Positions 1-64,000 of a stretch of DNA of 64,000 nucleotides are shown piece after piece. Positions within the stretch are counted from its first letter, which is position 1. Every line of letters begins with the position of its first letter. Source of the DNA: Hydractinia symbiolongicarpus (lineage: Eukaryota > Cnidaria > Hydrozoa > Anthoathecata > Hydractiniidae); contig NC_079876.1 of the NCBI RefSeq assembly GCF_029227915.1, forward strand, positions 6,446,001 to 6,510,000, written 5' to 3'. The notes under the pieces are model-generated. The model was not told the origin of the DNA and did no database searches. It was given only the letters and a program-made list of their open reading frames with translations. The translations under genes were made by a program, and so were the position numbers.

Positions 1-169
1 ATAAGAACATCGGCAAGACTAAAACACCAATTTTCTCTCTACTCCCGAGAGAAATACATTTGGCAAAAAGAAATTTTAGCAGAATCAATCGCAAATGTTT
101 TTATGAATCTTTGAAATGAATAACAAAATAAAAACTACTTTTACCGGTACATGTTATAATAAGGAACAT

Positions 170-1130
170 TTCAGGCTGTAACGAATATAAGCGTATATAT
201 TGTAAATGTACCTTCAAGCTTCAAGTTTACTCCAATGCAACACTAAAGCTTGCTGACTTACCAAATTTCACACCAAGTTTAAAAAAACTATTCCCTTTTG
301 CCTTTTCTTTTTGAACCCGTAGCTAGCTCTCGGTCATACTTAAATTTCGCATAATAATTTGAAAGTTGATCACTTTGTGCAAAGTTGGACAATGTTGTAT
401 GATGCGAATCCTCCCTGTAAGTCGCTTGGCGCACTATTTACAGTAAAACTCTTATAACGACTACAGCCTCGTCTCTATGTTATATGGACTTTGCAGAGGG
501 AAAAGCCTGTTATTCAAGTTAGTAATGAAAAGCCTTGTTTTCAAGTTACCCACATTTGAAAAATATTGCTAATAGTAACCACCCGGTGAGAAAAAACAAA
601 CAATCATAAGCAAATCAAATCATTTCGTCGTAAAATTTAGACTGATTTTTTCTTTCCTTGTTCTGACTAGAACGAACAAACTCCCCAAATTTATAGTGTA
701 GCGTGTGAGTCTGAGTTAGTGTTAGGCAGTTGATTTTGATATTTAAAGCGCATATTTTGTAAATATACATCATAGATTCAATTTTACTCCAACACATACT
801 CTAAAGCTGGCTTAATATACCGAATTTTGCACCAAGTTCGGAAACACTATTTACATTTACCTTTCGTTTTTGAACACATGGCTCTCGGCCATACTTAAAT
901 TTTGCTGAATACTTTTCAAGCAAGATGCCTCGTACCACTTTACTGTTCCATACAAAGTGGCTTTCCTGAAGTTGATCACTTTGTACAAAGTTGGTCAATG
1001 TTATATGATGCGATTTCTCACTGTAACTCGCATGGCGTACTATTAACAGCAAAACTCTTATAACGACTACAGCCTCGTTTCTATGTGATTTGATTTTGTA
1101 AAAATTACATTAGAAATTTGCAGAGGGAAA
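170..1130 (+). repeat. Diverged direct repeat of about 0.5 kb, two copies
   Basis: The stretch around 180-480 recurs at about 740-1080. Both contain 'accaagtt', a 'gatcactttgtgcaaagttgg'-like stretch and 'ctcttataacgactacagcc', offset by roughly 560-600 bases. The second copy carries an extra internal segment. The same pair is present at about 49990-50960, and a single diverged version lies in copy 3 near 22580-22830. Open frames here on either strand (for example 801-1052 minus) look like chance frames within the repeat. No gene is seen between 1 and 2818. Confidence 0.75.
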
Positions 1131-1369
1131 GCCTGTTTTTCAATTTAGTTACAATATAGTAATGAATAACCTCGTTTTCAAGTTTTCCACATTTTTTAAA
1201 AATTATTGCTAATACTAACCATCCGGCGGGAAAAAAACAATCATAAGCAAATCAAAAGTCATTTCATCGTAAAATTTAGACTCGGTTGGTTTTTTGTTTT
1301 AACAATATCTTTTTCCTAAAGCTGTTGAGTTTGAATTTTTGCAATATCTAAGGCTCGTGCTCTTTTTTG

Positions 1370-1975
1370 TTCTTATAAAGAAACCCGCACAGTTTTTAAT
1401 CGATCGCGTGTCAGAGAAACATCTTTGCAATATTCGTACAGACGAAATCGAATATATTGAGTACAGTCGTTCTATTTTTATCACTATATCATACTCAACC
1501 AAAACGAATATGTTTCATTCAGCAAATAATGTTGATAAAATGTGTGAGGTGAGAGAAAATTTAATTTTGATAAAAGAAGTAGCTAGTTTTTATTATACAT
1601 TATTTTTATTCATGAGAAACCCGTTTACAATTAATGGAGTATTTACTAAGAGCTGTGTACCTAAGTCTCGTGTTCTTTAGAACTTGTTCTTATAAAGAAC
1701 CGATCGCGTGTCAGAGAAACAATCTTTAAAATATTCGTGCAGACGAAATCGAATATATTGAGTACAGTAGTTCTATTTTTATCACTATATCATACTCAAC
1801 CAAAACGAATATGTTTCATTCAAGAAATAATGTTGATAGGTCGTGTGAGGTGAGAGAAAATTTAATTTTGATAAAAGCAGTAGCTAGTTTTTATTATACA
1901 TTATTTTTATTCATGAGAAGTCTGTTCACAATTAACGGAGTATTTACTAAGAGCTGTGTAATTTTAATTTTTTTT
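1370..1975 (+). repeat. Tandem repeat, about 301-bp period, two units
   Basis: Unit 1 starts near 1370 and unit 2 near 1683. The shared text 'gacgaaatcgaatatattga' sits at 1441 and 1742, giving a 301-base period. The units end in the same 'tttactaagagctgtgta'. The equivalent pair in copy 2 is at about 51190-51790. Each unit holds a 'tgtgag|gtgagag' splice-donor-like site, but I see no convincing acceptor or conserved frame, so I do not call an exon. Confidence 0.8.
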
Positions 1976-2139
1976 TAGAATTTAAACTGAAAAAACTAAC
2001 AAACTCTTTTTGCGTGCTTGAGATTATGCTCTGTCTTGCAATTTTCTCCATACAATCTGAAAAAGCGTTATTTGTTCAATATTAATATTTAGTGAAGTTT
2101 TTTCTTTGTTCGTAAGAAACTAAATAAAGTCATGGAATA

Positions 2140-2412
2140 AGCATACTAGCCAGCCTCGGTTTTAGGGATTCATCGCCGTCTTCCCACATGCCATATAGAT
2201 AAAAAAATCCCTAGGGACAAGAGTGCTAGATTAGACAATACTAATATTTGGTAAAATTTTTCCTTTGTTTTAAAAAGCTAATTGAAGATTCATGAAATAA
2301 GCAGACTATCCAGCCTCGTTTCCAGATCTAGCCCAGATTTATCTTTTTGTTATTTTCCGGCATAAGAAATAGATAAAAAATCCCAGGGAAAGAAAGTGCT
2401 AGACTAGGTTGG
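2140..2412 (+). repeat. Two tandem short palindromic elements (CCTCGTCCCC-family)
   Basis: Two related units run from 'ccagcctcggttttaggg' to 'ccctagggacaagagtgctag' and from 'ccagcctcgtttccag' to 'gggaaagaaagtgctagac'. Each has an inverted core built on ctagggac/cctcg. Copy 2 has the same pair at about 51980-52240. Copy 3 has three such units (about 23030-23390). They belong to the same family as the palindromes at 5415-5510, 9297-9431 and 34240-34322. Confidence 0.55.
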
Positions 2413-2818
2413 TTTATAAAAACGCATTATGTTATCGTAATAATTGTAGGAATAGCTATATTTACTTCCGAGATTTTTATTAAAAATGTCATGTGAAATT
2501 ATTTTAACAAGCGAAAAATTTTAGGGTCTCGACATTAACTGAAACACTTCCGTGGTTCATACAAGTAGAATAATTTTCTCCTGATGCAAATTATCCTATA
2601 CATGATGACGTCAACATATTAATATTAACTTAAATAAAAATAAATTATTACTATATTTTTTGTTTCTGTGTTTTCACAATTACTTTTTTTATGTTTAATA
2701 CATTATAAAATGTTTTACAATAAAAAAAAAGTATTTAGTGATGTCATAAGTTTTTCGTTATCATGTTTCATTAATTTATAAATTTATAATTTTTATTCAT
2801 TTATTATTTTATTTTTAG

Positions 2819-3300
2819 ATATCGTGGAAATTATTAAATCTAACGATATCGAGAAACTGAAAAAATTACTATCCATTCATCCAAACATCGTTCACATGAG
2901 AGGTGAAGATGATTACACACCATTGATGTGGACAGTATGGATCACCGACAATACATCAATGGTGGAAATACTCATCTCATATGGGAGTGATGTTTGGGCG
3001 GAAGATAGTGTGAAACAAAACAGTTATCATTACGCTGCAATGCATGATCGTCACACAATATTAGATATGTTATGTCGACATGATGTAACAAACATCAACC
3101 GTGGAAATGTTAACAACCGCACACCATTACATTTTGCTGCAGTGTTTGGTCACATCTCATGTGTTGATGTTTTGTTGCGTCATGAAAATATTGATGTGAC
3201 GATCGAAGATGAAGATGGATATACAGCTTATGATTATGCTGGAGGATGGATGAATGAACAAAACCGGGAAATAATAAGACGAAAAATAAAAGAATACGAA
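2819..3300 (+). CDS. Ankyrin-repeat exon, copy 1 (internal exon)
   Basis: This is an internal exon of 482 bases. A strong acceptor ('ttttatttttag') ends at 2818 and a strong donor ('gtaagt') begins at 3301. It enters in phase 1 (two bases complete a codon, probably D) and leaves in phase 0. The roughly 160 residues form about four ankyrin repeats, seen in the motifs 'YTPLMW', 'NSYHYAA', 'RTPLHFAAVFGH' and 'GYTAYDYAG' with the usual 'VDVLLRH' helix. No start codon belongs here: the frame simply opens at a GTG. The upstream exons of this gene would lie left of base 1. By analogy with copy 2, this is probably the ankyrin part of a HEPN-NTPase-FN3 protein. Compared with copy 2, nearly all base changes replace residues. 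Confidence 0.85.
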
Positions 3301-3324
3301 GTAAGTTATTAAGTTGATTTAATA

Positions 3325-3610
3325 AATTAGAAAGAAGAATAAATTTGTATTTTATTTTAATTTGAAAATAATAAGGATTAAATAAATTTTTAAATAAATA
3401 TTTAGGTATGGAATGTTTTTATTTTTTTAAATTTTGGTGCGAAGAAATTAAAAGTTAATAAATTAGAAAGAAGAATAAATTTGTATTTTATTTTAATTTG
3501 AAAATAATAAGGATTAAATAAATTTTTAAATAAATATTTAGGTGTGGAATGTTTTTATTTTTTTAAATTTTAGTGCGTGGTATAAGAAATTAAAAGTTAA
3601 AAAATTAGAA
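3325..3610 (+). repeat. 136-bp tandem repeat in the intron after the ankyrin exon
   Basis: 'aattagaaagaagaat' recurs at 3325, 3461 and about 3602, giving periods of about 136 and 141 bases, with 'tttaggtatggaatgttttt' inside each unit. Copy 2 has one unit fewer (53152-53310), so copy 1 gained a unit or copy 2 lost one. The rest of the intron to about 4380 is AT-rich with no other feature seen. Confidence 0.8.
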
Positions 3611-4389
3611 AGAAGAATGATTTTTTTATTTCTTTTAATTTGATAATAATGATGATAAATGAAAGTTAAAAAACGAATGAAATGATTCGCAATAATAAAA
3701 GGATGGATGATTTTTATTTGAGTGAAATAAACTAATTAACAAATTGAAGGATATAATGAATCTAAATTTAAGAAACTTAAGAATAAAATGTTGAATGTCA
3801 AAAATATTTTTTTATAACAAATTGGATAAAATGAATAAAATACTTAAGAATAAAATGTTAAGGTTGTCAAGTAGATTATTGTGACAGTCCAAAGTAGAAA
3901 GTATTTTTAATAAAAAATAGTGAATTATTATAGCTGTTAACAATTCTGACAGCATTAATTTTTATGTATGTAAAAATAATGATAAGAGATGTATATATTA
4001 TAACGAAATTAAAAATAATAAATTTTATAAGAGAAAAAGAAGAAGTAAAAATACAATTTCGTACCCAGACTGTTTTTTATTTTACATCTTCTGAAATTGA
4101 TTGTTATTATTGTTAGCATGAATTGAATATTATAGATCTGAAAATATTTAAAATAAAAGATATTTAAAACATTCAAAAATAAGAATGCCACGATGTTAAA
4201 CTTTTTTTTCGTAATCCGAAATTATTTTATTTTTTGCATAGCGATTGTACAAATTTCGCGTTATAACAGGATTTTATGAACAAATTGACAGATTGTCTCT
4301 CATTTAGAAGACATGGCCATGACGATGGCTGTTCTAATACTTAAGTAGCTATACTTTAAAATAACAAATCTTTTTATCTTTCAGGACAG

Positions 4390-4445
4390 GACGAAGTAAA
4401 TATTTCAAATGATTTTGTTTTGAAAAACAACAATCAGTTTGTGAG
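4390..4445 (+). CDS. Putative small 3' exon of the ankyrin gene, copy 1
   Basis: A pyrimidine tract leads into tandem acceptors 'tttcag|gacag|gac', and a donor 'gag|gtgag' follows. Using the second acceptor, the phase-0 ankyrin exon continues in frame for 18 codons (DEVNIS...NQFV) plus two bases. The next acceptor at 4532-4533 then supplies 'A TGA', a stop. Using the first acceptor instead, the frame stops at TAA (4397). In copy 2 that codon is TGA, so a short C-terminal end is also possible. A GTA/GTG difference between the copies is silent in the longer frame. Copy 3 has lost this exon. The exact C-terminus is unresolved. Confidence 0.4.
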
Positions 4446-5414
4446 GTGAGACGGTACTTTATACAATTGGATATATTTATCTTTTGTTATTTCTATTTTT
4501 AACTTTCTTTCATGAAATTTATTTATTTTTTAGATGAGGAACGAGTCCATTTTTTAGTTTTATTTTATATTGTAATGAATTTATTTGTAGTAAAACGTAC
4601 TGAAACATTTTTCTGTTCGATTTTTATCAAGCCTTGTTTCGTTTATATTTCATTCAGGAAGCGACACATGTCAAAGGTCACGTGTTTTTTTAAACTGTCT
4701 CAAACTTGCCGCATGGTGCAATGTAGAGTGAATCTTTTTTATTACAAACGTCAACTGATATACTTTCTCAACCTCGTCCCCAAGTCTTGTTAGGCCTTTA
4801 TATTTTGAAGGCCCTGGTTGGTCACGTGACGACAGAATACCCACGTATAGTGGGTATTTTGAAAATAATTATTTGTCTCGCTCTTCCAAAATATACACAA
4901 GCAGTCGAGAAAAAAATAAAAGAACTGACACAATTATTTAGAATGGTTAAAATAATATTAATAAGAAAAAAATTATATATATTTTTATATAAATATTTTT
5001 ATATTGTAAAAATTATTTTTATTTATTTATAATAACATTGTTTAATGTATAAAAGAACTGTTAATAAATATTGTATAATATATTAAACATTCACACTTGC
5101 TTACCTGTTTTTAATTTCCAGTACTTCTCCCCTTTTCTTAAACTTCTTCCCATTTTAAAAAAGTTCATCTTATCCTGATTGTACTGAAGAATAGCAATTT
5201 AACATTTATTAAAATTAAATTTTTGTAGGATGAAATCTAGTTTGACGTCATCTCCTAGATGGTAAAAGAAAGCCCATGAATATGTTGCCGCAAAACTCAT
5301 AAAACATTTTTGTGAATAATTATAAAATTAATGTCTAAGACAAATAGAAGTAGTGCCAAAAAGCATTCTTTCTTTTCAGCCTCCCAACAGGTAAGAATCA
5401 ACGAGTTGCGTGAA

Positions 5415-5510
5415 CTATCCTCGTCCCCAGGATTTGTTGCCTGGTAAGTCAAATCCGCTAGCGCTCAGGCTACATCTCAATAAGGCAAGAACCCCTGGGA
5501 ACGTGGTTGT
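5415..5510. mobile_element. Short palindromic MITE-like element
   Basis: Outer arms 'tcctcgtccccagg' and 'cccctgggaacgtggttg' are inverted versions of one another around a core of about 65 bases. Equivalent elements sit at about 55206-55300 in copy 2 and at about 25336-25430 in copy 3. The element therefore predates the duplication. Confidence 0.6.
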
Positions 5511-6062
5511 GCGTGGACCCATGAACAGAGTAGATACTTTTTCAAAACGAGTATAATATAAGATGAACACTTTTCACCGGATGTTTTGATCAAGGCTGTC
5601 AAAAAGCCTTTGGTAAATTTTAATCATAGTAAATGGAGTCCTGCGCAAATTTCAGCATAGATCCTGCGCAAATTTCAATACGCACTCGTCTTTTACGTTG
5701 CACCTAGGGCTTCCCTTATTATAATACAGGAATTTACGGACTTCTATTTTGTTCTGCGCGTTATTTTTGCTTGCCAGAACCTTTGATCGTTTGCGTGAAT
5801 TCCATCCTCGATCACAGGACATGTCGTGATGATCAACGCTTTCTGAATCAAAAACGCTTGCTGAGTTAAACTGTGTAATCAACAAAAACTCTGTCCATGT
5901 GGGCATTGCTATACATTTTCTACTCTTTTGCGGACTTTTTCGTGAGGGAAGTAGCAAAATAAGTTATTGCTCATCTCCAGTACCTGTTACAATCTCATCT
6001 TCAAACAAAACAAAACAACCGTATGATATATATAAATCGCTTATCCATGTGGGTATGGTGAC

Positions 6063-6842
6063 ATGATCCATCGATTTGGGAGATCAGTTCTAGAACTAAG
6101 TATGATTTCAAACTTCGTGTAAATTTGATTGATCAGCATTTTAAGTACAAATTGCGCGACCTCACTCAAAATTGGTTAGCTTTAATAAAGCTCAGAGAGT
6201 ATGCTGATGCTGGTCATGAGTAAAATTCTGCTGGGGATTATTTGTTGATGGAACTATCCGTCCAATATGTCGAACCAAAAGATGTCAACAAGCTATATAC
6301 AATGGCAATAAACAGATCTATTCTTTTAAATTTTAAAGCGTTGTTGGACTAAACGGTTAAATTGCGAGTTTGTATGGACCTACGGAAGGTAGGAGACACG
6401 ATTGTGCTCTTTTGAATACTTCCGGATTACTTCAAAGTTTACAACATTCACATTCGCCTAATGAACAGTTATTGTGCATTTATGGTTATCTTGCATACCT
6501 CATTCGTCCACAAATAATATGGCCCTTTAAGGATGCGAATATACTACTAATCAAAGACCGTTAAATGAGGCCATGAGCAAAGTGAGAATATCTGTGGAAT
6601 GTATATTTGGTGACATTGTGAATTACTCGCATTTTTAGAAAAAGTTGAAGATAGGCTTGAGTGCTGCTGGAAAAATGAATTCACTTTGTGCACTTCTTCA
6701 TGATGAATTCAGAATTCTTAAAGTTCTCTGGAGTTTATCGGTTCATGTTAAGAAAATTTTGTACCATATTCGTTTAAAATCTTTGCAACGTCAGTGCAAA
6801 AATAACTTTTATATTCCATGCAAAGAACACGAGTTCGTGTAA
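6063..6842 (+). pseudogene. Decayed PIF/Harbinger transposase (DDE_Tnp_4 type), copy 1
   Basis: Pieces of the transposase can be read in order: 'HRFGRSVLEL' (6069 on), 'FVDGTIRPICRTKRCQQ' from 6241, 'LYGPTEGRRHDCALL' to about 6415, 'VRISVECIFGDI' around 6585-6615, and 'KIGLSAAGKMNSLCALLH' from about 6648. These match the usual catalytic sites: first Asp in 'DGT' (6247), second Asp in 'RHD' (6400) and Glu in 'VECIFG' (6597). In-frame stops (in the V-to-G stretch near 6330-6360 and after 'SHF') and lost bases break the frame, so it is not functional. Family assignment is from motif memory. A similarly broken copy lies at 55850-56629. Confidence 0.75.
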
Positions 6843-7246
6843 AGTATTCACAAACTTTCTTTTTTCTTTAACTTTTGTGATCATTCGTCAATTGATTCTT
6901 GATCTTTCGACTTTTTCGCTTCGCTCTTTTTTTCTACAAAAAATAAGTAAAATACATTACAAAGTCAATCTTTAACAGAGACAGTCTGTTTAGAATTTTG
7001 AGGTCGACAGGACAGGCCCTGTTTAAAATATCTCTGCCCTAGAACTGTAATTTCTAAAAGACAAGGAAGTAGCAAAAACATATCATAACTTATGTTTATT
7101 AACATCAAAAATAAATATGTATTTCTAAATAACTATTTAGTGACAAGTATACAAAAGTCGTCCACAGAACATTGTTTTTTTATGCTTCAGGAGTATAGAT
7201 TTATAGCATGTGTAACAATATTTGTATAGTATGAAGAATAGAATTT

Positions 7247-7899
7247 TTATGATGATATGTTATGGCTAATTTTATGTTGGTGAAGTTGATGTACTATTTT
7301 TTGTAAGATAGCTCTGTCAAAACCATACTCTTCATATGCTTGAAATTTTTTTGAAATAATTTCTGAGAAAACATTGTCACTAGTTACTACATTTTCCAAT
7401 GTCTTTCTAAAAATTTTAGTTATAAATTTTTCGTCAACTAGTTCTTCCTTTTGTTCATCTTCCTTTTTAGCCTCAAACTCATTATTATTGTGCTTCTTAA
7501 TGAAGTTTTAATCCACCTTTACTTTTGCACACTTTGTCACATACTTCACAGGAAAAATTGCCAAGTTCGATCCTAAATGATAATAATGTCGTCATATATG
7601 TGACATACAAAAGGCTTTCCCTCCCTCCCCCCAGCAGCCTAGCTTGTTAGTCTTACTTTTTCTATCAAAACAGCACAAACAAAACAAAGAATTACTTACG
7701 TCTTCACATAGATCGTTTGCGAATTCATTTAAATATTTATCTTCGTTTAAAACTTCAATAATATATTCAAAGTGTCATCCTCAAAAATAACTAAGGATAC
7801 CAAAATACTATCATTTCCTCCTGCATTAGACGTTAGGGAGAACTGCAAATTTGTCGATCGCGCCATCATTTTTCCTGTACTACTTGCTGACTTAGTCAT
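7247..7899 (-). pseudogene. Decayed two-exon C2H2 zinc-finger gene, copy 1
   Basis: Reading the minus strand from an ATG at 7899, the first exon gives MTKSASSTGKMMARSTNLQF and runs to a donor 'gaagac|gtaagt' at 7700, with one frameshift near 7765. The second exon begins after 'atcatttag' at 7572 and carries a C2H2 finger, 'CEVCDKVCKSKGGLKLH', followed after a one-base frameshift by KKH. An acidic/basic stretch and 'EEYGFDRAILQKIVHQL' follow, ending at a TAA at 7247. The gene is convergent with the Harbinger relic, so it could be that element's accessory ORF or an unrelated host gene. The frameshifts mark it as a pseudogene. Confidence 0.55.
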
Positions 7900-8602
7900 C
7901 TTTGCTTAGTTCGAATCTCATAGAATTTGCATGGCGGAAACGTGCGCACCAACCAAAATCGTTTTCAATCGACTAGAACAAGGTCCTGGGCAAGATTGTC
8001 CAAATAGCTTATTTTGTCTATGATAGCGTAATTAGGACATTATAGCCTAACCATCCGCCATCTTTTTTTAAATCAAAATAGTGTATTTAGGCTGTTTTTA
8101 CTAGAAATTAAAAAAAGGTTGCGAAGCATTACGCAATATGTTTTACAAATGTACTGATTAATTTTTGTCATTTTGCAACATTTTAACGCCGTGTTACTTG
8201 TAAATTGTGTTTAATTAAGGTTGTTACTGTGAAGGTTTGACCGTGAAAAGTCTACCTTGTACCCCATCGGAGAGCAACTCCTTCCTACCCCAAGAATATA
8301 CACATTGTTCTAATGATCTCATTTTGGACAACTGTGTTCTTGTGAGATGCAGCTTTACCATGTTTGTATATATACGTCAATATTGGAAGGATTGGAAATA
8401 CGTAAATTTCGAATAGCTGCAACCTGGGGGAAATAAGATCGAAGTTTTACCATTATATAAATGCCATTTGTATATACCTTTTTTGTATGATGTACCAAAT
8501 TCATTATTTAGAGTCTATGTTTTGTCGAGCATGTGTCCAATGTAACAGGTGTGTCCATGTAAAATATGTTATCTATTTAAGTGCTATTAACGATTTCTGT
8601 AG

Positions 8603-8815
8603 CTACCATTCTCCGGAGAGAACACGCGGATGAGCTGCAATTCTCTTTGAAGTTTCAGAACGTATCACCTCTCCTTTCAACTTAACGTTAACGGAGTTAA
8701 CTGGGATAGGTAAAGAGGATTCTGGATGGTCAAATAAAATCTTAACATTTCCGTTGCTTTCCTTCCACTGCATCACTACTTCCAAGCAAGCTCTCGTCTG
8801 CTTCAAACTTCCCAT
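8603..8815 (-). CDS. Unidentified 70-residue ORF, copy 1
   Basis: The ORF begins with ATG (MGSLKQTRACLEVV...) and ends 'HPRVLSGEW'. I do not recognise a family. It is mixed alpha/beta in character, with no signal peptide or membrane segment. Its counterpart at 58701-58913 stays open with only two residue changes (G to R, G to E), but the surrounding sequence is just as conserved, so this is not strong evidence of coding. It may be an exon or a chance frame. Confidence 0.25.
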   Translation of the reverse strand: MGSLKQTRACLEVVMQWKESNGNVKILFDHPESSLPIPVNSVNVKLKGEVIRSETSKRIAAHPRVLSGEW

Positions 8816-9296
8816 GCTCCAAGTTTAATAGAGCAGCAGGAAAAACAATTCCATTAATTATTTTACCCGATCATTTACAAAGGAAGCTTAGAGGTGATGG
8901 CCAAAACAATATTCTTCTTATTCTTAACTGGAAAGAGATCAGCAAGTAAATGAAAAATAATTAATTTTCCAAATACATAGGCAAAACTGCCTTTATCAAA
9001 GCGATAAAATATATGATTTGCGTTGTTTTCAGGCAATATTCAAAAACATATACTTGCTTTAAAACAACAATATGTACTTTAGAGCCACCTCCACAACTAC
9101 TTAGTCTTCACAGTGCAGTCTTCACTAAAAAGTTCCATTTTTAACGATCACGATAAGAAGTAAAAAATTCTGGATAAGCGAGACACGAGTGCATTAATTA
9201 AAAATCTGCGAAAATCAAAGATTTTTGACCAGCCTCCACCAGGGCCATGTTCGTTTCGCCGTCCGATATGCAAAAAGAGACAACATGTCCTGGGAT

Positions 9297-9431
9297 CGAG
9301 GTTGGTCCCTAGCGCTTTTTGTTTCTCTTTGATATAATACGGCGAGGTTCTAACACCTTACTGCAGCTGATATCTGGAAATACACCAACACTGAATGTCA
9401 TAGACGTAAAAAACCCTAGGGACGAGGTTGT
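9297..9431. mobile_element. Short inverted-repeat element (CCTCGTCCCC-family)
   Basis: The left end 'gaggttggtccctagcgc' and the right end 'ccctagggacgaggttgt' are related to each other, with about 100 bases between them. The same element is at about 59395-59530 in copy 2. It belongs to the family of palindromic elements seen throughout the window. Confidence 0.5.
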
Positions 9432-10390
9432 AAAATAAACTCAACGCGGAACAACAACAACTTTTTGGCAAAAATACAATACAACTATATATATGCGGAA
9501 TATTTCTTCTCAGAAAGTACGAGAAGTTTAGATCGCGCGAAACTAAAGAAAAACGATTACTGAGAAATTTCGTAAAACCTCTTTCCACAGAATTATCAAA
9601 TTAAATATTGATAATAATCACAATATTGTCAGTGTTGGCCGACGTAGATCCAACATTGATGAAGCTTTTAGCGCCAAAAATCCATGCAAAGTTATACTTT
9701 TATAAAGTTAAAACCCTTATTTTAAAAGAAATGCAATATATCGAGTTGTGCAATCCGTAGTGTGCGAAAATGTCACGAATTAAGGGGATGCTCGTCGTAA
9801 GGTACACTCCTTCAACTGGAAAATAATACTCGGAACGCTAATAATAATAGAGACTTTCGCGTTAACGATAGCAGCTTGTGGGTTTTTCTTCACGTAAAAA
9901 TAACGGCATTAGTTATGAAAACCGATTTCTTAAAGCCACGGAATCTGCTGCGATGAATTTCAAAAACTCACGGGAAACAATAAAGAAAAACAAACAATCT
10001 ACAGGAACGAAAACAATTTATTAACTTTATCAAGATTTATAAGACAGCTTCAAATTTTTGACGGAAAAACTATAACAACGCGGTGTGAGATTTCGCTTTC
10101 TTCTTTTTATCTCACGTATTGAAAGATAACATCTCTCGCTCTCATTGTACGCAATCTAAAAAGAAACAGAAAACATTTTTATATAGTATATTATATTATA
10201 CATATAGCAAAGTCTCTAAATACATTAAAATCCAGTGCCTTTGAGGACAATATTTAGAGTTAAATTCTAAACTACAAATATATATCATTTTCTGGGACTG
10301 AGTGCTCAAAAAGTATGTTTACTAGATACAATATGCTTGATATAATTAATAAAGTCACGCAACTCTGTGTACTTTGAGGGTTCTCCTCTC

Positions 10391-10470
10391 TTGGGGATTG
10401 GTAGTTCAGTCGGTAGGGCGTTCACTTCATATTCATATGGGTTCAATCCCACGTAACAGTTGTTGCTTAT
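10391..10470 (+). mobile_element. tRNA-derived SINE head, copy 1
   Basis: An A-box-like 'tggtagttcagtcggtag' and a B-box-like 'gggttcaatccc', spaced about 35-40 bases apart, mark an internal RNA polymerase III promoter. The tRNA-like part is too degenerate in its stems to call a functional tRNA. The SINE body probably runs to about 10560. Frames of 139 and 64 residues that overlap it on both strands (10306-10725) are conserved only because the DNA is. Confidence 0.6.
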
Positions 10471-11609
10471 TGAACAGAAAGTTAAAAGGTTTCTGTAGCT
10501 CAAATGGAAGCTTTTTAACACTCTATAACCGTCTATGTTGTCCCTCCTGGAAAAAATTGACAGGGTAAATTTATTGGAATTAATGACTAACCACATAAAA
10601 TATAGATCACTACTTTTTGTGGCCAAGACAACAGAATTGAAAGCACTGTTTTTCATTTGGAAAGTACAAATTGTATTTAAAAATTTGCCCAAGCTTGCCC
10701 TCATACTTATGGCTTTTTTGGCCAATTGACACGCATACTAATCTACCATACTGAACACAAACGTTACGAAAAACAAGAACTTTGATTAAGGTCTATTATG
10801 TGGTTTCTTAAAGGGTCATTCAAGAGTAGTTTTTACGTATCATAACTTAACTATACCACATTATTGTAAGCTCATGAAACACAATGCAAAAACATAGGGT
10901 TGTAAAGAAAATGATGAAGCCCTGAATATTTTTTTATCTTTTTTAATTATTTTTATATATCTAAACTTAATCTCTCAAAAACAATAATTACATTAACGGT
11001 CGCCACCATTATCGAACAAAAGTTCACTTGGTCATTCGGGACTTCACACGTCGTACATAGCTCACTTCTTGAAAAAATTATTGCAAGGTTTGAGTGTTGA
11101 AGAATTTAACAACATGCGAGAGTAGGTAAACAAAGTAGAACGTCCAGGTAAAGGCACCGTTTGATAAAATATTTCAGATTTAGAACAGTCAACAGAAACG
11201 GGTGCTTAAAAATGAGATGCGATAATGCAAATAATCGTTTAAATCATCAGAACGCTCTAATAAAAGTAAATAAATTTTTCTAAATCTAAATGTAGTCCAA
11301 TTTGGATGCAAAGATGTTGAAAATAAGCTAACTCTTTCAAAATAACACTAGTAAAAGTTAATTATTTTACCTTTACTGAAGTAAATTCTTTTCAATTTTT
11401 AACAGCTATCAGATGGCAGTGAACATTTTTTTAAGGAATTTTCAATTCTAATACACAGTTAAAGAAAGGAAAACAATAATATTCTGTTTCGTATGAAAAA
11501 ATGCATACCGTATTTCCGTCATAGGAACCTCATTTCATATAAGCTGCAGTTAATTAAGATAGGAGAAACTCCAACAACATTAGATAACCCTTTGTGTAAA
11601 CCATTTCTT

Positions 11610-12440
11610 GTTATAAGAAAAATCAACCAGTGTGTTTTTCTTTGTTATACAAGAATATGTGACAACAACATATTTTCTACTGACCCACATATTAAATCGA
11701 ACGCATTTTTATAAAATCGTCAAACCAACTTTGCCTGTTACACACGCTGTCAAGAAAAGTGATACGAAACCTCTCACTTGTTATTAATAATGTATATTTT
11801 CCATATTGACCCATACTTTTCATCATTGTCGATAGAAGAAATTTTATTCAAATATTGCCATTAATTTTATTACTATCTCATGGTTGCTCGATTTATTCGA
11901 ATCATATTTTTAGCACAAATTATTAATAATTTAAAAGTAAGTTCTGGTGTAGTTTAGACTAGTTAACTAAGCTTTTTTCGCAGATACCAAATTCATGTTC
12001 TCTTGAACGAAAGCTTAGAGGCAGATAAATGTGAGAGCAGACACCTAAAATTCAAATCTACCTCACAGCAAACCATGGATTACAAGGAAGCAATGAGCAC
12101 AATGTCGGCGTTGTTAAGGTGTATATAAAGGGACAACATCCTTTTCAGCCATATCTTGACCGAGAAACCGAATTTGGTAGCAAATTAGCAGCGAAATATC
12201 TTTTTGATTTTTACGAGAAACAAAAAACGTTTGGCGAATTTAAATTACCGTATTTCAGCGCTCTCATTGGTATTAAAAACAAGACAATTATTTTCAATTC
12301 CTAAAAGTGATGAATTTTTTTTAAGAATAAACACTAAATATTGCATTCTAATTAGTTAAAAATTTACAGCACAAAATTTTGTGGCTGGGAAGTAAGAAAT
12401 GTTGCGGGGAAGCGAATTTTTCCAAGCAAAGGCAAAACAA
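11610..12440 (+). repeat. Repeat R, also found at 48915-49740
   Basis: About 0.8 kb shared with 48915-49740 at roughly 85% identity by eye. Shared blocks include 'atcaaccagtgtgtttttct', 'acgctgtcaa.aaaagtgata', 'atattgccattaattttatta' and 'ctggtgtagttta'. Here it contains 'ggtgtatataaaggg', which looks like a TATA box, and an ATG at 12075. Whether it is a promoter is unknown. In copy 2, R lies just upstream of the duplicated unit. Here it follows copy 1, as expected if R heads a third unit that was later disrupted. Confidence 0.7.
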
Positions 12441-12743
12441 ACAAGAAACCGCGGTCTGGTTAACATCATACTTATCAAAGAAACATTTCAGTGTACGCAT
12501 TCCGGCCAAGAACAGAATAATGTGTCGCTAGGATACCGATCTGGATATTATTGGAGAAATTAATTAGCTGTATCCAGTTGCCTCGATTGTATGTCCATAT
12601 AAATTCTGTATTAGGGGGATGGCAAGTGGGGCAGTAAATATTCATAAAAATAACTAGAACATTGTGTGTCAAAGGAGAAAGAAAAATTAGTGAAGAATAA
12701 AACCTAACTTTGATATTCTGAATAAGATATTTAATAAAGCCCC

Positions 12744-12884
12744 GTTTGTTTGGTTGTTTGTTTGTTTGTTTGTTTGTTTGTTTGTTTGTTTGTTTGTTTG
12801 TTTGTTTGTTTGTTTGTTTGTTTGTTTGTTTGTTTGTTTGTTTGTTTGTTTGTTTGTTTGTTTGTTTGTTTGTTTGTTTGTTTC
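12744..12884 (+). repeat. (TTTG)n microsatellite
   Basis: About 35 near-perfect copies of the tetranucleotide gttt/tttg, ending in 'tttccttgttcg'. The apparent protein of repeated V-C-L-F is an artefact of the repeat. Confidence 0.97.
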
Positions 12885-14590
12885 CTTGTTCGTTTCTTTC
12901 GCTGCAATGAAAAACTTCCCTACATAAACTTTCTGAATTCTAACTAACTATAAGGAACTCTACAACGTTTTTTTAAAGATAGCCTCCTTTCAAGTCATGT
13001 ATAGATGGCACGGCAGCAACAACTTATTTCTTCATCTTAATTAACGACCATACTTCAATAAAAACAGGTAAAAATGAAGTCCTTAACTTTATATCAGGAA
13101 AGCACAACTGCATTAGCTTTCTCTTTACGCGAGAAAATTGTAGAGAATTTTTGTTCCAGTGAAATGATCAATAACAATAACTATAATCTTTTGTTTCGTG
13201 AACGAGTTCGTCGTCCAATTAGCTTCGTGAAATCCCTCGTAATGCCTGCCACGTGACTCTAGCAAGGCGCATAAGGAGGCTGTGGAAAAAAAAAAAACCA
13301 ACAGGCTTTATCGCCTGAAGGTTAGCGCCAAATGAAAAATAAATAATCTTTAAGAAATTTTACAATATGATATGGTAAGAGGAATTACGCACAAATTGCA
13401 AAATTTACTCTGAAATGCAAACCGACGCTTTTAGATCTGCCCGCCCTAAACATGTTTTTATTATAGTAAATATATTTTAGCTAAAAACGTTGTTTTTAGT
13501 TAAAACATATTCACCATAATCATATATTTATATATTCATTGCCTGTGTAAAGGATTTTGTAGATTTTTGTACAAATCTTATAAGAAAATCACGGTAAAAT
13601 ATGTATTGTCCCTTTCTCGGAATTTATTTCTGTAGGCTGTATGAAGTTTTGTTAGTATATTCGGCATATTTCCTAAAAAAATGATTCAAATTAGCCTACT
13701 CATTTCAACGCGTTCACCTTCAAGCATAATATTTGTTAGAAGTTCATCCATATCAAGAAAATTGGACTCGTGATGGAGATTTACATACAGGTGGCTTCCA
13801 TATGTTATAATATAATCAAGATCGCGATTTCAAACTTTTATGCGATTGCATTAACTACAGCCATAAGCTAAAACGTTGATTTGCTTCTTCAGTAAAACCG
13901 TACTGTCCACTCCCATGTACAGCTACACCTTCTTACAGTACGTGTTGCTATAATCTTTTTTGCCAACATTTAGTTTTAACCTTTGGGCTATAGCTGGTGC
14001 TAGCTCTTTAGCTAGCTAGCTAGCTAGCTAATATTTTGATCAGACAGTCAGGGAGAACGTTAAATACGACTATTGTGTTTGAGTACGCTAGGTAGTGGCT
14101 CAATTAGAACAGTTTTCATAGTTAAAGAGAAGGATCAAATATCGTTATTTCGACGTGGGGTGGGGACGGGCTTCGATCGTGACGTTTATCTAAATATCGA
14201 TTTGGTTTAACATCACTGTGACTAACTCAGCTTATTTGAAAACGGAATAGCCTAATTTTTAATTTTTCCTGACTGTCAGTATCCATATACATGCATAGAA
14301 ACCCTGTTCTGTTTTGCTTTTTCTTTTTCGAAATCTTTTGGACATATTCTGTTCAATTTTTTTGAGATTTTTGGAGAAAAAAACCTCGTGAAATCAGTTA
14401 CTGGTTTCAAGATTTCTTTATGATTTTTTTTAAAGATGAAAGTCAGATTTATTAACATAAACCAACCTAGAATTTACAATATAAAACACAAATGACTAAA
14501 GACATTATACGTGGAAAGATAACACCTTGAACATTGAAAGGGTGACATTACAATACGAAACGACATATAACTAATATTGATTTAACAGTA
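12885..14590. other. No gene seen; AT-rich with an AGCT cluster
   Basis: A 60-codon frame at 13074-13256 has no recognisable motif and no splice context. A short (AGCT)n run lies near 14008-14030; similar runs occur at 18358-18376 and 61494-61508. Nothing else stands out. Confidence 0.5.
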
Positions 14591-14593
14591 CAT

Positions 14594-17063
14594 TTAGATG
14601 CAATTGTAAATGGACGCTCTATTCCCCAACGCAAAGTCATTGAGATTAATATCCCTATCTAGCGTCGATCTAGAACCCCGAGCACATCGAATTGTCGACC
14701 GTACCAACGAGAAGCATATCTTGGTTCTTATAACATTCGTTGCTAAAGATACTTGAATGGACCTTTTTTCAGCAATTATATCGACTAAACGTTTAAAGAA
14801 GGCTTTGCACTCATCACCCATCGCACCATTTGTCGCGAATACTTCTTATTTACCGTTTCGTTTTTCTGGAATGTTCTGCTTATTTCCATATCCCTGTAGC
14901 TCTGAGCGTAGGCATTGAATACCCTTCTGTCTAAATATACTCTTTGGTCAGGAATCCAGAAACTGCGTGCACTCACATCCACTCTTGATTCATTTCCGTC
15001 GTTTGCCATGCGTTGTTGGAACCTTTCGCCATTGATTTGAAGAAGACTCAGCTCTACTCATACATCTTTACATACTTCCTTGAGAAGGTCTGCAGTTATG
15101 TTGAAAATCTTGTTGTGGAAGCGTTGTCAACCAATTTGAGACTCCCGTTCGCATATTAGATTCATTGATTTGTTTCTCCTCGTCTGTCATCTCAGCTCGC
15201 AATGTTTCAAGATCTTCTTGAAAGCGTCTGCGTTGTTCTGATTGAATTTGTTGCTTGGATTTGTCACCTTCTTCATTGTTCACCAGGAGAATTTGATTTC
15301 TCAGCGAGGCTGTCATTTTCTCGAGTTCTAATACTCGATCGTTGCATTTTTACAAAACACATCAATTCCCAATCCACCAAGCCTCGTGGGGAGTGCTAAA
15401 AGTTTCCTTTCATTATCGTTAACGATGTGACCACCAGTTACCGCAAGGATAAACTTGTGTGCGAATAACTTGATCGACAGGTGTCAGGAACTCTTCTATT
15501 CCAAAGATCGTTCTTAGAAAGTATGTAAATTTGTTCTTGTAGCCATCTGCGTGGTATGCAGCTTGCGGTTGCGTTACTGCTATGTCTGACAGTAGATTGA
15601 TCTCCCTGACCCATTTGGTCACCATAGCTTTTACATACGTCTCTTTGTATTCAACGCTTCCTATTACAGCACCCATGTGTCTTTCACCCTCAACTGTATT
15701 TTAAATGCATGTACCTTCGAACTGCTTTCTGGCTTGTTCAAGTTTGCTTGATTTCACGATCAGCCAAGATTTTAATGGTTGTAGGAAGTATCCGAAACTG
15801 GGACCGATTCGCGTCAGATTGTGCCACCATTTTCGTATTGACTCAAGATTGCCGGATGGGGTGAGGTCATCAGCAAAAGCCATTGTTTTGTTATGATCTG
15901 TACCAATGAGATACATCGGAGAATAGAGAATGGGGTGTAATTCCTATTGCATATATCGCCATACCAACAGGGTCGTCTTGTTTTTTACCTTCTTTAGATA
16001 TGCAATTCAGCACCTCCAATGACGAAGAGTCGTGGTGGTCGCGTGTAGCAATATTTTACAAAAGTCGATATTTCAGGACAGATAATTCCAATGTTGTGTA
16101 GTAATACCGATCTATTCAAGCTGTTAAAAGTATTCGCTGCATCTACAAGTAAAACTGCATCTGAGTTATCATCTTCAAACATCACTTTCATTGCGTGGAT
16201 TGCTGCTTCGCTACCTGCTTTTTGTCCACGCATTTGAGATTTAGATGATGCAGCAACAACATCTTGTTTAACAACACTCATAACAATTTCCCCTGCAACT
16301 CGCCTCAAAACTTCTCCAACTCCAAATGGTCTTAGACTTGACAAGACAAGTCTTGAAGCTAGCAAAGCTTCCAATGTACCATCATCAATTTCTTCAATGC
16401 GCATCTTCTTGACTACATTTGCAAATGCAGTTCGAAGATCTTTTCCAACTTTACCATATATTTTGGATGTGAGGATCTTTCTCCAGCAATCGGCGTCCAT
16501 ACCAGAAGGTTCTGCACCACCTTTCGTCAATAGTGCAGCTTTTAAAACCATGGCTTCATCTATCACGCCATAGATAACCGGCTCGACCGTTTTCGTTGTC
16601 CTTGCATTATCGCGTCTTCGCCAGCCTCTTTTGCTATGGGTTGCTTCATCCGTAGCAGATCGATAGTCTGATTATTTAGTGGCATGTTGTTCGTTGTCAG
16701 TTTAATCGCTCCATTCACGTTACCTTTCTGCATTAAATCTTCAAACCTCCGAGATATAGTGTTGATGTCGCTTTTTGTATTTTTGCTAGACATTCTTGAC
16801 TCTATAGCCGCTGCCTCAGCAAGTAGCTTTAGAAAGTCTCCATTTCGCCAACGAGTTGCTTGGAGCTTGTGGTGGAAGTTGACTAACTTCGTATTCATGC
16901 ACCTCGCTTGATTTACGGAAACGTAGATGCTGCAGGACCCCGCGGGCAGACTTGCATCTTTTTCCACACATTTCGCAGTATGATAGCGCCTAATCTTCGT
17001 TTTCATGACTTTCGTTTTCATCCACATCATTAATATTCCGATTTTCGTTACGTTCATTCTCAC
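14594..17063 (-). pseudogene. Decayed reverse-transcriptase retroelement
   Basis: Read on the minus strand from 17063, successive broken frames follow one long protein. An N-terminal helical region ends 'KKGNVNGAIKL'-like (frame 17063-16563). The frame 16566-15994 has 'LRPFGVGEVLRRVAGEIV' and RT motif A 'VLLVDAANTFNSLNR'. The frame 15916-15701 has the catalytic 'FADD' box and 'WWHNLTRIGPSFGY'. The frame 15676-15419 has 'QPQAAYHA'. The frame 15316-15068 has 'MTDEEKQINESNMRTGVSNW'. The 3' part (15009-14594) has 'DVSARSFW' and 'FKRLVDIIAEKR'. Frame changes and stops show it is dead. It resembles an RT family common in marine invertebrates; I cannot place its clade. No long terminal repeats were seen. 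Confidence 0.75.
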
Positions 17064-17278
17064 AAATTCTTGTTTCCCCCATGATTGTTTGCTGAAAACT
17101 GATTAAATCCAATTACTTCTATCGTCACATTTTTTTATGATTGCGCTTACCTTAGGATAATTTGAGAGAATTAATCCCCACAAAAAGTCGAAAATAGGCT
17201 GATCCACAGAAAAATTTTATATCCCAGTAAGAAAGATTCAACAATTATAATTTGCTATCGTGGAATCTGCCTTGTGTA

Positions 17279-17705
17279 TTCCGTAATGATTTAAATTAGC
17301 GCTCAACGTTTTTTAAGCACTTCCTTGAATAAGCGTCCAGTTAATTTCCTTACTGTTCAACAAGCGCCCTGCAATTAAGCACCTTCTTTAATTAAGTCCA
17401 TATAAAGGGGGCACTTAATCAAAGACTGCCTTGAGGAACTAGGTGCTTATTAGAAAACATTTCTCTATTTTATTGGGAATAAAAAAAACATGCATCTTAT
17501 GTCGTGAACATTTCTATAGAGCATAAATCGCAAATTTTCTTTACATCTTTTGTACATATTTTTCAAAGAACAGTAGAAATCAAAACTATTATGTCGTTCT
17601 TAATTTATACAATGCTTAGAATAGTTCTTAAGCACACCCCTTGGTTCAGCGCCCCTGTCAAAACTTAAATAAGTGCTCAAGCCGCTTATTTGGATCATTA
17701 CGGTA
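17279..17705. mobile_element. Non-autonomous TIR transposon (about 425 bp)
   Basis: The left end 'ccgtaatgatttaaattagc' and the right end, whose complement reads 'ccgtaatgatccaaataagc', form terminal inverted repeats of about 25-30 bases. Internal 'aagcgcc' and 'taagtgctc' motifs repeat. The TIR and TA-rich flanks suggest the Tc1/mariner-pogo group. There is no open frame inside. Confidence 0.65.
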
Positions 17706-17709
17706 TTGC

Positions 17710-19215
17710 GGTATTTAAATATCACAACTGATAATGCTAAATTGAACATAGAATTTGTACAACAATGCTACCAAGTCAATTATTAAGAGCGATGCGCGAT
17801 TCTTCTATACTACTTGCATGCAGTGCGTGTGCAATGCATTATTGTGTATATGCTATTCTACATTTAAAAAATGCACAATACTGGGCTCGGCTTTCTAGCT
17901 AGCTATTTACATGTAAGCTTGCGTGAAGCGAATAGTAGACACGCGTGGCCTGGATGACAAAATAGACCTTTCCTTTGCAAAATACCGTCGGAGGCCTAAG
18001 TGCCGACCGAGCTTGCGACTTCGATGCAATGACTGAGGGCGATATTTTCGGTACAGCACGAGGTAATAGGTTATTATTGTATTAGTTAACCGTTTTAGTT
18101 AGATAAATAAAAAATAAGAATTTTGGTTTAATGTTCTTAGAATAATATAATCCACTAGTACTACTTTCGTTAATACTCGAGGTCAAAATTCGAAACAATC
18201 CTGTCTAAAAACAAATATTTTATTTAGAATTCAAAATTTCCTATGAAGTAAATCTTTGTAAACAAAACAATAAGATGTTCGACACTCACAGAAGAATATA
18301 AAAAGTTAAATGTTCAACTAAAATTTAATTACAGCGAATATTGAAGCAAACTTTCAACTAGCTAGCTAGCTAGCCAAAAATAACATGGGCTTCAACGACT
18401 TTTATATTGGCTGAGTAACCAAGAAACCGAATGAACGGCAGGGGCGGACCTAGCCAATTTTCTTATTATGTCAGAGCGTTAAATATAGAGAAACAAGACT
18501 GGCGTGTTCAACGCGATAGCTTCAGAATCTTTTGTTACTGGAACGAGTTTTACGTACTATAATCCGCCAAGCTAACAAAACAAATAATGTGCTTAACACT
18601 GTATAGAAGATTTAAAAAAACTCAACGAATTTTTTTAGCTTGATGCCTAATTAGAATGTCAACATTTTACAACTTGTTGGTAACAAAATGTGCTAAATTT
18701 GTGGACAGTAGTTATAAGTACAAAGGATACCTATCTCTCTTCTAATCAAAAACATCTAAAAAAAAAATGATGAATTTAGTTTACCAAAATAAACGCCAGA
18801 AATAAACTAGCCAAAAAAGTAGAGACCTGAAGACACATATAGCTAAATCTGCCACAAAATTGACTAAAAAGTGCTCTTCTCAGTCCAATGTTTTACACGT
18901 TTTGATTAGCTAAGATTATAAACAAAACGTTCTAGCCATATAAATATGGAGAAAAACATACCTTAGCTATTATAGGAACAAAAAAGATTAACAAAAACAA
19001 CTCATATTAAAGATATTGTGCAGCGATGCTTGGCAGGAATATAAACTCTGTAGGTTAATTTCTTCGGATTAAATAAAAATATCCTTGTCTGTGTAGCACG
19101 TCAGGAAAAGGTAACATCTCTCAGGTTGTTGAAAGTCATGTTGGTAACGAAAAGATCCTTCTGAACATGTGCGACAGATATTTATACCAAACGCCTATAA
19201 TCTTTATCAATACCT
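17710..19215. other. No gene seen; AT-rich spacer
   Basis: The spacer includes an AGCT run near 18358 and 'caggggcggacctagcc' at about 18438, which resembles the start of a hAT-type element. No partner end was found. No coding signal. Confidence 0.4.
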
Positions 19216-19220
19216 AGAAT

Positions 19221-19425
19221 TAACCTTGACAGGGTTTGTGTTCTATAAAGTCTAGTTCTAACGTCAAAGCTTTACGAGAAAACATACTGCAGTGATAAAA
19301 AACCTTGACAGGGTTTATGCGCTATAAGGTCTAGCGCATAAACCCTGACACCCTGTCTTACGGAAGGACATATCATAGTAATAACTAGAAACAACCTTGT
19401 CAGGGTTTGTTTGCTATGAAATATA
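19221..19425 (+). repeat. Three direct repeats of a 'ccttgacagggttt' unit with a long hairpin
   Basis: 'aaccttgacagggttt' or a near match occurs at about 19223, 19301 and 19393, spaced about 80-90 bases, each followed by a 'gctataa/tctataa' motif. The middle unit includes a perfect 16-bp inverted repeat, 19309-19324 with 19332-19347, around a 7-base loop. Confidence 0.75.
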
Positions 19426-19928
19426 TGCTAACAGTCTGACATAAAATAGATTTAGGCTAACATCAGTTCATTTAATTCGCGTTGTGATATAGTAGATAGC
19501 GCAAAGCAAACTATGAAGTAGAAGTACTTGAGATTCCAGGTATAATTTGAAAACCCTGGGATTTATTTCGGAAAATATTTCTCGTACACTGCAGCGTAAC
19601 ATTGGGTTCATTTTTTTACTACGTCGCGTTACAGGGTGAGGAGACTGTATTTGTTACAATTTCGTCTTCCTGTATTTAGTAGTTTTGATAAAACTGAGTA
19701 TGAGATCATCCTTTTCTATGGGCAATGTAGCTAGTTAACTAGCTATGTTGAAGAACAGCGAGAAGAAATGCTGCTGAAACTGGTTAATTTAACTGCTAAA
19801 CTTACCATTGTTGTTGTTTCTATCCAATGAAAATGTTTTTATTGACAAATGTATTGTAGAAGTTAATATATAATCATTTCCAATGCTTCTTAAAACATTT
19901 TTTTCGAGATTGTTTACATTATAAGGTA

Positions 19929-20282
19929 TCATTTTTGGATGACGGGCAATACGAATCCATACCGGCCCGTCGTCAAGAGCGCTAAGCCAATCAGAATGCC
20001 TAAAAGTCCGTATTGGCCGCTTGCAAAATCCAGATGGTTAACAATATTCAATAACGCGTTATATGTGATCACATCTTGGTTTTTTGTTGCTAGTTCTAAA
20101 ATCATTAAAACTATTTTATTTGGAAGCTGATCAAAATGTTTCTTCGATGCCTTTTGTTGTTGTTTGAAATCCGACGATTCCGACTGCTTCAACGATTTTG
20201 GTTGGTTGAGAGACGGGGTCTTCAATGGTTCTGGCTGGTTGAGACACTGGATATTCAACGATTCTGGTTGGTTGAGACACAA
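19929..20282 (-). CDS. Doubtful ORF with 11-residue repeats and a weak F-box-like segment
   Basis: The N-terminal part is three 11-residue repeats (CLNQPESLNIQ type) encoded by a 33-bp minisatellite. It is followed by a Q/K-rich linker and 'FDQLPNKIVLMILELA', which resembles the first helix of an F-box but lacks the usual conserved Trp region. The C-terminus has a hydrophobic stretch 'LLGILIGLALLTT'. The upstream minisatellite stays largely in frame, but a stop lies before 20282. It could be the 3' exon of a gene or a pseudogene; the assignment is weak. Confidence 0.25.
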   Translation of the reverse strand: MCLNQPESLNIQCLNQPEPLKTPSLNQPKSLKQSESSDFKQQQKASKKHFDQLPNKIVLMILELATKNQDVITYNALLNIVNHLDFASGQYGLLGILIGLALLTTGRYGFVLPVIQK

Positions 20283-20417
20283 GATTTTTAAAGATTCTGG
20301 TTAGTTGAGACACGGTATTTTTAACATCTTGTTGGTGGAGACACGGAATCTCAAACCATTCTGGTTGATTTAGACACAGATCTTCGACGATTCTGGTTAA
20401 TTTAGACACTGGACCTT
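20188..20417 (+). repeat. 33-bp minisatellite, about 7 units
   Basis: Units of 31-33 bases follow the form 'ttc.a.gattctggttggttgagacac.gg..c'. The period is a multiple of three, and on the minus strand it encodes an 11-residue repeat with Leu-Asn-Gln-Pro at its core. The last three units are the most diverged. Confidence 0.85.
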
Positions 20418-20689
20418 TACATATTTATATTTCGTCACTTTGATTTTTGATTACTAACAACGCGCATAAAGGAGAGTTTACCATAAAAAAATATTCAAAT
20501 TGCTTGAAAATTCGATGGAATGAAATAGCAATGAAGAGTCATCACAGCAGGAGTCCTTTTTTCCAAGGAAATAAGGACTCTCCAAGTCGAAAAACAGAAA
20601 AGTCCTTATTGCCTAGAGGGAGTACTTTTTTCATAGGATATAAGTAATGGGGAGTATTTATTTCCTGAAATTATTCCAGGGAAGTAATT

Positions 20690-21130
20690 ATTGACAGTTA
20701 CACCGTGTTTCTTTTTCTTAATTTGCATGGGTATGATATTTACTGACTTTTTATGCTGATCTCTTTGACACATATATCCAATTTTTAGGTTCTATACCTC
20801 TTTAATCTTTGACATTGGCTATTCCTTGAAAATACCTCTTAAATTTCAGTAAAATAATTTTAATCAGGATAATATAATGAATTTCCTCAATATTAACTTT
20901 AGAAATTAACCTCGCGACAGAACTTTATTTCACCAAGAAAAATCCTGCCGTTAATGTAGGAAATTTTATCACCTCTCTATTCTGATTTTTCCGACTTTAA
21001 TTACAATTCAAAATTCGTGGAAAAACTTTTTGGCATCTTTATATTGCAGTTATTTAAGAGGGAAAAAAGCATACCTGTTATCAGAACCTTTAAACAGAAT
21101 TTTAGATTTGTTTTAAAAGGAAAGTAATTT
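20690..21130 (+). repeat. Interspersed repeat, also at 39630-40110
   Basis: The two stretches share blocks in the same order: 'tatgatatttactga/tatgatacttactga', 'gttctatacctcttt/gtcccatacctttct', 'gacattggctattcc/gatattggccattac', 'ttatttcaccaagaa/tgtttcatcaagaag', 'ctattctgattttccga'. This indicates an old dispersed element of at least 0.4 kb. No open frame. Confidence 0.6.
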
Positions 21131-21164
21131 AATTCCAGACTTTGTTAATGTAAATAAAAAAATT

Positions 21165-21405
21165 GATGGCGCGTGAGCTTGTGGTTATGGAGTTTGATTC
21201 GTAATTGCAAGGTCCGTTGTTCGGTCCACAGGGCAGGAATGTTTAGCAAGTGTGTTTACTACAGCTACGGTTCAACCCATGCCATGTGAGAGAAATTGGG
21301 TTGGTAATTCCGGTGTATACTTATTATATACATTCCGAACACAGGACCCACACTGAAGTGGCTATATCCTGTATAAATATTCGGAATAATATTAATATTA
21401 ATAAT
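21165..21405 (+). mobile_element. Probable second tRNA-derived SINE
   Basis: The head 'ggcgcgtgagcttgtggttatgg' resembles an A box, and 'ttgttcggtccac' about 45 bases on resembles a B box. The body ends in 'tgtataaatattcggaataa' followed by short 'tattaa' repeats, as in SINE tails. It differs in sequence from the SINE at 10391. Confidence 0.5.
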
Positions 21406-21519
21406 AAATGACTTTTATCATAAATGACGTAATAAGACTGAAAAAGCCTATCAAAAGTTATGAAGAAGAGACGGTATCAGTCCTCAACTGGTCATAATAT
21501 CTTCAAAATATATAGGAGG

Positions 21520-22060
21520 AAAATTCAAAGATAATAGGGCTAATGAAGTTAAGTTGTGTTTTTATATCAAGAACAAAGTACGAACAAATCACGTTGAAAA
21601 GTAGCCTCACTTAATACAATATATTAAGTGGGGCTATTTTTACTATAATAATATACGGAAATGATTGTTTTTTAAAAGAAAAAGACGTTCTTTTGTTGTT
21701 GTTTTTTTCGGTGTCGGGGGACACCATTTTTGTAAAGAAAGCCGTTAAATTTATTTCAGCAAATCAAGTTGTTCCATTTTGATCACGTGATGTAGACAAA
21801 GTACACCAGCTAGCAAAATGGACATATTTCTTTCGGCGACTTCAAAAAGAATTTCGGCAACATCAGAAGAAAATGACGATATCAACTTTGCCTGTTACAG
21901 ACACACAGACACACTCTCCTATTATTATAACAGATATATAGAAGGAAAATTCAAAAATAATAGGGCTAATAATGTTAAGTTGTGTTTTTATATCAAGAGC
22001 AAAGTACGAGCAAATCACGTTGAAAAGTAGTTCAACTTAATGATATACGGAAATTATTTT
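21520..22060 (+). repeat. Direct repeat of about 105 bp around a 70-codon ORF
   Basis: A segment from 'ggaaaattcaaa.ataatag' to 'caaatcacgttgaaaagtag' occurs at about 21525-21605 and 21944-22030. The downstream copy is the 3' part of an open frame starting at ATG 21818 (MDIFLSATSKRISA...). The upstream copy keeps the same reading frame and stop (NRAN.VKLCFYIK.KVR.NHVEK), so a small exon may have been duplicated. I do not recognise the protein. An imperfect inverted repeat follows the first copy at 21605-21640. Confidence 0.4.
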
Positions 22061-22469
22061 TTAAAAAAAACTGAGACTTACTGCGAAATTGGAGTAGTTA
22101 ATTTGGGAAAACTTTTGCTGGGTTTCAAGCGATTTTTTTGCGGCCAGAAACTGGCCGAGCTTTTTGATTGGCTAATTCTATTGTTCTTTGCCCACGTGGT
22201 CCATATCAGGGATAGCCAATTTCATCCGAATATTGGGGAAGTGGTTTCTTTCACCCTAACAAACATTACTAAACTATGAAGATTTTACCATAGTAAGATG
22301 CGACCAAACTTGGTAAACAACTTTCAAATAAATTAAAATGGCCACTGAAGCGGACATTGTTTAATATAAACTTGGTGTTTCCGCTGAGTCATTCGTTTGT
22401 CTCTAAGCTTTTGTTTGAGAGAAACTCATTTTATTAACCTGGAAGAAGAATGCTTAGTTAACTAGGTCA

Positions 22470-25400
22470 GATTTTTATTTCTTTGTTCTGAGTAGAACCA
22501 ACAAACCTCCAAGATTTAGGAGTTAATTGAAAATATAGTGTAGCGTCTGAGTCTGAGTTAATAGTTAGGCAGTTGATTTCAAATTTCGCACCAAATTTAA
22601 AAACACTATTTGACTCTACTTTTCGTTTTCCAACACGCACCTCTTGACCATACTTAAATTTTCCATAATACTTTGCAAGAAAGATGCTTTGTACTGGTTC
22701 ACTGCTCCTTACAAAACTGAGCGGCTTTGCAGGTTGTATGATGCCATTCTTTACTGTAAGTCACGTGGCGTAATAATTACAGAGAAACTCTTATAACGAC
22801 TATAGCCTCGTTTCTACGATATTTAATTATTGTGAAAATAATTTTATAAAGAAGAAATATTACATCAGAACTTCGCAAAGATAAAGCCTCCTTTTTAAGT
22901 TCGTTACAATATAGTAATGAATAAACTCTTTTTTAAGTTGCTCTTTCTTAAAAAAGCAAATCAACAATTCATTTTATGGTAAAATTTAAACTCCGTTGGT
23001 TCTTTGTTTTTCCTGTTCACCTTTTTTTGCGGTCTTGCAGCATGCCATATAGATAAAAAAAAAACCTAGGGACGAGAGTGCTAGATAAGGCAATATTGAT
23101 ATTTGGAAATTTTTTTCTTCCTTCTAAGAAAAACTAAATAAAGCCAAGATAAACACAGCTGGTCATGCTATTCTCCAGAAAAACAGATATATATAAAAAT
23201 CACTGGGGTCGAAAGTGCTAGACTAGGCAGTATTAATATTTGGTAAATTTGTTCCCCTTGTTTTATAAAAGGCTAAATAAGTCATGGAATAAACAGCTAG
23301 CCATCCTATTCTCCAGGGATCATTACCTGTTCGTTCTTTTCCCGCATAAGAAATAGATAAAAATCCCTGGGGACGAAAGTGCTAGACTAGGTTGGTTTAT
23401 AAAAACGCATTATGTTATCGTAGTAATTGTAGGAATAGCTATATTTACTTCAGAGATTTTTATTAAAAATGTCATGTGAAATTATTTTAACAGGCGAAAA
23501 ATTTTTGAGTTTCGAATTTAACTGAAACATTTCCGTGGTTCATACAAGTATAATATTTTCTCCTGAATTTATGCTATACATGATGACGTCAACATATTAA
23601 TATTAACTTGAATAGAAATAAATTTTGCAATTAATTATTTGATGTTTAATACATTAACTTTGTTTATAAAATGTTTTATAATTAAAATGTATTTAATCAT
23701 GTCATATTTCACGAATTTATAAATTCATTTTTTTCATTCATTCATTTAGTATTTTTATTTTTAGATATCCAGAGACTAACGATATCAAAATTCAACAGTT
23801 ATCATTTGGCTGCATCATATGATCGTCACTCAATATTAGATATGTTATGTCGACATGATGTAACAAACATCAACCCTATAAATGTTAACAACCGCACACC
23901 ATTACATTATGCTGAATTGTATGGTCACATCTCATGTGTGGACGTTTTGTTGCGTCATAAAAATATTGATGTGATGATCAAAGATAATCATGGAGGAACA
24001 GCTTATGATTGTGCTGGAGGGAGGTTGAAAAAACAAAACTGGGAAATAATAAGACGAAAATTAAAAGAATACGAAGTAAGTTATTTAAATAAATTGGAAA
24101 AGAATAAATTTGTATTTTATTTTAATTTGAAAATAACAAGGATTAAATAAATTTTTAAATAAATATTTAGGTATGGAATGTTTTTATTTTTTTAAATTTT
24201 TGTGCGTGGTATAAGAAATTAAAAGATAAATTAAGAGTAAAGTTTTATTTTTTAAAATTTCATAACAATAAGGAGAAATAATAGTGAAAAAACGGATGTA
24301 ATGATTCGCGATGAGAAAAAGATGATATTTTTAAACGGAGTAAACTAATTAACAAATTGAATGTAGTGAATAAAACTTGAGAATAAAGTGTGGAGGTTAA
24401 AAATAGTGAATACTTATAGTTTTAATAATTCTGACAGCTTTGATTTTTTATGTATGTAGAAATAATGAACAGAGACAGCGGAATAAAAAAGAGATAAAGT
24501 GTGATGTGTGTGAACATGCCAACCTGGGCGTTGGCGAAAGCTTGCTGAAAGATATATTTGGATATGTCGTAGATTTTGTCGTTCTTATCATTTTTTAAAA
24601 TAAAAAATTATAATGAAATTAAAAAAAATAAATCTAAAAGAACAGAAAAGAGGTCAAAATACAATTTCGTACCCAGACTGATTTATATTTTACATCTTCT
24701 GAAATTGATTGTTATCATTGAAAGCATGAATTGATTATTATAGATCTAAAAATAATTAAATAAAAAGTTATTTAAAAAATTTAAATACAGAATGTCACGA
24801 TGTTTCGTAATCCGAAATTATTTTGCATTTTTGCATAGAGATTGCACAAATTTCGCGTTATAATGTGAGTTATGTACAAATTGACCATTGTCTCTCATTT
24901 AGAACGCATGGTCACATGATGGCTGTTTTAATGTTGAAGTAGCTATACTTTCCAGTCTTATCCTGATTATACTGAAGAATAGTAACATAACAGTTATAAA
25001 GTAAAACTCGAAACAATAAAACAAATATAAAGACACATTTTTTTGTGTTTACACATCACAAAAGCCGCCATTTTGTGATCATTGATTTTTCGTATTATTC
25101 GCAGTTTGACTTCATCTCCCGTTTTCCAAAAAGTAGCACCATAAACATACTGCCCTAAAACTCCTGAAACAATTCTTGGCGAAAAAAATGAAGATGAAAT
25201 TATTGAAACTAAATTTATTTTTGTGAGTAATTATAACACACTTGTCTAAGAAAAAGGGAAGTAGTGCCAGAAAGCATTCTTGCTTCAAAGGCCTTCCAAC
25301 AGGTAAGAAACAGCCAGCTGCTTGGACCATTTTCGTCCCCTGGATATGTTGCCTGATATGTCAAAGCAGCTAGCGCCCGGTCTCCAAGTCAAGACGAAAG

Positions 25401-25470
25401 AACCTCTGGGGACAAAGTTGTGCGTAGACTTATTAACAAAGTTGATACTGTTCAAAAAGGAATATAAAAT
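22470..25470 (+). repeat. Segmental duplication, diverged copy 3
   Basis: This block aligns with parts of copies 1 and 2 from the 'gtgtagcgt.tgagtctgag' stretch (near 22540) through the palindromic elements and the ankyrin exon to the palindrome at 25336-25430. It is clearly more diverged. Several pieces are missing: about 180 bases inside the ankyrin exon, and the region holding the putative 3' exon (what would be about 4360-5165). It keeps a segment near 24965-25080 that copy 2 has and copy 1 lost, which shows the loss happened in copy 1. Confidence 0.85.
23765..24075 (+). CDS. Ankyrin-repeat exon, copy 3, shortened in frame
   Basis: The same acceptor ('tatttttag' ending at 23764) and donor ('gaa|gtaagt' at 24076) as the other copies bound a 311-base exon. 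It enters in phase 1 and leaves in phase 0. The first one to two ankyrin repeats are deleted, and the junction reads through in frame: IQRLTISKFNSYHLAASYDRH... The remaining repeats are intact, with motifs 'RTPLHYAELYGH' and 'MIKDNHGGTAYDCAG'. The positions that differ from copies 1 and 2 are the same ones that differ between them. No upstream HEPN or NTPase exons are nearby and the 3' exon is missing, so this is probably a relic, although the frame is open. Confidence 0.65.
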
Positions 25471-25479
25471 AAGATGAGC

Positions 25480-26630
25480 ACATTTCGTGATAAAGATAAA
25501 AATCTCAAATTTCTAATTAACAATTACAGACAATAGAATTCCAACACCAACGATTTTGATTGATCTATTTTAAAAAAACATACTGCGTCTAATTGTAGTT
25601 GTTGTGTTTGGGTTAGCAGTCAAAAAATTCATTATTGAAGTGAAACTGCGTCTAAATTAGCTGTCAGCAAGTTTATTAAAAAAAGAAGTATATTGTAGAC
25701 TGTATTCTAAAAACAGCAGCTTGTTTTGTAGCCCATAGAACTTTATGAGCACTTCAGAATAACAGATTATCTTTATACCAAATTTAAATTAGGGTATTAA
25801 ATACTTTACGACGTTAGACAAAAGCATTCAAACGCAAACGTATTTGACTGATTTAATTTAAATAATATACTGCATGTTTGCGTAAATGATTGGGATTTTT
25901 ATATACAATGTTAAATAGATGTCTGAAAATTTCATAAACAATATATAGCTAGCTGTTAGAAAATGTATTTACTGGATCACATTTAAAGAAAATGAAAAAC
26001 GTTTTCTTAATTATTTACAATTACTTTAAGGCTAGGAGATTCAAAAAGTTAAAGTAACAATTAAAGTAAGAGCCCTTCACGAATTTCCATAACTTAATTG
26101 ATAAAAGGATTTATTCTTCTTTTAAGTATAACTATTAAGTTAAACTATTTTTTCTGTCATTACAACTTTTCCTATTCTTATTAATATTCCGAATATCCAC
26201 TTCATGTTTTAGGAGAATTCGTATTCGCCTAAAATTGTGTTTCCTGGAAGAGAAAAGCAAAATACTTATGTCATTGTACAGATGAACTTTGTTTTTAGTG
26301 CGGGCGTTGCAATGTTTCAAGGAAACGCAGAAAAATCAGTCTTAATAATATTTTGTCCGGAATTGTTGAACTAAAACTTTTTTAAAAAAAATAATTATTT
26401 GCCCTTAATTCCATCCGTACCTTACATATAACATAGGAACAAAAGTGCATTTTAATTGGTTTGAGTGCACAGAATTTTAAGTTTTTATATGTTGACGGAA
26501 CAGTAAAGTCGAGATTAAGTCATGCGATTCATTTTTCTTGTTAAAAAAATTAAAATAATTTGAAGATATGAACCTTCATTTCCTGAAGCTTCCAGAGAGC
26601 AAATTTATTATTTTATGTTTTATACCGATG
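25480..26630. other. No gene seen; AT-rich spacer
   Basis: Only short, biased frames are present, with no motif, splice structure or repeat that I could identify. Confidence 0.4.
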
Positions 26631-27167
26631 TACAGTATACTCTCCAATTAGCGGACACCATCGGTAAATCATTAAAGTGTCTAACGTTTGGAAAGTTTTA
26701 CATTTTAAGCCGCAAATTAGAAAATAAGGCCGATTTTTCTATCACAAAGGAAAAATAACAAATTATAATATAATATTAACATAATTATAACGAAACAAAC
26801 TTTCAATCTTTACAGATCTTTAAAGTCTTTCAAACAAATTTTAACAAATGACGGAGGATTACAGATTTTATTTCGAAATGTTTTTAATTATTTTTTGTTT
26901 TCTGCTATTTATCTTGACGATCTTTAGCCTCTATTGAGATCGTTTATTTTTTTTGAACTGTCCGCTAATTGGAGAGAAAAAAAACCATATTTGCTCTTTG
27001 GTGCAAAAAATATTGTCTGCTAATTAGAGTGTCCCCTAATTAAGTGTCCGCTTTTTGGAAAGTTTTTATGAGTCTTTGACTATAAAACGGTCAGTGTATG
27101 AGCAAAATGTCCGCTAATAAGATGTCTTTGCCTTTTAGAGTGTCCCCTAATTGGACAGAATACTGTA
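26631..27167. mobile_element. Non-autonomous Tc1/mariner-type TIR element (537 bp)
   Basis: It begins 'tacagtatactctccaatta' and ends with a sequence whose complement begins 'tacagtattctgtccaatta'. The terminal inverted repeats are about 28 bases with a few mismatches, flanked by TA. Internal 'gtccgctaattggagag' and 'gtgtcccctaatt' motifs echo the ends. A 66-codon frame inside (27098-27298) runs out past the right end and is not a transposase. Confidence 0.8.
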
Positions 27168-30100
27168 TAAGAAAATGCTTTCAGGTTTTATTAAAAATTC
27201 AGCTTTTTGGAAACACAATATTCCTTTTTGAGAAACATTATATGCTAACAAATACACTTGCCTGGTGGATAATTAATATGACATTTGAAATATCATAGAA
27301 TGGAGCTGCTATATTAGAAACAGTTTTATGCAAAATTGAGTGCATTAAAAGCTTTAGTCATAAACGATATTCAAACGCTTTCTTTGATTAATAAACAATT
27401 CTTTACAACTTTTTCTTGAACTAGTTATTATTATATAACATAAATGTAAATATTTAATAACTATTTTAAGAGCAGAGAAAGAGAAAACACGATCCTACGC
27501 GATGTGAAAATTAATGAATTATACTCTTATTTTTTCGTTTTATGTTATAAATTCAGCTTTACTTGCAGAAAACTGTTGAGTACATTATTCTCAAATATCA
27601 AAAATCATAATAATTATGACGTTTCCGAAATTTTATAATGGTTCAACGAACTGAAGTTTTTAGATCAATATAATATTCCTGTTAAATTATATTTAGATTT
27701 GAAGAACATAACTATTTTGGAAACAAGGCTACTTTCAGAAGGCTCCTCTATATGAAGAGTGTGACCGTAACATCGCGCTCACAATTGGCAATGGCAAACC
27801 AACTTTAAAGATTAATTCAGTATTCTCACCACAAGAGCATCTAATCACAAAAATAAATCAGCAAAAATTTGTTTTAAATTTTTCTTTCAATGGCATAATT
27901 GACTGGCATAACTGTAAGGTTTGCCTTTAATATTTTCTGAGCCTGAGCTTATGGGCGTTTCTGAAAATGGGTAAATTCTGGAATATAAGAAAGTATGATG
28001 ATAACAAAACATTTATTTGGTTAAATTTCATCGAACCAGCCCAAAACCATATCAGACCAAATGTCAAGTCAATAGGTTAATATTGGAGTATGGAACTTTT
28101 AAGTAAAAGGACACTATAATACCCGGTTTAGCCTTATTTTGTGGATTTCTTATGTTCACTGCTTTGTAATTAGTATTAAAAGTCATGAGATAATATATGT
28201 TTGATATCTACTACTATTGTTAGTGGATCCTGGGTTTGAATCACATGTCAGGTTGAGCGCTCAATCTAGGTGTGCCTTAAAAAATGATTGTGTTCGATTT
28301 ACCTGAAATTTCTTCATAGCGTCTTCTTAGGTCAAGCAAGAATCGTTTTACAAAAAATCTTTTTACTTTTTTCAGTATTAACATAAAATGTATAGGTATA
28401 TAATCTTTAACAAAATAACTATGTAATTTTGTTATGCCTCATGCAAAAGTAAATTCTATCAGAAAGGTTTGAAATTACTCCTTTTAGATAAATATCAATT
28501 TATTTAGAATATTAAAGAAAGCATGTCAATCTTTTTTGTTACTACATTCGATCAAATTTAGAACGGAAATGATTTTCTTCCATTTTTCGCGCTTTTCCAC
28601 AAAATAACTTAAACTATACCATTATCTTTTTTAGTAGGCTAATATTAAACACGTTTAATAACCATTAATTGACGTCTAAAACGTGCCATAGCAAAGTGTC
28701 TTCCAATTCAAAGTTCCCAAGCAACTTTTTCTTTTCATTTACAAGCATTATTTTGCATGTATCACTCATGAAACTTTAAATATGACAACAGGTATACATC
28801 AACAATCCTATTAGTTGTGCAATTTTGTATTATAATACCCTTGTGTGTACAACAATACTTTAATTGATTAGTTAATTTTAAGCCAATTCTCGCAGCTGAC
28901 AGGAAAACAACATCAGCATATTTTTACACTAAGAATTGTAAAGAACTCAGATTATAATAAAATGCAAAACTTTAACCAACTCAAATTCAGTGCAAATAAA
29001 ATGTCTCAAAAAGGACCGTTTCTACCGCGACAAAATTGTTAAATCAACACGGGACATACCACCCAATGCCCGCATGTGTAATTTAAAAATAGGATTGATC
29101 AATATGTGAAAATTCATCTAGGAAAATTGGGTTTAAACAACAATTCGTGTTGTCATAGTAATTAATAAAAAACAAGTATTTCAAATATTTCTTTACTTTG
29201 AACTTTCACCACAGTGAATTAGTTATCACAACATGTGATTTTGATAAAGCCATAAAGGCCTTTTGTTCCATTCCACATTTTTCATGCACGCCATATAATT
29301 TTATAAAGTTTACCATTTCCACTGCAAAATGTTAAAACATCAAAAAGAACTTTAAAAATGTAAACTCCTTCATTCAATTTGACTTTTACTGCTCTTTGTT
29401 TACACCATACGCAGGAATGTGTGTTTGGTTTAGCCTTTCTTCGTCTCGGAATAAAAAATGAACACATTGGTGAATATTTTACACGGAGCCAATTTATGTG
29501 CGAGATTACATGAGACACTAGCTGAGGCGGTAAAAGTTTTATTTATAAAGTGGGTTGACATTGATTTTCAAAAGAATGTCTTAAGATCTAGTGCTCATAA
29601 TGTTGTATTTATTATAGTGTAGTTAAGTCTAGCTTAAGATAAACGTATTTCATATTCCGAGACAAGTTACCGAGTCACACCTTAGGTGGCTAGTGTTTGG
29701 AAACGAAACTTCAGGAACGAAAAGTTGTTTAATGACGCGCCGTTTATTCATTTTTGTGAAAAAGCGCATATTTCCCTTTGATTTTTTCAATCATTATGAG
29801 TCTTATATCATATGTATTGGATGTTGGATGGTTGCTTGTTACTTGTCGTGGATTTTAATGTATGTATTTAGTCCTTATCTCAGTCTTTCAACTATGGTTT
29901 TACATTGATTTAATTTCATTTTGGAGCTTAAAACATATTGATTGCATCAATTATAAGGAACTTATAGCTAGCTATAACTAAATTAGGTGCATTTTGGAAA
30001 TTCATTCTGCAGACATTGATTCTATTTTTTATTCCATTTTATTTTATTTCTAAAGTTTTTACCAGTGTTGCTAATGATTTTGTATCTTTATTATGATGAT

Positions 30101-30454
30101 ACGATCATCTTGAAAATTTTCATTTCAGATGATTCTTCAGCCCAAAAGTCTTGACATCAATCAAATATAATTGTAAACACAAGGTTTCACTTATTTATAG
30201 ACAACAACATCATTGGTTACATCACAAATTTATCCCCAATGAAGTCCAGGATTTTGCATTTGTTAGGTTGTTGAGATTTTTCAAATCGAAGAGAAATAGG
30301 TTGCGTAGGAGCTTTTATATTATTTAGTATGTATATGTAGAGCCTAGCATATTTGACATTGGAAAAAAAGTACATCACAGAATTAAGACGTAAATCACGA
30401 AATTAGGACGTTTTAGCTAATTCAACCGGGAAAAATTTCCACTTTGTTTACTTG

Positions 30455-30515
30455 CATTTTTGCAAAGTTATTTTATGGAATAGAAACCACGAGGGTGCCG
30501 ATAAGCCGCATACAC
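30455..30515 (+). repeat. Short dispersed repeat, second copy at 32448-32505
   Basis: 'gcaaagttattttatggaat' followed by 'aaaccacgagggtgcc' and 'gataagccg' occurs at both sites with one mismatch over about 50 bases. Sequence before and after differs, apart from a preceding 'tttgtttacttgcatttttg' that recurs near 33449. It is probably the edge of a transposon. Confidence 0.7.
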
Positions 30516-33039
30516 CGTTAAAAGTGCGGGTGTTTTCTGGCGAGTTATGCGTTTTGAAAAAAAATAGGTATTTGCCTGAAAAAACCCACAAAGAACCGAA
30601 CAATGCTTGAACAAACAAAAAATATTCACCAAAAAACACTCAATAATTCACCACAAATTATTTAAAAAAGTATAAAAAATAAAATGAACTAACTATATAT
30701 GTGGTACCGAAGTGCTTAAAAAAACTGTTTTTGATGGTTTTTAATAAGATTTACTTCATAAATAACTTATACATAAGAGAACTAATCAATTTACTCAGAA
30801 TTGTTTATGTCATTAATGCGTGTCCTATTCTATTGTAAAAGACGTATTGTTAAAAATCATGTCCGTATTAAAGGTGTTTAATATCTAGTAGTAAGGTTTA
30901 GGCGACCATTAAGGAAAAGGTTTTGGTTGAGATAGGAAGCAGAAAAAGAAGGCAAAGTAAGTATTATAAGTTTTTATTCATTTTACTGTTTTTTGTTTTG
31001 TATTTTTCCCCATTATGCAGCGAAATTTGAAAGTACGTCAAAATGCGTCCAGATATAATTAGAGGTTTACACTACTACTCCCACCGTGAATTATGTAATT
31101 GAATGAATCAATAATTAAATTTTGTGCGTTCTAATGAAACAACATATAAAGTAACTCGCCCGGTAATCACGCAGTCTCTTACGTATGACGCCATAATATT
31201 TATGAATATGTGTTCTCGACTATATAGTATATCCAAATGTGTATTATGTGTGAATTGTTGTGTTTAAGCGAAACATTTCTTTTGAATTAAAAAAAAAAAT
31301 TTAACGAAAAATTAGTACGTCTACCCGATTACCTTCACATACTGTAAAACCCGCATTGGCATTATGAAAATGACTTTTAATCTGCAGTAAAATATTTTTT
31401 TACAAGAGGGCGGTTTAATCTTCCCCTATATGCATTACACACCTTGGTTGTTATAATATCAACCAATAAAAGTATCATTAATTAATAAAATACCACCAAG
31501 TATTCTAAATATTTGTTTACTTTAAACTTTCAATACATTGGATTAGTTATTGCAAATTGCGGCCGTAACAATAAACAACAGATTCTATGGTTCCCTCAAA
31601 CAAGTTCTAGAAACAGGAAATATAATATAATTACGCTCGTCAAAACAAACATTTTTATCCAGCAATGTTTCTCAACAAATTGTTGTTACAATCTTGGAGG
31701 AAGAAAGGCAGAAGGAGAAATAACTATTTTATGTATGCTTCAAATGTATTGAATTTTCTGTTGCTTTTAATTTCAAAAGAATCAGTGCGCGAAGTGCTCG
31801 ACCAATTGTTTTCAGCGAAAAATTAATCAAGTTCTAAAATCTCCTTTAATTGGAATTTCTTTATTCTGTGAAAGTCTGGCTCTGAAACATCGCTGTGTAG
31901 TAAAATTTGGACGGACAAAATACGGAATATATGTTGGTAAGCATTGCATGCAAAATGTTTAACAAAGAGTTTCAAAATATTTATAAAGCTGGAATAATAA
32001 GCTTTTTAGAAAAGCTAGAGTATAGTTAACTGATCATATAAAAAAGTACCGATAAAAATGAGCCGGACAAAAGTTGACAAAACATGTGGAATATTAATCC
32101 TTATTTTAACTGATAAAATAAGATCCGATTCTAGAAATTATTTAGTTTGTTAACAACGGTATATAGCACATGATGTCGTTGCTAATTATGTATTTGTTAT
32201 AATATAATTACATCACTATGAAGTTGCAAATTCGGTATGTACTTCAGAAATTAATCAGATCAAAAATACTGTAATCGGTGCACAAAGCCAATCATATCCG
32301 GTTATTTCAATTTACGAATAATTTATTCACAAAACTGCAAAAGTTTAAGTTTAAGCGCAGTATTTTAATAAAATCAAAAAGTTGTTTACTGCCTGAATCA
32401 TTTATTAAATGTCTACTATATAATGAGAACGTATACTACAATCAATTACTTGCAAAGTTATTTTATGGAATAAAAACCACGAGGGTGCCGATAAGCCGTG
32501 TTTTCACTCGTTCACATTGCATCAGTATTGTCCCGTGACATTCATCGAACAAAGTGTGTGCGTAACGTTACATCGCAACAGAAAGATCCGCTTTGCTCTA
32601 CTACTTGAAAAACACCTACAAGATCGTTCTCTACCGATATTAGTTTTTACACAAACAAAGAGAGAATATTTCTGATTCTACCGTTAACGCAACAATCAAA
32701 ACATCTTGTAACACACAGTCAAAGTGTGTTATGACCTAATTAAAGAACACAATAAGAAAGAGTTTCTTGTGAAAGCTCTAAGCAACTAAGTAGTCATGTG
32801 ATTACATTTGCGTCGTTTAGAGAGAGAAAAAACACTTACGTAAACACGAAAAGAAATATGATTGGTTAATATAATTACAATACTCTTTGTATTACACCAT
32901 GACTATATAAATAATTTGTTTTATTTTGAACAAAAGAATAAGTATATATGTAATCAATGTTGCATGACGATTACCAATAAGACAACATAATATATTTTAG
33001 GGTTGGTTTGTCATAAACTTTTAGATTTCAGCGAAGAAA

Positions 33040-33335
33040 GTTCAGCAGCTTTTAACGTCAGCACAATTTTTAAAAAAAGATAAATATATATTTAGATACA
33101 AATATTTATATATGAAATCTGTTTCACGGGTGAGTTTAGTCAGTTCTCCATCTTTTTTGATAATTATGTTTATAATATCATTGACTGATATTATCGATAT
33201 TTAGTCTCCTTGGTTCTTCAAAGATGATTTTTGGTTTTTTTAGTTGAACAACATTAAACGTTGAAAGAATCTCAGAACGGAAAATATAATTACATATATA
33301 TTTACAAAAAATCACGTTACACGGGTAAGTTTAGT
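33040..33335 (+). repeat. Duplicated donor-like segment
   Basis: 'cacgggtgagtttagtcag' at about 33126 and 'cacgggtaagtttagtcac' at about 33319 are followed by the same 'ttc.ccatctttttt' text. Both contain good 5' splice-site sequences, so duplicated small exons are possible. The preceding frames (for example KESQNGKYNY) are short and unrecognised. Confidence 0.35.
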
Positions 33336-34239
33336 CACTTCTTCATCTTTTTTAAATATTATTGTGGTGATACTTTCAATTTTATAATGCTGTTTGTTTT
33401 CATCTTTCCTTATCTTCCTGTCTTTTTATTTTTTCCTATGTTGCATTATGTTTGTTTACTTGCATTTTTGTAATCTATATAACAGATAGAATGTTGATGT
33501 AAGAATTTCCAGTCTGACTCAGGTTGTTTTTAACCTTTAGTTTCATTTAGCAATCTAGTAGCAAATGTTTCTTAATTTTTTAATACGAAGACTCACATAT
33601 GACTTTCTTATAAACATGTTTCTTATCAAACAAACCCTTTTCAGTAAAACCAACCTCATCCGACAATTTACTTCTTCCCAAAGTCTGGGACAGCAATTAG
33701 AGGCCTTGGAGCGAGGTTAACAGCAATACCTAGTAAATATATATTGCCAGATAAAATTTGGAAAATGTTAATGATGTAACCTTAAATGTTCAAGAAAAAT
33801 TGAGTTGATGACAAAAACTTTGGTGAAGTATAGAACTTGGCAAGACTGTTAACAAGTAAAAAATGATGAGCCATGTTCTTCTCATGACAAGATGCGTGCA
33901 ACTAAATAAATAAATACTTGAAAATATTTGCATTCCTTTGTAATAATATCTCTCCTTCGACGACGTATTAAGTAGTAATATTTAGTACTAATACTTTTAG
34001 TACTAATATAAAGGAATTCAATACATATACTACAATGCTTTAAAAACGCCCGGGTGTGTATCTTTAGGGGCGTCCAATTTTGAACTGGAGATGAAGGTTT
34101 AAGAAAGAAACTTTTGATAAAATTTTACAATTTTAATTTATCTCTATCATTATATTAAAAGCTAGTGCAGCATTTATCATATCTTATTCCTTCCTTCATT
34201 CCTATGTTTAAAGTGGGCTTCATGAATATCATTATTAAA

Positions 34240-34322
34240 CAGCCCCAAACTCGTCCCCAGCGCCTTTTGTGTCTTTTTTTTAATGAACAGACAAAAGGCG
34301 CTGGGACGAGTTTGAAACAGCT
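34240..34322. mobile_element. Near-perfect palindromic MITE
   Basis: Arms at 34247-34270 and 34292-34315 are complementary over about 23 bases with a single bulged base; the core is 'ctcgtcccc.agcgcctttt'. A T-rich loop of about 20 bases separates them. This is the cleanest member of the CTCGTCCCC family in the window. A related fragment lies at about 34720-34750. Confidence 0.8.
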
Positions 34323-34329
34323 CTTTAAA

Positions 34330-36090
34330 GAAAAAGGCGGTGGTCTTATTAGATGAGCGTTTATTAAAAGAAAATACTGAAAGGACAAAACAATAAATTG
34401 AGAAAGAATTTAAGTAAACGTAGCAAGCGTTTATCCAGAGCATTACAGTAAAGAAGATAATTATAACCATGGATTTAATTAAAACCATGGATTTTGTTGT
34501 TTACAAAAGTAGAGCGATATGAACTTTGGACATATCATGTGAGGTAGACGAAAGTGATAGCGATAGGAGAATGAGAGTAATTAAATAAAAATGGACGTGT
34601 ATTGATTTATTGACGTCAAATGTTAATATGAAAATAAATAAAAGATATTAAAATACAATCGTGCATTTCAGCCTTTATGTAAGTTAAGCCAGTTCGACTT
34701 CCTAACCTCCTGACTAGGAGCAACCTCGTCCCCAGGGCATCTTGTATCTTTCTGACATCACTTTTTATTGTTTACTGAAACCTTCTTCGGTGAAGAGACT
34801 ATTTAAAGCTAGTCCACGGATTTGTTTGCCCTTTTTACACCGCATTGCGTGTGTCTTGCTACTTGCGTAACAGACAGACGTAGACGGGTATTAATAATAT
34901 AGATTAGTCGTGGATAAAGCTATATATTCCATAGATTTCAGTTTGTAATTATGTCTATGCAGAACGACCTTATTTGTAATTAGATATAATCATTAATAAT
35001 ATATAATTGCATGTTATTTTTGTATGTAAGAATATTTCTTCTACAAAAGCGACTATAAAAAACATCCCCCCAAAAACTTCCATTTACATTCTTGATTGGT
35101 TAGAACAAATCACGTTACAAAATTAAAGTCATTTCACTTGCTAGGAATTTCATTGTCTGCCAATTTAATCTTACTGGCGGGTTGTGTAACTACAATGAAT
35201 GTAAATACTTTGTCACAAATTTATGTTGGGACATATTCACGTTGCCTATTTTGTTTAAATCTATTTCATTGAATTAACAAACGTTTTATGATAAGAAACA
35301 ACAAATTAAAAAAAATTTCTGCACGTGGTTTCTTCCACGGGTTTAAAAAAAAAAACATTACTACGCTAGTTCTAGTCTGTCTGTAACAAGCAAAGTAGAT
35401 GTGTTGTTTTTGATTAAAAAAATAGCCGTAGCAACATTTCACATTTGCCAATTTATATTGTTTAAATAACACTTGGGGCATGAAGAAAAAAATCCGGTAA
35501 ATTCGGACTTGCTATGGATTCCAATTGTTTTGTCAAATGAAGAAATTATCTACAATTAAATCCATGATAAAATGTCTGTTCCGCCTGTAAGTGCAGTTTT
35601 GCAGACTTGATTCATCCGTGCTTCGTCGGCGTTCACCTCCGCATTAGTTAAGAACCGCATGGCTGGATTTCTTGTGTAAGACCTGGTTACCAACGACGAA
35701 GGGGTCAGGCAAAAGAGATTCATGTCTACGTAGTTCTTTTAACTAAGTCAGGAGTCGGTGAATTAGCTAGGATGGTCAGGTTGGCTATGAATAGGCTTGC
35801 TAATGGATAAAAAGTGTTTGACCAAGACGGAAATCTATCGACGTTTTGTCCGATGAACGTTCTAAACGAGCTAAGGACATCTCCGAACAAACTGGAAATG
35901 TGGCAAGCATTTTGTCTGACGAGTCTCCAAAAATTATTTCGAAGGTTGCCATCGAACGTGTTTTATGCGTGTGCCAAGGCATGCGCGTACGATCGCACGC
36001 CTCTTCTGAAAAAGCCTGTTATTTTTAATTTACAATCAAATATTCTCGTCGTCAACTTAATTTGTGTGAGAAAAATCAATTTCAGGTATT
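34330..36090. other. No recognisable gene
   Basis: The stretch 35800-36030 has frames open on both strands (60-113 codons) and is slightly richer in GC than its surroundings, but no domain could be named. It lies just downstream (minus strand) of the P2RX7-like fragment and could belong to it. The rest is AT-rich. Confidence 0.3.
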
Positions 36091-36093
36091 TAT

Positions 36094-36375
36094 TCACTTT
36101 CTTTGAAGCCAGTATACACCCCCATTCGGACCTGGATATTCTCTACGTATCCTAGACACGACACAAGATTGTATCACCCGACGAACACCTTTTCCCAAGT
36201 GGTTATGAACAAACCAATAAAATTGGCGGTATGCCGCATATCGATAAGATCTAAAAATATCATCTTCAAAAAAGATTGGAAGCAAGAGTGCTAGCGACCT
36301 ATTTGTTAGAAACTTCGTCCTTTTTTTAAGTCTACGGCTTTCCTGATTGTGAATAGCAACTATCGCTGTCCACAA
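36094..36375 (-). pseudogene. Fragment of a P2RX7-like zinc-binding (ballast-type) domain
   Basis: The C-terminal half of the domain is clear: 'YRYAAYRQFYWFVHNHLGKGVRRVIQSCVV' in two pieces, then 'IRREYPGPNGGVYW'. In this family a cysteine cluster precedes this part and the usual motif is 'RVIPSCVV'. Here Pro is replaced by Gln, a 15-residue hydrophobic insert (SLALLLPIFF...) interrupts the start, and the upstream cysteine-rich half is absent or beyond an in-frame stop at about 36383. There is no methionine start. It is probably a decayed exon or transposed fragment. The family call is from motif memory. Confidence 0.6.
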
Positions 36376-36859
36376 AGTGTTGTTTTAAATCACAACAGCG
36401 TTGAAATCTTCGTGCTCTGTTATACATTTCTTATCAAAAACACAACAGAAACCTTATACCCAGGCGCTCATTTATAATACAACCAAAAGAAAAATGTGAG
36501 GTCAAATTTTACAGTAGCGTAGCTGGAAGTAATTTATAGTGTCCACCTCGTTACAGCATAAACAGTCAACAGCTATAGGCATCCTTTCGCACTTTTGCAC
36601 ATAGGCACCACTCACTGATCTGGTGTGTCTGCTTCATTGTCATTATAAGAGGGAATTTTTTGTTTGTTATTGAGTCGTTCTGGCTCAAACTGAAATTCAA
36701 TTATGTTTACATTTCTGTTTGTGAACATGATTGATAATTGTAAAAAAATTCTATTGGAAATATCATTAACATTTTTTCGTTATTTCTCTAACTGCAAGCG
36801 CCAATCTCTACACGGGGTAAATCAATGAATACGTCATTGCATAAATTGCGCATATTAAT

Positions 36860-37310
36860 ATCGAGATCGAGAAAAAAGAGCGAGTGGCAAATGCTTGGAG
36901 GAAAGTTGAGGATGAATTAGGATGCGAAGAGGGTAAAGTTTATCCTTTTTCGTCAGTTCAATGCGCTATATTTTTGCGCTGTTAAACCTTGAGCGTATTC
37001 AGCTTCTTCTATTACTTAATTAGAAAAAATGTTTTTTAAATTCAACTGTTTTAAGGTTAAGCTTTTCAAAGATGGGACAACTTAAAAAAGATACAGCAAG
37101 GAAAGGAATAACCTAAGAAGGAAATTTGCATTGGGATCAGGTTTGGCTGACGTTGAATCGTGTGTCAAATTTTAAAGGAATACTCTTTTTTGTCTTGGCT
37201 TGATAAGTATTCAAATTAGAGACACAAAATCAAATATAACGGCTCCGGAGGATGAGGAGGATATTGATTCTTATTCGGAGGCGGCGGTTGAAATTATTTA
37301 AATAACAAGA
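36860..37310 (+). pseudogene. Decayed MADF (Myb/SANT-like) domain gene
   Basis: Separate frame pieces fit a MADF domain in order: 'ERVANAWRKVEDELGCEEG' (36875-36932, followed by a donor-like 'gtaaag'), then 'KRYSKERNNLRRKFALGSGL' (about 37090-37150), then 'SFLSWLDKYIQIRDTKSN' and an acidic tail (about 37190-37300). A Trp and the basic helix of the fold are visible. Stops and frame changes split it. MADF-like proteins are the usual second ORF of Harbinger elements, and a Harbinger-like N-terminus lies next door on the minus strand. Confidence 0.5.
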
Positions 37311-37381
37311 ATGACCCTACAACAAAATCACCAAGTTTGGCCAAGATGACAACTATTGCCCTCATTGCGCAATTTCATTTC

Positions 37382-37519
37382 TTAAAGCAGTTGATTATGC
37401 ACTCCTTTCAATTCTCTTTCTCTATAAATTTGACGAACACGAGAAAATGGCGATTTTCTTCGTCTCTTTTTTTTACTATTAAGGCCACAGCTTCTTCTTT
37501 TTTCTGAACTGTCTGCCAT
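37382..37519 (-). pseudogene. Possible Harbinger transposase N-terminus (45 codons)
   Basis: From an ATG at 37519 the minus strand reads MADSSEKRR, a Lys/Arg-rich run (SKKKRRRKSPFSRVRQ) and 'IYRERELKGVHNQLL' before a stop. The basic start and the 'RE...GVHNQLL' helix resemble the N-terminus of animal Harbinger transposases. Nothing of the catalytic domain follows. Pairing with the MADF relic supports a truncated Harbinger copy. Confidence 0.3.
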
Positions 37520-37559
37520 CTTGAAATGCGTGTGTTCACATAAGAAAATTTCGCACAAA

Positions 37560-38730
37560 TAATAATATGAACTAGCCGGGAGACCCGGCGTCGAAACGCC
37601 GGGTTAAGCCACAAGTAACTGTTGTTGAATGCCTTGAGGAGCGCTTAATAAGAACCGCAAACTGTGCGACCCGGTAAGGTGGAGCGCTTTAGTACGGGTA
37701 TGCAGTATGTCGTAAATCAAGTGGAGGGCACACACCATTGCAGTGTTGCGACTGTAAGATATTTAAAAAAAAATAATTTCCCGCAACAAAAGCTGAATTA
37801 AAACAGTTTACAAACCGTTGTTACTCCGCCATAGCAAAAACAATCGGGCAATATTATTTTATTTTGCGGAATAAGTTTCCGTAAAAGTTCAAAACTTAAT
37901 CATGACAGTGGGCCGAGAACGCATAATACCCTTTTCATAAAAAACTTTACTGCAATTTCGGTTTAACTTAAAACACAGGAAAAATCCAGTCGTTACCCCA
38001 TAAAAAAACTAAAAAAACTCCATAATTGGAGTGCTCTAGTACAGGTATGCAGAATATGTCGTGAATTGAGTAAAGCTCAAACAACATTATAGTGTTTCGG
38101 TTGTAATGTACTTTTTAAAATATATGTATATATATAACTTTACTGCAACTTTAACCGAAATAAAAACACAGTTTACAACCTGTTATTACCCCGTCATAAG
38201 AAAAGAAAATAGTCAATATTATTTTATTTTGCGGAGTACGTTTCAGTAAACCTTAACAAATTAATCATGACACCGGACTGAGCACTTAGTACAGGTAAAT
38301 GGTGTTACACATGCGTTATAGCCATAATAGCCTTTTCCCAAAAAAACTTATCGCAACTTCAATTTAAATAAAAAACACACAAAACACCCTGTTGTTAACA
38401 CCAGGTTGAATGTTTATTGCAGGTACAAAAACTTTATCACAACGGATTAAATAAAAACACGGAAAAAGCCCGTCATTAACACCAGGCTGAGCACTTAACA
38501 AGTAAATTGTGTCATACATGAGTAACAGGCGGAATAAAATTTTCCAAATAAAATTTATCACAACGGTTTAAATAAAAACACAGGAAACAGCCCGTTGTTA
38601 ACACCAGGCTGAGCGCTTAACAGGTGAATCGTGTCATACATGAGCATAGGGGTAATACCATTTTCCAAAAATCCTGATCGCTTCGGTTTTAAAAGAAATC
38701 AGTGAACAGCCTGACATTAACCCGGTTCAG
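37560..38730 (+). repeat. Degenerate tandem repeats of about 130-250 bp
   Basis: Phrases recur in order: 'gagcgctt.a.tacgggtatg/aacaggtgaatcgtgtcatacatg', 'ccttttcc.aaaaa.ctt', 'cggtttaaataaaaacacag' and 'agcccgttgttaacaccagg'. The tightest units are at about 38400-38720. A GC-rich inverted repeat 'gacccggcgtcgaaacgccgggtt' marks the left edge at 37582-37606. Related wording ('actagtcgttaacccgt') recurs at 41085-41350. Confidence 0.65.
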
Positions 38731-38838
38731 TTTAAAAAATTACTCAGCAATTTTATTTTGCATAATAAATTTTCAAATCAGTAATAAAGGTGGCCGCTGA
38801 CAACTGCATTTAGCATAAGAATTGTTAAGAATTGTGTT

Positions 38839-38900
38839 GCAGCCAAACTGCATTTGGCTACTTTCACTTGCAGCCAAACTGCATTTGGCTACTTTCACTT
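38839..38900 (+). repeat. Perfect 31-bp tandem duplication with small hairpin
   Basis: 'gcagccaaactgcatttggc' plus 11 further bases is repeated twice without change. Each unit includes the inverted repeat gccaaa/tttggc around 'ctgca'. Confidence 0.9.
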
Positions 38901-39239
38901 TTTAGCAGGATGTAGCTAAAAGAGGAGCTAGCTAGGTAGACCCAACTTCAACATAAAAATAAATAATAATATACCAAACTGAATAAAAACTTTAAAAGTA
39001 TAGGAATAAATAAAGCTAGCTATAGCTAGCTGCCTCAAAATGTACGTTTTGTAGCTAGCCAAAAACTTAAAATTGGTTTGTTTAAGATTTATACGTAGCT
39101 AGAAAACGTGATGAAATATTCACCTTAACATGTGAAAACAAACTAAATAATCCTATAGGATAAAAAGTACTCAGAAGAAATAAGGAGGATTGAAAGGAAA
39201 CCTACAAACTTCACACCATCACTTCCAAACCAAAATGGC

Positions 39240-39460
39240 CTTAGGGGTAGCATGTTTCCTCCCGTCGGCATGTTGAGGCCGCGAAGCACTTGGATTGGTC
39301 ATTAGTGAAAATGGAGCCTCGTGATTGGTTTATTACAATGAGCGGCAAAGCAAGGCCGGTAAAAAAACGGGGTCTGCCGGGGATTCGAAATAAAGCTGCA
39401 GGGCCGCGGGGATTTTCGGCGGGTCTCGCTACTTGCTCCGCCATGTTGCGCAGAGACAGA
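39240..39460. other. GC-rich island, no gene assigned
   Basis: This is a local GC-rich patch containing 'ggggtctgccggggattcg', 'gggccgcggggattttcggc' and 'gctccgccatgttgcgc'. Frames are open on both strands (39290-39496 plus, 39241-39528 minus), but neither shows a domain. The 'gccatgttg' with upstream GC-rich sequence on the minus strand could be a promoter or first exon, or the end of a transposon. Confidence 0.4.
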
Positions 39461-39629
39461 CAAAATACGGCTATTATAATAGAGATAATAATTTGAAACT
39501 CATTTAGAGCGTAGAACTCCTGTCGCACTAAAATTTTGTGTAATTTTAGAGCTATAGGAAGATTCGCTCTAATGGAAACCCACCTTTATGAAAGACAATT
39601 TTGGTTGTATTTAAATACTTTTTTCTTTA

Positions 39630-40110
39630 CTTTTCCTGACGGTTTTTTTAATAACTCCTGATTGCTTTCTTATATGGCTATGATACTTACTGAGTTTCAC
39701 CATTTATCTATTAGACACCTGCATGCTAAATTGTTAGGTCCCATACCTTTCTGAGGCTTTGATATTGGCCATTACTCGAAACTACCCCTAAAATCTCTAT
39801 GAAATCCTTATAATGGGGAAAATATAATAACTCCTGTTAGGATAATCCTTAGAACTTGAAACTTGCAAGCTTTGTTTCATCAAGAAGAATCATTTTGAAT
39901 AATTTTAACACGTGACTATTCCGATTTCCCGATTTTGTCGGATTTTACCCGAAAATCCGGAAAAAACGGATTGTCGGGCAATTTTTGGCAATTTTTTATT
40001 AGATCCATGTAAAAACCGGAAGATATGTTAAAAGAATTTTATTTAGCTTTCAGAAACTTCAAACAGAATGTAAAAATTCGCTCTAGAACAAAAGTAATTA
40101 TTTTTTAAGC
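39630..40110 (+). repeat. Interspersed repeat related to 20690-21130
   Basis: This shares ordered blocks with the earlier copy, such as 'tcccatacctttctgagg', 'gatattggccattac' and 'tttcatcaagaag'. It is followed by a stretch rich in 'ccgattt' and 'cggattt' repeats (39920-39970). No gene. Confidence 0.6.
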
Positions 40111-40267
40111 AGATAGTGGCATTTTTAACAATTTTCAAGCCTCTGATGACGTCACAGAAAATGTGCTGACGCAAGCAAACATTTTTTCCCACATTTTGTT
40201 CCTTTTATGACGTACTATAAGTGTGCCAAGTTTGATTCAATTTGAACAATCTTATGAAAAGTTATTG

Positions 40268-40298
40268 AGGGGGGGCGGAATCCGCCCCCCCCCCCCGG
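40268..40298. repeat. G/C-run palindrome
   Basis: A run of G, then 'cggaatccg', then a longer run of C, forms a palindrome in an otherwise AT-rich region. It could form a stable hairpin. It probably marks the inner end of a dispersed element. The following sequence to 41080 shows no gene. Confidence 0.85.
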
Positions 40299-41084
40299 TC
40301 ATAGTATGTTCGAAAAACCCCGGACCGAATAGGGTTAAATAAGTCTAGTTTTGAATTTATTTTGCTTTATGATCATTTTTATCATTTACCAGTCAGCTAT
40401 TTCAGGTTAACTGTCTATAAGTTTTTTGTGGTTTACTTGCGAAGGTTTATTTTAATCACATGCGTCATCTGTAAAGAGTACTCACCAGACCACAGACATT
40501 TATGTCAACATTCTTTGATCTCTTTAATAAAAGCCGTATTCTATTTGTCTGCTTGCACGCGAGAAAAAAAGTCGTGTTGCGGAAACACGAAATGCGAACA
40601 GTATAATAACTATTAAATAGTATTATTGTAGTTTTATTTATTTTTCGAATTTTTATTAGACACCTTTTGAATTTTCATCAAATTTTGTGTTGGACGTGAT
40701 AAAAAAGGGAAAGTGAACAGAGATGTCTGCTTTTTGTCGATAACAGCGCTGGTTAATTAATCAAGTTTTGAATGTAGGTAATCCCCAGTTACCTAGGGTG
40801 GAGCAGCTGATGCCATTTGCGTCTAAAAGATTTTCCTTTTTTAGCCTCACACTCAAAAGTGCAATGCAATGGCTTCGCTAATTTTATAACGGATTGACGG
40901 CAGTCTAAAAGGGTTTAACGTCTTGACGTAACGTCGATAAAGTTAACAAATTAGACATAACGGTTTTAGCGGCTTCAAAAGAAAATGAAAACAACCCATT
41001 CTTCTTATACACTGTCACCATATTATGATAAAGGATTAAATAAGTAAATTAGTTCTCTCGAAGTGTGCTTATTACTACAAACTA

Positions 41085-41350
41085 GTCGTTATCCCGTGAA
41101 AAAATTCACAAGAATTCATCTGCCAGGAATATCCACGAAAATATTCCCGTCACCATTTGCAGCTACCATTTGACACAGTGAGTATCCTAATATAGACTAG
41201 TCGTTAACCCATAAAAAACACACGAGGTGTCCCGTCTTTAAGTTACACGTTACTTTGTGTGCCCGTAACACGATATGTTTTTTGCGACATGCACGCAGAA
41301 TATGGCTGTTGTTAATTACACTTGTTGGCATTCCGTGGAAAAATCCAAGA
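41085..41350 (+). repeat. Degenerate tandem repeat of about 112 bp
   Basis: 'aaactagtcgttatcccgtg' at about 41089 and 'gactagtcgttaacccataa' at about 41196 are followed by similar 'aaaaa.acac/tcac' text. A weaker third copy lies near 41318 ('ttccgtggaaaaatcca'). Confidence 0.55.
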
Positions 41351-41411
41351 ACCACCGGCGATTCAATATAACACCAAATATATTAATCATGTATTTAAAG
41401 ATGTTATCTAG

Positions 41412-41700
41412 ATAAGAAGATTAAATTGGCTGGGGCACTTGGAAAGAATGGAGGAGGATAATTGGGTAAGAAAGTGTAGAGACTTGATAGTTCCTTGGGC
41501 AAAGCCCAGAGGCAGACCGAGAAAGACTTGGCAGAAGGTTATAAGGACAGACTTGATAGAGAGGAAGTTGAGTTTAGATCTAACACAGTCTAGATCAGAT
41601 TGGAAGAGGGTCATTAATATACCCCGACCAACCCATGCTAGCATGGAAAACAGACGTTAAGCCGAGAATGATGATGATAATGATTATGATGCCATAATAA
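41412..41700 (+). mobile_element. 3' end of a non-LTR retrotransposon (LINE)
   Basis: The frame reads RRLNWLGHLERMEEDNW, then 'KCRDLIVPWAKPRGRPRKTW' and 'DWKRVINIPRPTHAS' to a stop at 41658-41660. The W-L-G-H-x-x-R-M and GRPRKTW motifs are the typical C-terminus of LINE polyproteins. A 3' tail of 'atgatgatgataatgatta' follows. Only this end is present, as usual for a 5'-truncated insertion. Confidence 0.8.
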
Positions 41701-41820
41701 TAGAATTTTATGACTAACTGTATCGAATGCTGTGCTGAGATCAATAAGGTTTGAAATATTTCTTGACTTAACTGAATGATTGCATGATCAGTTGACTGGC
41801 CTGCTTGATAGCCAAATGTC
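41690..41820 (-). pseudogene. Reverse-transcriptase fragment of a second LINE
   Basis: On the minus strand 'FGYQAGQSTDHAIIQL' (41816-41769) and 'LIDLSTAFDTVSHKILL' (41748-41698) match the RT fingers region and motif A, with the first catalytic Asp in 'LIDLSTAFD'. They are separated by a frame slip. The fragment abuts the plus-strand LINE tail head to tail. Confidence 0.65.
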
Positions 41821-41829
41821 TTATTATAC

Positions 41830-42610
41830 TCGCACTATGTCGAAATTTAAGTTTATGTATATTTTTAAAAGCCTTGGGCTGTTTTCCTTACTAATAGCGT
41901 TGCGTAAATAGACTGTGGTAACACATGGGTGTTAAAGCACAAGCTGGAGTGTTTCCATTCAGACTGAAGAAGTAAAGAGGGGTAGAGTGGAGCAAAATTC
42001 GAAAACGTACTTCAAATTCCAATCTTATCTTTTGTTTTTTCAAACCAATCAAAAATCAGTTATACAAAACTTTAACCCGCAAAATTATATCTTAAAAACA
42101 AATTAGGACCTGTGAAGTCTTAAATTGTAAAGAATTCGTTAAATAGTCTCCCTTTCTCTAATATTATTGTAAGAGAAAGTAAAAAAATGTGATCTCACAT
42201 TTCAGATCTCACAAACAAATAAAGCAATACGGTAAAATTAAAAATAGCCATTTTGCAAATTGTTTATCGGTGTATTACAATCTATATACTGAATAACTAA
42301 GTGAGTAGTATTAAAACTATGATTTTTTTCGTAGAAACAACGAACAAACGCACTAATAAACATTATATGTAGAAACAGAAGAAACGTTCTGTTAAGAGCA
42401 TTTTTGAAGAAAGAACGTCAACGCGGGTGTGTTGTTGTTCTTTTAATTAATTGATCTAATGTTGCTACAGGACACAAAATAACAAATGCAATGTATCTCT
42501 ATCGACTTTGTTGCGATAGGCGAATTTCCATGAATTTCTAGTAATTTTGTTGATAAACAGTATGAAAATTATAACTTCTATTGATATTTCTTGAATTGAA
42601 ATTGAAATTA
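41830..42610. other. Upstream region of the HEPN gene; no other gene seen
   Basis: An acceptor-like 'tatcttatag' lies 11 bases before 'atattatagtcATG', so a 5' non-coding exon further left is possible. No clear TATA box or other promoter element could be singled out. Confidence 0.35.
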
Positions 42611-42629
42611 TCTTATAGATATTATAGTC

Positions 42630-43522
42630 ATGGCAACGGCAGTACCTCCAACAGGATCTTCTCACCACGCATTGATCACTAACAATGAATATCAAATTAA
42701 ATTGGTCACGCTTCTCAATGAATGTTGTGACCACTTACGTGAAATTTTACATGATCCTGCCCGTGGCAACATGCCAAGAGATAAGAAACAATTATATCTG
42801 TCATTAAAACAATATAAGAAACATTTAAAGCATTTGAAAAAAGATCAGCTGGAAATCGTTTTTCCACAAGATAAGGAAACAGATTCGGAATTGTTTGACA
42901 TCACTATTTTATGTGACGTTCTAATTAATTGTTGTAACGGCATACAAGCACCAATTGGTGGATGGAGAACTAGAAAACCGCAACAAAATGATTTCAGTGT
43001 CGGTGCTGACATCATTCGAATCAGAAATGAGCGCAATAATGTTATGCATGGAAGAGCAATGAGTTCAGCACAATATAATCAGCTATGGAATGCCATAGAA
43101 GGTATATTAAGAAGACTCGGATACGACATAACAAAAATTAAAGATTTGAAATCTGGTTGCTTGAATGACTTAGACTTATTTAAGATCAAAATTATCAAAG
43201 CAGATACTGAAATTTTAAATTTCAATGTTAACAATAATAAAGACAGTATTCAGCAAAACGAAGATGGTATTAAACAAAATCAAGGTGACATTAAAGCAAG
43301 TAAAAACAGTATTCAGCAGAACGAAGATGGTATTAAACAAAATCAAGGTGACATTAAAGCAAATAAAGACAATATTCAGAAAAACAAAGGTGGTATTAAA
43401 GAGAATAAAGATAATTATAATCGATTAGCAGCCGAAGTGGAAATAGTAAAGCAAACTATCTCTTCATCATCATGTGATCAGAAGAGTTCTCAGTTGGAAG
43501 AAACTATAAGAGAACAACCCAG
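42630..43522 (+). CDS. Exon 1: DZIP3-like HEPN domain and heptad coiled coil
   Basis: The ATG at 42630 starts MATAVPPTGSS. Residues about 20-165 fit the HEPN domain of DZIP3/hRUL138 type found in many cnidarian innate-immunity-like proteins: helices 'LVTLLNECCDHLREIL', 'FDITILCDVLINCC', then 'RNERNNVMHG'. The last contains the HEPN motif R-x4-H (43032-43049), the site that in active members cleaves RNA. Residues about 195-275 are a coiled coil of strict heptads (IQQNEDG, IKQNQGD and so on) encoded by a 63-bp tandem repeat (43245-43373), suited to oligomerisation. The donor at 43523 leaves phase 2, which matches exon 2 exactly. Catalytic activity is inferred from the motif only. Confidence 0.85.
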
Positions 43523-43749
43523 GTGTGTAATTCTTTTTCTATATTGTTCCATCATTAAATTGATTCTGTCAACTTAACATAAAAGGCAAATATGGTTAAG
43601 TAAATAAATTTTCATTCAATTAAATTCCAATTTATCTTGGTGTAACTAAATCACTTTTCTGTAATGATTTCAATGCATAGGAGAGTCATAAGCGATAAGA
43701 CTACAGCAGATTGAAATCATGACAGCACTGATTGAAATAAATACTAAAA

Positions 43750-43910
43750 TGTAAAGTAAATAAAAACAAAGACAACATTAAGTAAAATCTAAATAACTTA
43801 AAGAATGGACTTATATATATTCAAGTTGATGTAAAAAAAACCAAAACGGAGTTAGGAACATTCAAAACGATTATGAAAGATTGAAAGACGGAATGGGAAC
43901 AGTAAAGTCC
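43750..43910 (+). pseudogene. Decayed copy of the coiled-coil sequence inside intron 1
   Basis: Intron 1 contains text that, with stops and a frame slip, reads 'NKNKDNIK' and then 'NIQNDYERLKDGMGTVK' (from 43858). These parallel 'ANKDNIQKNK' and 'DNYNRLAAEVEIVK' of exon 1. This suggests an old tandem duplication of the coiled-coil exon end. It lacks clear splice sites. Confidence 0.4.
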
Positions 43911-44061
43911 TTTGTTGTCATCGTGTCGTTCAAAAACTTGTCATTTAAAACGGCCTAGAAAGAAGATACCTTTCTTTCAAGAAATAAGATTTTATCGTTT
44001 TTAGGACAATATTTCATACAGTTACTTATTATTCTAATTTATATTTTAATGTTTATTTTAG

Positions 44062-44330
44062 CTATATACTATTAAAAAATTTCCGGGGAGATTTTCTAAT
44101 ACAATTTGAAGATGGCTGCTCGCAGTGGTCTCTGAAAAGTGTACAAGTCATCATTACTGAAAATTTTGCGATACAATCAATAGAACTTCATGTCGACAAC
44201 GATTACATTGTGGAAGAAGAAGAAGGGAAACTAATCCTGATTATTTACAATCACATTGCCGAATTTATTAATGGGTTATCAGTTACGTTAGTTGACAGTG
44301 AAAGTAAAACTCAATTGATTCCAATTAAAG
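44062..44330 (+). CDS. Exon 2: beta-rich segment of the HEPN-NTPase gene
   Basis: An acceptor 'ttattttag' and a donor 'gtgagt' bound 269 bases. The split Ser codon with exon 1 (AG|C) keeps the frame open throughout. The roughly 90 residues (SYILLKNFRGDFLIQFEDG ... LSVTLVDSESKTQLIPIK) alternate hydrophobic and polar residues as in beta strands, with an acidic EEEEG turn. No family is recognised. It ends in phase 1, matching exon 3. Confidence 0.75.
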
Positions 44331-44815
44331 GTGAGTAAATTTAGATAATGTATTCTATCCAGAAAGACTTCACAGTGCTCTTTTTTACGGAAAAAATGAA
44401 TAAGGAGTTGGAACAATAAAAACAAAACAGAACAAAAAAATGCATTACTAACTAATGTAGATGTGCATGAGGGCAGAGCAAAAGTAAAACAAGTTGGGAA
44501 AGCTATATTTACAAGTAGAACAAATTTAATCTTAAGGGTTTACTTAAAATATTATTCGAACCATAAAAAAACAATGTCAAGATTTTGTTAGAATAGCAAT
44601 CATTTCAACGATGCAAGCCACTTACCTCGACAAAAGTTTTACTTTGGCTATGCGAACGCAAAAATATATAAAAATTATTGCAAAGATTCTTGAAAAATAA
44701 CGTTTAGTATTCTACACAGAAAATTTAACATCTCTAGCGCGTTGTTTTGTACAGCACTTTAGATTAAAATTGTTTAAGTAGAAATGTTGCAAAGTAAAAT
44801 AATTTTTTTAATTAG

Positions 44816-47381
44816 ATATTGCACTGGTCCAAGCACATATGTGTACAACCAGTTATTTTGATGTTAGAACCCACAACAGTGGAAGAATATCTGAACAGAT
44901 AAAATGCATTGTAGGAGCAGAAAGAGAAGAAACAAATATTGAATTTATATGTGGTGGTAGCCTGCAAACAATGGAACCTGAGGAGTACGAAGCATTTGAA
45001 AGAGATTACATCCAGCGTTATTTCACCGTCAATGGTAAATGCATGGAAGAACCACTCCAAATTCCACCCCCAATGCCAAACGTCACACATTCCTTATTCG
45101 CACAAAAGATAAAGGATGTTATAATCGAATTACAACATCATATGTGTACAATATTTACTCATTATAGCACGAAGGAACATATTCGATTTCTAAAACTGGA
45201 TAAAGAATTTTCTTTGAGTTTGGAAAGCACAATTACTGATAACAAAAGAATTCTACTTGTGTTGCCAAATTATATCGTCAACATTAGATATACAGAAACA
45301 ACCGACGCAGTAAGAATACAAGATGAAGTCAAAGCAGGCGAAGAAGACTTGAAGGAGCTATCTATCATCACTAAAAAATATTTTAAAAATGGTCACCTGA
45401 CAATGGTAAATGTTGTAGCTGCACCACATTTTGCAGATATCGAAAATTTCCACCTTTGTGTTGACTGCAACTTACTCTCCAAAACAACTTTGGCTGAGGA
45501 TAAAAATATGACGAAGTTCTTTTCAAATATTTTGCAAAGCTCACAAGTACAAAATAATGTTCAGGACAACAAGGAACGGTATATCAACATAGTTGGTAAA
45601 GTCATGTGTTTTATGGCTACAAGAAAAGCACTCTATTCTGTTCCTTCACTCAGTAACAACGTCCACGAACAAATAAGCTCGTTAATACTTTCTCCACAGC
45701 AACTCCGTCATTTATACAACAACTCTTTAAAAAAAATTATAATCGGTCCTCTAGGCAGTGGTAAGACAGTGCTAGCTTTAGCACATTTGGAAATAGCTTA
45801 CGAGCGCTCTGAGAATAGATCGATCATATACTATGTTATTTGGGACGGCAACACATTGCTGAAACGGGATATTGTCAATCTTACTAAAAGATTTAATTAC
45901 AAAGCCGCTGTCGAAGTTGTTGTAAAGGATACTGTCGAGTTAGCTAAGGATTTGAAAATGAATGAGGTGCCAACACCATACCAGCTATTAGAGTCATTGG
46001 TTAAGAAACATGTTGACCAAAACCTGCATCTAATAATTGATGAATTAAATGGAGAGTTCTTTAACAAGGAAGAATCATCTTTGCTTAAACACTATCTGGA
46101 AACTGAAGACAAATTAAATAACTCCTTCATCATTTTTTTCCCACAATCCATTGAGAAACATAGAACATTAATTTCACACCAAAGAGTCACAATACATGAC
46201 AAGTACAAGTATGAAGAAACAGGAATGAAAGTATTAAAACTTAACAGAGCAATGAGAACAACCCGGATAATCTTTCAGTTTTTAAAGGCTTTTGAAAATG
46301 AAGTAGAACAAGACAAGGTAACAATGAAGCTTCCCGATCAGGAATCAAAAGGTGGAATGTCCACCAAAACAAATATCGAAAAAATACTGAATTTCTTTTC
46401 CAAAATTTGGAAAAAACAACCACAACAGCGGCAAGAGCCACAACGGCGACAACAACAGCAGCAGCAGCAGCAGCAGCAACCACCACCACCACCACCACCA
46501 CCACAACAACAACAAGGACAAACTACCAGTAGCAATGTCACGCCGATAATAAAAGGAGAAGAAGAAGTATTTGAAACACCGGTTAATATTGATGTCATTG
46601 CAGCTTCCATACAAGATGGGGATCTTTCGGGTAATGTTAGAATTGACACTTCATTGAAATTTAATACAGCTCATTCAATCGGTCATAATATTGAAGGAAC
46701 AAAACCGTTATTGATACATTCGGCAAATACTCCAACAACAGACAAAGAGTTTATACCAATGTTAGCACTTGTTTTACAAGATGTATGTTTGCATCGTGCC
46801 ACTAAACGTTTGTTCATCTATAACACAATACCTCAAAAAGCTATTTTTCATAGATTACTAAGACTATTAAAGATTGATTTTTTTCACTACGACAAGTACA
46901 CTGACTGGAAAGTTTTAAATTGTGATGATATCATAGTTAAAAATCTCTTGCAGAGTCAAAATTATAACATGCTCACTACTATTGAGGGAAGTCGTGGAGT
47001 TGAAGCAGCCGAATGCATCTGTATAATTGAAAGCAATGATTGCAAGTTAAAACATTTGACGTTAGAAGCAATGTCCAGAGCGACACAAAAACTGGTCCTT
47101 GTTTCAGCGTCCAACGTCTACTAATCGGATACAGTAAAATCATCAACTGGTCATATCATCAGTAAACTGTTAACTGAACATCTGGTTGAATACAATGTAG
47201 AAGTCTCAAACGATGAAGATACAGAAATACCGTTCACAAAGTCTATGGAAAGTAACAATAAAATAGTTTTTAACATAAAACCACAATATTGGAAATTCAA
47301 AGAAATGATAAAAGATTTGGAACATATTGGTTTTCAGGTGACGGATGAACGCCTAAATGCGCATGAGATCGTTAGGAAAAA
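44816..47381 (+). CDS. Exon 3: superfamily-1 helicase-like P-loop NTPase, with an in-frame stop
   Basis: The exon enters in phase 1 (G|AT, Asp). The first 300 or so residues are an unassigned alpha/beta region. The ATPase core follows: a Q-motif-like 'LSPQQLRHLYNN', Walker A GPLGSGKT (45745-45768), Walker B 'LHLIIDE' (46024-46044), motif V 'TIEGSRGVE' (46978-47004) and motif VI 'EAMSRATQKLVLV' (from 47065). This order fits UvrD/DUF2075-like SF1 ATPases. Between the two lobes lies a low-complexity Gln/Pro tract (46421-46520). A TAA at 47122-47124 halts the frame, yet the same frame then stays open for 85 more codons to a good donor (gtaagt at 47382) that matches exon 4 in phase. So this is either a recent nonsense mutation, a sequencing error or readthrough. 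ATP use by such a domain could act as a switch; that is inference. Confidence 0.82.
46421..46520 (+). repeat. CAG/CAA and CCA tract coding poly-Gln then poly-Pro
   Basis: Within exon 3 a run of about ten Gln codons, eight Pro codons and four Gln codons links the two NTPase lobes. Long frames on the minus strand here (46241-46649) are shadows of the tract. Confidence 0.95.
47122..47124 (+). other. Premature in-frame TAA in the NTPase exon
   Basis: The frame reads ...SASNVY, stop, SDTVKSSTGH... and remains open to the donor at 47382, where the phase (2) matches the FN3 exon. A single-base change could create this stop from a sense codon. No splice signals remove it. Confidence 0.8.
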
Positions 47382-47790
47382 GTAAGTAAAATTTTTAAAC
47401 AATAGAGAACAAATTCTCTTTTGAATAGTTCTTAAAAAAATTTAAATTCAGTGATTCATATTAAAGAATTGGATGGTAAGGGTTGTGTTATATTAAAATA
47501 AAAGACCCCCACGAGATGACCAAAGTGTGATGATTCCCAATCCTCTCTCCTTTCTTTTGTGAAATTTGTTCTAGAGAGGCAAAAAAATCACGACATATGT
47601 GTCAGGGCCTATTCTGTACTTAATAAAAACATTGTAAGAGTTTTCTGATGTTAAAAATGTTAACCTGCTGCTAAGCATGAAAATAAAAAAAAATTATTAG
47701 ACAAAATTTTGATCATCTTATAATTTATTTTATTAAGTAAAGTCTGTTTTGTTAAATAATATGATATAAATGCAATATTAATAATTTTAG

Positions 47791-48057
47791 CCTTTATCCT
47801 CCTGGAGAAGTGAGCAATATAATTTGCTCATATTTGTCACGTAAATCATGCATATTGAGATGGCAAAAGGACGCTAATAAATACACCGTTAGAAGACAAG
47901 AAAGTAAAAATTCAACCTGGAATAACTTAGCAACTGACATTTCTTGCAATCAATACATCGTTGATGACATGGTATTTGGTGAAACGTGCAAGTTTTGTGT
48001 TGTTGCTAAAAATCATCTTGGTGTATCTGATGACAGCATTGTGTCTTATCGTCACGA
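47791..48057 (+). CDS. Exon 4: fibronectin type III domain
   Basis: The acceptor 'ataattttag' completes codon AA|C (Asn), and the donor 'gtaaga' follows at 48058 in phase 2. The roughly 89 residues fit one FN3 fold: 'YPPGEVSNI' in strand A, 'SCILRWQKD' with the core Trp, 'KYTVRRQ', 'STWNNLA', and 'GETCKFCVVAKNHLGVSDDS', the usual G-x-x-Y/C-x-F-x-V-x-A-x-N-x-x-G end. In NLR-like proteins such a domain usually spaces the ATPase from the sensor. No signal peptide is visible in exon 1, so the protein is predicted to be intracellular. Confidence 0.82.
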
Positions 48058-48155
48058 GTAAGATTATATTCAAGTCCTATTCAAAACATTTTATAGCCAT
48101 GTGTTAAAAAGTATGTCAGGCTTGAGGAATATTAACATGTGCTCAATTTTTTTAG

Positions 48156-48187
48156 ACTTCCAAACGTCAAGGGTGTCCAATTTGAAG
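48156..48187 (+). CDS. Exon 5: 32-nt micro-exon
   Basis: A pyrimidine-rich acceptor 'aatttttttag' and a donor 'gtaagag' frame 32 bases. With the split Glu codon (GA|A) they read ELPNVKGVQFE plus one base. It exits in phase 1. The next good exon with a phase-1 entry is the ankyrin exon at 52650, giving ...QFE|DIVEIIKSND... Without that exon the gene would have no evident end before 49.8 kb. Confidence 0.65.
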
Positions 48188-48914
48188 GTAAGAGAAATAG
48201 TTATCGTTTTATCAGCATAATTTTAAGCAAGAAAATCACCACAACACTCTTTGTCACAAAATAGGCATAAAAAAATTAGCATGACAAAATAAGTGTTGAC
48301 TAATTGTGTGATTTAAAAAAATTAACATTTATTAAAAAATTTTGTTGTTCATGTTGTTATTTACCTGTTACAAAAAGAATGCGGAATAGTTAAATATTTG
48401 CTTTCTTCGTTACCCATATTACAACAAACAAATTATTCTAATTATTTATTACACACTTAATTTATTACTGTACTTATACCATGGGACACGCAAAGTCAAT
48501 TTAATGACACTATTTTCTGAAACGAATTTAGTCCTAGAACCTTTTAAGAATTTTTTTTCATCTAGTGTTGATTTTAAAACAGATCTTTACTAAAAACGTA
48601 AGAGGTTATTAGACGTTTTTGTTTTCCTTTTGTAAAATTTCGACAATGTTTTGTTTCTCGGTCATATGACATTAATTAAGAGAAACTAAGTGTTATCAAG
48701 TGAAAATAAAGCTACTCTGCACATTGGTAATATATATCCTAAAAGGAGGCTTTGGAGTAACAAAACATCAAAGGCAAAAATAGTTCCGCTAAAATGTACT
48801 GCGCTGATGTTGCTGTGGTGTCATAGACCAAACTAAACTTGCTTGTTTCTGTCATGATATTATTTATATTTTGTGACGATGACTAAACAAATAAGTCATA
48901 ATACTTTTAAGAAA
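48188..48914. other. Intron-like sequence; no exon seen
   Basis: AT-rich, with no convincing acceptor-donor pair flanking an open frame. Confidence 0.45.
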
Positions 48915-49740
48915 AGAAAAATAATCAATCAGTGTGTTTTTCTTGCTATATATGAATACGTGACAACAAAATAAAAAGCTTATCATGTAGTTTACATAAT
49001 AAATTGTACGCATGTTCGTAAAAATTTACAAATCAACGTTGTTTGTTACGCACGCTGTCAATAAAAGTGATACAAAACTTCTCACTTGGTATTAATAAAG
49101 TTTTCAAGCTTTGTCAATAGAAAAAAATTTGTTCAAATATTGCCATTAATTTTATTATCTCGTGGTTGCTCGATTTATTCAAATTATTTGTTTAGCATAG
49201 ATTATTAATAATTTAAAAGTAATACATATTTTCTGCATAATTTCTGGTGTAGTTTAGCCTAGTTAGCTAAGCTTTTTTCTCGGATATCTAATTCAGTTTT
49301 TCTCAAACGAAAGTTTAGACGCAAACAAATGTTAGAGCAAATCCCTTAAATTTAAATTCAAACCACGCATTATTTATGGCTATATCGTACTTTGCTGGGC
49401 ATAGTTAAAGAAGCAAAGATAAACTGCTCAACAAGTGTATGCAAAGTGAGAACGTCCTTTTGAGACCTACATTTACCTGCAAAAGGGATATTTTTACGAA
49501 GCGAATTGGGAATAGCGAATTCGGCGGCTAATTACCAGCGAAATATCTATTTGATTTTCACGGGAAACAAAAAAAACATGTGACCAATTTAACATTCTGA
49601 GTGTAAGCACTTTTTCTGGTATTAAAAACCGGATAGTTATTTTGAATTCTAAATAAACAGTTTTCTTATTGGTTAAAAGATATTTTATAAAATATTTCTA
49701 CTTTTCGGGGAAGAGAATTTTTCAAAGCAAAATCAAAACA
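48915..49740 (+). repeat. Repeat R, second copy
   Basis: The counterpart of 11610-12440. It shares 'aaaagtgatac.aaac.tctcactt', 'atattgccattaattttatta' and 'ttctggtgtagttta' in the same order. It ends about 85 bases before the left edge of duplication copy 2. Confidence 0.7.
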
Positions 49741-52649
49741 AACAAAACTTTGCATGCTCAGATATATTTAGTTGGCGAACTCGTTTAGCAATACAAACAA
49801 TGAGGCTGAGGAAAAGAAAACAAAATAAGAACATCGGCAAGACTAAAACACCAATTTTCTCTCTACTCCCGAGAGAAATACATTTGGCAAAAAGAAATTT
49901 TAGCAGAATCAATCCTAAATGTTTTTATAAATCTTTGAAATGAATAACAAAATAAAAACTACTTTTACCGGTACATGTTATAATAAGGAACATTTCAGGC
50001 TGTAACGAATATAAGCGTATATATTGTAAATGTACCTTCAAGCTTCAAGTTTACTCCAATACAACACTAAAGCTTGCTGACTTACCAAATTTCACACCAA
50101 GTTTAAAAAAACTATTCCCTTTTGCCTTTTCTTTTTGAACCCGTAGCTAGCTCTCGGTCATACTTAAATTTCGCATAATAATTTGAAAGTTGATCACTTT
50201 GTGCAAAGTTGGACAATGTTGTATGATGCGAATCCTCCCTGTAAGTCGCTTGGCGCACTATTTACAGTAAAACTCTTATAACGACTACAGCCTCGTCTCT
50301 ATGTTATATGGACTTTGCAGAGGGAAAAGCCTGTTATTCAAGTTAGTAATGAAAAGCCTTGTTTTCAAGTTACCCACATTTGAAAAATATTGCTAATAGT
50401 AACCACCCGGTGAGAAAAAACAAACAATCATAAGCAATTAAATCATTTCGTCGTAAAATTTAGACTGATTTTTTCTTTCCTTGTTCTGACTAGAACGAAC
50501 AAACTCCCCAAATTTATAGTGTAGCGTGTGAGTCTAAGTTAGTGTTAGGCAGTTGATTTTGATATTTAAAGCGCATATTTTGTAAATATACATCATAGAT
50601 TCAATTTTACTCCAACACATACTCTAAAGCTGGCTTAACATACCGAATTTTGCACCAAGTTCGGAAACACTATTTACATTTACCTTTCGTTTTTGAACAC
50701 GTGGCTCTCGGCCATACTTAAATTTTGATGAATACTTTTCAAGCAAGATGCCTCGTACCACTTTACTGTTCCATGCAAAGTGGCTTTCCTGAAGTTGATC
50801 ACTTTGTACAAAGTTGGTCATTGTTATATGATGCGATTTCTCACTGTAACTCGCATGGCGTACTATTACCAGCAAAACTCTTATAACGACTACAGCCTCG
50901 TTTCTATGTGATTTGATTTTTGTAAAAATTACATTAGAAATTTGCAGAGGGAAAGCCTGTTTTTCAAGTTAGTTACAATATAGTATTGAATAACCTCGTT
51001 TTCAAGTTTTCCACATTTTTTAAAAATTATTGCTAATACTAACCATCCGGCGGGAAAAAAACAATCATAAGCAAATCAAAAGTCATTTCATCGTAAAATT
51101 TATACTCGGTTGGTTTTTTGTTTTAACAATATCTTTTTCCTAAAGCTGTTGAGTTTGAATTTTTGCAATATCTAAGGCTCGTGCTCTTTTTTGTTCTTAT
51201 AAAGAAACCCGCACAGTTTTTAATCGATCGCGTGTCAGAGAAACATCTTTGAAATGTTCGTGCAGACGAAATCGAATATATTGAGTACAGTCATTCTATT
51301 TTTATCACTATATCATACTCAACCAAAACGAATATGTTTCATTCAGCAAATAATGTTGATAGAAACTGGTCGTTTGAGGTGAGAGAAAATTTAATTTTGA
51401 TAAAAGCAGTAGCTAGTTTTTATTATACATTATTTTTATTCATGAGAAACCCGTTTACAATTATTGGAGTATTTACTAAGAGCTGTGTACCTAAGTCTCG
51501 TGTTCTTTAGAATTTGTTCTTATAAAAAACCGATCGCGTGTCAGAGACACAATCTTTAAAATATTCGTGCAGACGAAATCGAATATATTGAGTACAATTT
51601 GTTCTATTTTTATCACTATATCATACTCAACCAAAACGAATATGTTTCATTCAACAAATAATGTTGATAGGTCGTGTGAGGTGAGAGAAAATTTAATTTT
51701 GATAAAAGCAGTAGCTAGTTTTTATTATACATTATTTTTATTCATGAGAAGTCTGTTCACAATTAACGGAGTATTTACTAAGAGCTGTGTAATTTTAATT
51801 TTTTTTTAGAATTTAAACTGAAAAAACTAACAAACTCTTTTTGCGTGCTTGAGATTATGCTCTGTCTTGCAATTTTCTCCATACAATCTGAAAAAGCGTT
51901 ATTTGTTCAATATTAATATTTAGTGAAGTTTTTTCTTTGTTCGTAAGAAACTAAATAAAGTCATGGAATAAGCATACTAGCCAGCCTCGGTTTTAGGGAT
52001 TCATCGCCGTCTTCCCACATGCCATATAATTAAAAAATCCCTAGGGACAAGAGTGCTAGATTAGACAATACTAATATTTGGTAAAATTTTTCCTTTGTTT
52101 TAAAAAGCTAATTGAAGATTCATGAAATAAGCAGACTATCCAGCCTCGTTTCCAGATCTAGCCCAGATTTATCTTTTTGTTATTTTCCGGCATAAGAAAT
52201 AGATAAAAAATCCCTGGGAACGAAAGTGTTAGACTAGGTTGGTTTATAAAAACGCATTATGTTATCGTAATAATTGTAGGAATAGCTATATTTACTTCCG
52301 AGATTTTTATTAAAAATGTCATGTGAAATTATTTTAACAGGCGAAAAATTTTAGGGTCTCGACTTTAACTGAAACATTTCCGTGGTTCATACAAGTAAAA
52401 CAATTTTCTCCTGATGCAAATTATCCTATATATGATGACGTCAACATATTAATATTAACTTAAATAAAAATAAATTATTACTATATTTTTTGTTTCTGTG
52501 TTTTCACAATTACTTTTTTTTTATGTTTAATACATTATAAAATGTTTTACGATAAAAAAAAGTATTTAATGATGTCATAAGTTTTTCGTTATCATGTTTC
52601 ATTAATTTATAAATTTATAATTTTTATTCATTTATTATTTTATTTTTAG

Positions 52650-53128
52650 ATATCGTGGAAATTATTAAATCTAACGATATCGAGAAACTGAAAAAATTAC
52701 TATCCATTCATCCAAACATCGTTCACATGAGAGGTAAATATAAACACACACCATTGATGTGGACAGTATGGAACACCGACAATACATCAATGGTGGAAAT
52801 ACTTATCTCATATGGGAGTGATGTTTGGGCGGAAGATAGATTGAAACAAAACAGTTATCATGTCGCTGCATATCGTGATCGTCACACAATATTAGATATG
52901 TTATGTCGACATGATGTAACAAACATCAACCGTGGAGATGTTGACAACCGCACACCATTATATTTTGCTGCAGCGCGTGGTCACATCTCATGTGTTGATG
53001 TTTTGTTGCGTCATGAAAATATTGATGTGATGATCAAAGATAAATATGGATATACAGCTTATGATTATGCTGGAGTATGGAATGGACAAAACTGGGAAAT
53101 AATAAGACGAAAAATAAAAGAATACGAA
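52650..53128 (+). CDS. Ankyrin-repeat exon, copy 2
   Basis: The same acceptor and donor as copy 1 frame 479 bases, in phase 1 and out phase 0. The roughly 159 residues carry the same ankyrin framework (YTPLMW replaced by HTPLMW; 'RTPLYFAAARGH'; 'GYTAYDYAGVW'). Against copy 1 I count 27 replacement base changes, one lost codon and a single silent change (CTC/CTT). Changes include E-D-D-Y to K-Y-K-H, M-H to Y-R, V-F to A-R and E-D to K-Y, in the beta-hairpin and inner-helix positions that face ligands. The frame is intact, so the exon is likely functional and is the best candidate for the C-terminal sensor of the HEPN-NTPase gene upstream. Confidence 0.85.
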
Positions 53129-54077
53129 GTAAGTTATTAAGTTGATTTAATAAATTAGAAAGAAGAATAAAATTGTATTTTATTTTAATTTGAAAATAAT
53201 AAGGATTAAATAAATGTTTAAATAAATATATAGGTATGGAATGTTTTTATTTTTTTAAATTTTGGTGCGAAGAAATTAAAAGTTAATAAATTCGAAAGAA
53301 TAATGAATTTTTTATTTCTTTTAATTTGATAATAATGATGATAAATGAAAGTTAAAAAACGAATGAAATGATTCGCAATAATAAAATGATGGATGATTTT
53401 TATTTGAGTGGAGTAAACTAATTAACAAATTGAAGGATATAATGAATCCAAATTTAAGAAACTTAAGAATAAAATGTTGAATGTCAAAAATATTTTTTTA
53501 TAACAAATTGGATAACATGAATAAAATACTTAAGAATAAAATGTTGAGGTTGTCAAGTAGATTATTGTGACAGTCCAAAGTAGAAAGTATTTTTAATAAA
53601 AAATAGTGAATTATTATAGCTGTTAATAATTCTGACAGCATTAATTTTTATGTATGTAAAAATAATGAGAAGAGATAAGTATATAATATAACGAAATTAA
53701 AAATAATAAATTTTATAAGAGAAAAAGAAGAAGTAAAAATACAATTTCGTACCCAGACTGTTTTTTATTTTACATCTTCTGAAATTGATTGTTATTATTG
53801 TTAGCATGAATTAAATATTATAGATGTTAAAATATTTAAAATAAAAGATATTTAAAACATTCAAAAATAAGAATGCCACGATGTTAAACTTTTTTCTCGT
53901 AATCCGAAATTATTTTGTTTTTTGCATAGCCATTGTACAAATTTCGCGTTATAAAAGGATTTTATGGACAAATTGACAGATTGTCTCTCATTTAGAAGAC
54001 ATGGCTATGACGATGGCTGTTCTAATACTTAAGTAGCTATACTTTAAAAGAACACATCTTTTTATCTTTCAGGACAG

Positions 54078-54133
54078 GACGAAGTGAATATTTCAAATGA
54101 TTTTGTTTTGAAAAACAACAATCAGTTTGTGAG
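54078..54133 (+). CDS. Putative small 3' exon, copy 2
   Basis: Tandem acceptors 'ttcag|gacag' and donor 'gag|gtgag' match copy 1. From the second acceptor it reads DEVNIS...NQFV in frame with the ankyrin exon, then splices to 54222, where 'A TGA' stops. The first acceptor gives an immediate TGA at 54085-54087 instead. Confidence 0.4.
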
Positions 54134-55849
54134 GTGAGACGATACTTTATACAATTGGATATATTTCTCTTTTGTTTTTTCTATTTTTAACTTTCTTTCA
54201 TGAAATTTATTTATTTTTTAGATGAGGAACGAGTCCAGTTTTTAGTTTTATTTTATATTGTAATAAATTTATTTGTAGTAAAACGTACTGAAACATTTTT
54301 CTGTTCGATTTTTATCAAGCCTTGTTTCGTTTATATTTCATTCAGGAAGCGACACATGTCAAAGGTCACGTGTTTTTTTAAACTGTCTCAAACTTGCGGC
54401 ATGGTGCAATGTAGAGTAAATCTTATTTATTACAAACGTCAACTAATATACTTTCTCAACCTCGTCCCCAAGTCTTGTTAGGCCTTTATATTTTGAAGGC
54501 CCTGGCTGGTCACGTGACGACAGAATACCCACGTATAGTGGGTATTTTGAAAATAATTATTTGTCTCGCTCTTCCAAAATATACACAAGCAGTCGAGAAA
54601 AAAATGAAAGAACTAACACAATTATTTAGAATGGTTAAAATAATATTAATAAGAAAAAAATTATATATATTTTTATATAAATATTTTTATATAAATATTT
54701 TTATATTGTAAAAAATATTTTTATTTATTTATAATAATATTATTTAATGTTTAAAAGAACTGTTAATAAATATTGTATAATATATTAAACATTCACACTT
54801 GCGTACCTGTTTTTAATTTCCAGTACTTCTCCCCTTTTTTTTTTAAACTTCTTCCCATTTTAAAAAAGTTCATCCTATTCTGATTATACTGAAGAACAGC
54901 AATTTAACATTTATTAAGTAAAATTCGAAATAATAAAGCAAATATAAAGACACATTTTCTTGTGTTTACATGATACTCGTCAAAAGCCGCCATTATATGG
55001 TAATTTTTTTTGTGGGATGAAATCCAGATTGATGTCATCTCCTAGATGGTAAAAGAAACCCCATGAACATGTTGCCGCAAAACTCATAAAACATTCTTGT
55101 GAATAATTATAAAATTAATGTCTAAGTAAAATAGAAGTAGTGCCAGAAAGCATTCTTTCGTTTCAGTCTCCCAACAGGTCAGAATCAACGAGCTGCGTGA
55201 ACCATCCTCGTCCCCATCCTTGTTGCCTGATAAGTCAAATCCGCTAGCGCTCGGGCTACATCTCAATAAGGCAAGAACCCCTGGGAACGTGGTTGTGCGT
55301 GGACCCATGAACAGAGTAGATACTTTTTCAAAACGAGTATAATATAAGATGAACACTTTTCACCGGATGTTTTGATCAACGCTGTCAAAAAGCCTGTGGT
55401 AAATTTTAATCATAGTAAATGGAGTCCTGCGCAAATCTCAGCATAGATCCTGCGCAAATTTCAATACGCACTCGTCTTTTACGTTGCACCTAGGGCTTCC
55501 CTTATTATAATACAGGAATTTACGGACTTCTATTTTGATCTGCGCGTTATTTTTGCTTGCCGGAACCTTTGACCGTTTGCGGGAATTCTATCCTCGATCA
55601 CAGGACATGTCGTGATGATCAACGCTTTCTGAATCAAAAACGCTTGCTGAGTTAAACTGTGTAATCAACAAAAACTCTGTCCATGTGGGCATTGCTATAC
55701 ATTTTCTACTCTTTTGCGGACTTTTCCGTGAGGGAAGTAGCAAAATAAGTTATTGCTCATCTCCAGTACCTGTTACAATCTCATCTTCAAACAAAACAAA
55801 ACAACCGTATGATATATATAAAACCGCTTATCCATGTGGGTATGGTGAC

Positions 55850-56629
55850 ATGATCCATCGATTTGGGAGATCCGTTCTAGAACTACGTATGATTTCAAAC
55901 TTCGTGTAAATTTGATTTATCAGCATTTTAAGTACAAATTGCGCGACCTCACTCAAAATTGGTTAGCTTTAATAAAGCTCAGAGAGTATGCTGATGCTGG
56001 TCATGAGTAAAATTCTGCTGGGGATTATTTCTTGATGGAACTATCCGTCCAATATGTCGAACCAAAAGATGTCAACAAGCTATATACAATGGCAATAAAT
56101 AGATCTATTCTTTTAAATTTTAAAGCGTTGTTGGACTAAACGGTTAAATTGCGAGTTTGTATGGACCTACGGAAGGTAGGAGACGCGATTGTGCTCTTTT
56201 GAATACTTCCGGATTACTTCAAAGTTTACAACATTCACATTCTCCTCATGAACAGTTATTGCGCATTTATGGTTATCTTGCATACCTCATTCGTCCACAA
56301 ATAATATGGCCCTTTAAGGATGCGAATATACTACTAATCAAAGACCGTTAAATGAGGCCATGAGCAAAGTGAGAATATCTGTGGAATGTATATTTGGTGA
56401 CATTGTGAATTACTCGCATTTTTAGAAAAAGTTGAAGATAAGCTTGAGTGCTGCTGGAAAAATGAATTCACTTTGTGCACTTCTTCATGATGAATTCAGA
56501 ATTCTTAAAGTTCTCTGGAGTTTATCGGTTCATGTTAAGAAGATTTTATACCATATTTGTTTAAAATCTTTGCAACGTCAGTGCAAAAATAACTTTTATA
56601 TTCCATGCAAAGAACACGAGTTCGTGTAA
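55850..56629 (+). pseudogene. Decayed PIF/Harbinger transposase, copy 2
   Basis: This shows the same ordered motifs as 6063-6842 (HRFGRSVLEL, DGTIRPICR, GRRRDCALL, VECIFG, LSAAGKMNSLCALLH). The second catalytic Asp context has changed from RRHD to RRRD. Stops are at equivalent places, so the gene was already dead before duplication. Confidence 0.7.
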
Positions 56630-56840
56630 AGTATTCACAAACTTTCTTTTGCGTAAATTTTTTGAAATATCGCGATACAATGTAAGAACTACGTTTATAT
56701 TTTACACACAGAACACGAGTTCGTGTAAAGTATTCCCGAACTTTCTTCTTTGTAAATTATTTGAAATATCACGATACAATGTAAGAACTACGTTTATATT
56801 TCACACAAAGAACACGAGTTCGTGTAAAGTATTCACAAAC
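56613..56840 (+). repeat. 99-bp tandem repeat expanded in copy 2
   Basis: 'aacacgagttcgtgtaaagt' recurs at 56613, 56712 and 56811, each preceded by 'ttgaaatatc.cgatacaat' in the two additional units. Copy 1 has a single unit at about 6826. The 'cacga.ttcgtg' core is a near-palindrome. Confidence 0.9.
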
Positions 56841-57231
56841 TTTCTTTTTTCTTTAACTTTTGTGATGATTCGTCAATTGATTCTTGATCTTTTGACTTTT
56901 TCGCTTCGCTCTTTTTCTCTACCAAAAATAAGTAAAATACATTACAAAGTCAATCTTTAACACAGACAGTCTGTTTAGAATTTTGAGGTCGACAGAACAG
57001 GCCCTGTTTAAAATATCTCTGCCCTAGAACTGTAATTTCTAAAAGACAAGGAAGTAGCAAAAACATATCATAACTTATGTTTATTAACATCAAAAATAAA
57101 TATGTATTTCTAAATAACTATTTAGTGACAAGTATACAAATGTCGTCCACAGAACATTGTTTTTTTATGTTTAAGGAGTATAGATTTATAGCATGTGTAA
57201 CAATATTTGTATAGTTTGAAGAATAGAATTT

Positions 57232-57996
57232 TTATGATGATATGTTATGGCTAATTTTATGTTGGTGAAGTTGATGTACTATTTTTTGTGAGATAGCTCT
57301 GTCAAAACCATACTCTTCATATGCTTGAAATTCTTTTAAAATAATTTCTGAGAAAACATTGTCCTAGTTACTACATTTTCCAATGTCTTTCTTAAAAGTT
57401 TAGTTATAAATTCTTCGTCAACTAGTTCTTCCTTTTGTTCATCTTCCTTTTTAGCCTCAAACTCATTATTATTGTGCTTCTTAAGGAAGTTTTAATCCAC
57501 CTTTACTTTTGCACACTTTGTCACATACATACAGGAAAAGTTGCCAAGTTCGATCCTAAATGATAATAATGTGGTCATATCTGTGACATACAAAAGGCTT
57601 TCCCTCCCTCCCCCCAGCAGCCTAGCTTGTTAGTCTTACTTTTTCTATCCAAACAGCACAAACAAAACAAAAAATTACTTACGTCTTCACATAGATCGTT
57701 TGCGAATTCATTTAAATATTCATCTTCGTTTAAAACTTCAATAATATATTCAAAGTGTCATCCTCAAAAATATCTAAGGATACCAAAATACTATTATTTC
57801 CTCCTGCATTAGACGTTAGGGAGAACTGCAAATTAGATTATTTCTCATAAATAAGGTAGTAGCTAAATTAGGAGATTTTTAATAGCTTAACTTGGAGAGA
57901 ATAGTCTAAGGAGATTGAAAATTTAATCGACGATATCTTCGCAATCTTTGTCGATCGCGCCATCATTTTTCCTGTACTACTTGCTGACTTAGTCAT
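57232..57996 (-). pseudogene. Decayed C2H2 zinc-finger gene, copy 2
   Basis: The same layout as 7247-7899. The zinc-finger His in 'LKLH' is changed to Pro (CTT CCT), and a 113-bp insertion at 57835-57948 splits the first exon. Both copies share the frameshift after the finger, so inactivation predates the duplication. Confidence 0.5.
57835..57948. mobile_element. 113-bp block present only in copy 2
   Basis: Copy 1 runs 'gcaaatttgtcg' without a break here. In copy 2 the block begins 'agatta' and ends 'caatct', giving a tiny inverted repeat (agatt/aatct) between TT bases. It is either a small MITE insertion or a deletion from copy 1. Confidence 0.45.
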
Positions 57997-58700
57997 CTTT
58001 GCTTAGTTCGAATATCATAGAATTTGCATGTCGGAAACGTGCGCACCAACCAAAATCGTTTTCAATCGACTAGAACAAGGTCCTGGGCAAGATTGTCCAA
58101 ATACCTTATTTTGTCTATGATAGCGTAATTAGGACATTATAGCCTAACCATCCGCCATCTTTTTTTAAATCAAAATAGTGTATTTAGGCTGTTTTTTACT
58201 AGAAATTAAAAAAAGGTTGCGAAGCATTACGCAATATGTTTTAGATATAACTGATTAATTTTTGTCATTTTGCAACATTTTAACGCCGTGTTACTTGTAA
58301 ATTGTGTTTAATTAAGGTTGCTACTGTGAAGGTTTGACCGTGAAAAGTCTACCTTGTACCCCCATCGGAGAGCAACTCCTTCCGACCGCAAGAATATACA
58401 TATTGTTCCAATGATCTCATTTTGGACAACTGTGTTCTTGTGAGATGCAGCTTTACCATGTTTGTATATATACGTCAATATTGGAAGGATTGGAAATACG
58501 TAAATTTCGAATAGCTGCAACCTGGGGGAAATAAGATCGAAGTTTTACCATTATATAAATGCCATTTGTATATACCTTTTTTGTATGATGTACCAAATTC
58601 ATTATTTAGAGTCTATGTTTTGTCAAGCATGTGTCCAATGTAACAGGTGTGTCCATGTAAAATATGTTATCTATTTAAGTGCTATTAACGATTTCTGTAG

Positions 58701-58913
58701 CTACCATTCTTCGGAGAGAACACGCGGATGAGCTGCAATTCTCTTTGAAGTTTCAGAACGTATCACCTCTCTTTTCAACTTAACGTTAACGGAGTTAACT
58801 GGGATAGGTAAAGAGGATTCTGGATGGTCAAATAAAATCTTAACATTTCCGTTGCTTTCCTTCCACTGCATCACTACTTCCAAGCAAGCTCTCGTCTGCT
58901 TCAAACTTCCCAT
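58701..58913 (-). CDS. Unidentified 70-residue ORF, copy 2
   Basis: The counterpart of 8603-8815, open over the same length, with G-to-R and G-to-E changes. No family recognised. Confidence 0.25.
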   Translation of the reverse strand: MGSLKQTRACLEVVMQWKESNGNVKILFDHPESSLPIPVNSVNVKLKREVIRSETSKRIAAHPRVLSEEW

Positions 58914-60480
58914 GCTCCAAGTTTAATAGAGCAGCAGGAAAAACAATTCCATTAATTATTTTACTTGATCATTTACAAAGGAAGCTTAGAGGTGATGGCC
59001 AAAACAATATTCTTCTTATTCTTAACTGGAAAGAGATCAGCAAGTAAATGAAAAATAATTAATTTTCCAAATACATAGGCAAAACTGCCTTTAACAAAGC
59101 GATAAAATATATGATTTGCGTTGTTTTCGGGCAATATTTAAAAACATATACTTGCTTTAAAACAACAATATGTACTTTAGAGCCACCTCCACAACTACTT
59201 AGTCTTCACAGTGCAGTCTTCACTAAAAAGTTCCATTTTTAACGATCACGATAAGAAGTAAAAAATTCTGGATAAGCGAGACACGAGTGCATTAATTAAA
59301 AATCTGCGAAAATCAAAGATTTTTGACCAGCCTCCACCAGGGCCATGTTCGTTTCGCCGTCCGATATGCAAAAAGAGACAACATGTCCTGGGATCGAGGT
59401 TGGTCCCTAGCGCTTTTTGTTTCTCTTTGATATAATACGGCGAGGTTCTAACACCTTACTGCAGCTGATATCTGGAAATACACCAACACTGAATGTCATA
59501 GACGTAAAAAACCCTACGGACGAGGTTGTAAAATAAACTCACCGCGGAACAACAACAACTTTTTGGCAAAAATACAATACAACTATATATATGCGGAATA
59601 TTTCTTCTCAGAAAGTACGAGAAGTTTAGATCGCGCGAAACTAAAGAAAAACGATTACTGAGAAGTTTCGTAAAACCTCTTTCCACAGAATTATAAAATT
59701 AAATATTGATAATAATCACAATATTGTCAGTGTTGGCCGACGTAGATCCAACATTGATGAAGCTTTTAGCGCCAAAAATCCATGCAAAGTTATACTTTTA
59801 TAAAGTTAAAACCCTTATTTTAAAAGAAATGCAATATATCGAGTTGTGCAATCCGTAGTGTGCGAAAATGTCACGAATTAAGGGGATGCTCGTCGTAAGG
59901 TACACTCCTTCAACTGGAAAATAATACTCGGAACGCTAATAATAATAGAGACTTTCGCGTTAACGATAGCAGCTTGTGGGTTTTTCTTCACGTAAAAATA
60001 ACGGCATTAGTTATGAAAACCGATTTCTTGAAGCCACGGAATCTGCTGCGATGAAACTCACGGGAAACAATAAAGAAAAACAAACAATCTACAGGAACGA
60101 AAACAATTTATTAACTTTATCAAGATTTATAAGACAGCTTCAAATTTTTGACAGAAAAACTATAACAACGCGGTGTGAGATTTCGCTTTCTTCTTTTTAT
60201 CTCACGTATTGAAAGATAACATCTCTCACTCTCATTGTACGCAATCTAAAAAGAAACAGAAAACATTTTTATATAGTATATTATATTATATATATAGCAA
60301 AGTCTCTAAATACATTAAAATCCAGTGCCTTTGAGGACAATATTTAGAGTTAAATTCTAAACTACAAATATATATCATTTTCTGGGACAGAGTGCTCAAA
60401 AAGTATGTTTACTAGATACAATATGTTTGATATAATTAATAAAGTCACGCAACTCTGTGTACTTTGAGGGTTCTCCTCTC

Positions 60481-60560
60481 TTGGGGATTGGTAGTTCAGT
60501 CGGTAGGGCGTTCACTTCATATTCATATGGGCTCAATCCCACGTAACAGTTGTTGCTTAT
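60481..60560 (+). mobile_element. tRNA-derived SINE head, copy 2
   Basis: The same A-box-like sequence as 10391-10470. The B box has decayed from 'gggttcaatccc' to 'gggctcaatccc'. Confidence 0.6.
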
Positions 60561-61248
60561 TGAACAGAAAGTTAAAACGTTTCTGTAGCTCAAATGGAAG
60601 CTTTTTAACACTCTATAACCGTCTATGTTGTCCCTCCTGGAAAAAATTGACAGGGTAAATTTATTGGAATTAATGACTAACCACATAAAATATAGATCAC
60701 TACTTTTTGTGGCCAAGACAACAGAATTGAAAGCACTGTTTTTCATTTGGAAAGTACAAATTGTATTTAAAAATTTGCCCAAGCTTGCCATCATACTTAT
60801 GGATTTTTTAGCCATTTGACACGCATACTAATCTACCATACTGAACACAAAAGTTACGAAAAACAAGAAATTTGATTAAGGTCTATTATGTGGTTTCTTA
60901 AAGGGTCATTCAAGAGTAGTTTCATAACTTAACATTACCACATTATTGTAAGCTCATGAAACATAATGGGTTGTAAAGAAAATGATGAAGCCCTAAATAT
61001 TTTTTATCCTTTTTAAATATTTTTATATGTCCAAACTTAATCTCCCAGAAACAATAATTACATTAACGGTCGCCACCATTGAAGTCCACTTGCTCATTTG
61101 TGACTTCACACGTCGTACATAGCTCACTTCTTGAAAAAATTATTGCAAGGTTCGAGTGTTGAAGGATTTAACAACATGCGAGAGTAGGTAAACAAAGTAG
61201 AACGTCCAGGTAAAGGCACCGTTTGATAAAATAGTTCAGATTTAGAAC

Positions 61249-61985
61249 ATATATCAGTAAAAAGATGCTAGTAGCAACAACAGTACAAAAGTTTTTAACC
61301 ACAAATGAGCAAGTACCTTTAAGAATGAAGAGGTATATTTTCCCCTGTTAGTTTTGGATTGGTGACTTTTTATTTCCTCGATGCAACAATAAAAGAAGCA
61401 ACTTGAGCTTTAGGGAATATTTAAAGATCGTATAATAAAAGAAAGAGTTTTGTTAATACTTTATGGATTGAACTTTCTTCTTCTGACTGTAGCTAGAGCT
61501 AGCTAGCTAATGATTCCATTGAAGGATGACAACAAAAAAAATTTTTCATGGTGGCCACAGGCACCAAAAAGTAATTTAGTTACCTAGCTACATCAAACCA
61601 AGGAAAAAACGTAAAAATAACTTTCACATCATCCATACCTTTGCAACTCACTTTTCTTCTGCTGTATGAAAAGGATACCACAAACATGCCAATTCATGCT
61701 GATAATTTGGTACTTTAAAATCTTCTTTTTATTGAAGCCATAAATATAACACGTTTTTGCGCATTATAAACGGAAGATGCTTTATCCAAAATGCGATTCC
61801 GTGGTTTTAAATTTAAATTATTATTAGAATTACGTCATTCAAATAAGACGTATTGTTGCGGAATTCGCGGAAAAAGCCTGGAGGCACACGCACGTGTTTT
61901 TGAGATTTTGTATACCGTTGAAGCTTTCAACTAAAATAAACCTTTCGAACTGTAATCATCGTTCAATAATCGAAATAAATAAAAC
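61249..61985. other. Single-copy spacer right of copy 2
   Basis: The duplication ends here and the sequence no longer matches 11185 onward. It is AT-rich with an AGCT run near 61494. It could hold the promoter of the possible gene starting at about 62.0 kb. Confidence 0.4.
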
Positions 61986-62147
61986 GAATAATGAAAATCT
62001 AGATGGTAAGTTGTCTAAGTTTTTTTTTTATTATTCTTGGATATTATAAAGAAAAAATAAAAGCTAGAAATAAATCAAAATCGAAAATTTTTTTCCACTG
62101 GATACTTTGTAGATTGTAAAGAAAAACAGAAATATATATTCGAATCC

Positions 62148-62241
62148 ATGGAAGATGTCGATGTAGCAGTTAGAAATCTCGAGATAAAATCATTATCATT
62201 TCTCTCTGTTTATCAAAAAGATAAATCATTCGGAGTTGCTG
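62148..62241 (+). CDS. Possible first coding exon of an unidentified gene
   Basis: An acceptor 'tactttgtag' ends at 62112, an ATG at 62148 starts MEDVDVAVRNLEIKSLSF..., and a donor 'gtgagt' begins at 62242 in phase 1. The frame is also open upstream to the acceptor (DCKEKQKYIFES). A 5' non-coding exon ending in '|gtaag' at 62005 is plausible. The predicted 31 residues show no domain. The next exon was not found before the satellite. Confidence 0.35.
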
Positions 62242-62485
62242 GTGAGTTTTAAGATATAACAAGAAGCCCTGGGGGCTCTAAGAATTTCCGCGCGCTACCA
62301 AAATATTTGATGAAAACCTGCTAATTCGTTGTGTTATTGTGCCAAACATTCGAAGGGGTTTGGTGCATGAACCTCTGAAGATAAAGCCCATCAGTGACAT
62401 TATATCTTACAACAAACGCAAACAAAACGAAACGTGTCATATTAAACTCACATTTTAAAAGAAATTGCTAACAAAAAATACAGGG

Positions 62486-63616
62486 GTGACAAAAAATCAA
62501 ACTTTTGTACCATTATCATTTTCAGCATACTTTATTTGTTAACAGTGCCAGATTTAGCCGAAAATGAAGTGGTTTTAATTTTTGGACCAATTTTGGTCTA
62601 AAATGGCATTTAGGTGACAAAAATCAAAATTTTGATGTCACCATTATGTTCAGCATACTTTTTTTGTTAACTTTGCCAATTTTTGTTGAAAATGAAGTAG
62701 TTTTAATTTTTGGACCAATTTTGGCCTAAAATGGCCTTTAGGTGACAAAAATCAAAATTTTGATGTCACCATTATGTCAGCATACTTTTTTTGTTAACTT
62801 TGCCAATTTTTGTTAAAAATGAAGTAGTTTTAATTTTTGGACCAATTTTGGCCTAAAATGACATTTAAGGTGGCAAAAAACCGAAATTTTGATGTCACCA
62901 TCATGTTCACCATACTTTTTTTGTTAATTGTGCCAAAATTTGTCAAAAATTAAGTAGTTTTAATTTTTGGACCAATTTTGGCCTAAAATGACATTTAGGT
63001 GACAAAAATCAAAATTTTGATGTCACCATTATGTTCAGCGTACTTTTTTTGTTAACTTTGCCAATTTTTGTTGAAAATGAAGTAGTTTTAATTTTTGGAC
63101 CAATTTTGGCCTAAAATGGCATTTAGGTGACAAAAATCAAAATTTCGATGTCACCATTATGTCAGCATACTTTTTTTGTTAACCTTGCCAATTTTTGTTA
63201 AAAATGAAGTAGTTTTAATTTTTGGACCAATTTTGGCCTAAAATGACATTTAAGGTGGCAAAAAACCGAAATTTTGATGTCACCATCATGTTCACCATAC
63301 TTTTTTTGTTAATTGTGCCAAAATTTGTCAAAAATTAAGTAGTTTTAATTTTTGGACCAATTTTGGCCTAAAATGACATTTAGGTAACAAGAAATCAAAA
63401 TTTTGATGTCACCATCATGTTCAGCATACTTTATTTGTTAACTGTTCCAAATTTTGTTGAAAATAAAGTAGTTCTAATTTTTGGACTAATTTTGGCCTAA
63501 AATGACATTTAGGTGACAAAACTCAAAATTAATATGTCACCATTATGTTCAGCATACTTTTTTTGTTAACTGTGCCAAATTTTGTCGAAAACAAATATCA
63601 ATTTTGGCCTGAAGCG
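62486..63616 (+). repeat. 128-bp satellite, about 9 units, with 385-bp higher-order repeat
   Basis: The unit start 'ggtgacaaaaatcaaaatt' recurs at 62486, 62614, 62742, 62870, 62999, 63127, 63255, 63384 and 63513, a period of 128-129 bases. Three monomers A-B-C at 62614-62998 are repeated almost exactly at 62999-63383: A has 'atgttcagc', B has 'atgtcagc' and C has 'gtggcaaaaaaccg'. Each monomer includes the 14-bp palindrome atcaaaattttgat. No frame of note. Confidence 0.95.
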
Positions 63617-64000
63617 TCAATACTAGACTTCCCAGTAGTTAAGGAGCTTGGGTACGAAGTTTACATCTGTGACGGTCCAACGTGAAATCCCAGGGTCGAT
63701 TTTTTCTCAAAAAATGCTCCGAAAGAAAAAAACGACGGTTTTAAAGAATTTCCTACGCCTTCGGGCGCGGAAATTCAATAAAAAAATTGATCTTTTGACC
63801 AAGAGAAACAAAAAGCAGTAGTTTTCTTTAAAAAAGAAAATCTTTGTGTGTGTTACAAACTTAATTTTTTGGATATTAATTTGAAAAATCACAAGATTCT
63901 CTTCGAAGATATCAAGAACAAGGAGTCACCAAATCCTTTGGTCCGGAACTCCTTTTTTGTGATTGTTGGAAAAAAACCTTTTTGGTACAAAGTTCTGTCC
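63617..64000. other. No gene seen
   Basis: The end of the window has a few purine runs and 'ctacgccttcgggcgcgg', with a 61-codon minus frame that shows no motif. Confidence 0.35.

Follow-up and report, generated by a model that had tools for sequence, protein, structure and literature searches.

A family of Hydractinia symbiolongicarpus ankyrin exons with a shared framework and contact residues that differ between copies

Fungal NLRs with ANK, TPR or WD repeats have been described in Podospora (Dyrka et al., 2014, PMC4986451), and the accessible parts of that account report positive selection at concave-face sites of the ankyrin repeats, possible concerted evolution and a proposed role in non-self recognition. 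These repeats, with their selected concave-face sites, are the nearest precedent for the exon family that we describe here from Hydractinia symbiolongicarpus. According to the same parts of that source, the repeats of a given fungal protein closely resemble one another and vary in number, whereas the repeats within our exons A and B, by reading, clearly differ from one another; the Hydractinia family is also different in being one exon spread over many genes, in belonging to an animal, in having a HEPN domain and in giving no NACHT or NB-ARC match. In animals, fusions of DZIP3-type HEPN domains to ankyrin, NACHT and LRR are on record (PMC3710099, in its accessible text), and accounts of animal DZIP3/hRUL138-like HEPN proteins share with our family the HEPN_DZIP3 domain with an Rx4H motif, family expansion and ankyrin fusions (PMC3710099; pearl oyster, PMC9646362; cnidarians, PMC8260672); the available portions of these three papers stress NACHT and other partners, and do not describe an ankyrin exon that is hypervariable and exchanged. 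Brown algal ROCO genes have shuffled repeat-coding exons and positively selected concave-face residues, but they encode one LRR per 72-bp exon and use alternative splicing, whereas in Hydractinia one exon holds the whole ankyrin domain (excerpts of PMC11378527). The sea urchin Sp185/333 genes are likewise clustered immune genes with a near absence of pseudogenes and proposed gene conversion, but they are built of mosaic elements, unlike the fixed framework with variable contact residues found here (excerpts of PMC5103432). In the open-licence PMC literature we found no animal family with a whole ankyrin domain as one exchangeable, library-like exon, and the word “ankyrin” is absent from the main text of PMC10411563, on H. 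symbiolongicarpus.

Ankyrin exon copies in the window and in the genome

The window, i.e., the whole stretch of 64,000 nucleotides that was analysed (C2:6446001-6510000), contains two full ankyrin exons, A and B, with a spacing of about 49.8 kb, and a truncated copy, C:

1-11187, plus strand: duplicated segment around exon A, about 11 kb, with its left end outside the window
49825-61249, plus strand: duplicated segment around exon B, about 97% identical to 1-11187
2819-3300, plus strand: ankyrin exon A, the other half of the duplication
52650-53128, plus strand: ankyrin exon B, a capping region and about four repeats, phase 1 in and phase 0 out (Pfam Ank_2, 1.5e-17)
23765-24075, plus strand: truncated ankyrin exon C, first repeats missing in frame, frame open

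Two near-identical copies of C lie elsewhere on C2 (L031 and L032); the three truncated copies were considered as an unselected control and proved too young (1 difference in 288). Two noncoding blocks beside exon A (2408-2515 and 3301-3440) are 2-5% from copy C, against 14-25% for their neighbours, and may be promoter, UTR or exchange tracts. The window also has an array of tandem repeats of about 128 bp each (62485-63595) and, on the minus strand at 15994-17102, open frames that by eye resemble a retroelement reverse transcriptase, with no Pfam match above cut-off. Rfam and tRNA scans detected nothing, and exact-pattern and relative searches of viral and prokaryote collections gave no matches.

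A genome search with the exon B protein returned at least 152 matching places (150 of 377 candidates were scored). The best 44 of these, A and B included, have E values of 4.6e-64 or better and 69-100% identity, are nearly full-length and have no internal stops; 39 are on C2 at 5.8-17.2 Mb, two on C6, one on C10 and two on C11. On C2, the positions 6419207, 6448821, 6469785 and 6498652 suggest by their spacing tandem units of ~50 kb that carry one truncated ankyrin exon and one full one. We read 24 of the best 44 copies (A, B and L009-L030), the remaining 20 lying outside the sample; the family figures below rest on 22 of them, leaving out L018, which is identical to L017, and L030, whose reading frame is unclear although it is among the best 44 listed without internal stops. 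Beyond the 24, two truncated and twelve more distant copies were also compared. An assembly artefact, with alleles or chimaeras of one locus set side by side, would suit the pairs that are 100% identical over 6.9 kb (L017/L018) or 99.9% identical over 7.5 kb (L036/L037); however, the 22 copies used have differing flanks and are spread over C2, C6, C10 and C11, and the contact pattern would remain even with A and B as alleles, and we give this explanation almost no weight.

Diversity at the contact positions

We took the repeat register from alignments to designed ankyrin repeat proteins (DARPins) in the PDB; the aligned DARPin repeats vary at positions 2, 3, 5, 13, 14 and 33, which are the positions randomised in such libraries, and position 10 of the inner helix is kept fixed in them. 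The predicted structure of exon B has a mean pLDDT of 89.9 (three-row alignment), and its best PDB matches are DARPins. These matches show nearly the same variable surface positions on a fixed framework; DARPins are artificial, and the natural family is hypervariable also at position 10 of the inner helix, in three of the four repeats. We defined a contact set of 23 positions, 22 of which are variable in the family.

The sequence-only reading had counted 27 replacement base changes and one silent one between exons A and B, besides the deletion of a codon, and the codon alignment (2821-3300 against 52652-53128, exon limits being set by conserved splice sites) reproduced this tally exactly; the 27 base changes fall in 22 replaced codons, the silent change is in codon 51, and the missing codon is 144. 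Its two further statements also held: that most changes sit at partner-facing, DARPin-randomised positions (15 of the 22 replaced residues are among 23 such residues and 7 among the other 136; p=1.4e-10), and that the introns differ by a few percent (42 of 2815 sites upstream and 33 of 935 downstream, or 1.5-3.5%). No outer-helix residue is changed (0 of 38, p=0.0015). The NG86 estimates for the exon are dN 0.074 and dS 0.0105; replacement-site divergence exceeds that of both introns pooled (p=1.1e-7) and that of the downstream intron alone (p=0.003), and one silent change or fewer among 28 has a neutral probability of 0.014. Changes are found at 24 of 318 first and second codon positions and at 4 of 159 third positions, the latter value being close to that of the introns. 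The net charge at the variable sites is -6 in A and +5 in B, which is weakly significant (p=0.04).

With the introns as neutral rate, a check that had been proposed together with the tally, the contact omega of the A/B pair is 24 (maximum likelihood, p=1.3e-17). The exon is not the sole divergent stretch in the duplication, since a noncoding patch (5012-5490) has 35 A/B differences in a 477-bp window; with this patch as neutral rate the contact omega is 7.4 (maximum likelihood, p=1.1e-8). Codons outside the contact set have an omega of 0.5 by the patch reference and 1.5 by the intron reference. An older local coalescence as the sole cause of the A/B divergence was rejected, since it predicts about 8 silent changes where 1 is seen (binomial p=0.0023). 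When the patch is set against its counterpart in 49825-61249, it is as divergent as the exon; sequence is found to be missing in copy A, and B is partly similar to the third copy.

Among the 22 copies, the framework is almost identical and the partner-facing residues differ in every distinct copy examined: all 22 contact strings are distinct (the identical copy L018 having been excluded beforehand), with net charges from -5 to +5. Collecting the paralogues and mapping their variable sites, here for 22 of the best 44 copies, had also been suggested from the sequence, and the resulting entropy peaks lie at ankyrin positions 3, 5, 13, 14, 10 and 2. Entropy has a mean of 1.95 bits over the contact sites and of 0.30 bits over the remaining 137 (p=9e-13); split by ankyrin position, the values are 2.5 bits at position 3, 2.3 at 13 and at 5, 2.2 at 14, 2.0 at 10, 1.3 at 2 and 0.8 at 33, with every other repeat position below 0.7 bits and the outer helices near zero. 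Of the 24 sites with at least 1.5 bits, 17 are contact sites (p=8e-13); a few sites at the capping ends, e.g., 6 and 144, are also variable, and 78 of 160 sites, including one contact site, are invariant. Contact codons have a pN of 0.418 and a pS of 0.093, and the other codons 0.056 and 0.036, so that the contact-codon pN/pS is 4.5 (bootstrap 3.8-5.4). Contact pN divided by the pS of the other codons gives about 11 (bootstrap 9.5-15.5), which is no true omega if exons are exchanged, the within-codon value of 4.5 being the one to read in that case. Two patterns had been named in advance as contrary evidence, namely a dN/dS near or below 1 on a larger set and variable sites scattered over the buried framework; the exon-wide pN/pS over the 22 copies is 2.5, milder than in the A/B pair, and the variable sites lie away from the buried framework.

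On C15, a second subfamily shows the same tendency: between L039 and L040, 20 of 25 contact-type sites are different, against 25 of the 132 others, homology between the two being detected across only 837 bp at the exon, and the other five C15 pairs go in the same direction (from 14/25 vs 35/132 to 20/26 vs 31/132). Not every subfamily diversifies in this way, since L033 and L034, a duplication of similar age, show no contact change: their exons differ by 2 bases and by no amino acid, and their surroundings match at 98.45% for 5.2 kb and at 95% along another 1.6 kb.

The contact codons might be the target of a dedicated mutagenic process, either deaminase-like or templated by a retroelement, with selection merely filtering the products; diversity-generating retroelements, for instance, have a template copy, adenine-directed changes and a linked reverse transcriptase. 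Such a process would fit third codon positions that hardly vary, or do not vary at all, in several codons of the highest variability, and a contact divergence far above that of the flanks. However, third-position variability at contact codons has a ratio of 0.44, just slightly under the 0.50-0.60 of selection-only simulations, so such a process is not needed, and the transition/transversion pattern of the A/B exon matches that of the introns; on these tests of substitution spectrum and third positions we consider targeted mutagenesis very unlikely.

Upstream exons and MFHS units

We read the following chain of exons by eye as the gene of copy B:

42630-43522, plus strand: probable exon 1, DZIP3/hRUL138-like HEPN (PF18738, 4.4e-21)
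44062-44330, plus strand: probable exon 2, no family match
44816-47381, plus strand: probable exon 3, P-loop NTPase, no Pfam match above cut-off
47791-48057, plus strand: probable exon 4, fibronectin type III-like (fn3 E 0.0021, below the Pfam cut-off)
48156-48187, plus strand: probable exon 5, 32 bases, phase 2 in and phase 1 out, fitting the ankyrin exon
54073-54087, plus strand: uncertain candidate for the last exon, with four codons followed by a stop

All five junctions of the six exons (HEPN, unnamed, NTPase, FN3-like, 32 bases and ankyrin) are in phase with GT/AG ends; exons 2, 3, 4 and 6 are open solely in the required frame (exon 3 save for one TAA) and exon 5 in two frames, and a generic matrix gives the acceptors of exons 2-4 low scores. 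The candidate last exon is suggested by a GTAAGT donor that follows the ankyrin exon in 23 of the 24 close copies. The NTPase of exon 3, which by its motifs we take to be superfamily-1-like, hit ResIII and AAA weakly in Pfam and matched neither NACHT nor NB-ARC, and the pLDDT of its model (34.5) is too low to judge a diverged fold. The in-frame TAA of exon 3 is at 47122-47124 (residue 1157), so that the window's own gene copy may be null; in L033 and L042 the matches on either side of it share one frame. The HEPN match of exon 1 scores 75.6 bits against a curated cut-off of 27, and its Rx4H motif, RNNVMH, is read in the ORF 42606-43577; Rx4-6H is given as the active-site motif of DZIP3/hRUL138-like HEPN proteins in the accessible text of PMC9646362.

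NTPase or FN3 matches on the same strand were found within 4 kb upstream of the ankyrin exon at 11 of the 36 loci compared, and both, in order, at six loci (L033, L034, L035, L041, L042, and L043); for most close copies the front end would lie past the 4 kb covered. Eleven close loci share the B intron sequence just downstream of exon 5, and their front ends are thus probably similar. Within the window, a further set of front-end exons was not found. L041:99-4477, a compact relative, has matches to HEPN, exon 2, FN3 and ankyrin but hardly any to the NTPase. The ankyrin exon is probably the C-terminal domain of a HEPN-NTPase-FN3-ANK protein, as judged from reading frames and splice phases. Given the six-exon gene model, such a protein would have one NLR-type trait, a repeat sensor at the C terminus on which diversifying selection acts; its mode of action may be NLR-like, but we do not class it as an NLR.

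Upstream of both A and B are pairs of MFHS units:

1398-1659, plus strand: MFHS unit 1 upstream of A
1698-1960, plus strand: MFHS unit 2 upstream of A
51222-51489, plus strand: MFHS unit 1 upstream of B, TATA-like, with a short MFHS open frame
51528-51791, plus strand: MFHS unit 2 upstream of B

Such units precede 21 of the 24 close copies; an exact-string search found 38 of them in 22 loci (A, B, L009-L014, L016-L021, L023-L029, and L044), often as tandem pairs, 0.8-1.5 kb upstream of the ankyrin exons (2.2 kb in L044). They are conserved where the intervening DNA is non-homologous, and several have in-frame stops. We tried the MFHS unit as a first coding exon and rejected it: the best donor leaves phase 0 where the ankyrin exon needs phase 1, no linking exon appeared in the scan, an alternative phase-1 donor is present in some units and not in all, and the in-frame stops speak against it as well. 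We prefer the upstream exon chain as the front end.

Probable exon exchange and the likely role of the family

Seven of the 13 copies compared with B by BLAST (L010, L012, L015, L016, L022, L024, and L027) have homology confined to the exon and its close flanks, about 60-130 bp upstream and 55-125 bp downstream of the exon; the homology spans about -130 to +600 around the exon start, plus the upstream units, and five of the seven also match B strongly at the MFHS units. At non-contact codons, pS is 3.3% between these seven copies and the other fifteen, 4.3% within the fifteen and 2.1% within the seven. Each of the three comparisons gives a contact pN of 0.42. The frameworks are alike even behind deeply diverged front ends: the NTPase is 39% identical to that of B in L027 and 41% in L010, and FN3 is 31% identical in L012 and L016, while base differences from B in the 137 non-contact codons are 4.4% (L027), 4.2% (L010), 3.4% (L012) and 5.6% (L016), with contact identities of 7/23, 11/23, 7/22 and 13/23, respectively. 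The framework is thus young and shared, and the front ends are old. In the more distant L033, L034, L042 and L043, both parts have diverged from B to a similar extent (NTPase 54-72% identical, ankyrin 51-60%), and in L035 and L038 it is again the front end that is farther from B (28-31% identical, against 59-62% for the exon).

Contact residues differ between copies regardless of how far the flanks have diverged. Over 231 copy pairs, which are not independent, so that pair counts are not sample sizes, the correlation between the two is -0.005 (rho), and 0.011 with L023 and L026 left out, both of which have kilobases of homology to B; 68% of contact residues differ in the 67 pairs with flanks less than 5% apart and 67% in the 134 pairs more than 20% apart. 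Within the exon, compatibility between biallelic sites is higher at short distances (34 sites, one-sided P=0.021), a signal of recombination. Constraint on framework codons could imitate part of the homogenisation; pN/pS outside the contact set does not point to strong constraint: it is 0.91 in 88 helix and cap codons, and in a trimmed framework of 124 codons (the non-contact set minus 13 further variable sites, a trimming that lowers divergence; the full version was also computed) it is 0.7 and 1.0 in the two larger copy sets and 1.7 among the seven. Values near or somewhat below 1 suggest recent copying over amino-acid constraint alone.

Positive selection on point mutations alone, with each copy diversifying in place after duplication and no exon exchange, would account for the contact excess already present in the single A/B pair, and the third-position ratio is near, if slightly below, that of the corresponding simulations. 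However, the 15 pairs with the closest flanks (1.4-2.2% different) already differ at 48-83% of contact residues, near-identical frameworks are found between genes whose front-end domains are 31-41% identical, sites within the exon show the incompatibility signal, and tract boundaries and framework variants common to different gene lineages are partly seen; we regard selection alone as improbable. The sequence-only reading had offered diversifying selection or conversion from variant cassettes, and for the 22 of the best 44 paralogues it is selection and exon exchange together that fit best.

The explanation we favour, to which we assign a probability of roughly 0.7, is a receptor-like family with a C-terminal ankyrin exon, a conversion-homogenised framework, selected contact residues and a HEPN effector. 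Gene conversion or a similar exchange would keep copying the ankyrin exon between receptor genes and so homogenise the framework, while selection would keep the contact residues different; the genome would thus hold a germline repertoire of binders. The ankyrin face would bind a foreign or non-self protein and signal through the NTPase to the HEPN domain as an RNase-type effector, as in NLR-like defence proteins. A role in defence or self/non-self recognition is what we infer for the family from its sequences. The known allorecognition genes of Hydractinia, Alr, are of another type, encoding Ig-like extracellular domains and a transmembrane segment; no Ig domain was found in Pfam scans of the pieces scanned. 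The same anatomy with a non-pathogen partner, in allorecognition, gamete recognition or mobile-element silencing, is a possibility to which we give the smaller share of belief; Hydractinia is an allorecognition model, and the HEPN superfamily has been linked to intragenomic conflict, in the accessible parts of the literature (PMC3710099 for the latter).

Beyond the receptor-like family with exchanged exons, a bolder version is conceivable, and we hold it only tentatively: a germline library of interchangeable ankyrin cassettes, each the exon with about 60-130 bases of intron on each side, actively copied as a unit between deeply diverged HEPN-NTPase genes on several chromosomes, as a natural counterpart of a DARPin library, with MFHS units that may aid the exchange or the separate expression of cassettes. 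Ankyrin surfaces diversified by selection are already known in fungi; an animal version, in a single, probably exchangeable exon, would be new to the open-licence PMC literature covered here. If the reading is true, evolution arrived at nearly the positions chosen by protein engineers; and since Hydractinia serves in the laboratory as a model for self/non-self recognition, where both genetics and genome editing are available, the ligands, the allelic diversity and the mechanism of exchange would be directly testable.
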